This document shows, piece by piece, positions 1-64,000 of a DNA stretch of 64,000 nt (its first letter is position 1; every line of letters starts with the position of its first letter). The stretch covers positions 62,001 to 126,000 of the forward strand of contig JAHRBC010000006.1 in NCBI GenBank assembly GCA_022702545.1, read 5' to 3'. The position numbers and the translations under genes are program-made. This DNA is from Phycomyces nitens. Taxonomy: Eukaryota > Mucoromycota > Mucoromycetes > Mucorales > Phycomycetaceae. The notes under the pieces are model-generated. The model saw only the letters and a list, made by a program, of their open reading frames with translations, was not told where the DNA came from and ran no database searches.

Positions 1-189
1 TCCTGGGTCCATGCCGATCGCCTCAAGATTGCCAAATCCGATGATTTTCACAATACCTGGTATCACCCAACCCCTGCCCGTGCCCAGATGCGCCGTGACC
101 TTGTCTTGGATGCCTCTTCTGCCTTGCCGTTTTCCCTTGTGGATTCCTCTGTGGTTGATCGAGGACTATCAACAGTTTCGGGAGGGTGA
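1..189 (+). pseudogene. Gypsy pol C-terminal fragment (cut by window edge)
   Basis: Frame 1 is open from the first base and gives 62 residues before TGA at 187-189. It begins [20 protein letters not shown] and aligns residue for residue with the end of the minus-strand gypsy pol at 666-3515 ([20 protein letters not shown]). It is therefore the segment just after the integrase domain of a related element on the plus strand. The stop codon abuts an LTR that starts TGTCGG at 190, after a purine-rich gggaggg tract. Whether the rest of the element lies intact to the left of the window cannot be seen. Confidence 0.8.
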
Positions 190-500
190 TGTCGGACATT
201 ATTTTGATGAATCCGTAAAATCTGAAGATGATTAACCGCAGTACTTCTTTATGCGCAGTAACATCTTCCTGAGCATTAACCGCAGTACAATGTCTCTTCT
301 TTTATGAAAATATCATATAATAACTACTGCGGATAATGCGCAGTATTAGTTAGAGAACTATATAAGATAACCAAAGTCATAATAATAAAAAGTATCTTTT
401 ATCCTCTCTTTGATTTTACGTATACTCCTGTTTCCCCAGTGGGATTGACCTTTTGGCTTTGTTATAGTAAAAGGAAGACCATCCCAGATCAGGAACGACA
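190..500 (+). repeat. LTR of the partial plus-strand gypsy element (family 2, copy a)
   Basis: The repeat starts TGTCGG directly after the pol stop and ends GGAACGACA. It is homologous to 5810-6133, but its 5' end is shorter by about 20 bp. Inside are a TATA-like CTATATAAG near 359 and AATAAAAAG near 386. Its last 120 bp also resemble the inverted LTR of the neighbouring minus-strand element, so the two families are related. Confidence 0.75.
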
Positions 501-501
501 T

Positions 502-828
502 TGTCGTTTTGGATCTGGGTTGTTCTTCCAATGCTATAACACAGCCAATATTGGTCAAACCCACTGGGAATCGTAAACGAGGATAAAAGAGTAAAAAGAG
601 GATAGAAGATAGATACTTTTTATTCAATGAAATATTGTCCTCTTTTATATCTTTTCTAAACCCACTCAGCCATCATAAATGTCTGTTTCGGTTTCTAATC
701 TACTTTTGTTATAACTAATGTCTTCTAGGTCTTCAGAGAGCAAAAGGGAATCAATTCGGTCGTCGTTCTCAAAAGAGAACTCTGTGTAATTGTCATCCTG
801 ATTGGCTGACATTAATTCAGGCACGACA
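502..828 (-). repeat. 3' LTR of the gypsy element
   Basis: It has TG...CA ends (TGTCG/CGACA in both orientations) and is 327 bp long, matching 5481-5807. On the minus strand it holds a TATA-like GATATAAAAG near 640 and AATAAAAAG near 620. The pol frame runs 163 bp into it and stops at 666, so the last residues of Pol are LTR-encoded. Confidence 0.92.
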
Positions 829-3515
829 TCATCCCCTCCCCAAACTGTTGATCGTCCCCGAGCAACTAAGGAATCATCAATGACCGAGACATCCAAGGGG
901 GAAGAGGCAGCAGCAAGTAAATCTCGATGGGTCTGAGCACGGGAAGCAGTAGGATGGAACCAAGTCTGGGAGACCACATCGACCTTGGCCAGTTTCAATC
1001 GATCTGCATGAACCCATGAAGTGTAAGGGACACCTTCAACAGTTGTCAGCTTGTATACATCGGTATCCGGGTTCTTGTCAATGACCACATAGGGACCCAT
1101 CCAATTGTATTCTAGCCCAAACTTGTTCTCGTGGCGCATGAGGACATGGGCGCCGATTGCAAACGAGTGAGGCTTCATAACGGCATCCCAACGCTCTTTG
1201 TCTTGTAGGCTGTTGGTTCGGACACGAGACTCAGCTTCTTCGCGGGCTTTACACAGGTTACGTAAGTAGGTCAGGGCATCATTGGCAAGGACTTGAGGAT
1301 CATCTGGTAGATCGCCACTCATAAAGGGTCGGAGAGGATCACCAGGAAGGCGCGGTTCATGACCATACGTGAGGAAGAAGGGGCTGAAACCAGTAGTACG
1401 ATGTTTGCGAATGTGACAGGCCAAGAGAGCAGTGTCCAAATATTCATCCCAACGATGAATGGCACCGTGAACATACTTTCGCAACATTTGCTTGAGAATT
1501 CCATTCAGGCGCTCACATTTACCATTGGTTCTTGGGTGGAAGGCCGATGTGAACTTGTGATGTACCTTAATCTGATCAGTGTAGTGGAGGAGAATCTTGG
1601 ACATAAAGTTCGCTCCACAATCCGTGAGTATCTCATCTGGGCAACCAAAACGCATGACGATCTCTTCATACAGGAACTTCGCAATAGCTTCTCCAGTGGC
1701 ATCGGGCACAGCACGGGCAATAGGCCAGTTCGTGGCATAGTCCACAGCGACTAATATCCAGCGATTTCCCTTGATGGTGGTTGGTAACTCTCCAATGAAG
1801 TCAAGATGCCAGCGTGAAAAGGCAGGGGGCACATCCAACGGCTTCATTGGTGCATGGTGGATGTTTCGTTCAGCATTCGAGGCTAACTGACACTGAGGGC
1901 ACTTTGCAAGCCAGTCTTGAATATCCGTGCGCATCCCTGGCCACCACCAACGTTTCTTTATCAGATCATACACCGTTGTTTCACCAGCATGGCCAAAACC
2001 CTTATGGAAGTTATCAACAAGATTGGCTCGGCGGGCAAACAACACATAGCGGATTTCTTGGAAGCCATCACCAAACTTAACACGCCGGAATACTTTTTGG
2101 TCGTGTATCACAAAACGAGATCTTTGTCTTTGCAGCAGTTCCTTGTAATCCTCAGGCCATTCTTCCTCTGGATGTGTGTACAGCTTCGGCCAGTCGGATT
2201 CATCGGGTATCTGGGATACATACAAGTAATCGGGTTCCATTGACTCTGGAGCCATGTCCTCACTCTCGGGACCACCAATACGGGACAGGACATCAGGTAC
2301 ATTGTTATCTTTACCCGGTTTGTACTCGATTGTGGGGTCATAGAGTTCCAGTTCTGAGATCCAACGGACAAGGCGGGGAGTCGGCTTCACTTGGCTTTGG
2401 AAGTACTTTAAAGGCAAGTGATCTGTGAACACAGTAAAGGGCTTTCCTTCTATCAGACAGCGCCAGCTACGAAGTGCATGGAGTATACCAAGGAGCTCAC
2501 GTTCTTGTGCCGGGTATGACCGTTCAGCTTTGGACAGCTTCTTGGATTCAAAGGCTAGCGGTTTCCAGGTACCAGTTTCATCCTGTTGCAGTAACACTGC
2601 ACCAACACCAAAATCTGAAGCATCAGTTTCTACTCGGAAAGGCTTATCCATGTCTGGAGCAAGGAGGACTGGAGCACTTGTGAGCTTTTCCTTGAGGAGC
2701 TCGAAACTTGCTTGACATTCATCAGTCCACACAATAGGTCGTCGTTTAGGACCAACACCACGGGTGAGGTCCGTCAGCGGGGCAGCAATACCAGCAAATC
2801 CAGGGATAAACCGACAATAGTGTTGGGCCAAACCGATAAACTGGCGAACTTCTTGGACATTTGTAGGAGCGATCCAGTTCTGCACAGCTTTGACTTTATC
2901 GGGAGAGGGAAGAATACCTAGTGCCGAGACTTGGAAACCGAGGAATACCAATTCTTGCTTATTAAATTTGCACTTCTTGAGATTGGCCACTAGTTTCGCT
3001 TCTCTCAACCGGTTCAGGACATGTCGGACGTGCTTCTCATGGTCCTCTGGAGTCTTACTGAAAATCAATATGTCATCAAGATACACCAATGCAAATTCAT
3101 CAAGGCAGTCACCAAGAACATTGTTCATCAAGTGCTGAAATGTAGGCGGGGCATTGGTGAGACCAAACGGGAGAACCAAGAACTCATACTGGCCATAACG
3201 AGTGTTGAAAGCCGTTTTAGGGACATCGGATGGTTGGATTCGGACTTGGTGGTAACCACTTTTCAGGTCCAAGCTAGTGAAATGGTTTGAACCACGAAGT
3301 CGTTCCAGACACTCATCGATTCGCGGCAGCGGGTGGTTGTTACGGATTGTCACTTTGTTTAGGGCTCGGTAATCAACACACATACGCATGGCACCGTCTT
3401 TCTTTTTGACAAACAGAATCGGGGCACCCCAAGGAGATGAACTAGGACGAATCAGACCGAGATCCAGAAGTTCTTTGAGCTGCTTTTTCAGTTCATCAAG
3501 CTCTCGTGGACTCAT
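666..3515 (-). CDS. pol: Gypsy Pol: reverse transcriptase, RNase H, integrase
   Basis: 949 residues. It copies element RNA into DNA and inserts it. Order: reverse transcriptase (about 1-180, catalytic YLDD in [11 protein letters not shown] near 148); RNase H (about 290-410, with TDAS, RELLG, TDHLPL and PDVLSR supplying the acidic residues); integrase with an HHCC zinc region (GHAGE ... CPQCQ, about 500-550), a DDE core ([22 protein letters not shown]) and a GPYVV motif near 830. No chromodomain is visible. The ATG overlaps the protease stop as ATGA, so termination-reinitiation is the likely way of translation. The C-terminal 50 or so residues are acidic, encoded inside the 3' LTR, and unlike known Pol domains. 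The frame is intact. Confidence 0.95.
829..844 (-). other. Polypurine tract of the gypsy element
   Basis: On the minus strand TTTGGGGAGGGGATGA lies immediately before the 3' LTR start. This is the expected position and composition for the plus-strand DNA primer of an LTR retrotransposon. Confidence 0.7.
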
Positions 3516-4321
3516 CTTGAAGGGGGCTTGCTGGTTGGCTCGGCTTCTCCAGTGTTGATGACATGCTGAACATCACGATCAGGTGGCAATCCTGGTAAAC
3601 CTTCCAGAAACACATCGTCAAACTCCTTAACCAGACCGTTCCACTTATCATCCGGAGATTGCTCGCCAGGTTGACCTTTAAAGTGGACTAGGTAACATTC
3701 AGCTTCATTCTTCTTGACCAGTTTCTGCGTTTGCTTAGCGGAGATTACATAGTGCAATTGTGGCTTGACTGGGCGAGTGTTCTGGGGGCTAAGGACAAAC
3801 TCTTGGCCATTTTGCTGTAGATGCCATCGATCATGTTGCCAATCTGGTACTGGCTTTGCCTTTTGCAACCAAGTACGGCCGAGGATCAGGTCAAACTTTG
3901 TCGGGAACACATATGCGTCGATTGTGTCTTGGTAACCATTAAGAGAGAGCAGGAGTGAGGCTTTCTGGTTGATCGTTGTTAGATGACCACCAGCAGTTTC
4001 TACGGGGCGTCCAGAGATTCGTTCAACGTTCTTAATTTGATCAGTAATGCGGGGGGACACATAGTTGGCACTTGCACCACTGTCAATGAGAACGGAAATT
4101 GATTGACCATTGTGTGTAGCCATATATAGAGGCAGGTCCGTATCAATAGCAGCATTTAGTTCCTCCAAAAATTGCCGATCCAATGCAAATTCACAATCTT
4201 CTTCATTAGGCACAGACACAAGGGTCTCAGGTGGGACAACAACATAGGGAAGAACAGGTTCTTTATTAATCATATCAGAGGGCTCAGTTAAATTACTAGC
4301 CTCATGGGAGGGTTTATCCAA
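3512..4321 (-). CDS. Gypsy aspartic protease ORF
   Basis: 269 residues. It carries a retropepsin-like fold signature: [12 protein letters not shown] near residue 78 (catalytic Asp in DSG), followed by a [11 protein letters not shown] flap/core segment near 145. The role would be to cleave the Gag and Pol polyproteins inside particles. It is a separate reading frame with its own ATG, 20 nt after the gag stop. It ends in TGA within ATGA, the start codon of pol. Three separate frames (gag, protease, pol) differ from the usual single frameshift between gag and pol. The residues after about 190 probably form a linker to the reverse transcriptase. Confidence 0.88.
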
Positions 4322-4341
4322 GGAACACAGCTGACCTCCCT

Positions 4342-5445
4342 TTACAGCTGTGTTTGCCGAAAATCCTTCTTCCGGCCATGTTGCTCGTCCAACTTCCTGA
4401 TCGCCTCAATGCGCTCTCTGCAGTTTCGATGGATGTGACCCCGTTTCTCACACCAGTGACAAGTCACTTCGGAACGGGTCTGTGCGGGGCGGTTGTTATA
4501 CTGGCGGTTTGAGGACGAGCGGTTCTGGTGGAAACCACGGCGACCATCCACGGCGTCCAAGTCCATGGGAACCACATCGTTGGGCTGGTAGTATTGCTGG
4601 GCCACAGGTCGTTCGGCATACATGCCATGAAAACTGGTCTGTCGGCCACTCTCATAGGCCAGTGCCATACGGACGGCATCATCCAAGTCCAAGGGTTGCA
4701 GGGTAATGACATGGAAACGGATGTCAGGCTGGAGACCACGGATGAACCGGTCTTGGGCTTCATCTTCGTTCATTATAGGAATTTCCAGCTGAATATCCCG
4801 GAACAGGTTCACATAGGTCTCTACCGAGGTGGTTTGCAACAGGCTTGCAAGTCGGTCTCTTGCAGACAGTTGGGTGTGGGACGGACGGAACTGGGCAGAT
4901 ATGCGTGATTTGAATGCCTCCCATTCCTTTGGGCATCGGTCTTGCATCTCGAGACGTTGCCACCATGTGCTGGCTTGTCTCCTCAGGAGGTTTACAGCAT
5001 AGCTGCACTTGTCTTCGGAAGACATCCCATAATAGGAAGCATAGCGTTCCACGGAGTACAACCAGCCATCTAGGATGGAGGCCGAGCGTTCACCAAAATA
5101 GCAATCGGGTTGCTTCAACGTTGGCTTGGGCGTTGCCTTCTGCGTCTGCGTCTGCATTGCTTGCTTGAATGCTTTGGCCATCATCTTCACCATTTCGCTG
5201 TTTCCGTCGGAAGTGGACATTCTTTTCAATAGGTTATTCGCGATTTCTTCTGCTTGCTTGGACCAGAATTCTTCTCTCTTGGGAGTGGTCTTGAGTCTTA
5301 ATTCCTGGGGAATACTCTTTACGGTACGGATTGCTTGGTAAGTCTTGATATGTTCTGCGGGTAACCTTGCTTGTACACGCTCTTCAACTTCAAAATTTCT
5401 CAGGTCTTTCTCGGTGAACTCTTGTTGTTCAGCGGCAGTGCTCAT
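4342..5445 (-). CDS. gag: Gypsy Gag with CCHC zinc knuckle
   Basis: 367 residues. The middle part (about 115-275) contains a retrotransposon capsid-like region, including the WWQRLE segment and FIRGLQPDIR. A single zinc knuckle CHWCEKRGHIHRNC lies near residue 330. The protein should form the particle and bind element RNA. The ATG is 35 nt downstream of the 5' LTR, which leaves a very short leader with the primer site. The next frame, protease, starts 20 nt after the stop. Confidence 0.92.
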   Translation of the reverse strand: MSTAAEQQEFTEKDLRNFEVEERVQARLPAEHIKTYQAIRTVKSIPQELRLKTTPKREEFWSKQAEEIANNLLKRMSTSDGNSEMVKMMAKAFKQAMQTQTQKATPKPTLKQPDCYFGERSASILDGWLYSVERYASYYGMSSEDKCSYAVNLLRRQASTWWQRLEMQDRCPKEWEAFKSRISAQFRPSHTQLSARDRLASLLQTTSVETYVNLFRDIQLEIPIMNEDEAQDRFIRGLQPDIRFHVITLQPLDLDDAVRMALAYESGRQTSFHGMYAERPVAQQYYQPNDVVPMDLDAVDGRRGFHQNRSSSNRQYNNRPAQTRSEVTCHWCEKRGHIHRNCRERIEAIRKLDEQHGRKKDFRQTQL

Positions 5446-5462
5446 TAATTCAGGGGAAGGAT

Positions 5463-5478
5463 CTTGCTTCAGCTACCA
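5463..5478 (-). other. Primer binding site of the gypsy element
   Basis: On the minus strand TGGTAGCTGAAGC begins two bases after the 5' LTR. TGGTAGC complements the 3' end GCTACCA of fungal initiator tRNA-Met, as in Ty1/Ty3. Complementarity beyond seven bases cannot be judged here. Confidence 0.6.
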
Positions 5479-5480
5479 AT

Positions 5481-5807
5481 TGTCGTTTTGGATCTGGGTT
5501 GTTCTTCCAATGCTATAACACAGCCAATATTGGTCAAACCCACTGGGAATCGTAAACGAGGATAAAAGAGTAAAAAGAGGATAGAAGATAGATACTTTTT
5601 ATTCAATGAAATATTGTCCTCTTTTATATCTTTTCTAAACCCACTCAGCCATCATAAATGTCTGTTTCGGTTTCTAATCTACTTTTGTTATAACTAATGT
5701 CTTCTAGGTCTTCAGAGAGCAAAAGGGAATCAATTCGGTCGTCGTTCTCAAAAGAGAACTCTGTGTAATTGTCATCCTGATTGGCTGACATTAATTCAGG
5801 CACGACA
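5481..5807 (-). repeat. 5' LTR of the gypsy element
   Basis: 327 bp, reading as an exact copy of 502-828. On the minus strand it should drive element transcription from the TATA-like box near 5619. It is followed by the primer site and the gag start. Confidence 0.92.
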
Positions 5808-5809
5808 TG

Positions 5810-6133
5810 TGTTGTTCCTGATCTTTATCAGACATTATTTTGATGAATCTGTAAAATCTGATGATTAACCGCAGTACTTCTTTATGCGCAGTAACATCTT
5901 CCTGAGCATTAACCACAGTATAATGTCTCTTCTTTTATTAAAATATCATATAATAGCTACTGCAGATAATGCGCAGTATTAGTTAGAAAACTATATAAGA
6001 TAACGAAAGTCATAACAATAAAAAGTATCTTTTATCCTGTCTTTGATTTTACGTATACTCCTGTTTCCCCAGTGGGATTGACCTTTTGGCTTTGTTATAG
6101 TAAAAGGAAGACCATCCCAGATCAGGAACAACA
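5810..6133 (+). repeat. LTR family 2, copy b
   Basis: The ends are short inverted repeats, TGTTGTTCCTGATC and GATCAGGAACAACA. From about 5840 it matches 193-500 closely. It appears solo, as no coding sequence of its element follows. No convincing target duplication was found. Confidence 0.75.
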
Positions 6134-6292
6134 AAGTGTTGTGGCCAAGAGTGAAGTGCCACCCAAAACCTTTATAATCACCAAGTAGCTCTAACAATAT
6201 CATTGTTTGTATCTGTCTTCCTCTCGTTTCAATGTCTTAGTTGACATTTTGTATTATTGTGTGTTATGTAAACACAGTCGTTCACTACGGCG
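6134..6292. other. Intergenic flank, possible start of a split LTR
   Basis: No coding signal. TGTTGTGGCC at 6137 could begin an LTR that resumes at 10174, after the inserted element, with TATAAATACTCG and CAATAAAAAGG and ends near 10264 (TTCTACAAC). This is weakly supported. Confidence 0.3.
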
Positions 6293-9200
6293 AGAGGAGT
6301 GGGAACAGCTACCGAAACGGTAACATAACTGCCGTTTTTTCTGATTTTAGACTGCTTTTTCTCCGCAGATTGTGGTTGAAAGGTAATGTCATCGATCCCG
6401 ATTCATAAAAGTCACATGGAATCTCTTTTCCTCTGGCAATGAGGTAGTTGTAGTACCATAGAAAGGGCTCGTAAAATTTTAGGTAACGTTGTTTATCGAA
6501 ATGAGCATTTTATTTGGTGTTGAAGATGTTGCGCATTCTTGAGAAAAATAATTTTTGTCCTGTGTGAACAAAACGGTAACATAACTACCGTTTTTGAAAC
6601 CGAATTTTTGTTTTTGACATTATTAGCTGCTTTATTTTATTTGGTGTCCGTATAATAATATAAAGAAGTATAGAGAGGGCATTATAAAGAATGAATTATA
6701 GAATAGAGAGGCTACTCATGGTGACGCGTCAATTATTCTTGAATATGTAGTACAGTGCAATAAAATAGAATTATTTCCGTCTGGTAGGTATTGATTGAGT
6801 CGTTGATGTTGGACGTCATCTACATTAACAACTGCAAATGTCGGTTGTAGTATATAGCCCGTTGTACAAAGTACGGGCTGCTACTTTATTTCTGCTACAT
6901 ACAAGTCATCGTTTGCAATGCCGTGCTCCTTCATGAGTTTTTTCTAAAGTAACAAAGTATTGACTAGAGTCTTAATCTCTATACTAAAAGTAGAGATGAA
7001 CAATACTAATGAGCTGGTTTTCATTAGTTATATTGTGATTACTAGGTAAGCATGTACAAATAGCAAGTGATTCTTACTTTGTGTTTTTACTAATACTATA
7101 TTTATTTTCTACAAGGACAAGGGGGTGTTGGGTGGTGATTGTTGGTGCTAATCTTGCCGATTGGGTATTTAAATGAAGAATGCAAAGTTGAATCCGTCCA
7201 ATGATGGACATTAACAATGACAGTAGAAAAATCAACCTCCATAGCATTCAAATCAGTATGTCACAGGTAATAACTAAACAGAACTTCATTTATACTATTC
7301 TTATGCCATGTATAACATTAATATTTAAATAGAAAAATTGACTGAAAAGCTTACACAGTTGGTCACCACTTCTCCCATTGAAAATATCCCAAAAACGAGC
7401 TTTAGTATATGTATGTGGTTACAAAAGTTTAATATTATGATACATACTCATTGCTATATTGATATAGCCGCGAATTTCAAAGTATCTAATGAGCTTATCC
7501 AGTTTACTTATAATTCTCTCTATGAATTGAGTGGAACAGCTTTGTAATGGGCCTCGGCGATTTATTATATGAAAAAAGGTGTGTCAGGTAATTTTGAATA
7601 GTTTATAAGAGACCGAGATATAGTCTTGCTATAAACTTGTTGGGAAAGTAAGTTGTGCAGATTCTTAAAGTGTATCTTATGGAAAAGGTAATAATCGATT
7701 GTAACAACAATAAAATACTATACTATGATTTAACTTGTGTTTTTATTTTATCTGGCAACGCAAAAGTTATATTAAGATACAAGGGCCATTCCTTTGTTCA
7801 CAATGTAAAGGATATGGTTATTATCCATGCTTGGCAAGTATCGGACAGCAAGCTATTTTATTAATATTTTTACCAAAAACCTTTGCAGTCAAATGAAGAT
7901 TGATCAACCCAAAGGGACATTCAAAAGTCAATAGTTTGTTAAAGTGTTTGGTTTGTATATATTTTTCATTTATTATAAATGGATATTTGGTATAAAAAGG
8001 GATCTATTGGACAAATACCTTGATTAGCTTGGTAAGTTAGCAATTGATACAGGTGGTGGTCTCAAAGAAAAGAGTAAACTTCATTTACATAATATGCTTT
8101 ATCATTAAGATCAAAAAATACGGCACAAGAGAACCCTAGAGAATAACCTTTGTTTTTGTTAATATTTTTCTCAAACCATCCTTTGACTATGAATCGCGGC
8201 ATCAACTAAAAGCATGGTCTTATATTATCAAACACTATTTAATTGACGAGAACACTATCCTATGGCCATAAAATAATATAATGGTCTATCTCAGAATCAA
8301 TATAAATATTATAGAATGCTGTGCACCAAAAGACTTGGAAAAGGCTTTACAATCAATAACCAAGCTCATAAATAAATAATAGAGAATAATAAAGTAAGTT
8401 GACTCTTTAATATATGTTTTGAATACACATTATAGTTAATACAATATTATTTATCACAATATAGCAGCAAAGTGCAAGTCGTTCTTTTCTTTTTGAAGAT
8501 GAGATGTTGCAACTTGGTGATGGCGTCGAATTAGCAATCATGACAGATGTGCAACGGGTGATTGCTTTGTTGATCATCTATTGCTAATCTAATGCCAATA
8601 TAATATTTCTACTCTTTAATATAGCTCTATACCACCAAAAACGAGTATTGTGTAAGTGCTAAGCAATAAAACAAGGGTTTAAGATTGTTCTTTTAGGCAA
8701 CTCTTATTGGCCCCGTTGCATTTTTAGCATATGCTTAGTGTGCTTTCTTTTTCTTTTTCTTTTTGCTTCTCTTGTCTTGTCTTTGCAATGACTCTTTGAA
8801 TTAAAACCAAATGAGCCTCCTTCATGTAAGATCGGCACGGTTATAAACACCTGATTGACATCCCGATTGAACCATCTTTAGCTCGATTACCTTTGATTTA
8901 GGAATGAAATGCAGCTCGCTCTTTTTCCCCCAGAAACAAAAGAGCGAAAACTTTTACGGCTATATTACAATACGGTTTGTCCTTTTTACACTTGGCAATC
9001 TCTGTAAGATATACACTTTTCTTTTCTAATGAGCTGATTACTCTGTTTGCTACAATGAGATTCGAATCAGTTTTGAATCATATGATTTGAATATGCCAAA
9101 GTTGATTTTCTATGGTAAGACGATTGTCTAATAATTATATTATTCTTCAACTAATTTTTCAGTACATATTCTATTGACCTCCTATTACATATAGTGTTTA

Positions 9201-10170
9201 TTTCTGGAGATCCCTTTCAGTATAATCATTCAAAACAAGAGGCATGGTATATTAATTGACAAGCATAATATATACTTGTAAGCAATACAAAATAATATAC
9301 TAGGTTTATATGATCGCTTCTTTTCTAACCACAATGAATTTTTAGCAATTGATGAATGCTAAGGATCATCTAATGTATATCAACGTAGTATTATTATGCA
9401 TGTATAGCTTATAACAAAGGTTTGTACTATATATGTTTTATAATATTAAATAGCATTAGTTTTAAGTATTTTTCTATAATAATTGTGCGCAAAATACGGT
9501 ATGAATTAAATCAAGACATTCTATAATAAAGAATAAACCATTCTTTCAAAAGAATGGTCGTAAAAGAATAGCAGAACCCATTATCAAATAGAGTACTATA
9601 AAAGAGAGGTTATAGTGTATAACGGAAGCATTTTTGGTTGGATAAAAAAACGGTAGTTATGTTACCAAAACGGTAGTTATCTGCCGTTTTTTTATTAGCA
9701 AAAAATGGTAGCTACTACCAAACTCGCCTTACACAGGGTCATATCCACCGTTTTGCCCCACCAAACAAACGGTAGCAATGTTACCAAAACGGCAGATATC
9801 TACCGTATTTTTAGTGAAGAAAAACAGTAGTTATGTTACCAAAACGGTAGTTATCTGCCGATTTTTTATTAGCAAAAAACGGTAGCTACTACCAAACTCG
9901 CCTTACACAGGGTCATATCCACCGTTTTGCCCCACCAAACAAACAGTAGCAATGTTACCAAAACGGCAGATAACTACCATTTTTTTAGTGAAGAAAAACG
10001 GTAGTTATGTGACCAAAACGGTAGTTATCTGCTGATTTTTGCCACTATAAAAATGGTAGCTACTACCAAATTCGCCTTACACAGGGTCATATCCACCGTT
10101 TTGCCCCACCAAAAAAACGGTAGTTATGTGACCAAAACGGTAGATAACTGCCGATTTCTTAGCCGTAGTA
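6293..10170. mobile_element. Non-autonomous CACTA-type element
   Basis: The left end is CACTACGGC. The right end is GCCGTAGTA, its inverse except for the terminal base. Both sides are flanked by GTT (6290-6292 and 10171-10173), giving the 3-bp duplication typical of the CACTA superfamily. Copies of ACGGTAACATAACTGCCG-type sequence lie near the left end (about 6319 and 6571). Many inverted counterparts (ACGGTAGTTATGTTACC) lie near the right end, like the subterminal transposase-binding repeats of CACTA elements. The interior is AT-rich, and its small frames (for example 7338-7547 and 7655-7864) show no recognisable protein. It must rely on a transposase encoded elsewhere. Confidence 0.7.
9640..10160. 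repeat. Subterminal 174-bp tandem repeat array
   Basis: About three units with a 174-bp period. The segment ACTCGCCTTACACAGGGTC recurs at about 9722, 9896 and (with one change) 10070. Each unit holds several direct and inverted ACGGTAG-type motifs and can fold into hairpins. It lies at the right end of the CACTA-type element. Confidence 0.85.
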
Positions 10171-10173
10171 GTT

Positions 10174-10692
10174 CTAGTATAAATACTCGTTAAGTTCCTA
10201 TCAATAAAAAGGATCTTTCTCAAGTTCAAAAACCTCTTCCAAATTGACTAGTTTTCTACAACTAGTCTCTTTTCCAACTTAGTGTCAAGTCTCAACTGGG
10301 TGTATCTTGCTAATACTTGACTTAGATAAGTTTTGCAATAGATCACCACCAACTAGGACATTTAGGATAAAATAGGAATATAGAGAATTGAATGCTTTTT
10401 ATTGATACAAATTGTTGTAGTATTTATACAGATTTTATAAGTGAAACTATCTAAACTAATTACTTTTTACTCAAGACACATTGGTTATCTCTTTATGAGA
10501 GGTGATAAGAATATGTCTTGGCTTTACAAAAAGGGGAACCAATCAGTATAACCTTGAAGACATATGTTAAAAGCATTACTGATTGGGTACCTGATTATCT
10601 GGGTTATTATTCGCTATGTCAACTCTGACATTAGCCTCCTAAAGTCATAACAAAAGAAATGACACAAAAATTGAGCGGGATAGGGCAAAATG
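10174..10692. other. Intergenic region with LTR-like control motifs
   Basis: No coding signal. GTATAAATACTCG followed by ATCAATAAAAAGG (about 10179-10217) looks like the TATA/poly(A) core of an LTR. A similar pair in inverted orientation lies at about 10390-10435. The rest is anonymous. Confidence 0.35.
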
Positions 10693-10764
10693 TTCCCCAA
10701 CGGGGAATTGAACCCCGGCCACGACGGTGAGAGCGTCGGATCCTAGCCACTAGACCATTGAGGA
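10693..10764 (-). tRNA. tRNA-Glu (anticodon CTC)
   Basis: 72 nt. Acceptor stem TCCTCAA pairs with TTGGGGA, with discriminator A and no encoded CCA. The anticodon loop CTCTCAC is closed by CGACG/CGTCG, giving anticodon CTC. The T arm has GGGG/CCCC around the loop TTCAATT, and the D arm contains TAGTGGCTAGGA. A TTTT terminator follows within a few bases on the minus strand. No intron. An LTR-like repeat begins 10 bp upstream of the mature 5' end. Confidence 0.96.
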
Positions 10765-10774
10765 TGGTATATTG

Positions 10775-11538
10775 TGACACAGGTGTTGTAGAATTGCCAG
10801 CTGCACCACAAAACTAGCAGAAACTCCGTGACGTCACTAAGGGCCCCACCAAGAAAAAGTGCTACGTCACAACTAACCGTCACTACCATCGTCAGAACTT
10901 CAGCGGGACCTGAAGTTATCCCCAATTTCCGGATTCCTTGTCCAGAATATTGTCTCAACTCTTTTTCCTTTTTTATCTTTAAAGATTATTTCCCCTTACT
11001 TCGATTTACCCTGACATTTTTACCTTTACCCATTCCATTGTTCACACTTCGATAATTCTTTCCAGCTTACCCCCCATATTTTATACCTCTTGTTCATTGA
11101 CACTTTTCCGGATTTGTTCATATAATCTATTTTATCTTTAGTTGTAGTTGGAATGATATTTGAATAACATAATTAGTAAGAAGAGCTATTCAATAGTTTT
11201 GTATAAAAGAAGAGCAATATCTCTATCAATAAAATTCATTCAGTTTTCCGATTATTTTCTTTTGAACCCAATTCGAGCTTGTATTGTCCTGAGTGAAATA
11301 CAAGGCTGTTTTCCGTTAAAGTTATAAGATCTCTGTCTCACTGTTGGTTCCGTTGTCCGTTGTCCGTATTATCTGTCCGTTTTTCTGTCCGTTTTTCTGT
11401 CCGTTGCCGTCCGTTTTTCTGTCCGTTCTTATCCCGATTCCTGTCCGTTGATTGTCCCGAGTGAAATCAACTACCCCTTAACTGTCCGTAAACCTTCTTG
11501 ACCAGTTTACGCTACACAACCAAACTCAACACGCGTCA
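10775..11538 (+). repeat. LTR-like repeat alpha, copy 1
   Basis: 764 bp from TGACACAGGTGTTG to CTCAACACGCGTCA. It is flanked by ATTG on both sides (10771-10774 and 11539-11542), a 4-bp target duplication. It contains TGTATAAAAGAAG followed by ATCAATAAAATTC, the arrangement of an LTR promoter and poly(A) signal, and a perfect cAMP-response palindrome TGACGTCA near 10829. A homologous copy lies at 50510-51250. No internal retroelement genes are attached, so it is probably a solo LTR. Confidence 0.75.
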
Positions 11539-11543
11539 ATTGA

Positions 11544-12492
11544 TGACACGGGTGTTGTAGAATTTCCAGCTTTGCCCACTTCTCTCCATTTCACGTGACT
11601 TTTCCAAGGTCTTCCCTGCTAGAAAGCGTGACGTAGCATCCTGATCAACTTGGCAACGTCACCTTTCTCCATTTGCAAGTCACCTTATTTCTCATATCTC
11701 CCTTTTCTCCGCACTTCTTTGATTTTCCATATTTGTCACCCTCGCTCTCATTTCAAACCCCTCCTATCCATTTCCATATTTATCTATTGTACACTATTTT
11801 TGTCATCTATCTTCTCTTCCCTTCTCCCCACGTTGCTGTCTGTGCGCACTTATCTTTCTCTTCATGTTATCTACCTCTTTACACCCTCTCACACATCGGC
11901 ACTTCATTTTATTCATACCCCTTCATATCTCTGTCCCTTCTCTCACACTGCTCACTTTATCATATTACTGTTATCCATATCTTCATACTTCATATTTACA
12001 TTGTCTTCGCACATTTTCATATCTCATTTTGTCTTATCATATTTGTCCTCCATTTTTATATTATCACCTTCACTGTATATCCCATTTTCTCATACTATCA
12101 TATCTTATTTTGTCTTATCATCTCATACCTCTCCCCCCAAAGTCATTATTATCCTTATCCATTATCTCATATACTGTTCTATTTTTCATTCACACACCCA
12201 ATTCCTATATTTTATTATTAATCAATTCACCATTTATCACTAAGTAACATTTTACGAAGTCTATATAAGAGACCAAAATTTCAATCAATAAACATTATCA
12301 GTTATCTCTCTCTTATTTTCCGTCCCTGAATTAGTGAATTGTCTTGTATAGAAATTCCTAAACATACTTCGTGCCAAGATTGATTTTTCTTTTCATCCAA
12401 TTCCCTTTTCCGTCCAAATCTGTATCTTCCCAGTACCTTGCTGTCAACTTTAATAATTGTCCTGAGTGAAATTATCTAGTTCCCTTCTCCTA
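11544..12492 (+). repeat. LTR-like repeat beta, copy 1, left part
   Basis: It starts TGACACGGGTGTTG, five bases after repeat alpha, and continues at 18748-18993 after the inserted CMC-1 element. It contains TCTATATAAGAGACC with ATCAATAAAC near 12260-12300. The stretch 11650-12240 is almost pure pyrimidine plus A with very few Gs, which makes long spurious open frames. The right part of beta (from about 12230) is homologous to 50030-50270. Confidence 0.7.
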
Positions 12493-13104
12493 CACTGGGA
12501 AAACGGTAAAAGTAGATCATGTGTAAAACTGTAAATAAATATGTGAAAAGTCGCGAATTTTCTATGGTAAAACACAGATATGACAGATAGGAGAACCTAG
12601 GTTCCTATCAGGTTGTAAGACTTGAAATAAACATGGTAAAAGTTGTGACAGCGAACGGAACAAAGGTTTGTTAGCATTTTTGACATGCTTAACTGACTTG
12701 ATATACTCAATTGTTACATCCGACATTATGTTTTTGGTGTACAGGTATTGTGTTTACATCTTGAAAGGGCGATCTTATTGTTGTTTTTCATACGCTAATA
12801 GTGAGGGTTTATTATTGTTTACCCATTCAAACTGCCAGTATTGACCACTCTTTGAAACTCATTATTGTATAATCAAGCAATAATTACTCTTTCCATCATT
12901 TTATACCCCGTACTTAAAAGGTTTATGGTTTATATTTGTGTTTATTGGAAAGAATAGAATGGTTCTATACACAAGCTCTAATACTATTACTGTCTATCCT
13001 TGCCGCTTCTACCAGCCTATTTGATATTACTTGGATCGGATACTTCTCTACTGAACAATACCTGAAAATAGGGTCCGGCAGCAATTTGGGTGGTTGCAGT
13101 AGTA

Positions 13105-13749
13105 TTCTGATATAATAAAAGTTATATTAGTGACATATATTCAAAAGTGCGGGTGCTATTCAAGATGCAAGGGATATTATACTTACATTGCAAGGATTGG
13201 ATAAGAATGGGCAAAGAGGGGCAGAGTTGTGCGGCATGGCATCTTGTATGATTAGATTGACTAGAGATGGGATAAAATAAATTAATATGGGTGAATTGAG
13301 TGATAGAAAAATCGATTTACATACCAAAAACAGAGTTGGCGATTATAGTAGAGGGATGGTATATGGCGGCCAACAATAACTTTTTAAGAATATAGAAAAG
13401 TATTAGTAAATAGCCAGAATAATATTAGGGAAAAGCACAAAGACCAAGAAACGGCATTACCATTATGATAACCAGTTGTAGATGATGAAGGAGGCAGATG
13501 GGGTAGACAGTGATGGCGGCGGCCTATTGTAGAATAACAAACGTTGAGAAAAAAGAAATTGGACACGAAAAGATTTTATTTACCCTGGCACTGATGATGG
13601 CACCATATAATAGGCTGTACAAGTGGAAGAGGTCTACAGGATAGAAAGAGACAATCAGAATAACTTGCAAGATGGCACCGGCACATGTAACTGACCATGA
13701 TTAGTCTAGATGGGCAATGTAGAGAGAATGTATTGGGATGAGTATACAT
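13105..13749 (-). CDS. CMC-1 ORF C, mini-exon gene (degraded)
   Basis: Predicted exons on the minus strand: 13749-13696 (54 nt, ATG start), 13633-13584 (50), 13523-13461 (63), then about 13400-13345 and 13263-13187, and a further exon from 13106. Each is bounded by GT...AG. Exon lengths and splice positions match the same region of CMC-2 and CMC-3. With canonical splicing the frame meets TAA at the end of exon 3. An extra base relative to CMC-2 is the apparent cause, so this copy is probably broken. No known domain is recognised. It lies divergently from ORF B, 345 bp away, and may share a bidirectional promoter with it. Confidence 0.5.
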
Positions 13750-14094
13750 TTATAAAGAAGCCATTAATTTGTTAGTATAAAGAATGTCTTATTAGAAACC
13801 CACGTAGAGATAAAACAACAGAGATAAGAAGATAGAACAAAAAGAAAGAAAGAAATGATATTTAATTTCAAGCAGAGATCCAAAATTATTTTTTTATTAA
13901 TTTATACAGAGTATACAAAGGGTAATTAGGAATCTGTTTATTAAACTCATCTGTGTATATAAAGACCATCTATTTACAATTGAATCGACCCTCCTGCACT
14001 CGCAAACCAAGTATTTTGTATGTAAAGAGTAGAGTCTATAATTTATAAAGAGAATATAAAGCTAATTTTGAAAACATATGATATTCTATAGACC

Positions 14095-15280
14095 ATGGCA
14101 CCAAGATCCACTCCCACTTCTCGCTCAACCGATGAGCAACTCCAATTGTTGGAGACCTTGCGGGATATTCAAAACATCCTTGTCAGGGTAGATTCTCGCA
14201 TTGGCACCAGCATCGAAGGCAACGCCAGTACTGTCGAGGCTATTGACAGTTTGGCTGAGTTGGGGGCTGCCAACAACAGTGCAGTTCCTGCCGCCGAGCT
14301 TGCTTCTGCCTTTGGTGAGGAGCTATTCACCATTGTTGGCCCTGCTCCTGGTCCTGTTGCCATCCCTGCCACTGGTCCAGCTCCCATCATCCCGGCTGTG
14401 GTGGAGTATAACCCTGGTGCCGCCACAGAAGCGTTTGTAAGTATTAATATTCTCAATAGCTTACCAATTCATTGGCTTATAAAAATTTAATAGCGACATA
14501 TACGAGACTATCTGTGGAGGCCCAATTTCAGGTCAAACAACCCGGCTATGGTGCAAGCCAACAACAACAGGCCCAGGTGGAGAACGGAGGTTCATTTCAA
14601 TGAATCTCCCAACAAGGAGTTGGTTCTTGAACTCCTTGCCTACCTGGGCCCAACGTTCATCAACACTGGCTTGCGCCAAAGGGATCTTCGGGACAGTGTC
14701 TACCGGAACTTTTGCGGAAGGCGTCGCCAGGAGAGGGCATCTCCTGAGGCACGGGTAGCCGCAAATGCTCGTGCCAGAAAAGCCGGCCGGGAAGCTGATG
14801 TATGTAATAGTATAGCATCTAAAAGACTTGAGATTGAAAAACAATATTAAACATATGTTTGATTAGCATTTCCATCGCCGTCGAATGGCATACCTCTCCA
14901 ACAAGGATGCCATTGACAATGCGATAGGCAATGATTGCTCAGCACTCATCCAAAAGGCAGCAATGTCTGAGGGTGAGTCTGAGGATGAGTTTCCTGGAGT
15001 TCCTGGCCGGCGGATGATCCGCACAGTACGCCCAGGCTGGAGGAGCGATGAGGTAACATATTATTTAAATAAATTTTTTATTGCTTTTGAATCATAAAAT
15101 AATATTCTAATGAATGTATATTAGTTCAATCAGTTGATTGAGTTGTTGGACTCGTACTCGCTCCTTGGCTTGGGTGTCAACGTGCGCCAAATGCTCCCAA
15201 GAGTATTTGGCCGCATTGCGGATTTAGCAGTCCCTGAGGGGCTTTCTTCCTCCCTTCCTCAATGGTCACTGAGACAATAA
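14095..15280 (+). CDS. CMC-1 ORF B accessory protein (4 exons, intact)
   Basis: Exons 14095-14436, 14494-14799, 14867-15052 and 15125-15280 (342, 306, 186 and 156 nt) join in frame to 329 residues. Every intron is GT...AG and in phase 0. Exon 1 is variable and low in complexity, with a coiled-coil-like start. Exon 2 holds the conserved basic core (RWRTEVHFNESPNKELVLEL ... then Arg-rich RRRQER and ARARKAGREAD), probably for nucleic-acid binding. Exon 3 carries an acidic MSEGESEDE patch and the invariant PGWRSDE. Exon 4 ends AVPEGLSSSLPQWSLRQ. It converges on ORF A with 136 bp between the stops. No known family was recognised. By position it may play the part of TnpA-like accessory proteins of CACTA elements, which is inference. 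Confidence 0.82.
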
Positions 15281-15416
15281 AACGTTTTCTTTTTCTCTTA
15301 ATTTTCACCCTGTTTCACATATGCGCTATTTGGACTATATGTATATTTTACTTGGCTTTGTTTTGTTTTTGCTTCTTTAAAAGGGAGAGAGAGAGAGAGA
15401 AAAGTTTTATTTGTAT

Positions 15417-18400
15417 TTATGCATATATTTTTTTTGGCAGTGGAATGACCAGCATCCTTGCGTTGTTTTCAATTTTTAATTCGGCCGTAGCCACTTCCAA
15501 GAGAATCCTGTGCACTGGCAAGATGCTGTTGAACGTGTTTGGCGCAAAACCAGGGAGGCAGACGTCAACTTGCTCAACTGGTCTGAGATTGTCAGGATCT
15601 GGAACAAGCCAGTGGACGAATGCAAACACATGTTGCTTGTGGTGGAAATGAGGGCGGCTGTTGGAGGGGCTGGGAGGAGGAACGAAGTTGTGGGCGAACA
15701 GGTATTGGATTTCTCCTGTGTACGCGTTTGTCTTTCTACCCTCGAAATCCAGAAAAAGAGCTTGGATATATGACCCGCGACTGCCAGATCCACCTTTGCC
15801 CTTGTATGTCTGACCAAGAAGATCAATGGCCTTGATCTTTGTGATTCGGTCATTGACAAAGAATGGTGATGAAGATGCATGGAGGTAGTCAACAAGGTGC
15901 TCATTGTCATATGCTCTCTTGTAATATTCTAGGAGATGGGGATAGTCGATATCACCCATCTGTGTTGTTGCTGTTGCTGTTGGTAAAGGTAATGCTGACG
16001 GAGGGAGAGCTTCGTTACCCTTAATCGTAAGACTGACATCCAACGAGGCTTGCAGGAATGCGTCAAGACAGAAACGGCGTTGAGGTGCTGGTGCTGGGGC
16101 TGGGGCTACTATAAAAGTATTGGACAAGGAGGTGAGTTTTTCAATAGTACTTTGAAGGGGACTTGGCTCTGACATGTAAGTCTTTGCACAAGATCACCCT
16201 TATACATATTTTCAGTAAAACTTTTTATGTATGTTGATTCAAACCCATCTCTCCTGTTTGTATCAACATTCTTCAACAACCCATTATATCGCTCGAACCC
16301 AAAGAGCCAATAACCATACACTGGTCCAAAATCACGAACAGTGTCGCGAAGATGGAGGTGTAGGTGCATGTTGCAGGTGAGGATGGTACTAGGGTATTGT
16401 TGTTCACACTCCCGACCGAACTTCTCCAGGTGACTATGGGCCTCATCAAGTTCGTCAAAAGTGATGGTAGGCTTGGTGAGGAGACGGCAGGCATCAACAA
16501 AGCTGATCCAATTCTTGAACTTTGTTCCAGAAAGAACAGGCCGCAGCAGAACAGGAGAGTAAATCAACACCCAGGACTTCCACTCGTCGGCTTTCATTCG
16601 GGAAACCCCTTTCCGATCTTTGTCTTCAACATGGTATATCCCACAGGCAACACCATTGTCTCTGCCACCTTTTGCATCTGACAAAGATCCCGGTCTGTGA
16701 TCAGACCACTGGCGGTCCATGTCTCGACCATCCTCTTGGCCGTACCCAGGAATAGGTTGTGCATGGGATCAATGATCGTTCCACATACTAGATCAAAGTA
16801 TCCAAGGCGGTGCAGCTGCGACCATCGAACACCATTTTCGACCTCCAGCTGGTGCCTTTCTGAGGGCGTACTTGCACTCTTCCACTCCTCAGCATGCACC
16901 CGGTTTTCTTCACCATTGGCAAGCCTCCACTTGACAAACTCGAACCCACGAAAGTCCACATGGCTCGTGCCTTCCAGACGGGAGAAACTGCGACTGCACT
17001 TATAGCATGCCCGAGTGCTGTTATGGGCTGTGAAGCCACTAGTCTTCCTGGCAGCAGGGATGTCGCAGGCAACCATCATCAAGGCAGCACGGACAACCAC
17101 AGAAGAAGGGCACTCAAACGTTGGAATGGAAACACCAACGTACAGCTGGTTCAGGTCATTGACCAGCGGCTCCAGGTAGCTGTTTATCTCGTCTGATTTT
17201 GGCTCCTTTGGCCCAGGCATCAGGCCAACAAGGATGATATTCTCGGGCTTGAACCGCTCAGCCCTAGGAAGATTGTTTATTGCCAAGTAGATTGCTCCAC
17301 AGGAATAAGTCACCCCATCGAATGGCTGAAACCAATCGATGTTCAATGTCAGCATCAATGAACGTGGGTCAGCGACAAAGGAGACACCATCCTTATCCTT
17401 CAGGTCCTTCCACATGGCACCATCGTACACATCGCACATGGTGTCCATGACCTTAAGCTCTTTGTTCCAATGGCGGATATTGGCCTCAAAATCCGGGCGG
17501 AGGAAAAGGACACTCAACGCCTGCTTGACGGACTGATAGTGGAATTGGCGTCTTGGAACCAAAGTACCAGAAGAGGACGCCTTCATCAACTTGCACCCAC
17601 AGGAAGAGCGGGAACCAACCTTGGATGAGTTACAGAACTCAGGAACAGACCCAGCTTCCTCGTACACCTTGTGGCAATCCTGGCACACAACAGATTTCTT
17701 TATTCCTTTGGTCAAGGCTGAGAAACCCGTCATCTTTTGGAGACCAGGAAGGCTAGAGGGCAATTGGAAATCCTGCTCGTAGATCTTCAAGAGCTCGTTG
17801 ATGAACTCGATCAAGACAACAGCACCCTTGTTGACCACGTATTGGGATGCAAACAGGACCACGAATATGGCAATGGACCTGTGCACTGGATTCTCTGGCA
17901 TCTCGGGGGAGGAAAAGGGGTCTATTTTAAAATGATAATTATTAACACTCAATTTTTTCAGGTTCTTTTTCTTTATTCAACACTCGCCTTCACTGCTAAG
18001 ATCCTCGACTTCAATCTCCTCGACGTCGTCACCATCACTGTCTTCGGCATTGCTCTCCTCTTCATTGTTGCTGTCATTGCCATTCACCTCATTGGCAGCT
18101 GAATCATCGCCATCCAGCATCAGCTCAGATTCCACGACGGGTGAGTGGGAAAAATCATTCTGTCTTTCCATAGAACCGGATTGATGGGTTGTGATAGCTA
18201 CATATAGAATACAATAGCTTGTTACTATCTGCTGCTCTTCAAATAAATATTCCTTACGTTCAATATCAATCTCCACCATTTCTCTTTGTCTTTCTGTGTT
18301 TAATAAAAAACCGTGTTATTATACAAGGGCCAAAAAACAATACCAAAATCATCATACCCATCACAATTCTTTCAAGTTTGTCAATTCTTGCTCTCTTATT

Positions 18401-18505
18401 ATGACGCTGAGAGGTTCTCTTTGTTACCAGACTGTAACCTTGGGCGTTACCATTGCATTTAATGCAATAACAGGCCTCGTTGCGAAGTTGAGTAATAGAA
18501 GACAT
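15417..18505 (-). pseudogene. CMC-1 ORF A transposase, frameshifted
   Basis: Exons about 18505-18358, 18293-18258 (36 nt) and 18197-17984, and a last exon from 17921. It encodes a Tnp2/Plavaka-like DDE transposase. The N-terminus has the CYCIKC...H motif, followed by an acidic stretch, then the core with NIDWFQPFDG and DPMHNLFLGTAKRM, a GFERYNGLLKN glutamate segment, and a C-terminus ending VIPLPKKIYA. Two single-base losses break it: one near 16600 (after KIGKGFP, before MKADEWK) and one near 16175 (after KGDLVQ). The intron 3 donor also looks damaged. It converges with ORF B. Confidence 0.88.
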
Positions 18506-18747
18506 ATTGTATGCTTTTGAATATTAAGATAATAAGGAAACAAGTGTTACATTTACTTTATTCTCAACAACTTTATAATCTTACAAATTGATATTCATAT
18601 GTCTATTGTGTCTAAGCCAATAAGATAGAGTAAAGCTTTATCTTTAACCTGAATATGAAAAACTTTCTGAGATACAAAATCACTCCAGTTTTGCATAGGT
18701 TAAAAGGTTACTTCTTATCATTGTACTTCAGGACCGTTTTCCCAGTG

Positions 18748-18993
18748 CTATTATATCTCTTCCTCCCTGTTTCCATTGCTGTCAAGAATATATCTAACTG
18801 TCCTGAGCGAAGTTCATATATCTCTGTCTATTTCTTCATTTTCTCTTCTTTTGTCCTCTTGCTGTCTTTGAATTGCGGTTCTACCCCCGTTATATTCATT
18901 CTTTATCGCACCCTCGTTATTGTCAACGTGAGGTATTCAATTTACTATATTTTTCTGACTCGTTTTCACTCACAACAAACTCAACACGCGTCA
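18748..18993 (+). repeat. LTR-like repeat beta, copy 1, right part
   Basis: This continues 11544-12492 after CMC-1, with CTA duplicated at the junction. It ends CTCAACACGCGTCA. It is homologous to 50280-50505, where beta is not interrupted at this place. Confidence 0.75.
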
Positions 18994-18994
18994 T

Positions 18995-19264
18995 TGACAC
19001 GTGTGTTGTGGGCAGATTTGGTTTCAACCATAAAGCCGGACCAAGGGCCCGGAAAAGGCCTAGGAGGGGTCGGAGGCCGGACCAGTCCAAAGAAGAAGTC
19101 CGAGCCGAGTAAGGATGGCCGATCCCCAAGTTTCTTTATTTCTCTTTTCAATTTTTCTTTATTTTATTTTATCACATTTTATTATTTCCTTTTTTATACT
19201 CTTTCCTTTTATATTTCCTTTGTGAATCCTTTCTCACTTTCTTGCAGGATTGCACCATTCTGTA
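18995..19264 (+). repeat. LTR-like repeat gamma, copy 1, left part
   Basis: It starts TGACACGTGTGTTGTGG one base after beta ends. The joint is a near-perfect palindrome around CACGTG. It is homologous to 51252-51560 and is cut at 19264 by the CMC-2 left end. It is GC-richer than its surroundings (GGGCCCGG, GGAGGGGTCGG). Confidence 0.7.
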
Positions 19265-19506
19265 CACTGGAAAAATGGGTTGGATTACTAGTGCACCAAG
19301 AGTACTTTAAGGTGTAGGAAATATAGGCCTTTTTTTCAACTCAGAAGATTTTTTTTATTCAAATAAAAAAAGACTTTTTAACAGATCCTATTGGTTCGGG
19401 CAAACAAGTAAAATACAATAGTTTTTTTTTGTCTATAAATTGACAGCAAATAAAACATATGAAGCACTTGTTTCCTTTTTTATCTTACAATCGAATCACA
19501 CAAAAT

Positions 19507-22500
19507 ATGTCTTCTGCTTCCCAAAACAACACTGCCTGTTACTGTAACAAATGCAATGGTAACCAAGAAGGGTTCTCTATGGTATCCAGACGCAATTATC
19601 AGCGTCATGCCAAAAGAGCAAGAATTGAAGAGGCTGGACAAACTGAGAGTAGTATGTATTAATTTTGTATTTACTGCGCAATAATAACCATTATTCTTTA
19701 ATTGAACCTCAGGCACACAAAGTGTCATTATGGATGTTGATGTTGAGGGTAAAAAATATTTATTTGAAAACCACTTTAAGGGCAATAAACTAATCTATTC
19801 CATATTTGTAGCAATCCCGATGTTTGAATCTGAATCCATGGAAACAATGGGCGGTCAGGCCAACCTACCTTTTTGGATTCCGTCCCGATGTCTGACGATG
19901 ATTTGGCTGACAATGAGGTCAATGGCGATGACACCGAGATTGCCAATGACAGCGACAATGGCAACAATGAAGAGAGTGATGTCGAGGAGATTGATGTTGA
20001 GGAGTTCAACGGCGAAGGTCAGTATTGAATAACTATCATAAAGAAGCATGCCGAAATTGAGTGTTAATAATTTTCCTTTTTTAAAACAGAACCCTTTGGT
20101 GCTCCTGGTATGCCCGAAAATCCAGTGCATAGGGCTATTGCCATTTTCGTTGTTCTTTTTGCATCCCGTTATGCAGTCAACAAGGGCGCAGTTGTATTGA
20201 TCCAGTTTGTCAATGAGCTCTTGATGGTTTATGAACAAGACTTTCAGCTACCAACAAGTCTTGCTGGTCTTCAGAAGATGACGGGTTTTAGCAATATCAC
20301 CAAAGATATCAAACGATTCGTTTCTTGCCCAGATTGCCACCAGATCTACGAAGAATCTATTTCCGTTCCTCCCTTGTGTAGCTCTGTGAAAATAGGCGCA
20401 AACATAACTTGTAACTGTGAGCTGAGAAAGAAGTCGACGTCTGGTGCCATGGTTCCAAAGAAAATCTTTGTGTATCAGTCCGTCAAAGATGCACTCAAGG
20501 TTCTCTTTCTTCGTCCTGGTTTCGAGCAGAAGATCGGCCTCTGGAACGACGAGCTGAAGGTGGCAGACACCATGTGTGACGTTTACAATGGCAAGATGTG
20601 GAAGGAGTTGAAAGACAGTGATGGTCTTTCATTTGTTGCCCGCCCTCGTTCTCTTCTGTTGACTCTCAACATCGACTGGTTTCAGCCCTTCGATGGTGTC
20701 ACCCACTCCTCTGGTGCCATATATTTGGCAATCAACAACTTGCCCAGAGATGAAAGGTTCAAGCCAGAGAACGTCGTCTTGGTTGGGCTAATGCCTGGAC
20801 CAAAGGAGCCCAAGTCGTATGAGATCAACAGCTATCTCAAGCCTTTGGTGGATGACCTTGAGCAGTTGTACGTTGGAATGACAATTCCAACCTTTGAGTA
20901 TCGATCTGGAGCAACCGTCCGTGCTGCACTCCTAATGGTGGCATGTGATATCCCAGCAGCCAGGAAAATGAGCGGATTCACATCCCACAATAGCACCAAC
21001 GCCTGCTATAAATGCAGTCGTCAATTCAGTCGTCTTGCTGGGACAAGCAGTGTGGACTTTTGTGGTTTCAACTATCTGGAGTGGTCTATTCGTCATGGTG
21101 TCGAAAACAGGGTGCATGCTGAGGTGTGGAAGAGTGCTAGTACACCCTCAGAAAGGCATCAGCTGGAGATCGAAAATGGTGTTCGATGGTCGCAGCTGCA
21201 TCGCCTTGGATACTTTGATCTAGTACGTGGAACGATCATTGATCCCATGCACAATCTCTTTCTGGGCACGGCAAAGAGAATGATGGAAAAGTGGATTGCT
21301 GGTGGTGATATCAATAGTGGACAACTGAACGACATGCAGCAAATCGCCAAGAAAATGACTCTCCCAGCCTCGTACAGTTCATTGACAGCAAAAATTGGAA
21401 AAGGGTTTTCATTTATGAAAGCTGACGAATGGAAGTCCTGGGTGCTGGCGTACTCTCCCGTCTTGCTGAAAGATGTTCTCAACAATGACAAGTTCAGAAA
21501 CTGGATGGACTTTGTCGATGCCTGCCGTCTCCTTGTAAAGCCATCCCTATCATTTGAAGAACTTGACGATGCCCATGACTACCTAGAGAAATTCTGTCAA
21601 AAGTGCGAGCGTCTTTACCCTCCTAGTGTCCTCACCTGCAATATGCATCTGCACCTCCATCTTCGCGAGACCATTCGTGATTTTGGACCAGTGTATGGCT
21701 ATTGGCTCTTTGGGTTCGAGTGATACAATGGTTTGCTAAAGAACGTGAGCACTAACAGAAAGGATAGTTTTGAGGCAACGTATATGAGGAATTTTGTTGA
21801 AGAATTGTACAAGGCCGATTATGTGCAAGCAGTCCTTGGATACTCCAGTAAAATCCCATTCTCTTCTGTCTTTGCCAAGCTCGTCTCCTCACCCACCCTT
21901 TCACCTGCCACTGTACCAGACACCCAACGCCGATTCAACTTGCAGCACTTCTTGGACTCTTCCTTGAATCCAGAGATCTCTGTTAATGGCAATGAACCTC
22001 TTCCTTCCTCGGCCTTTCCTCTGCAACTTGGAAAGACAACGTCAATGGGGGATGTAGACTATCCTCATTTGTTGAGTTACTACAGAGAGCAATATGGCAT
22101 CGCCGAACTCACCAGCTATCAGGAAGCTTCTTCTCGGTTCTCATTTGTAGACGATCAAATAACGAAGTTGAAGTCGATCGATCTACTTGGCCAAGTCTAC
22201 CGTGGAGCAAATGGATTAGGCAACCATGGATCCTATATACAGGCATTATATGTTGGTAGTAATGATCAGACAGTAAACGCATATACCGGCCAGATCCAAT
22301 ATCTCTTTATTCATAAGTTCACACCGCCATCAACTAGTACCAACCACTGGACTCGCATGGTTCATGAAAATCAACATGTATTCGCATTTGTTAGATGGTT
22401 TGCAACAACCTCCAACAGATCGCATGAGGATGAAGGTGTTGAGGTTTGCAAAAATGAATATTCCATGCCTGATCATAACAGCATCTTTCCAGTACACAGG

Positions 22501-22593
22501 ATTTTGTTAGAAGTTGCCATTGGAGAGCACATCACTCGAACTAATAAGAGAATGATGCTTGTCATCCCTCTTCCAAAAAAAATCTGTGCCTAA
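19507..22593 (+). pseudogene. CMC-2 ORF A transposase with frameshift and nonsense codon
   Basis: Exons 19507-19651 (145 nt), 19713-19748 (36), 19812-20017 and 20090-22593. Exon 1 has CYCNKCNGNQEGF followed by conserved His, a putative zinc-binding element. Exon 3 is 206 nt, not a multiple of three, and its two halves read in different frames, so it carries a frameshift before the acidic segment. In exon 4 TGA at 21721-21723 falls directly after the conserved GFE glutamate, where other copies have Arg (CGA), so one C-to-T change explains it. Downstream the frame is open to the usual VIPLPKKICA end. The stop falls right after the proposed third catalytic acid, so the truncated product would lack everything beyond it. 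Confidence 0.88.
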
Positions 22594-22721
22594 TATAAAA
22601 TAAAAAATATCTTCTTCTTTTAAAGATAACCAAAATTAAGGCACCAAAAATATACTTTATATATATTGACGGTATTACGTTCTTGGGGAAGTGGGTGAGA
22701 AAATATAAACAACAACTTTAT

Positions 22722-23887
22722 TTATACATTGTTTCTAAAAGCCCACTGTGGGAGGCGGGAAACCACGTCATTTGGGGCCGCTGAGTTTGACACACTCTTA
22801 AAAACCCGAGGCAAGAATTGATGGGAATGCAAACCCATTCCATCAAGGACATGAGAGTCAACAATAGTGATGAGTCTATTAAACTGAAATACAAGTATTA
22901 ATATTTTATATAACAATTCAGACACGTAACCCAGTTATTGCCTTATTATTATTTACCTCATCACTTCTCCATCCTGGGCGAACAGTACGGATGACACGTT
23001 TGGTGCCACTTTCAGATGTCTCTACATCAGATTCACCCTCGAACATTGCCTCCCTTATGATCATGTTGGCACAATCTTTGCCCATCATCTCATTGATTGC
23101 GTCCTCATTGTCAAGGTAGGCATTCAAGCGCCGAGAATGGCTCTAAAATTCTCAGTTAATACTGCTTCTTTGATATTAAATATTTATTAGTTATTTAAAG
23201 TATATCTTACCTCGCCTGCACGGTTTGCCCTTCTTGAACGAGTGTTCACGGCAGCTTTTGCCGAAGAAGACTTCTTGTCTTTGGAACTTTGGCTCCTGAA
23301 GTTGGTGTGAAGATTCTTGTGCAAGTCACTTCTCCTCATTCCCTTGCTCTCAAACTTGGGCTCCAAGTAGTTGAGAATCCTAACAACTAACTCCTTGTTT
23401 GGACTTTGGTTGAAAGGAACGTCTGTATTCTACCTTGGCTTGTTATTGTTTGCCAAGATCTCTGCAGTTATTCTCGACAAAAACTTTGGCTTCCACATAT
23501 ATTTGCGAATCGCCGTCTGACACAGTATATGAGATAATGAATTGATAACATACTATATAATTTGCTACTTACATAGACATCGTTGTTTGTCTGCTTGGTT
23601 GGCACAACTGGTAGAAGAGCAACAGGTGCAACAGGAATGGCAGGAGAGTTGACAAGAGCAGTGTTATGGGCACTACCCAATGCACCAATTGCTCTAATGG
23701 CTGAAGCATTACCAGCCACAACAACGTTGAGTTGAGCCTTTACAGACCCCACTTGCACTTCGACGTTTGTCATTTTGCCTTCCATCTCGGAAAGCTTTGC
23801 CATAATCTGTTCCATGTCAGGAGCAGGAGCAGAAGTAGGACCAGCAGGAGTGGGACGAGGAGCAATTGTTCTTCTTTGGTTAACCAT
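22722..23887 (-). pseudogene. CMC-2 ORF B accessory protein with one stop codon
   Basis: Exons on the minus strand: 23887-23573 (315 nt), 23516-23211 (306), 23142-22957 (186) and 22883-22722 (162), all phase 0. In exon 2 the usual Trp of the KPxWRTxV motif is replaced by TAG, giving KPR-stop-NTDVPFNQSPNKELV. The rest is open: Arg-rich NTRSRRANRAGE, then EGESDVE and PGWRSDE, and the end PQWAFRNNV. The changed codon (TGG to TAG) is a G-to-A transition. Its stop lies 129 bp from the ORF A stop. A (GT)n run of about 26 bp lies upstream, near 24000. Confidence 0.85.
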
Positions 23888-24323
23888 TTTCTAGAATATG
23901 ATAAAGTATATTTCGATTATAATTATTAGTTTTTGTTCAATTGAAATAAAAATAAATATAATATACGTACAAAAACTGTTTGGGTGAGTGAGTAAGTAAG
24001 TGTGTGTGTGTGTGTGTGTGTGTGTAAAGGTAAGAGAGGTTGAATATCAAAAAGGCCGTTATATATAGGCATTTTGAATGACTATAAAGATGTTCCTCTA
24101 TTGTCTTGAAGCACTGAGATGCAAATCGGCCTTGATATTGTTTTTGGGCTCAATCCATCATGCTTTCCGCAGCATGCTTCAAAGGTGAAAAAAATTTCAG
24201 ACTCTCTCCTTTTTTTGGTTCCCTTTATTTTTCCTTTTCCTTGCTTTTTTGATATTGGCGCCTTTCTCTGGTAAGACATTTTTTATACCTCTTTATACAC
24301 ACAAATTAACCTCTTTTTCATAG

Positions 24324-24834
24324 ATGTGTGCTCCCATTGCAACTCATCCTTTCCACAATGGCCATCTAGACAAATACTCACTGGCCGCATTCACTGGTAC
24401 CATCATCTTGATAAAAATTATTTTCACTTTCTCTTTTAGATTGGCCAAACAACTTATATAGGGATGCCATCGGCACCAGGTAAAATTTTTTCTTTCAATC
24501 ATACTTGTTCCCTCTCTGACTCTATTCCATTGTAGACTGCCCTTTCTATTCATGCCATCGGCCTCCTCCATCATTCGCAATTGTAATCATAAAGGTAATA
24601 TTCTTTATAAATCTCTTTTTGCTTATCCAAAATATTATTCAGATTATTTATTAATTATTATTATTATGTGTTTTATAGACTCACTTGGGCTTCCTTTACA
24701 CACCATACCCCCTACTTTGATAACCCATTTGGCTCCTGGTATGTAAATTAAATATATCATCACTCTGTTCACCCATATTAATTTTTATTCCCTTTTTTAT
24801 AGTAAAACCTGCCACACAGCCCATCCAGCCTTAA
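24324..24834 (+). CDS. CMC-2 ORF C, small protein encoded by mini-exons
   Basis: Five predicted coding exons: 24324-24396 (73 nt), 24440-24479 (40), 24536-24594 (59), 24679-24738 (60) and 24803-24834. They join across four GT...AG introns (43-84 nt) into one open frame of 87 residues. It begins MCAPIATHPFHNGHLDKYSL, includes SASSIIRNCNHKD, and ends PATQPIQP. The product is rich in Pro, His, Ser and Thr with no recognised domain. The ATG sits immediately after an AG, so at least one upstream exon probably exists (donor GTAAGA near 24269). More exon-like blocks follow the stop (24877 donor, 24950 acceptor, 25006 donor). That the frame is kept through four splice junctions argues for coding. Expression is unproven. 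Confidence 0.55.
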
Positions 24835-25580
24835 AATTCAAGTCCCCTTTGCGCACTCTTGCCCATCTCTTGCAATGTAAGTATCTTTTGACACACAAAA
24901 ATTTTCTCTTTGTACCCCACATCATTAACACTTCTTTATCTTTTACAGAACACTCCTGCAGCCCAAAAAATTGCTGGATATTCATATTTTTGCAGGTATT
25001 TTTTATGTAGAAAAATATTCCATCCAAATAGCAGCAAGCAACCGGGTAGAAACGGCTAGGCATAGGAATAGGCGTAATAATAGACCCTAAACCTAGAAAC
25101 ATTCTATTCTTTCCAATAAAAATAAAAGCGTAAACCATTACCAATCCAATATAAACGGGAAATCAAATAATGGGTGATATATTACTGGTGAAGAAGAATA
25201 AAGAGGCTTTCAAGTGTTTGATTTGATTGGTCTTGGGTAGTAACCACTAGTAGATACATCGAGTTTCTACAACTCGCAACATAAAGATATGTGACGTATC
25301 TGAACATTTCAACGACCACGTTGAGATGACCAAAATAGAACCGTTCTTTTAAATACTTTTTTTCATCGTTCCAAATCAGATCTATATACCGAAAGTGCTA
25401 ACAGACCTCACCTGCGGCACATTTTTACATGTTTCTACTACTGCAAACCATGACACCGAGGTACCTGTGAAGCTAGCATGCCTCCTAGTTGAAAAAATAT
25501 TTAAACTAGGTGAAACCCACCCCTTTTCAGTACCATAATGCCGGATTTCTGGTACTACAAACAGCCCCTCTTTTGCAGTG

Positions 25581-26220
25581 ACTTATGCAAGCCTCTATGA
25601 ATCCACTCTCTATCAAAGGCAACGAACCTCTCCCTCCTTCTGCATTGCCACTCTCTATGAAACCGTATAAATCAATGAACGACCTTGAATATCCCTATCT
25701 CTTGGAACACTATAAGCTCGTATATGCAAAGCCAGATTTAGTGGATTACTGACATGCCTCATCTTCGCCGTATTTTGTTGACAACCAAATATGCAAGATC
25801 ACGTCTATCGATCTCCTTGGCCAGTCATACAAAGGCAAGAAGGGTACTGTCGGTCATGGTTCTTATGTTCAAGCTCTGTTCTCTGGAAATGACAACAAAA
25901 ATCCGACTGCGTACACAGGCGAGATTCAATATATGTTTGTCCATTCCCAGTCTATGTCCCCTATGTCTCATGGCCGACTAAATTGTCATCACAATAAGCA
26001 ACATGTTTTCGCGTACGTTTGCTGGTTTGTCTTTGATTCCAAGCGTACAAGAGAACATGAAAGTGTTGACATTTGTAGGCCACAATTTTCTCCAGCCAAC
26101 TACCACAGTATTGTGCCTGTACATTGCATTCTGTTAGAAGTAGCACTGGCTGAACATATGACCCAAAATAATGTAAAGAAGATACTGGTTATCCCTTTAC
26201 CTAAAAAAATATATGCTTAA
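25581..26220 (+). pseudogene. CMC-3 ORF A transposase, C-terminal remnant
   Basis: The open segment begins at the CMC-2 terminus with QASMNPLSIKGNEPLPPSAL, matching residues after the catalytic core of the other copies. It continues to the conserved VIPLPKKIYA end. TGA at 25750-25752 interrupts it where CMC-1 has Leu (VDYLHASSSP). Everything upstream, including all catalytic acids, is missing. It converges with ORF B. Confidence 0.88.
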
Positions 26221-26366
26221 GTTTTAATAAAATATGTCTTTACTCATTTTTAAACAAGATTGCATACCAGAATAAAATAAACAAGTATAGGATTTGAATG
26301 AGTCTTTAGGATTGAGTGCATGAAAGGAGCAAAGATGAGGTTTTTTTTATTTATTTTTTAATTTTT

Positions 26367-27561
26367 TTAATTTCTAACGGCCCATTCAGGCGGGGGAGGG
26401 ACCATTCCCTCCGGGACTGCTACTTTGTCGACGTGGCCAAACTTTTGATGAAGCATCTGACAATGTCTTGTTCCCAAGCCGGCAAGCACGTAGTCATCGA
26501 CAAGTTCAAGGAAATGATTGAACTAAAATATTCATTAGTATTCTATAAAAATAATAAACAATATTCTTTGCAAATTTATTTACCTCGTTGCTTCGCCAGC
26601 TTGGGCGTGCAGTGAGGATGCGACGCCCGAACAAAGCATTGCTCCCCTCATCGTCAGACTCACCCTCAGACATTGCTGCCTTTTGGATGAGATTGTTGCA
26701 GTCCCGGTCCATTTCTTGGTCAATTGCCGCCTTGTTATTGGAGTATGCCTCCCAGCAGCGAGTGAGATGCTGATGAAATATATGATTGTCAATTGAGTTA
26801 ATAGAAATCCTTTTCATAATAAAAATAATAACTCACGTCCGCCTGACGGCCATTTCTTCTTGAGCGAGCATTCACTTCTGCTCGCTTCTCAAAAGACTTC
26901 TTCTCCTGAGTCCGCCTTCTATTGAAGTTGGTGTATATATACCGGCGGAGGTCAGGGTACCTCAACCCAGACTCAAGAAACCTTGGCTGGAGATAGGCCA
27001 TTATCTCGAGTACCAACTCTTTGTTGGGACTCTCGTTAAAGGCCACGTCCGTTCTCCAGCTAGGCTTTTGGTTGTTAGCCTCAACCAAGTCTGGGTTGTT
27101 GGTCCTGAAGTTTTGGGTCTTCAGGTAGCGTCTGATGAAGCCCTAATATATTTTTAGAAGGTATTAGACTAGCAATATATTTCAATAGTATATACTCACA
27201 TACCCACGGTTGGTTTCCTGCATTTGAGGAGCTTCAAACGCAGCAAGTGCAACCACAGTGGGGGAGAGAGAAGCAGCAGCAACGGGAGCAGCAACAATGA
27301 GGGCAGCAACAATGGGAGCAGCAGTAACGGGGCAGAAGAAGTTGCCCCAGGGACATTTCCAAAACCATCCAAGATGGCAATGGTACTGGCACCATCTTGG
27401 ATGATAACACCAAGCGTGGTGTCCATAGTGGCTAGCCTGGTGCCAACAGAACGCACCTCTCCAGTCACATTGGACAAACCAGCCTCCACACTGGTCAATC
27501 TGTCCATCAATTCCCTGAACTCGTCGGTTGTTCGAGGAGCAATTGCACATCTGTTTGCCAT
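26367..27561 (-). pseudogene. CMC-3 ORF B accessory protein with frameshift in exon 1
   Basis: Exons on the minus strand: 27561-27200, 27142-26837 (306 nt), 26769-26584 (186) and 26522-26367 (156). Exons 2-4 are intact and closely match CMC-1: WRTDVAFNESPNKELVLEI, Arg-rich RRRTQEKKS, MSEGESDDE, PSWRSNE, and the end PEWAVRN. Exon 1 is 362 nt, not a multiple of three. Its start (MANRCAIAPRTTDEF) and end (QMQETNRGY) lie in different frames, so one indel in the Leu/Ala-coding low-complexity part has broken it. Confidence 0.85.
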
Positions 27562-27979
27562 AATCTACAAAATATCAAATAATAATTTTCAATTGTTAAT
27601 TGTCTTTATTTCATGGGATCTCATATAAAATATGTAATGTCTTATACATACAATTGATATTTGTTTTATTGAAAGGTTTTGGGAAGCAGAAGGGTGTGTT
27701 ATGTGTGAACAGGCCTTTGAGAATATAAAATACAGAGTATTTATAAAAAAAGAGTTTGATGAGCAGATCCAAACACTTCTTGTACACACTAATGAATGGC
27801 TCCATTTGTTTTTAGATTCTATCCATTACACCTATTCTGTCTCTGTTTCAAATTATATATCCTTGTATTCTTTTCTTTTTTGCTCTTTTTTCCTTTCCCT
27901 CGTTTCCTATATCTGGGCCCATTTTTTCTTTCTTTTTTACACCTCTTTACACTAAAAAATCGGCGGCTTCTTTATAAAC

Positions 27980-30900
27980 ATGCACTCATTCCAATACATC
28001 CTGCCTGCATTGCTCATCCAAACAATTCGTGGTCAGTTGAATGTGCCTTTAGCATCTCGCAAATTATCCTGACTCTCTTTTTTTATTATTTTATAGACCT
28101 CCTCAACTCACACAGCTTTATTATATGGTTCAATCATCAATATTGGGCTAAAAAAATCTTTTTGTGTCAAACGATTTTCTATTCTAACGTTGCTTATTTT
28201 ATTGTAGACCACACCACCAATCACCCCATCTACCTCTTCCTTCATGTACGATTGTAATCATAATGGTAATATCTTTTTTTGGTCTTTATATTTTTTATAA
28301 TATTATTCTGATCCTCTCTTTTTATCTTATAGCCTTCCGCCACTCACACAGTCTATTATATTGGTATCGTCATCAGTGTCATGGTAAAAAAGAACCTTTT
28401 GGTGTCAAACTTTTTTTTTCTCTAACATTGTTTATTCTACTTGGGTCACCCCCATCACACCCTGTCCGTCTCTTCCATCATCTACAACTGGTTATCATAA
28501 TGGTAATGCCATTTCTTGGTCTATACTTTTCTATAATATTATTGTTATTGTCTATCCACCCCTGACGGAGTGTCAGACAATCCAGATTGTCCATCAGGAA
28601 CTCCGTCCTTCCAATGAGGTTTAGGCTTTCTAAGCCACGCTTTTTATTCTTTATAGTCAAAATTTTCTCTACCCCTCTAGTTCCTTATCTCTTTCAAGCC
28701 ACGCACCGAGGCTTAATTAAAGTTATCTAAAGAATAAAGAATGAACAATGAGCCTTCAATTTCAGTGCAGGAAATCCAGGAACTCATTGCTTTTAAGCGA
28801 CAGTGGGAGAGTGAGCAACAACGAAAGCTCGAACTCACCCCTGAGCTTCCCCAGGAGATCCTGGAAGACCTGGAGCTACCTCGCCCCAATCTCAAGAAGC
28901 TCTGTGCCACGTTTAGTCGTACCAGAAGCCTGTACGATGGAGGCCGGTGGACCAGGAACACGACCATCAACAAGCAAGTCCTTGCCGACATCGGGAAAGG
29001 GACGATCTCCACAACCAATGCTGTCCAGGCACGATACAAGGATTCGGAGAAGCTTCGAACGATGGCAGATGCCTCTACAGGGATGTTTGAGTCCATCCAA
29101 GCCGTCATTGCAGGAGGGGAAGGCGTTCCCCATGACCAACTGGTCAATCTTGCAGAACACGCGCGACGCCAAGCAGTCTATGGATACGGATCTGCCCAAC
29201 AGATCGATGACGAGGCCAAACTGTGGCTCGATAAGGCCTATGGGGTCCCTGAGTACCTACGAGGTACAGAGGATGATGACGACAAGAACCTGGCCTACGA
29301 TCCAGCCTTTATCAAGTCTTTCCAGGCAACGAAGTTCGAGCAAGCCATTCTGGCAAAAGCCATGTCACCCAGTCGCAACCCTAACTCCTCCTCGTTTGGT
29401 TCAAGAGGACGTTACCATGACAGAGGCCGTGGACGTGGCCGAGGCCGTGGAGGTTTCCAACCAACCAACAGTTCTCCTCGCCCGGGAAACGACCAGCCTG
29501 TCCGCCCAGCTCAGGGAGCAGGACAGTAGAGTGCCACTTGAGCACGGAGACGCCCAAGATACCATCCCAAGCGACAGGCTTCCAGGATGGTATTTCCCCA
29601 GGTGGGCGCCTCCAAGCATTTGTGAAATCCTGGGAAACCCTGACAACACAATCGTGGCCGAGATCGGTAGTGGGAGAAGGATACAAGATCCAATTCAGGT
29701 CACCACCAGTGCCTTGGGTTTTGCCACCACGGAGCATATCAGTCGAGGCCGACTTGGACCTGGAAGAGGCAGTCCAGAAGTTCCTGTCTGCGGAGGTGAT
29801 AGAGGAGGCGCCTTTGGAGGACAACCAATTCTTGTCACCGATGTTTGTCCTGCAGGAGAAGGACAAGAAGAGACCGATCCTAGACTGCAAGAGGATAAAC
29901 TCGTTCGTCCAAATCCAACATTTCAAGATGGAGGGGGTCCCTGCTCTGAGAGACTTGTTGTCGCCAGGCGACTTTATGACAAAAATAGACCTCAAAGACG
30001 CATATTTGGTGGTACCGATTCACCCTGCCTCATGCCAATATCTCAGTTTCCGCCATCGGACCAAGATCTTTCGGTTCAAGGCATTAGCCTTTGGACTCTG
30101 TGCCGCTCCATACGTTTTCTCCAAATTAATGCGGTTTGCCCTGGAACCTCTGAGGGCCAAGGGTATACAATTAGTGTATTATCTCGACGACATTTGCTTG
30201 GTGGCCAAGACAAAGGAATTGTCGACAATTCACACTCGGGAGACCATGGCGCACTTGGAGTCTCTGGGTTTCATCATAAACGTCAAGAAGAGTGTCACCA
30301 CCCCATTACAACAACAAGAGTTCTTGGGGTTCCAGTTCTCCACTCGGACAATGTCGCTGTCTGTGCCCAAGGCCAAGTTTCTGAATTTGCGCGACAAAAT
30401 CAAGCAGACACTGCGATCCTCACCAACTTGCCGCCAACTCGCCTCTCTAATAGGGAAGTTCACAGCCATGATGCCGGCTATAGGGGAAGCCTTGATACGG
30501 ATCCGCTACTTGCAACGGGACCTTGCAAGGAGTCTGCACCAGAGTGGCAGGTGGGAGAGCAGAGCGGTTATCACAAAGGAAGGGCAAATGGAACTACAGT
30601 GGTGGTTGACCAATGGTCATACGATCAACGGGATGCCTGTGCAAGAGTCACTTCAAACCAGTCCAGCCCTCAACATCCAAGTGGATGCTTCGGACACAGG
30701 TTGGGGCGTCGCGTCCAGCGTGATGAGGACATCGGGATTTTGGACGGAGGCCGAGAAGGGCACGTCAATAAACGCCAGAGAGTTGAAGACAGTGCTTTTT
30801 GCCCTTCAGCTTCATGCCGACGGTTGCCAACACAAGCATGTACATATCCAAAGCAACAATATAACTGCGATCAAATATGCGATGAGGTGGGGTGGGACCG

Positions 30901-33900
30901 CTTCGCCTTTGTTGCAGGAACTGGCCCTGCTGATTTGGAATCTGCGAGTGCAGAAGGGCATCAAGGTGACGATGTCACATATTGCGGGGGTGGAGAACAT
31001 CACTGCCGACAGACTGAGCCGAGTCAGGAAGCCGGTCCACGAGTGGGCCTTGCCACGACGCCTCTTCCAAGAGATACAGAGGAGTTTGGGGCGCATGACA
31101 GTCGACGCATTTGCCAGCCGCGAGAACACCAAGCTGGCGAGATTCTGGAGCTATCTGCCAGATCCGGCGGCAGAGGCGATAGATGCTTTCCAGCAGAGAT
31201 GGCCAAAGAGAGGAATTTTTGCACACCCACCATGGAGATTGATTCCGAGGGTAGTGCAGAAGATGAAGCAAGATCGGGCAACGATCGTTCTGGTCACCCC
31301 ATGGTGGCAGACGCAATTTTGGTGGCCCATGGTCATGAAGCACGCCCTACAAGCCCCCATCCCATTAGTCTCGACCAGGCTACAGTTCCCGTTAGCCGCC
31401 TGGAAGCTATCGCACGCTACTATACAGAAGTGGAGAAGCTCTCCGAGGAGGAGACCAAGTTTTTAACGACTGCCAACCGTTCTGCCACGAACAAGGTGTA
31501 TGATTTGGCTTGGAGGCGATGGGCAGAGTGGGCGACGGCCCAAGGAGCGGATCCTCTGGGTTACGACCCTAGATTAGTGTGTCAGTTCTTGGCAATGAGG
31601 CGAACATCAGGAAGATCACCATCCCAGTTGAATGTAGATCGTTCAGCAATCGCCAGTGTGTTCAGGATCATCCATAATGGGAAACAACCGATCGCGGAAA
31701 ACTACTTGGTCAAAACGTTTTTCCTGGCTTCGGGGAACAATGCCCCTGTAAGACAACCGTCCCAAGTTGCGGCCTGGGATCCTGAGAAGGTACTCCAGCG
31801 GATTTTGTTATGGGGATCCACGGAGGAGCTGAATTTGACAAAGCTGCAACGGAAGACTGCTTTGCTATTGTGTTTAGCCACGATGTGGCGCACGAGTTCG
31901 GATATTGGCCGCTTACAATTCCAGGATGTAACATTGTCAGTGGTTAAAGATGGAGCAGGCACCCGCCTACAAGGTCTGCAGTTGCTGGTGAGGAAGCCGA
32001 AGGAGGCTTCACAGAAGGAGTTGTTTTTGCGGCCGTTGGTAGGTCACCCAGAGCTATGCCCAGTGGAGACAACAAGAATCTTCTTGCAGAAGACCGAAGA
32101 CAGGCGCAGAGATTTGCCTCAGGATCACACTTTGTTTTTGGCAGACATCTCGGGGGCCAGAGTAAAGAGCATTAGACCATCAACGATGGGGTCGTGGATA
32201 AAGAAAACGTTGAAGGAGTGCGGGGTGGATACAACAATCCACAAGGGTCACTCGACAAGGTCGGCCGCAGCTACAGCAGCGAAGATGAGAGGGATTTCAT
32301 CGACAGCAATTAAGAAGCATGCAAATTGGAGTGCGAAGAGTCAGGTCTTCGAACGGTATTACTTGCGTCCTTCAGGACCCATAGGAGGGGATATAACAGC
32401 TGCAATTCTTGGGCCAACGGAAAAAGAACCTCATTGGAAGGACGGAGTTCCTGATGGACAATCTGGATTGTCTGACACTCCGTCAGGGGTGGATAGACAA
32501 TTTGGGTTGTCCGAAGGACGAAGTCCTGAGAATGAGGTGAGTTCCCGCCCACCACTTCCCATATAACGTCACTTTCTAGTAAACAAGGCCGTCGAATTGC
32601 AAGACGTGCATAGAAAGAGATAAGGAACTAGAGGGGTAGAGAAAATTTTGACTATAAAGAATAAAAAGTGTGGCTTAGAAAGCCTAAACCTCATTCTCAG
32701 GACTTCGTCCTTCGGACAACCCAAATTCTCTCTTTTTATTTTATAGACATATTCCGTTCACACGCCTATTATATGGTATGGTCATCAGTGGCATGGTAAA
32801 AAATCGTGTCAAATAATTTTCCCCTTTAACGTTTCTTATTCTACTATAGACCACCGCCATCAATCACCCCATCTGGCTCCCCCATCATCCTCAACTGTTA
32901 TCATAATGGTAATGCTGTCTCTTAGTTTTTCTACTTTCCATAACACTATTCTGATTCTCTCTTTTTATATTATAGATCTCCTCTACTCAAACAGTCTATT
33001 ATATGGTATCGTCATTGATGGCTTGGTAAAAAATATTTTTGTGTCAAACTATTTTATCCTCTAACGTTTCTTATTCTACTATAGACCGCCGCCATCAATC
33101 ACCCCATCTGGCTCCCCCATCATCCTCATCTGTTATCATAACAGTAATACTGTCTCTTAGTCTTTCTACTTTCCATAACACTATTCTGATTCTCTCTTTT
33201 TATCTTATAGACCTCCTCTACTCAAACGGTCTATTATATGGTATCGTCATTGGTGGCTTGGTAAAAAATATTTTCGTGTCAAACTATTTTATCCTCTAAC
33301 GTTTCTTATTCTACTATAGACCGCTGCCATCAATCACCCCATCTGGCTTCCCCATCATCCTCAACTGTTATCATAATGGTAATGCTGTCTCTTAGTCTTT
33401 ATACTTTCCATAACACTATTCTGATTCTCTCTTTTTATCTTATAGACCTCCTCTACTCAAACGGTCTATTATATGGTATCGTCATTGGTGGCTTGGTAAA
33501 AACTTTTCGTGTCAAACTATTTTCTCCTTTAACATTTCTTATTCTACTATAGACTGCCACCATCACTGTCCACCCCATCTGGCCCCTTCATCATCTACGA
33601 CTGGTTATCATAATGGTAATGCCTTTTCTTGGTCTTTATCTCTTTTCATAATATTATTCTGGCTATTTACTAATATTGTTCTATACTCTTAATAAGAATC
33701 TATTGTTGGTCATCACGTAACATCCCTCTACTTAATTGTCAACTCTGTTTCTGGTATGTAAATCGATTATTCTATTACCCAATTCACCCATACTAATTTA
33801 CTTTACCCCATCTCTAGTCAATCTAATCATACAAGATGCCATGCCATGCCGCACAACTCAGCCCCACTTTGTCCGTTCTTATCCATCCCTTACAATGTAA

Positions 33901-33910
33901 GTATAAAATA
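27980..33910 (+). CDS. CMC-3 ORF C region with amplified mini-exon pairs (interrupted, probably decayed)
   Basis: Exon 1 at 27980-28031 has the same start context as CMC-1 (CTTCTTTATAAA then ATG) and donor GTCAG. Then come six alternating pairs: exon type A (about 50 nt) at 28097, 28333, 32747, 32976, 33211 and 33446, each followed by exon type B (about 59 nt). They are separated by introns of about 59 and 67 nt that begin GTAAAA or GTAATG and end TATAG. Terminal exons lie near 33700-33761 and 33818-33898. A+B is about 109 nt, so each repeat shifts the frame and most stacked copies cannot code in one frame. A DIRS element occupies one intron. Some splice sites have changed (a GC donor near 28147, a lost acceptor near 28442). 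The CDS label reflects homology to CMC-2 ORF C. Confidence 0.45.
28614..28694 (+). repeat. DIRS left inverted terminal repeat
   Basis: 81 bp, inverted relative to 32614-32694 with one visible mismatch (CCACGC against CCACAC). It lies upstream of the gag start at 28741. The outermost 64 bp (28550-28613) are not repeated at the right end but are copied in the internal complementary region. Confidence 0.9.
28741..29529 (+). CDS. DIRS ORF1, Gag-like protein
   Basis: 262 residues. It starts MNNEPSISVQEIQEL and ends in a strongly basic RGG-type tail (DRGRGRGRGRGGFQ) suited to RNA binding. No CCHC knuckle is present. By position it is the structural protein of the element. Its stop is followed after 8 nt by the reverse-transcriptase frame, with no ATG between them. 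Homology to DIRS Gag is inferred from position and the basic tail. Confidence 0.8.
   Translation: MNNEPSISVQEIQELIAFKRQWESEQQRKLELTPELPQEILEDLELPRPNLKKLCATFSRTRSLYDGGRWTRNTTINKQVLADIGKGTISTTNAVQARYKDSEKLRTMADASTGMFESIQAVIAGGEGVPHDQLVNLAEHARRQAVYGYGSAQQIDDEAKLWLDKAYGVPEYLRGTEDDDDKNLAYDPAFIKSFQATKFEQAILAKAMSPSRNPNSSSFGSRGRYHDRGRGRGRGRGGFQPTNSSPRPGNDQPVRPAQGAGQ
29538..31466 (+). CDS. DIRS ORF2, reverse transcriptase and RNase H
   Basis: About 642 codons in frame 0. The reverse transcriptase has the fingers/palm segment TKIDLKDAYLVVPIHP and the catalytic YYLDDI near residue 216. RNase H follows (VDASDTGWG near 381, ARELKTV, ITADRLSR near 490). The third RNase H acid, normally Asp in an SDN/TDN motif, reads Asn (HIQSNNITAIKY), which may weaken the activity. 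There is no ATG near the start; the first possible codon is TTG at 29538, so reinitiation or frameshifting after ORF1 is likely. The last 166 nt overlap the recombinase frame. Confidence 0.92.
   Translation: MSTETPKIPSQATGFQDGISPGGRLQAFVKSWETLTTQSWPRSVVGEGYKIQFRSPPVPWVLPPRSISVEADLDLEEAVQKFLSAEVIEEAPLEDNQFLSPMFVLQEKDKKRPILDCKRINSFVQIQHFKMEGVPALRDLLSPGDFMTKIDLKDAYLVVPIHPASCQYLSFRHRTKIFRFKALAFGLCAAPYVFSKLMRFALEPLRAKGIQLVYYLDDICLVAKTKELSTIHTRETMAHLESLGFIINVKKSVTTPLQQQEFLGFQFSTRTMSLSVPKAKFLNLRDKIKQTLRSSPTCRQLASLIGKFTAMMPAIGEALIRIRYLQRDLARSLHQSGRWESRAVITKEGQMELQWWLTNGHTINGMPVQESLQTSPALNIQVDASDTGWGVASSVMRTSGFWTEAEKGTSINARELKTVLFALQLHADGCQHKHVHIQSNNITAIKYAMRWGGTASPLLQELALLIWNLRVQKGIKVTMSHIAGVENITADRLSRVRKPVHEWALPRRLFQEIQRSLGRMTVDAFASRENTKLARFWSYLPDPAAEAIDAFQQRWPKRGIFAHPPWRLIPRVVQKMKQDRATIVLVTPWWQTQFWWPMVMKHALQAPIPLVSTRLQFPLAAWKLSHATIQKWRSSPRRRPSF
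31301..32566 (+). CDS. DIRS ORF3, tyrosine recombinase
   Basis: 421 residues if ATG 31301 is used. The frame is open much further upstream, so the true start is uncertain. A SAM-like N-terminal domain (KVYDLAWRRWAEWA ...) precedes the catalytic domain. The R-H-R-H-Y set is visible: Arg197 (MWRTSSDIGRL), His317 and Arg320 (HSTRSAAA), His340 (HANW), and Tyr353 or Tyr354 (RYYLRP). It would integrate circular DNA through ATT sites without a DDE integrase. Residues from about 376 to 413 are encoded by the internal complementary region, so that DNA serves both as replication template signal and as the protein tail. Confidence 0.93.
   Translation: MVADAILVAHGHEARPTSPHPISLDQATVPVSRLEAIARYYTEVEKLSEEETKFLTTANRSATNKVYDLAWRRWAEWATAQGADPLGYDPRLVCQFLAMRRTSGRSPSQLNVDRSAIASVFRIIHNGKQPIAENYLVKTFFLASGNNAPVRQPSQVAAWDPEKVLQRILLWGSTEELNLTKLQRKTALLLCLATMWRTSSDIGRLQFQDVTLSVVKDGAGTRLQGLQLLVRKPKEASQKELFLRPLVGHPELCPVETTRIFLQKTEDRRRDLPQDHTLFLADISGARVKSIRPSTMGSWIKKTLKECGVDTTIHKGHSTRSAAATAAKMRGISSTAIKKHANWSAKSQVFERYYLRPSGPIGGDITAAILGPTEKEPHWKDGVPDGQSGLSDTPSGVDRQFGLSEGRSPENEVSSRPPLPI
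32428..32538 (+). repeat. DIRS internal complementary region
   Basis: 32428-32498 is the reverse complement of 28550-28620. 32499-32501 is AAT. 32502-32538 is the reverse complement of 32688-32724. This is the diagnostic DIRS arrangement that templates completion of both ends through a circle. It lies wholly inside the recombinase frame. Confidence 0.96.
32614..32694 (-). repeat. DIRS right inverted terminal repeat
   Basis: Inverted partner of 28614-28694. The outer 30 bp up to 32724 differ from the left terminus, as expected for DIRS ends, and both are represented in the internal complementary region. Confidence 0.9.
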
Positions 33911-33959
33911 CCTCGCATCTTGAACAACACCTGCACTCTTGAATATATGTCACTAATAT

Positions 33960-34301
33960 TGTTGTATTTGGCATAATGGTATATCAGAGAAAAGTGATAT
34001 ATAAACCCAGATAGCTGGATTATCTAAAATCAAGACAAACTATACCATCCAGAAATCCTTATCCAAATATGAAAATACCATACCCAATCTATTGTGGGAC
34101 AAAGTCCCAAAATACCTATTAACTAATAACACAGCTATTATGATAATGAATATCCAAGCTGATAAGAATTATAACAATAATTATAAATACTAAGTTAACA
34201 CACTTCTTGAATCAAGGACTGGACATAACTTTAACTTTTTCTCAATCACAATAAAGAGTCTCAAAGTATCCACCGTCCCTTTTCTACTACTAAATATCAC
34301 A
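33960..34301 (+). repeat. Solo LTR, 342 bp, copy 1
   Basis: TGTTGTATTTGG ... AAATATCACA, flanked by the 5-bp duplication AATAT (33955-33959 and 34302-34306). It carries TATATAAACCC near its start and CAATAAAGAG towards the end. It is inserted between the last ORF C exons and the terminus of CMC-3. Near-identical copies lie at 38767-39108 (inverted) and 47808-48149. Confidence 0.93.
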
Positions 34302-34306
34302 AATAT

Positions 34307-34940
34307 AACTTTTATTGTATTAGAATACTGCTGCAACCACCCAAATCGCCGTCAGTCCCTATTTTCAGGTATTGTTCAGTAGTGAAGCACCCGATCCAAG
34401 TAGTATCAAGTAGGCCGGTAGAAGCGGCAAGGATAAACAGTAATAGTATTAGAGCTTGTGTACAGAGCCATTCTATTCTTTCCAATAAACACAAATATAA
34501 ACCATAAACCTAATAAGTACGGGGTATAAAACAATGGGGGGGGGATCATTCTATGCTTGATTGCACAGTAATAGTATTCGATGATTGGTTAATTGCTTGA
34601 GGATATCCTTGATACCATGGAGAAAGCCAGCTTCTCCCCAACTTTATTTGCTGTGTGTAATTGTCTTTTCAATTTATAAACACATAATCTATTACACTAA
34701 AAACATAGTTTTAAGCACAAAAATCTGGTAAACACCAAAAATCTATATGCAGAAAAAGCTAACGAACCCTACTCTCCCAAAAGTTTTCAACTTTGCACCT
34801 GTATGAGATTCGACTTTGAGCCCAGGAGAAACCTTGCTTACTCCCATACTTGTAGTATTCTGTTCTCCCCTGAAAACCTAAACTTTTCCCCTATTTATTT
34901 CTGGTTATATACATGGTTTTACCCCACAGTTTTTGCAGTG
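34307..34940. other. CMC-3 right subterminal region
   Basis: No coding sequence. 34320-34540 is the reverse complement of about 12900-13110 in CMC-1 and includes CCAATAAACAC, a likely poly(A) signal of ORF C, and a G9 run near 34540. The rest runs to the terminus TTTTTGCAGTG. Confidence 0.7.
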
Positions 34941-35597
34941 ACAACTGCTTACTGCCCCCAAACCAACGGATTATGTGAAAGAACTAATCAGTCCCTAGTC
35001 CAGACATTAGCCAAGCTTACAAGAGATGTGGACGCTAAGGATCATTGGGATGAATTTGTCAATCCAGCACTGTTAGCCCTGAGAACCACTGTCAATCATA
35101 CAACCGGACATTCCCCTTCGGAACTATTGTATGGATATTCCATGAGGACCCCAGCAACTTGGTCAGCTCCCCAGGCCCCTTTCCAGGAAGCTAATCTGGA
35201 AGATTTGGTGGCAACTAGAATCAAGACCATTCAACGGTTTACTGAGGGACTTCAAGGCAAAGCAATCAGGCGTACTAAAACAAGACAGATGGCAGACAAA
35301 GGCCGGTATGACCTTTGAGTAAGACCTAGGAAGCCGTTCAAAGTTGGCGAACAAGTCCTAATGAAAGACCCAGTCCCCAGAACCAAGCTCTCGGACAGGT
35401 GGCTAGGACCAATGACAGTTGTAGAAGTAAACAAGACCGGCACATACATTCTAGTCGGCCCAAACCGAAGAAGACTTGGAGGCCCAGTAAATGGTGATGT
35501 TCTTATCCCCTTTCAATCTTGACATGAGATAGTGCCCGAAAGACAAACTTGTCGAGCCGAAGCCAATTATCAAGCCTGGTTAGAACAAACTTCATAA
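34941..35597 (+). pseudogene. Gypsy integrase C-terminal fragment with stops
   Basis: The frame begins at the CMC-3 terminus with TTAYCPQTNGLCERTNQSL, the region holding the third integrase acid (GLCERTN). It continues through HTTGHSPSELLYG and RWLGPMTVVEV (GPY/F-like) to TAA at 35595-35597. TGA codons at 35316-35318 and 35520-35522 interrupt it. The sequence differs clearly from the gypsy element at 502-5807, so this is another family. The upstream part is missing because CMC-3 ends there. Confidence 0.85.
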
Positions 35598-35673
35598 ACT
35601 TGTATCTTATTTCTTTTTTCTTCCTTTTCCTTAGGTGCTTTCTTATATGGACTTAGACTTGTAGGGGGACCAT

Positions 35674-35930
35674 TGTCACGCTGTGTTTGTGGTTCTCCAT
35701 CTTCTGTCCATATCGAAAGCACACCATCTTCTTAACAATTGGCATGCCACCGTTTTTCAAGAGTGAGCACTCCATATTTTTACTAAGCAACCTTTCCTGA
35801 TTTCTTCCATTTTAATTAATATAAATACCAACCAAGATCTAACAAAATAAATCATCAAATTAAACCCTTTACAACTTTCTCTTACATTTGCTTCTACGTT
35901 TCTTCCTGAAGAACAATTCCATTTGCTTGC
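35674..35930 (+). repeat. Partial LTR of the decayed gypsy fragment
   Basis: A purine tract GTAGGGGGA ends just before TGTCACGC at 35674, the expected junction of polypurine tract and 3' LTR. It contains ATATAAATACC near 35820 and AAAATAAATC near 35845. It is cut off by the CMC-4 left end at 35934. Confidence 0.6.
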
Positions 35931-36173
35931 TAACACTGCAAAAATCAATTTAAATCATAATTTAATAGTTATCTGGAATTATCAATAACATGAGTAAAAA
36001 TATTTATAACTCAGGCAAAATCTTGCATTAACAATAGAGATTGATTTGAATGTTTTTATTGGCTGAATGATATTCAATCATCTGATTTAATATTCTCAAG
36101 TAAAAAAGTATTTTTTAACTATTAGTACTGGATACTTTGTACTCCTTCTTTACTATACTAAGTAACAAGAAAA

Positions 36174-38517
36174 ATGTCTTCCATTTGTAATTCCAATGAA
36201 GTGCAATGCAGATGCTCGAAATGCTCTCGCAATCATTCTGGCTTCATAATGACGAGCAAAAGAACTGCAGCTCGCCATGTCCAAAGCGATGAGGACAAAT
36301 TGTTTAACAGTCAGATTAATAGTAAATAAGCTACAGAAATATAGACCTTAATAATAATAATATATAATTCAAACCAAATAGCATATTCAAGCCAAGTAAA
36401 CACCATCAATAATACTATGGAAATAGACCAGGCTGATGAGGGTTTTGAGTGTAATTTTATTTTATTTACCAAAGGGGTATTCAACCGTATTTAAATTGTG
36501 TATCCATAGACAATATTTCTTCTCCTGGTACACCTTTACCAATTGAGACTATAGAGTTTCTCTTACCTCTTTCAGTGGAAGAGTCTATTTTTGGAACAGG
36601 TGAAGAATATATTGATGCTTTCTCTGACTCTGAAGACTATGAGAAGAGTGATGACGATGAAGAGCAGGACCAGGATGAAGAAACAGGTGCAAAATAAAAA
36701 AGGATAATGTTATTACTAAAAGCAATATATTAACATGCGGCTCAATCAAACTATAGATAATTTACCAAACCTCCCTCAAGATCCATGGCACCGACTGATA
36801 ACAGTGTTCATTGTCATGTTTATATCTTGTTTTGTTGTTGATGAAGGCAGCGTCATTTTGATTACCTTTATCAATTCGGTTCTTGAGCACTATGGCGAGG
36901 AATTTCATCTTCCTACTAGTATTCCTGGCTTGAAGAAAATGAGTGGATTCAGCGACTTGACAAGTGGCGTGTCAAAATATGTAGCATGTGGAAATTGTCA
37001 TAGTATCTTCAGTGATGTTAATGGAGCTCCTAGTACATGCGACTTCAAGAAACTTGGAAGCAATAGAGAGTGTGGAAATGCATTGTACAAAATCAGCAAC
37101 ATTAAAACTCTGAGACCAAACCGCACATATGTATATAACTCCCTCAAAACAGCTTTGAAAAAATTGTTCCAGCGCCCTACGTTTGAGAATCAAATCAACA
37201 AGTGGAACCGTGGACCAAAGATTGCTGGAACAATATTTGACGTATACAATGGAAGAATGTGGAAGGAGTTCGTGGATGAAGCTGGTTTACAATTTGTTGC
37301 CAAGGAAAGGTCATTGCTGCTCACTCTCAACATCGATTTGTTTCAACCCTTTGATGGGTGACATATTCCTGTGGAGCAATATACCTGACAATCAACAACC
37401 TCCCAAGAGAAGAGCAAAATAAGGCAGAGAATGTCATACTTGTGGATCTGATGCCTGCACCAAAAGAAGCCAGCACTTCAGAGATAAATAATTATCTTCG
37501 GCCTCTTGTTGACGAGCTTAAAGAATTGTACACAGGCATCTATATCAACACCCACACCTGCTCCAAGACTCTGGTCCGTGCTGCTCTGCTAATGGTTGCA
37601 TGTGATATACCTGCTGCAAGAAAAACTTGTTGATTCACTTCGCACAACAGTACAAATGCATGCCATAAGTGTAATCGCCACTTCCATCGGTTTGAAGGTA
37701 CCAGCATCGTTGATTATTCTGGCTTCAAGTTTTCTGAATGGACAGGCAGAACCAAAGAAGAAAATCTGAAGCATGCTATTATGTGGAAGAATGCAGCAAC
37801 TAATGTGGAGAGAAAACGATTAGAGGTTGAAAACGGGGTTCGCTGGTCAGAGCTTCATCGACTAGGATACTTTGAGCCCGTACGATCAACCATAATTGAT
37901 CCAATGCACAACCTTTTCCTGGGAACTGCAAAGAGAATGGTTGAAAAATGGTTATTCGACAATCTTCTCAATGACCATGATCTTGTAGAAATGCAAAACG
38001 AAGCAAATACCATGACTCTGCCACCAGACTATACCACATTGACTACGAAGATTGGAAAGGGATTTCCTTTCATGAAAGCTGATGAATGGAAATCCTGGTG
38101 CTTGATATATTCTCCTGTCATGCTTAAGTCCAGATTACGCAATGATTTTTTTGTCAACTGGATCCATTTTGTTGATGCATGCCGATTGTTGACAAAGCCA
38201 AGTATCACCGATGAAGAGTTAAGCCAAGCTCACAACAGTCTAGAGAAATTCTGCATTGGATGTGAGAAATTGTATGAACCTGATCTTCTATCGCCCAATA
38301 TGCACCTTCACCTTCACCTGAAAGAAACAATCCAAGATTTTGGCCCAATATACGGGTACTGGCTTTTTAGCTTCAAACGATACAATGGCCTAATCAAAGG
38401 TTTCAACACAAACAAGAAGAATGGCTTTGAAAAAACCTATATGGATAAATTCATCAAAAATGCATCAAAGGGCGATTTTTACAGATCACACCTCACCACC
38501 CTCACCAACCCATCTCA
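36174..38517 (+). pseudogene. CMC-4 ORF A transposase, 5' part
   Basis: Exons 36174-36321 (148 nt), 36382-36450 (69), 36510-36686 (177) and 36757 onward join in phase 1. Exon 1 has CRCSKCSRNHSGF then His. Exon 3 is very acidic (SDSEDYEKSDDDEEQDQDEE). In exon 4 a G is missing in the run at about 37360 (LFQPFDG, then shifted YSCGAIYL), and TGA at 37631-37633 replaces Gly of the TCGFTSHNS motif. The first catalytic segment reads NIDLFQPFDG, with Leu instead of the usual Trp. The coding sequence then meets the CMC-5 terminus after the TCA at 38515-38517. Confidence 0.87.
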
Positions 38518-38766
38518 CACTGCAAAAAATACCCGATTTCAACTCTGAATACATCAATTGAAACGAGGGGAGTATAGGTCTTGGATTAGCCCTTTTCTTG
38601 ATTGCTCACTTTAGACGGCGTTAAGAATATTTGGTAGTTCTATTGGATGGACATTAGAATATGTCTTTATTTTTGTTGATTATTCAACTACGATATTTTC
38701 TCTGTCTTTTGAAGGTCGCGAAATTAATATTCTTGGGGATGTTGAAAATAAATTATCAAATATGGG

Positions 38767-39108
38767 TGTGATATTTAGTAGTAGAAAAGGGACGGTGGAT
38801 ACTTTGAGACTCTTTATTGTGATTGAGAAAAAGTTAAAGTTATGTCCCGTCCTTGATTCAAGAAGTGTGTTAACTTAGTATTTATAATTATTGTTATAAT
38901 TCTTATCAGCTTGGATATTCATTATCATAATAGCTGTGTTATTAGTTAATAGGTATTTTGGGACTTTGTCCCACAATAGATTGGGTATGGTATTTTCATA
39001 TTTGGATAAGGATTTCTGGATGGTATAGTTTGTCTTGATTTTAGATAATCCAGCTATCTGGGTTTATATATCACTTTTCTCTGATATACCATTATGCCAA
39101 ATACAACA
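38767..39108 (-). repeat. Solo LTR, 342 bp, copy 2 (inverted)
   Basis: Reverse orientation relative to 33960-34301 and the same length. It is flanked by the 5-bp duplication ATGGG (38762-38766 and 39109-39113). It lies upstream of the CMC-5 transposase start, where it could influence transcription. Confidence 0.93.
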
Positions 39109-39442
39109 ATGGGCAAGAGTGCGCAGCTGAGACTACTTGAAATATATATTTAGTTAAAGTATATTTTAATGACGATGTACTTTGGTTAATGAAGAGTTGG
39201 AGAAATAGACATGATATCATATTATTAAAAGATGTATATACAAAACAACTACTTGGTATATAGTCATATATTTAAAATGAAATAATGTCAATTTCCAAAT
39301 ACAATCATTAAGTGAATTTGTTAATATTTATAATAACGGCATGTACGTAATGTAAATGGTTCCTGAACTATAAAACAAGCAAAATAAACTATGTTCCTAA
39401 ACCACTTTTCTTTATATCAATCCTATAACCTCTTTAAACAAT

Positions 39443-42400
39443 ATGTACAACACTTTCAATAACAAAGTTCAATGCCAGTGCTCAGTCTGCTCTCTCGATG
39501 TCCAAGGATTTGTAGCAGTATCTGCCCAAACAGCACGAAGACATGCTGATAACGATCTTGTCAGACATTTTATGCAGACAGCTTCTTGTAAGTAATATAT
39601 ATATAATTTGTTTGCATTTCAAAGTGTAATTAAACATTTTAAAAAATATAGCATTGTCAGCTGAAGCAATTCAGATGGAGAATGACAATAACATGGAGAT
39701 TGATGCCGAGGTCCATGATGTTGATGCTCATGTTGAATGTAAGTATAAAATTTTATTCAAATTGCATAATAAATTGCAGCCACTTGAATATTTACTTTTT
39801 TGCTCCAAAAAAAAAAACAATGGAAAACTTACCTGTGTCTGTTACCAATTTTTGTTTATAGCTGAAAATGAAGATGAGGATATCATTGAGCTTGATACAA
39901 TGGAAGGCTCTGAATATGAAGCTGAAGAATTTGAAGGTTAGTAAAAGTACAAGAAAAACATAGATATCATATATTAATATACAAAACCCAAATAGAACAA
40001 TTCTCATCCTCCAACATGCCAGCGGATAACACCCATGCTTTCATTGCTGCCTTTGCCACCTTTTTCATATCAAAATATGTTGTAAACTCTGGAGGAGCAA
40101 TTTTGATCAAGTTCCTCAATGAGGTTTTGGCGCACTTTGGCGAATCATTCCGTCTGCCATTGAGTTTGAGTGGTCTTTCCTCCATGACAGGATTCAACCA
40201 AGTCTGCAAAGGTGTCCAGCGCTACGTGGTGTGTGGCGAGTGCCACAAGACATACATGGAGTTTGATGGTGTTCCCCAGTGCTGCAACTTCAGAAGACTT
40301 TCTGGCGGTATATGTGGCGCCGATCTCTTCAAGCCTTCGAGAAACGTAGCACTGCCAAAGAAGGTGTATATGTACAACTCCTTGATTTCTGCCTTGTCCA
40401 TTCTCTTCTGTCGCCCTGGATTCGAAAGCAGTATCAATCACTGGAGACATAGACAGCAAGTTGCAGGCATGATGTTTGATGTCTATGATGGTGCCAAGTG
40501 GAGCAATCTGGAAGACAGCAATGGTCAGCAATTCGTGGCTCATGAACGATCAATCATGTTGACTCTAAACATCGATTGGTTTCAACCTTTTGATGGGGTT
40601 ACTTACTCTTGTGGGGCAATCTACATGTCCATAAACAACTTGCCACGAGACGAACGATACAAGAAGGAGAACACCATTCTTGTTGGCCTCATGCCTGGCC
40701 CAAAAGAAGCCAAGACCAGTGAGATCAATCACTACCTCCGTCCTCTTGTTGCCGAGCTCCAATCCTTGTATGTGGGTGTGGTGATCCCTACTGTGCGCTG
40801 TCCTTCTGGTGCTCTTGTCCGTGCTGCTCTTTTCCTTGTTGCCTGCGACATTCCTGCTGCTCACAAGACATGCGGATTCACGTCCCACATGAGCACCAAT
40901 GCCTGCCACAAGTGCAATCGCCAGTTCTCCCATCTCCCAGGGAATGGCGGTGTTGATTATTCTGGTTTTGTCTTTTCCGAGTGGGTGCCTCGAACCAAAG
41001 CAGATAATCGTCGTGATGCCCTGGCCTGGAAGCGTGCATCGAGTGAGGCAGACCAAAAGAGGATGGAAAAGGAGAATGGAGTCCGCTGGTCAGAACTCCA
41101 CAATCTTGAGTACTTTAATGTAGTCGAGTGCACCATCATTGACCCGATGCATAACCTCTTCTTGGGAACCTCGAAGCGAGTGATGGAGAAGTGGAGATCA
41201 GCTGGTCTGATCACCAACAGAGACTTGGCCAATATGCAACAAGAGGCTGACAATATGGTCCTTCCCCCAGATATGAGCACCCTCAAGAAGAAGATTGGCA
41301 AGGACTTCCCGTTCATGAAGGCCGACGAATGGAAGTCCTGGTGCCTGGTATACTCGCCTGTCCTCTTGAAAGACCGGTTGCCAAGGGACAATCTTGACAA
41401 TTGGATGTGCTTCGTCAACGCCTGCCGATACTTGTCCAAGCCCAGCATATCAGAAGACGAGTTAGCCGAAGCCCATTTCTGTTTGGAGTTGTTTGGACAA
41501 GGATGTCAGAACTTGTATGGTGCAGATTTTATCTCACCTAACATGCATCTACATCTGCATCTTCATGAGACGATCGTCAACTTTGGGCCAGTATACGGCT
41601 ATTGGCTTTTCAGCTTCGAGAGGTACAATGGTGTACTGAAGAACTACACGACGAACAAGAGAGACGGCTTTGAGGCCACGTTCATGCGAAAATATCTTGA
41701 GGACTCTTGCAAGGTTGATATTGCTTGTAGAATGATGGCCGTAATTGGAAATGCATCGTATATTGCATTGCTTTCTGAACTCGTCGAGTTTACTCCTCCT
41801 CCTGCTCCAATTGTCCATGCGTCCACTGCAACCACCACTGTCACCACCGCCCCATATTTCCAAGTTGCTTCTCCTAGGTTCGACCTAAAAGTCTTTCTTG
41901 ATTCCGCGCAGTTCAGTACTGTCAACATCAAAGGCAATGAACCTCTTCCTTCGTCGGCCTTCCCACTTTCCCTAGGGCAATATGAACGAATGGTAGAAGA
42001 AGAGTATGAGCATCTTCTTGAGTTCTACAGAGACTCCTATGACGATGATTCTCTTCGCAGTTACCAGCAAGCTTCGTTCGGCAATGTCTTTGTCAACAAT
42101 ATGATCCAGAAGTTCCCATCGATCAACTTGCTTGGCCAGATATACAAAGGGAGCAATGGTGCAGTTCGCCGCGGGTCATATATACAGGCAATCTTCCAAG
42201 AGAACAATGACCGTGGTATAAGTGCCTTTACTGGTCAGATTCAGTATTTGTTTGTCAACTCGCTTGTGAATCCCCAGACTCTTCAACCTGACAATCATAC
42301 CTTTGCTTATGTCAAATGGTATAGGTCATCTGGTCTGAACACAAGAAGTGATGAAGGGATAGAGTTGAATGAGTTTGCCTTTGCCCGAGGGGATTATCAA

Positions 42401-42514
42401 AATATCTTGCCAGTGCACCAAATCTTGCTGTCGGTTGCCATTGGTGAGCATACAACTGAGACAGGAAATGTTAAGATGATTGTTGCTCCTGTTCTTAGAA
42501 AAATATATGCTTAA
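39443..42514 (+). CDS. CMC-5 ORF A transposase (intact, 4 exons)
   Basis: Exons 39443-39587, 39652-39738, 39862-39936 and 39996-42514 join in frame to 941 residues, with introns of 64, 123 and 59 nt. It cuts and pastes the element. Residues 1-48 hold CQCSVCSLDVQGF followed by RRHAD, a putative zinc-binding module. An acidic linker follows (ENEDEDIIELD). The core has a CGECHKTY ... CC ... CGAD cysteine cluster. Proposed catalytic acids are Asp near 296 (NIDWFQPFDG), Asp near 485 (IIDPMHNLFLG) and Glu near 644 (SFERYNGVLKN), as in Tnp2-type/Plavaka transposases. TSHMSTNACHKCNRQF may form another metal site. The C-terminus ends VAPVLRKIYA. The gene converges with ORF B, with 85 bp between the stops. 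The start fits the exon-1 length of the sister copies (145-148 nt). Confidence 0.93.
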
Positions 42515-42599
42515 AAATAAATATCTTTACCTATCCTTATCTCACAAAAGTATCTGCAGCAAAAGATAGCCAAAAAATATAAAACATAAAATAGATAGT

Positions 42600-43839
42600 C
42601 TATTCATTATTTATTGTCCACGCGGCCAATGGGACTGCTAAATCCTTTGGTACATCCTTTTGACGAACTACTCGGACGCGTTTCAAAATGGAGCTTCCCT
42701 TTTTCTTTAGTGACTGGGAAGCAAAATCATCAACAAGATCTATAAAAGTCTGGAGCTATTGAATATAATAAGGTGTATTAATAAAAGATATAGAATTTTA
42801 ATATGAAAAACTATGCTAAAATAATTACCTCGTCACTTCTCCAGCTAGGGCGAAAGGCCTTTACCTTATCTTCTCCATCAGTCTCATCTTCAGACATGGT
42901 TTCCTTTTGGAGGGCATGGTCGCAATTTTTTCTGCCCATCTCTCTGTCAATCTGGTCTCTGTACTTGTTGTATGCCTTGATTCGGCGACGAAGAATCTGT
43001 ATATTAAGTGTGTAAGAAAATAACAGTTTTATATTGATTAAAATATAAACTTACCGTAACAGTTCGCTGTCGTCTTCTGCATGCAAGTCTTTTTCTGTCT
43101 GCAGCCTCTGGGGTTCGCTGGCGCTGGCGCACCTGGTTGACAAAATGGTTTTTTACCATTTTGGCAAGATCATTCAAAGGGATCGCCTTTCCTGCCTCTT
43201 GTCTTCCCAAGTAGGTGATCAGCCTTATGGCCAGTGCATTGTTATAGCTACTGTTGTAGTAGCTAGTCAAGGACCACCCTTGCTTGGCATCATTCTCCAT
43301 TATCTTGACAGGGTTGTCACTGGTGAAGTTTGGGTGCTTGATATAGCCATTGATTAATTTCTATAAATTGGTTTTAGATACTCTTCTTATTGATTTTATG
43401 TCTAGTCAAGACTTACTGAGATCTTTGGATATCTCTTTCCAACAACGTAGGGTTCCTCACCCCGAGGTACCAAACTGGCCACTGCAATCGTTCTTGCAGG
43501 AGTATTTCCACCAGACAAAATATCCTTGATGCTGATTTGGCCAGTGACAAGTCTATCAATGACCTTCTCAAGCTGCGAAATTGACGTCTTGCAATCACCC
43601 ACTTCACTTGCAATTGTCTTGTTTTGATTTTCAAGAGAATCCATCTTGATATTTGCCAAGTTTAGCAAGCTACAGATTTCATTATCATCCTGGTAATTGG
43701 ATGTCTCTTCTGCTGTTACAGTGGCCGAAGTAGATGCAGTGGTAAGTTCACTGTTCTGGACATTAGCCATAGCACTACGCATAATAGATGCATAGATAGG
43801 ACTACTGGTAGAGATTTTGGAGATGTCAAAGTTGTTCAT
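42600..43839 (-). CDS. CMC-5 ORF B accessory protein (intact, 4 exons)
   Basis: Exons on the minus strand: 43839-43417 (423 nt), 43360-43055 (306), 42996-42829 (168) and 42755-42600 (156), all phase 0, giving 350 residues. Exon 1 contains a probable coiled coil (SLENQNKTIASEVGDCKTS). Exon 2 has the conserved block with the basic RQRQRTPEAADRKRLACRRR tail. Exon 3 carries MSEDETDGEDK then PSWRSDE. Exon 4 ends VPLAAWTINNE. The function is unknown. The coiled coil plus Arg-rich stretch suggests a DNA-binding oligomer acting with the transposase, which is inference. Confidence 0.85.
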
Positions 43840-44289
43840 TTTCTATATGAATAAATGTTTAAATGACAATTATTAATATTTTATCTTTATGATATTATAA
43901 TGTTTCTTACAAGTAAAGAAGTATAATGAACTGTTACTGATGTTTATTCTACAATATATAATCATATTTTACAATGACTTGCTTAAAACTAATTAGTGTC
44001 TTTTATTGATTAAATAAAGCGTCTAACTGTAAAATGAAAATGACGATTATATTATGTTTTTGGGATTATTGATTTTAGAGACCGCACTTTTTTTAGGGGT
44101 AAACCACCTTGGAACTCAAATTATTTTTTGTTTTTTCTCTTTTGCCTCTTGCTCTTATACACATACTGGTAATTATTTTATTCTTATTATTTTATGTAAT
44201 TACTTAATAATTTTGCCATTATCTTTACAGATCATCAACAAGCTTCTTCTCTTTGGTCATTTTACATGGTTTAATAACATAAAATAATA

Positions 44290-44757
44290 TTTGCTCAAAG
44301 CTTCTCTTTACTAATGACTTGATGCCTCCAGTCATCACGGCTTTGCATGTCACTCAATCTTGTAATCAAACATCATGGTAAGCTATTATATTATTACAAA
44401 TTATATATATCTCTTTACTTATACATATATAACTATGTTCTATTCTCTATTAGATATATTAAGAATCTCATCCGCATGCCTGAACAAACAATCACACAGG
44501 TAAGAAAACCGCTGATAATATAGTATATATGAATATCTAGAATACTAATAACTTTACAATTCTTAGACAATCTCAACTGACAGCTAATATGCTGAGATAT
44601 TCTCATGAATCTATCAAGTAGTCCATCTACTCACGATATCAACATTGTAAGTACAACAGCAAATAATTTGATCCACTACGATTATTTAATTAATCTTTGC
44701 TCCTATTACTATTAAATAGCACCATTCTTCTCCAAGACAGTACCCAATATCTATCAG
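44290..44757 (+). CDS. CMC-5 ORF C candidate, mini-exon gene
   Basis: Exon-like blocks bounded by good splice signals: one ending at 44377 (donor GTAAGC), 44454-44499 (donor GTAAGA), 44577-44646 (donor GTAAGT) and 44720-44757 (donor GTAGGA), with acceptors TTAG, TTAG and ATAG. Earlier blocks may lie at 44080-44240. From an ATG near 44321 a short frame of about 43 codons runs through two junctions and stops in the third block. It is divergent from ORF B, as in every other copy. The sequence itself is barely similar to ORF C of CMC-1 to CMC-3. The correspondence rests on position and architecture. Confidence 0.35.
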
Positions 44758-44944
44758 GTAGGAACTTGTTGGTCTTGCTAGATGCAAAATATCAAACAAT
44801 ACTCTAGAAATAGCATATATATTATTATTATATGATTAGAGCATTCATCTAGAAATATATATATTAAATAAATAAAAAATAAATAAAAAACAATTTATTT
44901 TTTAAAAATCAACAAATGAGGCTTGTATGTAAACGTATGATACG

Positions 44945-45060
44945 GTGCTTTTCAGTCTAAAAGACATTATTTCCCTTTGCTTTTCAGTCTAAAGACATTA
45001 TTTCCCTTTGATTTTCAGTCTAAAGACACTATTTCCCTTTGCTTTTCAGCCTAAAGAGAT
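44945..45060 (+). repeat. Tandem repeat, about 32 bp, four units
   Basis: GCTTTTCAGTCTAAAGACAT followed by TATTTCCCTTT is repeated about four times just inside the CMC-5 right end. It may be a subterminal transposase-binding array. Confidence 0.8.
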
Positions 45061-45398
45061 GAGTTACTGAGGTTAAAAGTAAAGGATATGAATAGATTGT
45101 AAATCGCGATATTGCGATTAGCTTTATATGGCACAAAATACAATAAATAATAGGCTTACTCGACACGAAATATAAAATAAACTAAACCTCTTTAATAACA
45201 GAAAAGTTGGGGGGTATCAAAGGTTTTTCAAGCGGAACTAAAGACCTATTTCTCTGATAGACCAGGCGTCATTCCCTATAGTATCATTCATATTTGTATG
45301 GTGGAGAAATATAGATTGAAATAACAATAAATCGATGATGGTACTTTAATACTACAGATATTTCTCCACCATAAAATCGTATACTTTTTCCAGTGTCA

Positions 45399-46134
45399 CC
45401 TCTCCCTCTTCCAAAAACTGTCTACCAGTATAACAGAAACCTATGCCACAATCCCTGCCCAAAACAATATGATCACCATATTTTACTTGCCTACGTTTGT
45501 TGACTCTGCAACCGAAACTGAAATATCCATATTGGGAAATGAGTCTCTTCCACCATCAGCCTTGCCATTAAAACTCCAAGAGCCAACAACAATGAGAACG
45601 GCCAAGTACAATTGCCTTCTCAAGTTCTATCGCATTGAGTACCAAGACAATCTCTTGCAAAGTGCCAAAGGTGTGGTCCAGAGCTCAAATTTTGTAAATG
45701 ACCAAATCCAGAAGATTCCATACATTAATCTTCTTGGCTAAGTCTACAAAAGTGGTGAAGGGTCAAACACAAGAGGGTCATATATCCAGGCTATATATAT
45801 CGAGAAAAATAGTGAGTCAAGCTATACCTATGCTGGCTATATCAAGTATCTTTTTGCCCACAACTTTTGCCCAAAACCCACCCATGACAATTTTATGACA
45901 AGGCTCAATCCTCAGCATGTCTTTGCTTTTGTTGAATGGTACGAAGTTCTTCAACATCAGCCAAGAATAGACCAAGGAATTGATATGTATAAGCCAACCT
46001 TTCAGAAATATGACTATGACGGCATTCTACCAGTTCATCGAATTCTATCCCCAATTGCAATCGGCAATCAAGCTTCTGGCCGTGGTGCAGCCAAAGTCAT
46101 TGTTATTCCATTGCCTAGAAAAATTTATGCTTAA
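45399..46134 (+). pseudogene. CMC-4 ORF A transposase, 3' part
   Basis: It resumes right after the CMC-5 terminus and TCA copy. The recognisable frame includes SILGNESLPPSALPLKLQE and NFVNDQIQKIPYINLLG. TAA at 45739-45741 falls where other copies have Gln (LLGQVYKG), a C-to-T type change. The frame then stays open to VIPLPRKIYA. Together with 36174-38517 it forms one split transposase gene. Confidence 0.9.
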
Positions 46135-46233
46135 TCTTCTTATTATTATTTTTGACTTTCTTACATAAAATATGCAATATATATATGCCAAAATCAATAT
46201 AGATGAAGGAGTGAAAAAGAGATGCTTGTTGAT

Positions 46234-47465
46234 TTATTCACGTTTTGACCACGTGGGAATTTTGGCTACTAAGCCGCGAGGAATTGTCTTTTGCATGACT
46301 ACATAATGACGAGTCTTCAATTGACTGGCTTTATTTCCTAGATCTTTTTTGGCAAGCATGTCCAAAAAGTCAAACAGCTCATTCAGCTATACAGATATAT
46401 TTTATCATTAGACATAAAATATAAGAAATATCAATCTGCCTGTGTTTTACCTCATCACTCCTCCAGTTCGGACAAAGTACTCTCACAGTGATCTCCGTGT
46501 CTGTTTCATCATCTGACATTACATCTCTATGAAAGACGCCACTGGCATCCCTGTTGAATCCTCTTTCAACAGCTTCCTTGTGCTTTACAAAGGTTCTCTT
46601 TCGTCTCTTGAAAAGCTAAAGTGAAACAAAGCATAATATATAAATATTTGCGTATTTTATTTAATATTCACTTACTTCAGTTTTTCGGTTGCCTCTTCGG
46701 TTTGCTGTCTTTTTTGCTTCTCTAAGCTCTGGCACAAGCTTGCTATCAGCCAAATGGTTATAATAATTATTTATAATTATTGTGCCCAGTTCTTTTCCTG
46801 TTACTGATGTTGATTCAGGGTGTTCACAGGCATATATGATCAGAGCGTTTGCTAGATTCTGATTGACATCATCAGCCAATCCAACACTGACATCCCAAGT
46901 TGGCTTCTCTTCATTATCCTTGATCAAACTGGGATCATCTGATTTAAGATGAAAGTTTTTCAAGTAATCTCGAATAACTTTCTGAAAGTATATATTAATA
47001 ATATATTTTGATATTACTGTTTCATTTAGAACTTACAGATAACTTTAGGTATCTTGTTGCACTGACGATATCCTGAAGGCTAACTTGTGAGTTAGAGACA
47101 GAAAGAATATCTTCAGGTTGGATGATATTCACAATCTCATCATTTTCTACCACGGGCATTTGGACTGATACTTGGTCTCTGGCTTGGCAAGCAACAAGAC
47201 CATTGAGAGACAACATCATTTGCCTTTTGTTATCATACACCACGCCAACTTGTGTTGATACACCAGTTAACTTTTTATCAACAGTGGATAAAAGGCCAAC
47301 CATAGTGTTATATTCACTCCTGGGAATTGTTACATCGTCAGATCTAGAAGCAAGCAATGGGCGAGGGGTATCAACACGACCAGTGTTCACTGTGGTAAGT
47401 AGTGATCTGGATGATGACGCTTTTGCAGACATGTTCTTCTTTCCCTTGTTTAATTGTTGGCTCAT
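46234..47465 (-). CDS. CMC-4 ORF B accessory protein (intact, 4 exons)
   Basis: Exons on the minus strand: 47465-47037 (429 nt), 46981-46676 (306), 46615-46451 (165) and 46386-46234 (153), all phase 0, giving 350 residues. Exon 1 is Ser-rich and polar. Exon 2 keeps the invariant 102-codon length but is diverged (WDVSVGLADDVNQNLANAL) and ends in REAKKTANRRGNRKTE. Exon 3 includes MSDDETDTE and then WRSDE. Exon 4 ends IPTWSKRE. That it is intact although the ORF A of its own element is dead suggests a recent loss of ORF A, or selection acting on ORF B. Confidence 0.83.
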
Positions 47466-47807
47466 GATTTACAGATTCTGGTATTTATTCAATTGTAAGT
47501 ATATGTCTGATAGTCATCTCTCTATAAAATATAGCTGTTCAAGTATCAACATACATTTTACTATTTAGTGTTAAGGTCTGCTTGAAAAAAATCTTTGGGT
47601 ATTTTGATTATAAATATAAAAATGAATTGTTATTCTTATGACATATCAATCAAGCAGAGGATCTATCTGTGTTCCAGTCAGTACTTGCCCGATATCAAGA
47701 AATGTTGTCTATCTTAATATTTATAAGATCTAGATTTGACAATGATATATATATATAATTATTATTTAATATCTTCAGATCTTTAGTTTGATTAATTACT
47801 TGAATAT

Positions 47808-48149
47808 TGTTGTATTTGGCATAATGGTATATCAGAGAAAAGTGATATATAAACCCAGATAGCTGGATTATCTAAAATCAAGACAAACTATACCATCCAG
47901 AAATCCTTATCCAAATATAAAAATACCATACCCAATCTATTGTGGGACAAAGTCCCAAAATACCTATTAACTAATAACACAGCTATTATGATAATGAATA
48001 TCCAAGCTGATAAGAATTATAACAATAATTATAAATACTAAGTTAACACACTTCTTGAATCAATGACTGGATATAACTTTAACTTTTTCTCAATCACAAT
48101 AAAGAGTCTCAAAGTATCCACCGTCCCTTTTCTACTACCAAATATCACA
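47808..48149 (+). repeat. Solo LTR, 342 bp, copy 3
   Basis: Same orientation as 33960-34301 and nearly identical. It is flanked by AATAT on both sides (47803-47807 and 48150-48154), the same 5-bp duplication as copy 1. It is inserted between ORF B and the mini-exon region of CMC-4. Confidence 0.93.
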
Positions 48150-48199
48150 AATATTCATTCTAATCATATAACTAAATATTCATTTGTTTTATAAAATAA

Positions 48200-48780
48200 T
48201 ATCTTTTATGAGTATGCCTATTTCTATTGTTTTTATATTTTTATTTCCTAAACCATTCATGTAGCACTGAGAGTACAACGAATATTACAGACTGGGTTTG
48301 CGCACAGTGTGTTAATCGCCTTTTTTGCATACTTGGTATTCACAACAAACATATTTTTATTTTTTTATTTTCAAAAAAAAAATACGTAATCATCTCTCAG
48401 ATTCTACGGCTATTTCAAGGATTGTTTTTTATTCATCCATTTTTTTTCTTTCTCTACTTTTTATTATCATCCAAGTACTTCTTCTAAAGCGCGGTTTGCC
48501 ATATATACTCCTGGCAAACAAAATCAAAATCATTCTGGTATACAAAGATAAGTACTATGTTCTTTATTACATTCGATTATTATTCTTACTGATACATATT
48601 CTATTAGAAATGTTATGTATCTATATAGCCGCCCTCCAGAAATTCATACCTCTAGTAAGTATATATACTTGAAAAATATTTTTTAATATTCTTACTCCTT
48701 GCTATCTCTACTTAGTATTCTATTTCAAAAGTTTGTCTTTGCCTTTATTAAATCAAAGTATTCAACATTTCCAAGGACTA
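48200..48780 (+). CDS. CMC-4 ORF C candidate, mini-exon gene
   Basis: Splice-like blocks on the plus strand: one ending at 48335 (donor GTATTC), a block 48401-48537 that may contain a further intron (donor GTATAC), 48608-48654 (donor GTAAGT), and a block from 48716. Acceptors are CTCAG, TTAG and TTAG. The orientation away from ORF B and the distance after it match the other elements. I could not find one frame open through all blocks, so this copy may be decayed or non-coding. Confidence 0.3.
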
Positions 48781-48799
48781 TATATAATAAGTAAGCTGG

Positions 48800-49936
48800 T
48801 ATAAATATTTAATAATTTTTCTCACAATATTCTCTAGCTCTAAAAAGACATCAAGCAAATCAAGGAAGCAAGGTGTTATATAATTTGATTAATAGTATCA
48901 AAATCAATCATATTAATAGCATTTGCTATTTATTATAGAATATATCCATAAAGCAAGTATCTACATCTCTCTCATACAATCAAGAATTATATATATATAT
49001 TAGAATAAATATTATAGAGCAATTATTATTATGAGCGATTTTTTTATTCAAAATAAAAATAAAAATAAAAATATATTCCTACAAACCAATTTCCAATTGA
49101 GAATATTATTTTTAGAATTAATACCAAAAAGAACAGCTTTTCCGAAGCAATTGATTGAATCATTGTCATCAAAAAATGCAAAACACTGCTGTTATTACGT
49201 GCCTAGATATATGTTCTTCTCAGACAGGTGTTCTCAAACAGTGCATGTTTTTATTCTTAATTTGTAATAGTATGTATGTTTGCTTTTGGAATAGAGTTTA
49301 TACACAATCTTTATAACTAAGCTCACACCAAATTTTCAAATCTGACATGTTAATATATAATATCTGGTCAGTTATTCTTTAACATACTGACTGGGTATTT
49401 ATTAAAATTTATCTATCAGATATTAAATTAATACATAAAATTACAATTATAAACTTTTAATATTGTAATGATTTAGATTATTTTTTGCAGTGAGTAGGAG
49501 TGAGTAGAGATGAGAACGAATAGAAATCATTAGGAAAACTTTTTTTATCCAATAAAAACTATTATAAACTACATCTTTGGCCTGTATCTGCCATGAATTC
49601 ATACCAAATTCATACTGAATCCTATGAGGACACTGCTTTAATATTGAAGAGAGCAACCTATATAAAGTAATTTAAAGAACTGAATCCTTTGGGGCTAGAA
49701 AATATGGGACGAAAAAAAGAAACCCCCCAATTTTCGTGACAAAAAAAGCACAAAAAAAATAACCCACCTTTTGCTTTTTGCGCTTTGACGTTTCAGTATA
49801 CTGATTGGAATCATTCAGACAACGAATCCTAAAAATTTAATATTAAAAAATTTGGCAAATATTATATCAAATCTTTATTATTCAGTCAAGAATTTTATAA
49901 ATATCAGTATACTAAAATGGCCCTTCTTTTGCAGTG
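48800..49936. other. CMC-4 right subterminal region
   Basis: Very AT-rich with no supported gene. An AAAAATAAAAATAAAAAT run lies near 49054, and A-runs near 49713-49760. It ends at the terminus CTTTTGCAGTG. Confidence 0.6.
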
Positions 49937-50505
49937 TATCATTCATACTTCCTCCCAACACATCTTTATTATCTCATCTATTTTTTGCATGCTCATTCTC
50001 ACTTACAAAAATTAATCTAGAAATACATCATTAAGTAATATTTTACAAATCTATATAAGAGATCAAAATCTTCATCAAATAAACATCATCAGTTACCTCT
50101 CTCTTAATTTCCATCCCTGAACTAGTGAATTGTCTTATAGAAATTCCTAGCCATACTTGTGCCAAGATTGACTTTTTCTTTTCATCCATTTCCCTTTTCT
50201 GTCAAATTTGTATCCCTCTCATACTTTGCTGTCAACTTGTCTAATTGTTCCGAGTAAAATTATCAAATTCCCTTCCTCTTGTAATCCATTGCTGTCAAGA
50301 ATATATCCAACTATCCCGAGTGAAGTTATATATCTCTACCTATATTTTACCTTTCTCTCCTCTTGTCCGTTTCTTGCTGTTTAACTTTGGTTTCTACCCC
50401 ATTGTTATCTTTATTTATTGCACCATCATTATTGTCAATGAGTGGTATTTAATTTTCTATATTTTTCTGACTTGTTTTCACTCACAACAAACTCAACACA
50501 CATCA
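49937..50505 (+). repeat. LTR-like repeat beta, copy 2 (5'-truncated)
   Basis: It begins directly after the CMC-4 right end. From about 50030 it matches 12230-12480 and then 18760-18993 (TCTATATAAGAG, ATCAAATAAAC, TCCCGAGTGAAG). It ends ACTCAACACACATCA. It shows the uninterrupted sequence at the point where CMC-1 inserted in copy 1. Confidence 0.75.
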
Positions 50506-50509
50506 ATTT

Positions 50510-51250
50510 TGACACAGGTGTTGTAGATTTGCCAGCTGCACCACAAAACTAGCAGAAACTCCGTGACATCACTAAGGGCCCCACCAAAAAGAGTGCTACG
50601 TCACAGCTAATCATCACTACCATCGTCAGAACCTCAGTGGGACCTGAAGTTATCCCCAATTTCCGGATTTCTTGTCCAGAATATTGTCTCAATTCTTTTT
50701 CCTTTTTTATCTTTAAAGATTATTTCCTCTTACTTCGATTTACCCTGACATTTTTACCTTTACCCATTCCATTGTTCGCACTTCAATAATTCTTTCCAGC
50801 TTACCCCCCATATTTTATACTTCTTGTTCTTTGACACCTTTCCGGATTTGTTCATATAATCTCTTTTATCTTTAGTTACGATTGGAATGACATTTGAATA
50901 ACATAATTAGTAAGAAGAACTATTCAATAGTTTTGTATAAAAGAAGAGCAATATCTCTATCAATAAAATTCATTCAGTTTTCCGATTATTTTCTTTTGAA
51001 CACAATTTGAGCTTGTATTGTCCTGAGTGAAATACAAGGCTGTTTTCCGTTAAAGTTATAAGATCTCTGTCTCACTGTTGGTTCCGTTGTCCATTGTCTG
51101 TATTATCTGTCCATTTTTCTGTCCATTTTTCTGTCCGTTCTTATCCCAATTTCTGTCTGTTGATTGTCCCAAGTAAAATCAACTAGTCTTTAACTGTCCA
51201 TAAACCTTCTTGACCAGTTTACACTACACAACCAAACTCAACACGTGTCA
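50510..51250 (+). repeat. LTR-like repeat alpha, copy 2
   Basis: 741 bp from TGACACAGGTGTTG to CAACACGTGTCA, homologous to 10775-11538 throughout. The cAMP-response palindrome of copy 1 reads TGACATCA here. It lies four bases after beta and one base before gamma. Confidence 0.8.
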
Positions 51251-51251
51251 T

Positions 51252-51800
51252 TGGCACGTGTGTTGTGGGCAAATTTGGTTTTGACCATAAAGCTGGACCA
51301 AGGGCCCAGTCATAGATGTAGGAGGGGTCAGAGGCTGGGTTAGTCTGAGTAAGAAGTCCGAGCCGAGTGAGTTGGGCAGGTTTCCAGTGAGGTGACGTTG
51401 GCAGGGCAATCCCTGAGTTTTTATATCTTTCTTTCTTCCCAGTTTTTTCCCATTTTTATTTTATCACATTTATTTATTTCCTTTTTTATCTAATTTCCTT
51501 TTCTATTTCTTTTGTGAATCCTTGCCACCTTCTTGCATGATTGCACCATTTTACACCTCTTTAAAACAATTGTCTTTGTATAATATACTTCTTCTATTTT
51601 TACCTTTATTATTTTTACAATATTTTTATACTATACTTTATCACACTTGTCTAGAATTGCATCATTTTATTCACCTATTTCTTTATTCTTTGTTTTACCT
51701 TGACTGCGATAGCACAATTCCATCCATTTATTTTATTGTTTTCAGTTATTATTTTTTTGATTCTGAATGTCAATAAAAGACATTCAGTTTTCAATCAATA
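51252..51800 (+). repeat. LTR-like repeat gamma, copy 2 (right end uncertain)
   Basis: It starts TGGCACGTGTGTTGTGG and matches 18995-19264, then continues past the site where CMC-2 interrupts copy 1. ATCAATAAAAC near 51795 could be its poly(A) signal. Its 3' boundary was not found. Confidence 0.6.
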
Positions 51801-52740
51801 AAACATATTTTTCATTGGGTATAATACCAGTTTTTTTTTATTATATTTGTACTTTTTGATCTCTGACGAGCAGTGATATTTTGCCTGGTTACATTTTGGG
51901 AATATACTGATAATATACCTTGGTAGTGTCAAAAACAACATTTTTCTATATAATTCTCTTTTGACACACTCACCAAATATTAACAGATTTATCATATTTA
52001 TCCAATTTATCCAATTTATCTAATATTAACTATCCAAAGATAATCCCACTCCAACCTGCCCTTCTACTTACAATCATACCGAGTCACAGCGTTTTCTTGT
52101 ATTCTATTCCTTCCTAATCTATAATATGCGTTCCCCTAAATTTAGGAAACCTTTGACAGAACAATGGTACCACAATGGCTGTACGCATTATTTGCCAAAA
52201 AAAGAAAAAGAAAAAAGAAAAAGAAAAAAAGTAAATCATATAAAAATGTCTACAAGCTATTAGTAATTACAACTATTATATTGGATCGATTATGTTAGCC
52301 TACACTATATTAAACTCTAATAAACTATACAGCTACGGCATTTTCGCTGTTTAATATCGCCTAGATATTCAAATTCAATAAATAATAGAAAAGTTATACA
52401 AGCAGTAAAGAAAAATCGTCTAAAAGCAGAGATTATCAAGCTATTGAGCCGTTGCAGGGCGTCAAACCCTCACATAATATGAAGGATTCTCACAGTGGTA
52501 AGTCATAGAGCTCACATGACTTGATCACTCTGTCAAATAAAAGTTTGACTGAAAATTTTCCCATAAAAAATAAACAACAGTGGGAACTTGGGGAGAGCGC
52601 CTTTCTCTTGTACACCAGCTTACTACTTTTCATTGCTGACCTCAGCTTGGGCCCTTTTTTGCCGATGACGATGTAAGTACGCATTGCAATTAGCACATTA
52701 CAAACAACATCACTAACTAGACACGGTCTTATGTACTTTA
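51801..52740. other. Anonymous AT-rich region
   Basis: No supported gene. It contains an A/G-rich AAAGAAAAAG run at 52198-52232 and a short minus-strand frame (52490-52696) without recognisable content. Confidence 0.5.
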
Positions 52741-52769
52741 GACCGTGGATTGTGGACTATGGACTGTAG

Positions 52770-52920
52770 AGCGGATTTTTGACAGTGGACTTGCAGATTG
52801 TGGATGTGGAATGTAGATGTGGATGTGGAATGTAGACTGTAGACTGTAGACTGTAGACTGTAGACTGTAGACTCTGGACTGTGGACTCTGGACTGTGGAC
52901 TCTGGACTGTCGACTGTAAG
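52770..52920. repeat. Short-period minisatellite (GTAGACT/GTGGACT)
   Basis: About 15-20 units of 7-8 bp, mostly TGTAGAC and TGTGGAC or TCTGGAC variants. On the minus strand this gives spurious Gln-Ser-Thr-Val-Tyr-rich frames. Confidence 0.9.
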
Positions 52921-53054
52921 TACCTCTTCTTTTTATTTGTAATCGCCAAGTAAAACATAAGCCTAATACTATGTATAGCTCTTTTCCCATAGACACGAAA
53001 GTGCGTGGGGAGGTTATCCCACTGCCTTAATGGTGGTGGGGTTCCAGGGTCTCA

Positions 53055-53335
53055 AAATGTGGGGCGTCCGCAGCCAGGTATTCGTTCAAGCCGGTATCTG
53101 GTGGGAGGAAGTTTGCAGGTTGAAAAAGTAGGGCGTCTACTACCTACGGGTGAGGGGAAGTCCTGTGGTAACTGTGCTTCGTCCAGCACGGCCGAAAGTG
53201 TGGGGTGTCCGCAGCCAGGTATTTTTTCAAGGCAATATCTGGTGGGAGGAAGTTTGCAGGTTGAAAAAGTAGGGCGTCTGCTACCTACGGGTGATGGGAA
53301 ACCGTGGGGCAATAGTGCTTCTTCAAGCACAAATA
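53055..53335 (+). repeat. Tandem duplication, 141-bp period, GC-richer island
   Basis: Two copies, with CAGCCAGGTATT starting at 53071 and 53212. The period is 47 codons, so the plus-strand frame 53005-53364 (119 aa) contains two similar 47-residue blocks (LVGGSLQVEKVGRLLPTG in each). The minus strand is also open at 53052-53330. No family recognised. It could be a coding repeat exon or non-coding satellite. The composition is clearly less AT-rich than both flanks. Confidence 0.6.
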
Positions 53336-53364
53336 AATGCGTACGTATTTATTTAATATCATGA

Positions 53365-54430
53365 TGATGACCTTGCTTACATATGAATTACCAATATGAA
53401 TTCAAAAAAGCATTATCTGAATGATAACTTTAAATAATTACTTTTTATTTTATTTTTTAATTTATCAATGACTAGTAATAATAATAATAATAATAAATTC
53501 AATATATACCATACAACACAATTCATATTCAAAGTTTTTATTATAATCGCAATAAACTAATACAAGTACGAATTGGATGGATCCAAGTCTGGATCGTTTT
53601 CAATTTCTTGCAGCCGAAAACAATTCCATATATTAACTGTAATTATTTGGTTATATACAAATCCGTCCTTGTAATCAATATACAATCAATTTAGTAATAT
53701 CAAAAAATAAGAATAATATACTCTCTCAGTCCCCTTGACACATTCGATCAATTTAACCAGCTACAAAATCTTCACTCCAAAAAATCCCACCCAAAATCCA
53801 GATCCATCATATCCATCTTTAAACCTTTTCATTAGTCTTTCAACTATTTTTCTACTAATCGATCCTCTATTAAATCATTTATTCAATACACTCAACACTA
53901 ACCCAATCAAATCTAAACACTTGTTCGCTCAATAATCCCATATTTCAAAAAACTCTATAAATCCATCCCATCTTATCCATACTGGATCATTACATCCACA
54001 ATCTCCTTCAATTCAATCAATTCAATCAATTCTCCCCTCTCAACCCCTCTCAACCACAAACCCACATATAATAATCATTTAAAATCCACATATCCCACTT
54101 CAACAACTCTTTTTCACTTTATACAAACTATACTTTCTCCACAAATCCTTAAATCCCGCAATTCTTATCATACCCCCCTATCTAACCTCAATTTTTCAAT
54201 CCTTACTCACAAAATACAATCATACAATATATCATACAATATATCACATACTTATCTCAACAACAACAAACTAATCAACTCAAATTCAATAAAACTCACT
54301 CTCATCCTTCTACCCCTTCTCTTCAATCATTCATTCATTCATTCAACAAAATCTTTTTACTCAACGTCACACCCAAACCCTTATCTTCTCAATCCATATA
54401 AATAAAATATCTCATATTCCTCACCTTTAC
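53365..54430. other. AT-rich region with a G-depleted tract
   Basis: It contains an (ATA)n run near 53478-53500. From about 53740 to 54430 the plus strand is almost free of G, while C is common. A short frame at 53735-53935 results from this bias. No gene is supported. Confidence 0.6.
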
Positions 54431-56640
54431 AGTTTTCGGATGACTATCGTGTGTAATATTTCGGAATCTACACCCGTAATGTTTTTTATTTTGAAGACAA
54501 GAATAGCAGAAAACACAATCTATGATTATTACCCACGATAGTGACTTATGATTTAGAGATACATTGTGTAATTATCCTTTGTTGGCTCTTTAAAAATATT
54601 ATGAAACTGTATAACATAATAATGAGATACTATTTTGATAAAAGTCGATAAATATATACCTCACATACCAATATTTCATACAATAACACTCTATGACCGA
54701 TATTTTAAATGTATAATTTACGCAAGCGAAGAGAATAAAGTGTTTTTCTATCACAAAAGTATCTTTGGAAAAAAATCGTAAGGTCTGGATTCCGTGAGTA
54801 ATATTTTCTGAGTACAACTTTAAAGTATAATGTTCTGAATATATCAGACCTTGTTTTATATAATTATATAAAAGGTCCCAGTCCTAACCTTAAACCTGTA
54901 TACTGAATTGATAACAGATCGCATGTGTGTATCGTCGGTTGGATACGTTTTGAAAAAGACTAAAAGCATTTGACAAACAGTTTATCTTAAAAACAGAATA
55001 TTATTTTTGACACTTTCAACTCTTGCTTTCCTTTTTTTTACAGTCTCGTCTCTTTCACCTGTTTACATCTCTTTATTTGATATACACATGAACTTGAACA
55101 TATATTCTTCATTTACTCTGATATTTTGCTCATACACATAACTACGTAAGTTCATAGCCATGAAAGTCTCTATGTGTCTTGACTATTATTGATAAAATTG
55201 TTTTTGGTAATAGGAAATGAAGCTTCAAATATCTAAGACATGAAAAGGAAACATTCACCACCGAGATCTTTTGACTGGAAGTCAAGTCTTTGATTGAGCA
55301 AAAGTCTTCAGCCCGTATTTCTCCAAGTGCAAATTATTTGCCTATCTTTATTCTCAACTCGGCACCAAGAATTGACGGTAAGCATAAATTAGAAGACATG
55401 AACCAAGACCAATTATTGTATATAATAGCTGACTTGACATTTAAACATTTGACTATTCACTGGAAAAGGATGTTTGCGCCGGTTTGAATGCGTCAGGCCT
55501 CGATTTCCGAGGAATAAGATAGGCATAAACTGTGCGGCCCACAAAAAGCATAAAGGTTATTACAATCACTACGAATGAACAGAGGTCTACAAAGAGTCCA
55601 ATACCAGAAGAGGTAAAGTATTTTTATATTAGCATATAGTTATAGTCATAGCCACCTCCAAGTAGAGGGAGATGAGATTAGAATATCGCAATTTGACAGA
55701 ATAGAATAGAATACTTGGATTAACATATAGTTGTATAATTGTCTTTACATTCGAAATAAAATAAACATTGATTTTTGACCCGCTTACTTGGTCTCCACAA
55801 TTTGCAAAATTGTGGATTAATTTGAGCCGAAAAAATGAGGGGGGAGGGGGGCAATGTCTTTTTTTTAATAATTGAAGCGTAACTTCGATTATTCAAAAAA
55901 AGTATTAAATTGTTCTTGATTTTGCAAGGCAAAATCAATTATAATACAAGTAAATAGCATCAACCATGTTTATATAGCATGTCTTTTAATACACGAGCGA
56001 AGCTCGTTATAAATAAATAAATAAAAACCTATTAAATAATATATTTGATTTGATATTTTAAAATGCTGTTTTGTTTTGTCATGACAATGTATGACCACTG
56101 GATAGACTATAATTAACAAATCTAAAACCATTACTTTCAATATAACAAAGTGGTATCATTTGCTATATATTCAACTGCACCGAATAATCGATTATTCCCA
56201 GCGTTATTAAATATGATAAATAAATGTATTATTCTGTTATGTACTGACATTCACTCATCATAAATGAATTTGAAAAGCTGGCGGCAAACGCCAAATTCGA
56301 AAGTATAAAAGAGACTGAATGTATCTGTCTTTAAATATATAAGAAATGGAGATTGAAAGTCCAACTTTACCACTGCAACTCTTAGTGTCGGCATTGCATT
56401 TTTGAGCTATTTCCAACTCCGCGGACCCGATTATTTTAGAATCCCGCTCGCGCATTTGTTTAATATTTTTTTAATTGCTTATAGCTCTTTAATAAAGTTA
56501 TTTTCAGCAAAAAGTAATGTGTGGAAGACGAGAAAATAGTGTTTCTGATTTGATTACTTGAGGTGTGTATTATTAATTTCAAGTATATAAAGCGGCGCTG
56601 TAACTGCTAACCTTTTTGCTTTTAGAGTTTTATTTTATTG
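54431..56640. other. Anonymous AT-rich intergenic DNA
   Basis: Several 60-90 codon frames lie on both strands (for example 54599-54817 minus and 55290-55487 plus) but have no supporting splice pattern, composition shift or recognisable motif. A G-run segment lies near 55838-55852. I see no gene. Confidence 0.5.
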
Positions 56641-56996
56641 TTATTGAGGTATACGGATTTGTTAGTGTGGTATACACACCATAGTTGAGTGAAATACAAA
56701 CTCCACAACCGATATCTGGTTCGTCTTTGCTATTGACCATGGCAAGTTAACATCCCAGGAGCAGTTACACACTAGGCACACATACACTTCCCACTACTAC
56801 AGTGATAACCGACTATTACACAATAGAGATTAATAGAACAAGGGAACTAGAATGATAAGTATATTAACCACCATAATATTCTTTCTTCAATAAATAACAC
56901 TCTCACAGTATTCTTATTTCCTTACAAGATACTAACAAACCATATACCTCAGTGTATATGTAAAATATATATTAATAAGGCTAGGTCACCACACCG
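56641..56996 (-). repeat. LTR-like remnant
   Basis: Its last 40 bp (GTATATGTAAAATATA ... TCACCACA) match the end of the solo LTR at 57643-57982. TTCAATAAATAAC near 56886 fits an LTR. No target duplication was found and the other boundary is uncertain. Confidence 0.4.
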
Positions 56997-57189
56997 TAGG
57001 TTGGCTAATGACACAAATTTGACTCTCGCCAAATGAAAATATACTTCTCTATATTATCATCCCTGTTTTCTTACTTTCTACTATATTAATAAAGTATCAA
57101 AATTTACTGACTTAAAGAGTGAAGTATGGTGTTTATAAATTATAGTATCAAAGATTTTTTAATATTTTGTGTGCATGTAGTCAATTTGG

Positions 57190-58548
57190 AATATAATTAC
57201 AATGTGCTGCACACACTTCAACTGGTAATTTATACCATTCTTCTTTCAAGACTTGCTTCAATTCTTTTGGGTTCTTGGGCTATGGTCTTCTGGCCCTCAC
57301 CATTCTTCCTAGGTAAGCTCAGATATTCTCAATCGGGCTGAGATCTGGGCTGTACGCAGGCCACTTCATCACCTCCATATTTGCATTCTTTTGGTACTCT
57401 TTTACTATTTTGCTTCAATGATATGGAGAATTGTCTTGCTGAAAGATAAAAATAGTCGTCGTGGTCATACTCCAAATTGTTTTTGAATGGAATTAAGGTG
57501 TTTTGGAGTATATTATTATATCCCCATTGCCCCAGGTTACCACTTATGAATTCCATTGGCCCAACACCACCAGACCAAACGTATCTCCCGACCATCACGT
57601 ATCCTCCACCACCTTGAATTATGGGACGTACACAATCTATACTGTTATAGTTCACGGGGAAAAATAATAGAGTGGTAGAAAATAGACAGTAAGAAATACT
57701 TTGAGACTGTATATAAGCTTGTCTTTATTAAGATACAAAATGTGCCGCTCTTTATATACTCTTTCAATGTGCTGTTGCACTAACTCTTTGACTTCCTTAT
57801 ATATGTGGTCTTTTACCACATTAAGATATTATATATGATAAGCTTCTGAGCTCCACGTCTGTGTTACTATTATTCTGATGCATTGCTATAATTCCTTTAT
57901 CGTACTTTATTAGCTCTCAGCTAATCTGCACTTATAGCTTTTGTATATGTAAAATATACACTGATAAGGCTGGATCACCACATATACTGTACATCTCTGA
58001 CTGAAGACGCCGGACTTGTACGTTCTTGCACATTGGGAATAGCATGAATGTCAATTTATCACTCCAAATCACCCAATCCTAGCATTCATTCACCTCTTTG
58101 GCATGGTTGGCAAAGCTAAGGCGGTTTCTACAATGCTACTCAATGAGCCATGACTTGTATACAGCTATACAAGAATTTATATGAAGAGTCTTGATAGCAG
58201 CACGCATTGTATCCTTGCAAACATATCTTCCCAGATTCACACCCATTATGCTGATCAGCATATCCACACTGGCCGCTCGATTATTTTATCTCTGCGCAAA
58301 ACACGCAAAACACGCAAATATCGCTCACTAAATATCCTTGAGGGTCCCTTGAGCCTGTGTATAACTGTCGTTCCGGTCTCTCTGTATCTTCGCACTGTAT
58401 TGTATACAGTACGGCGTGCTACATTACATCGCTTACAAATGGTTGACACTTTTTCTCCTGCTTCAAAAGCACCAGAAATCATTCCTATGACTTTAATTGG
58501 GACCTCCTTTCGCTTGGAAATATTGTTAGAAATGTTTACTGAAGACAT
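57190..58548 (-). pseudogene. Tc1/mariner transposase pseudogene split by a solo LTR
   Basis: 58548-58255 encodes the paired helix-turn-helix start (MSSVNISNN, CKRCNVARRTVYNTVRRYRE). A weak middle part (WDWVIWSDKLTF) lies near 58040-58080. After the LTR, 57640-57250 encodes GGGGYVMVGRYVWSGGVGP, then FQQDNSPYH and WPAYSPDLSPIENI, the acidic segments of the Tc1 DDE/D domain, broken by several stops (for example after SPYH and after PIENI). A terminal-repeat candidate CAGAGGGGTCGATTTCGGGA lies upstream on the minus strand and ends at 58666 next to TA. The second terminal repeat was not found. Confidence 0.85.
57643..57982 (-). repeat. Solo LTR, 340 bp, inside the Tc1 pseudogene
   Basis: TGTTATAG ... 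CACCACA on the plus strand, flanked by the 5-bp duplication TATAC (57638-57642 and 57983-57987). On the minus strand it begins TGTGGTGATCC and carries GTATATAAAGAG and TTAATAAAGAC. It interrupts the transposase frame and so post-dates it. Confidence 0.9.
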
Positions 58549-58666
58549 GGATAGAATGGAATTAAAAATAAAAGTTGTAGAAAAGAAAACAAACAGAGGT
58601 GTACATATTCTATTTAAAAAAATCTTGTGATTTCAAAGTTGTGCCATCCCGAAATCGACCCCTCTG

Positions 58667-59098
58667 TATATATCTTTTGCTGATTCTCGCTTTTATCTGT
58701 TTGCTTTTCTATACCATCTCTATTCCTTTGTACTGTCGATGCTGTGCTCTTTTATCTGCGACTGCTTACATTCAGTTTTAGATGGCAGAAATCTTTGAAT
58801 ACAATTATAAAAAGAGGGTGTAGTCTAGAAAAGTGCTGATGGGAAACAAAGAGAACAATATATATATATATATAAGATCAAATAAATAAGAGAATATATA
58901 GACTATCCCGATTTATCCATCTTGATTAACATCATGTTTTTGGGCATGGTTTTTTATGCTTTCCCATTTCCACAGAAACTGCTATATCTCCATGGATACC
59001 GGGTTGTTTTTAATGAGGTAAACGAGAGAGTGTCCATCTAAACTATGGCTATGGTGGCTACCAAGTGGATGAATTAATTCAAAGGCCAAAGTGGTTGA
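58667..59098. other. Intergenic region
   Basis: Nothing recognisable. A (TA)n run lies at about 58859-58874. Confidence 0.5.
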
Positions 59099-60267
59099 TC
59101 AATGACAATCAGGCAGTATAATTAACATCGCTTCCGAGCATCCAATCGGATCAAAGTCACACGAGCAATATAACATTAACGGGAACAGATAAATGTCATA
59201 ATATCGATATATAGTAGTGGGCACATGACAATCCATTCCGGTCTTGTCTCCAAGGAAACCCATCTGCACTTTTGAATAAAAAAAATTGGTCATACAAGCA
59301 GCTCTTTTTATTATTACTACTCCAATATCTTTAACGTATTTAATAATACGTAAAGATTAATGACCAGTTTTTAGCAAATTTACTGCAAAAGACACTCTTC
59401 AAGGTGTATAGCCCACAGCAGTACTGGTGTTATTAATTCTCGGAATGTATTTAATTAAACTAGTGTAGTACAAGCACAAATATTTATGAACCTTGGTTAT
59501 CAGGTCAATTGGCCATATAAAAAGAGATCTCGACTACATTTAAAACGACAATTTAATATATATAAAATAACCACAACAAGCTTTAAGATTAAAGACATTA
59601 CATAGACGACATGATAAAGAGAGCTCTGGTTAACGACAATGCAAACAGATTTGTGCAGCCTGTCAATACAGAGGGTAAAGAATGGTTTGAAGCAAGTCAT
59701 TATTCCACTGATATATGGTCCAGAAAGTTGCCGGAACCCATCCGCATATATTTCCAGACCATCAAATTAAGGCTGTTCAGAAATACCAATGAGAAATATT
59801 CAGAATATCAAGGTGGGTACCCGCACAAAAACCGTCAAGAAAATGCCAAAAAGTCGCTTACCTCAAAGATGTTTAAATTAGCAAAGTGCAATCATCATCT
59901 TTAAAGTGAACAAAAGAAACGGCAAGATGGTCTGTGCGCTGTAACCTTGCACAGAGCATTATGTTTTGTAACCAAAAGCTTGTCGAGTGCCTCTCTTCCC
60001 AATACAGAGGGTGGCAAAATGAATTTATGCAAAAATAAAGTTTGTGTCAAGAGGCTTGTTGTCATATGATCACTATAGAGTCTAGAATGAGGAGCATATA
60101 AAAAAAGTATAAAAAGGTCGTACTTTTTGCATCTTTTCCTTTTTCCCCTTTTCAAAAACATCATTGAACTTGGTGGCCATGTCAAATGCATTTCTGCCAA
60201 TGGGTTCTATTAAACCCATCGCATAAGAATGACAGCCTCTTTTATCCCAGTTATGTGCAGTTCGCAA
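59099..60267 (-). CDS. Possible multi-exon host gene, unidentified
   Basis: Three minus-strand blocks look like real coding sequence. 60267-60125 begins at a Met (RTAHNWDKRGCHSYAMGLIE ... VFEKGKKEKMQK) before a GTACGA donor. 60080-59950 carries LPPSVLGREALDKLLVTKHN. 59280-59099 carries MGFLGDKTGMDCHVPTTIYR ... CDFDPIGCSEAM and ends in TGA. I could not join the first two blocks in frame with canonical splice sites. The gene may therefore be a pseudogene, wrongly bounded or not a gene. No family recognised. Confidence 0.3.
59611..59904 (+). CDS. Small hypothetical protein, 97 aa
   Basis: MIKRALVNDNANRFVQPVNT ... FKLAKCNHHL, of mixed and fairly protein-like composition. A TATA-like ATATATATAAAAT lies about 50 bp upstream of the ATG. 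A GT after residue 67 (GAATATCAAGGTGGGT) could be a splice donor, so the C-terminus is uncertain. It is antisense to the gap between the blocks of the putative minus-strand gene. No homology recognised. Confidence 0.35.
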   Translation: MIKRALVNDNANRFVQPVNTEGKEWFEASHYSTDIWSRKLPEPIRIYFQTIKLRLFRNTNEKYSEYQGGYPHKNRQENAKKSLTSKMFKLAKCNHHL

Positions 60268-60289
60268 ATTATATGAAGAGTCTAGATGG

Positions 60290-61075
60290 TTGTGTCAAAG
60301 ACATTTAAAAAACGTCTTTAACCAACGGTTGATTGATCCCTACAATCAGTAATCTGATTATGAGCGTATTGTTCAAAACCAAGATGCATCCACCGAGTGA
60401 GCACAATAGCAGGGTCTTTATCCTTATTGCCATCATTTTTGATTAAGCACTTTATAGACAGTCGCCGTGGAATTAAAGAGACTTTGCATTTTCACTATAG
60501 TAAACAACTTCCAAAGCTGTTTAGACATGCGCATCTACCTGGATCACCACCTATAGCATAAATATAGCAAGAGTGCCTCCAAAGTATAGCTAGCGATTCA
60601 TTTATATACCTTTGTCAAATATAAGTGTAAGTACATAGTCATCTATACCAAGGCCGATGAATCTCAAGGCATAATCTTACAGGCAAACAACTAGACGGTA
60701 TGATGTATTTATATAAAAGAAATACTTCTACATCCTGATCAATATCATTTTGATTTCATTTATATCATGGCGCCGACTACAAGAACGCACGAACCACAAA
60801 GGAAGGTTGATATGCAGCTACTCCTACTTACAATGACAAGGTGGCGTCAGTCAAGTTCCACAGATACTATATATCACTTGTGCTATAACAAGCGCCATGA
60901 ACACACACACACATCTACAAGGTAAACGACTTAAAGGTTACAAGACATATACGAAAACACAATAAGAATATCAAACATTTATAGTCATCCTTATATTTCC
61001 ACATGGAGCGACACTATGCCATCAACGAATCACCTCAATGCAAAACAATCAACCAAAACACTGGGAACATGTCAA
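60290..61075. other. Intergenic region
   Basis: No gene seen. A short (AC)n run lies near 60901-60910. Confidence 0.5.
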
Positions 61076-61475
61076 TAGCTAGTCCCCAAGGTCAATATCA
61101 TACTTCCATTCCTATTACTTATTGCAGCTTATGGATCTAGTCTGCTTCATCGGTCATGGCCACTGTCAATGGATCCCACTCTGGATAACCGGTCTCCAAG
61201 GTCTGTATCATGCTTCGATTCCTGTTGCTTATTGCAGCTTGTGGATCTAGTCTGCTCCATCGGTCACGGCCACTGTCAATCGATCCCACTCTGGATAACC
61301 GGTCTCCAAGGTCTGTATCATGTTTCGATTCCTATTACTAATTGTAGTTTGTGGATCTAGTCTGCTTCGTCGGTCATGGTCACTCTCAATGAATTCCACT
61401 TCTGGGTGGCCGGTATGCAAGGTCAGTATCATGCTGCGATTTCTATTACTAATTGTAGTTTGTGGATCTAGTAAT
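61075..61475 (+). repeat. Minisatellite, 110-bp period, about 3.7 units
   Basis: TGGATCTAGTCTGCT recurs at about 61132, 61242 and 61352, with a shortened fourth copy at 61463. The units also share CACTCTGGATAACCGGTCTC. It gives spurious open frames on both strands. The copies are about 85-90 per cent alike by eye. Confidence 0.9.
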
Positions 61476-61499
61476 CGTATTGTAGATTGTCATTACTAC

Positions 61500-63593
61500 A
61501 TGACTCATTTTTGATTCGCAATATTTCAGGACAGTATATGGTTGCGACTTGTATACCTAACTGTGGTTTGTGGATATATTGATGGTTTTTTTTTGGTTTA
61601 AGGGTTGTATAACATAATGTTTTTGAAGCAGTTTTGTACAAAAGGTAAGTGTTATTTTATTTTATTTTTTGAGTATATATGCTTTTATCTATTGCTTTTA
61701 ATTGTTTTTCTTCTTTGTTTTTAATGCTTCTGTTGAAGATCTGCTTGTAAAAGTTTCTAGTTGATTGTCTTTTTTCGTGACTAAATGAACTATTCTTTGT
61801 ATGTGAAATTGCATGTTAATTTTAAAACTGGCCTGTTTTTCTCACCTGTATAGTATTTATGGTTTGATATAACAATTTTGTCTATTGCTTAGATGTACAA
61901 TACGTTTAATATGCTTTATTAATATTTTGTTTGATTTTCAAGTTTTTCCATGTCGCAACAGATTATGACCCATCTTTAATCTCTAGTAATATGACGATAT
62001 TTGTTAGTATTAGTACAATGCTGTGAATTTAGCAACTTTATTTCAAAGCGTGTGTTTTGACATTTTATTTTTAGGAATTCCCAATGTTTTACCTGTCGAG
62101 TCTTTTACAGATGTATCCATGTATTTTTGAAATGCATATAGTCGGTTGCTAGCCAAGTATATGTTTTTGTAAGTAAATTAGTTTTTTAAATGTATTTATA
62201 CCGGAGTAGGCCTAATCCTTTGCTCTATGCGTTTGTGTTTGTAGAGTATTTACTGTGATTATGATGATAATATTTAGGCCCTGTTTGTTGTTATGTAAGT
62301 GAATATGTGCTGTAATTGTCATTCTGTGGTTTGGAATCTATTTATAGTGGTTAGCTTGAATAATGAACACTTTTGGTAGTTTTGTGCCCGTATGACAATG
62401 GCTAGGTTTTATGCTCTTTTTACTAAACTCTGTAAATAGTGCATATTAATCTACTTTTTCTATTGTATTAATGACATTTTCTTTCTATATCTTTTAGGTT
62501 TCTCATTTTACCAACATTTTTGGTTCTAGTTATTTGCTTTAATAGGATTTTTGTAGAAATGCAAAAACTGATATTGGATGATATAGGTTGTTCACAATAT
62601 TTTATAGGAGGATAAGCAAATTTTTCAGTGTTTGTTTATCTGCACTAATAAATTCTTTAATTTTTAGTATTGTTACTATTGACTAACGAGTATAAACAGG
62701 TGGGATATGATTGAAGGTTGATACATGTTTAAGTGTATTTTTTTTTCATTGATACTGGATAGAGTAATAGACAGGGGTGTAGATTTATTAACAACTGTTC
62801 TCAGTTAACTGACCTAAGCTTGTTTTTGTATTTGAATTTGGCCATCATCGTTATGGTGCATTTAACTTTAACTATCAACTTTTTCCAAATTTGTTTCAAT
62901 TTTGTTTGATAAAACTCCGCAGGTAAAAAATAATAATGATATTTAACATCCGACACACTGGAAAATATAATTAGGACCTCTGCTATGTAACTGTTTCTTA
63001 CCAGCATATCTTTAAAACACTATGGCTTTTTTTAAAAAAAAATAAAGAAGTCGCGGAATACATTAAACAGTACCATGGCTATCCAACTCGCGTCTTGGAT
63101 TCCTTATAGCTTTATTTTTGCAAAAGTCTTTGGCTTTTGAAAAGTACGTGAAAAAGTTGATATCCAAGTCTGAATGCAGCATACCATGGAATTCTTTTTT
63201 TGTTTGCATTACTCCAAGGCATATTCAAGTTACAGTCGTTGCGATTAATGACAATCACTCTATTTTATACTAAACAAAATTCACGCTTGATACAAAATTA
63301 CTAGTTCATTATAAAAATGAAAAAATGTCTAGGAACCAAGTTGGGCCAAGGTAATCATATTTGGCTTGAAATTGAATACCTTCAAACCCCCCTCCTCCCC
63401 AACTATGATTATTTATATGTTTATATATATATATTTGAAACAGTTTCAATTTCAAACCAAGAGAAAATAATCGTAAAGACATAAACGTTTGTGTGACTTG
63501 TTTAAGTTGCCTTTAAACGATTGATCTGAATACATTATGCTGCGCTTTTGATTAATCTGAATTGAACATTTCGCTCTCTCTCTCTCTCTCTCA
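61500..63593. other. Long C-depleted AT-rich region upstream of the edge gene
   Basis: From about 61560 to 62780 the plus strand is T/G-rich with little C. No protein gene is supported. A (CT)n tract of about 18 bases lies at 63573-63592, just before the ATG of the following gene, and probably belongs to its leader. Confidence 0.5.
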
Positions 63594-64000
63594 ATGCCTG
63601 CTATGAATATAAAGTCTCCCAAGAATAATTATCAAATCGATCGCAATGGACGTCTTCCTCAGACCAATGATACCGAATTAACTAACATGCAACATCAAGA
63701 AAAGAGAACTACATCAAAAAGAGCTGCTGCTGTTGCGGCAGAAAAAAAAACTACAGCCATGTCTGAATCGAAAAGCGATTACAACCAGCAGGATGATTCT
63801 GATGATGATTTGGTCATAATTCCTCGTAGAGTCCAGCTCAAAAAGCTCTCGGTAAAACCAATAAAGTCAAAAGACATGTATGATTCCGATGAGGATAAAT
63901 CTTTTACTTCAATCACTCCAAAACGAAAGCAATCCAATATCCAAAGTAGTAGTGAGTCAGATATAGACAACGAAGCTATCCAAAGACGCAAACGCCCAAA
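63594..64000 (+). CDS. 5' part of a nuclear-type host protein gene (runs off the window)
   Basis: ATG at 63594 opens a frame with no stop to the window end (135 codons). The N-terminus is polar and low in complexity: clusters of Lys/Arg (TPKRKQ, RRKRP), acidic-Ser patches (QQDDSDDDLVIIPR, SSSESDID) and many Gln and Asn. Such segments are usual in disordered N-termini of nuclear or chromatin proteins and contain likely nuclear localisation signals and CK2-type sites. The CT-rich leader supports this start. No domain is reached, so the identity is open. Confidence 0.7.
   Translation, partial: MPAMNIKSPKNNYQIDRNGRLPQTNDTELTNMQHQEKRTTSKRAAAVAAEKKTTAMSESKSDYNQQDDSDDDLVIIPRRVQLKKLSVKPIKSKDMYDSDEDKSFTSITPKRKQSNIQSSSESDIDNEAIQRRKRP

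Follow-up and report, generated by a model that had tools for sequence, protein, structure and literature searches.

By the usual view, proteins and the element ends are all that a DNA transposon requires. Micro-exon genes, which are known from Schistosoma and other organisms, have symmetric exons with lengths in multiples of three. In the En/Spm elements of the CACTA type, extra products arise by alternative splicing of one long transcript, according to the excerpts of PMC2613891 and PMC1636069. For SmTRC1 and the fungal TRC elements, the excerpt of PMC1636069 reports matches in Rhizopus oryzae and several spliced transcripts, one product of which is said to evolve rapidly. In the literature on CACTA elements with Mucorales, mini-exons, Mucoromycota/EnSpm or Mucor, the titles and abstract openings among the matches listed contained no unit of the kind described below. 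In this study of Phycomyces nitens, we propose with moderate confidence that CACTA-type transposons carry a third component, which is spliced and mainly non-coding, diverges from the second gene (ORF B) and has been exchanged between transposon families as a cassette.

The window analysed is a stretch of 64,000 nucleotides of contig JAHRBC010000006.1, and the genome searched comprised 49 Mb in 11 contigs. The host elements in the window (CMC-1 to CMC-5) are CACTA/CMC (En/Spm) transposons, as indicated by their tnp2-type transposase, CACT termini and 3-bp duplications. CMC-2 occupies 19265-25580 on the forward strand between the termini CACTGGAAAA... and ...TTTTGCAGTG, its left part belonging to family Y and its right part to family main. 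Its ORF A (20071-22593, forward strand) is a tnp2-type transposase in a single frame broken by a stop at 21721-21723, and the Pfam search detected PF02992 at E 6.8e-19 over 20071-21723; the same domain (tnp2-type transposase) was detected in CMC-1 (E 1.8e-20) and CMC-4 (E 2e-15). The CMC-4 transposase shows 99% identity over 98% of the length to Mucor saturninus INT47_010971. The short terminal inverted repeats begin with CACT, and the termini read CACTG rather than CACTA. CMC-1 (12493-18747) has the terminal inverted repeat CACTGGGAAAACGGT and the target-site duplication CTA (CTA/CTA). In family main, the flanking triplets are identical in 7 of the 8 copies with both ends printed, the exception being L016, and CMC-2 is flanked by GTA and ACT, without a matching target-site duplication. 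The 5' part of ORF B of CMC-2 lies on the reverse strand at 23560-23887, with its start codon at 23885-23887 and an unfixed end of the first exon. The unit under study is on the opposite strand, and its exons run away from ORF B toward the right end of the element. Elsewhere in the window, a retrotransposon at 227-6133 has reverse transcriptase, RNase H and integrase domains on the minus strand (666-3572) with repeated stretches on both sides, and a tandem repeat of about 110 nt at 61070-61580 contains five copies of a 72-nt core.

The sequence-only reading had described, at 24324-24834, five exons of 73, 40, 59, 60 and 32 nt (the last counted to the stop codon) joined through GT-AG introns into 87 codons. 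All five are present, and the description is incomplete, since one upstream exon and two downstream exon parts also belong to the unit. The predicted unit of CMC-2 therefore has seven exons on the forward strand, from about 24200 to 25119, divergent from ORF B. An upstream exon (24200-24270), the 5' start of which is undefined, ends at the donor GTAAGACA at 24271 and is followed by a 73-nt mini-exon (24324-24396) carrying the ATG of the 87-codon ORF. Mini-exons of 40 nt (24440-24479, exon B type), 59 nt (24536-24594, exon A type) and 60 nt (24679-24738) lead to a 74-nt mini-exon (24803-24876) in which the ORF stops at 24832-24834, where L032 has TAC instead of TAA. The last exon (24949-25119), with an undefined 3' end, includes the 3' motif GTAGAAACGGCTAGG at 25046-25060 and AATAAA at 25115. 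The junctions described here, including those of the 73-nt exon, match those of P0001 (partial), the product of INT47_005590 in the automated M. saturninus annotation, and the matching junctions in that annotation are a prediction rather than RNA. A 711-nt region was 99-100% identical at 40 scored places (40 of 340 candidates). In the genome, 368 occurrences of the 15-base motif of the last exon were counted, whereas a reversed control gave 3; these copies, together with the conserved donors described below and the gene predictions of others, bear out the earlier view of a recurrent, divergent third component.

The same reading had placed the unit in all five elements. This holds for CMC-1 and CMC-3, which are homologous to CMC-2 by sequence, and for CMC-4 (44290) and CMC-5 (48200) in position and style only. 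The CMC-1 unit (12942-13770, reverse strand) has predicted exons at 13770-13696, 13633-13584, 13523-13461, 13379-13325, 13260-13187 and 13106-12942. The CMC-3 unit (27957-34488, forward strand) consists of tandem exon A/exon B pairs with a period of about 235 nt, and it is broken up by a tyrosine-recombinase element (about 28546-32719) and an insert of about 330 nt (about 33960-34290). The former has a 1273-residue frame with weak matches to Phage_integrase (E 6e-4) and DUF3435 (E 0.006), contains inverted repeats, offset from each other, near its two ends, and looks Crypton- or DIRS-like. An interspersed repeat of about 350 nt is found in the window in three copies 97-99% alike, at 33955-34321 (in the CMC-3 unit), 38747-39117 (inverted) and 47799-48149. 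The region at the matching place of CMC-4 (44060-44870, forward strand) is mini-exon-like and had no BLAST similarity to the CMC-2, L029-L031 or L035 units, and that of CMC-5 (48150-49000, forward strand) has only two good intron candidates. Mini-exon-like structures at this place, without BLAST similarity where compared, are a feature of CMC-4, CMC-5 and L029-L031. The alignable right arms fall into two clades, C2-like (main and Y) and C1-like (C1, F, L035, C3 and L041). Several C1-like units contain tandem blocks in the order intron, exon B, intron, exon A, of which 20 distinct ones of 228-250 nt were collected.

Splicing of the unit is probably real. Among 10 of the 17 C1-like rows (the near-duplicates L028, L039, L040, L042 and L046 and the truncated L036 and L045 were omitted), the donor hexamers had 1 change in 24 positions, or 0.042 per site, whereas the intron bodies had 0.421 and the exons 0.326 changes per site. 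It is this roughly tenfold lower rate at the donors that supports splicing. In the same rows, the acceptor triplets showed 3 changes in 12 positions (0.25), and the rate per site was 0.391 in the pyrimidine/branch region and 0.183 over the initial 60 bases of the 3' region. As only the donors stand out against the acceptors and the branch region, the donors, and not all splice signals, carry the evidence. The 3' region was quieter in the C1-like rows (0.133) but not in the C2-like rows (0.104), and exons and introns evolved alike. Some array units are without a donor or an acceptor, and two such losses are common to C3 and L035; the GT/AG tally omitted L034, L036 and L045.

The number of donors with a complete intron candidate was also counted by a crude scan, which links at most two introns into a chain. 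The region 24240-25100 of CMC-2 has five such donors against a shuffle mean of 0.4, and none of 300 shuffles reached five; on the reverse strand of this region the same scan found none. The counts for C2, C1, F and L035 were 5, 4, 4 and 6 against shuffle means of 0.4-0.7 (reached by 0, 3, 1 and 0 of 300 shuffles), and their longest linked chains were 2, 2, 2 and 1 introns (reached by 1, 6, 7 and 141 of 300). The counts of CMC-4 and CMC-5 were reached by 20 and 29 of 300 shuffles, and those of L029 and L030 were shuffle-like (132 and 102 of 300). The count of 9 for L031 (0 of 300) was set aside because it includes neighbouring introns of ORF B. The case for real introns in CMC-4, CMC-5 and L029-L031 is weak. 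Processed, intron-less copies were absent from the 40 scored of 204 candidates, and no processed copy matched the one exon-exon junction pattern searched. Taken together, the conserved donors, less clearly the acceptors, and the excess in donor count characterise the unit as a putative spliced transcription unit.

By one measure, the donor count, the splicing pattern exceeds chance. The ORF does not, as its length of 87 aa was reached in 80 of 1000 dinucleotide shuffles. The variable columns of the 87-codon ORF were distributed over the codon positions as 16:16:16 in 10 distinct rows, and as 11:10:14 in the 9 rows that remain when the rearranged copy L012b is left out. In these 9 rows, the exons were variable at 35 of 264 columns and the introns at 25 of 291. 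Among the C2-like rows, the 87-codon frame is interrupted only in L025, by a 1-nt loss, and in the rearranged L012b. The C1-like units L027 and L028 lack the ATG, one nucleotide of exon 4 is missing from L035, L043, L038 and C3, exon 5 is longer by 5 nt in C3 and L038 and by 15 nt in L043, and an in-frame TAA is present in L041 and L044. With codon positions varying equally, exons varying at least as much as introns, and start, stop and frame not kept, a gene for an 87-aa protein, which the sequence-only reading had named ORF C, is not supported. Of the two observations that this reading had set beforehand as speaking against its gene, equal rates at the codon positions were found and poor conservation of splice sites was not, the donors being well conserved. 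Its alternative guess of a spliced RNA fits better than the protein gene.

A fast-evolving protein gene is an unlikely explanation. It would encode a small accessory or TNPA-like product pasted from short exons, and since this product would act in trans, many copies could carry broken frames. The automated gene predictions of others do call proteins in the unit. L032 has a sense codon where most C2-like rows stop, which gives an uninterrupted frame of 138 aa; 7 of 1000 shuffles reached this length. In the last two C1-like exons, 28 of 51 changes fall at third positions of one frame, and this frame of the last exons gives a similar C-terminal peptide in C1, L028, L035 and C3. Plant TNPA-type proteins are likewise pasted from many exons and have little mutual similarity, according to the excerpts of PMC2613891 and PMC1636069. 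A column-shuffle codon test on 11 rows gave p values of 0.067 and 0.044 for the last two C1-like exons and 0.016 and 0.050 for an intron, and its positive control was weak (ORF B, p 0.031 and 0.24, 16 differing pairs). For each of two spliced products, the search for protein homologues up to E 10 returned a single match, an automated M. saturninus prediction, and Pfam found no domain up to E 0.1 in three predicted products. Against such a gene, start, stop and frame vary among the amplified families, and the 87-codon frame is without a clear codon-position bias. In CMC-3, the exon pair that is repeated has a combined length of 109 nt (50 + 59), so that each copy is read in a new frame; in the predicted M. 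saturninus protein INT47_002869 (P0122), the copies of one repeated exon are read in three frames. The place of a second protein gene also appears to be filled already by ORF B. A conserved protein from the unit is unlikely.

The unit was very probably exchanged between transposase families, as judged from one representative per family. For the seven family pairs within the unit clades, ORF A has dS values of 0.95-2.21 and an amino-acid identity of 0.70-0.78. Over the last approximately 730 nt of the unit, K is 0.04 for main and Y and 0.09-0.13 among C1, F, L035 and C3; between the two clades, the K of the unit is 0.29-0.34. Depending on the pair, the start of the alike block varies between about 126 nt inside ORF B and about 310 nt beyond the ORF B start codon, and the block ends 51-109 nt past AATAAA in the seven pairs within the unit clades. 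Outside this block there are only patches at 65-71%; main and Y share 128 nt at 69% in the right terminal region of about 376 bp. The block very probably moved between families, because introns would hardly remain so similar by descent beside synonymous sites and flanks that are so diverged. A conflict between the ORF A tree and the unit was considered and discarded as not significant: the AU test on ORF A gave p 0.564 for a sister grouping of main and Y, which was therefore not rejected, and the tree with main and Y together was 1.33 log units better. The case for exchange therefore rests on relative divergence and branch lengths and on one recombinant.

This recombinant is CMC-2, which is a recent product of Y and main through the shared block. 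Its diagnostic sites are Y-like at 150 of 150 positions in 23560-23994 and main-like at 243 of 243 in 24194-25580, most of them lying in the diverged flanks, with 9 (Y-like) and 39 (main-like) in the shared stretch. The crossover interval, with Y-derived sequence on the left and main-derived sequence on the right, is 23995-24193. The switch from Y to main was absent from 12 other mapped copies. The right flank of CMC-2 is the same insertion site as that of L018 (99.3% flank), and the main-family insertion adjoins a remnant of the CMC-3 transposase at 25583-27776. The locus in the window thus derives from a copied, nested arrangement.

Recombination of this kind is also central to an explanation that we consider improbable, in which the unit is functionless, spliced-looking DNA in a non-coding arm and its likeness is kept only because recombination between abundant elements homogenises it. 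The direct observation of a recombinant agrees with this, and so do the similar evolution of exons and introns, the acceptors and branch regions that are not clearly spared, and the splice sites missing from some array units. However, homogenisation alone would not leave donor hexamers about ten times less changed than introns, and families without alignable arms still show intron-like structures at this place, weakly. A highly improbable alternative is that an element protein binds the repeats at subterminal positions, as in En/Spm, and that their resemblance to exons and introns is only apparent. In its favour, the unit is situated toward the right end of the element, CMC-3 has tandem arrays, and the 7-mer TAGAAAC occurs five times in the 6362 bp of family main (L009; window 25040-25440), always near the element ends. 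Against it, neither of the two elements tested (main and C1) has a strong 10-mer repeat marking the unit, so that such an array found no support there, TAGAAAC does not recur in C1, F or L035, and the splice donors are the most conserved positions. In family main, TAGAAAC is a possible subterminal protein-binding motif.

For the spliced, mainly non-coding component that we prefer, the following course is conceivable. The region would be transcribed independently, in divergent orientation to ORF B, giving a polyadenylated RNA from many mini-exons. In the sequences, candidate donors and acceptors are at matching places across related families, and the donors are conserved. The comparison of families, in which no frame is common, suggests that splicing was held and not a peptide, and that the RNA is most likely non-coding or encodes no more than a tail under weak constraint. 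Recombination appears to have swapped, among transposase families, the block that extends from near the ORF B start to shortly beyond the poly(A) signal, because it is just this stretch that distant elements still share. The spliced RNA may then serve the transposon in trans, for example by keeping the RNA surveillance of the host busy or misdirecting it, and a trans-acting RNA would explain like units in several families. A bolder form of this proposal, in which a multi-intron non-coding RNA is the third component, splicing itself matters and the unit spreads as a cassette independently of transposase descent, is put forward tentatively as an unlikely case. A structured RNA in the last-exon region was rejected as a candidate, as the fold and covariation of 7 units were weak (-11.5 kcal/mol over 195 columns, covariation term -1.97, 7 of 37 pairs changed on both sides). 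At gathering scores, Rfam gave only a tRNA in the window and no match in the unit.

Stalled splicing reportedly triggers silencing in Cryptococcus (SCANR). A non-canonical RNAi pathway of Mucor lusitanicus is described as a direct, targeted degradation of transposon RNAs in the title of PMC11943222. With the present unit, one could test directly whether a transposon benefits from splicing when it faces RNA-based silencing in Mucorales. If our reading is true, a spliced, apparently non-coding unit with hundreds of copies, which moved between transposase families, would be a novel kind of transposon component, and transposon families in one genome would share modules through recombination. It would also mean that the automated annotation of this region lists proteins which the fungus probably does not produce.

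Compared with known systems, the present unit resembles the micro-exon genes in its very short exons in series. It differs from them in that its exons measure 73, 40, 59, 60 and 74 nt in CMC-2 and 50 and 59 nt in CMC-3, with no stable frame. The elements share Transposase_21 with SmTRC1 and the fungal TRC elements of the CACTA superfamily outside plants, for which the excerpt of PMC1636069 describes neither a repeated mini-exon array nor an exchange of such a unit. With the CACTA (CMC, En/Spm) elements that carry tnpD and tnpA, they have in common the tnp2-type transposase, the 3-bp target-site duplications and a second gene, here ORF B, the termini being CACTG. Unlike En/Spm, the elements of P. 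nitens have a third, divergent unit of many predicted mini-exons beside ORF B.
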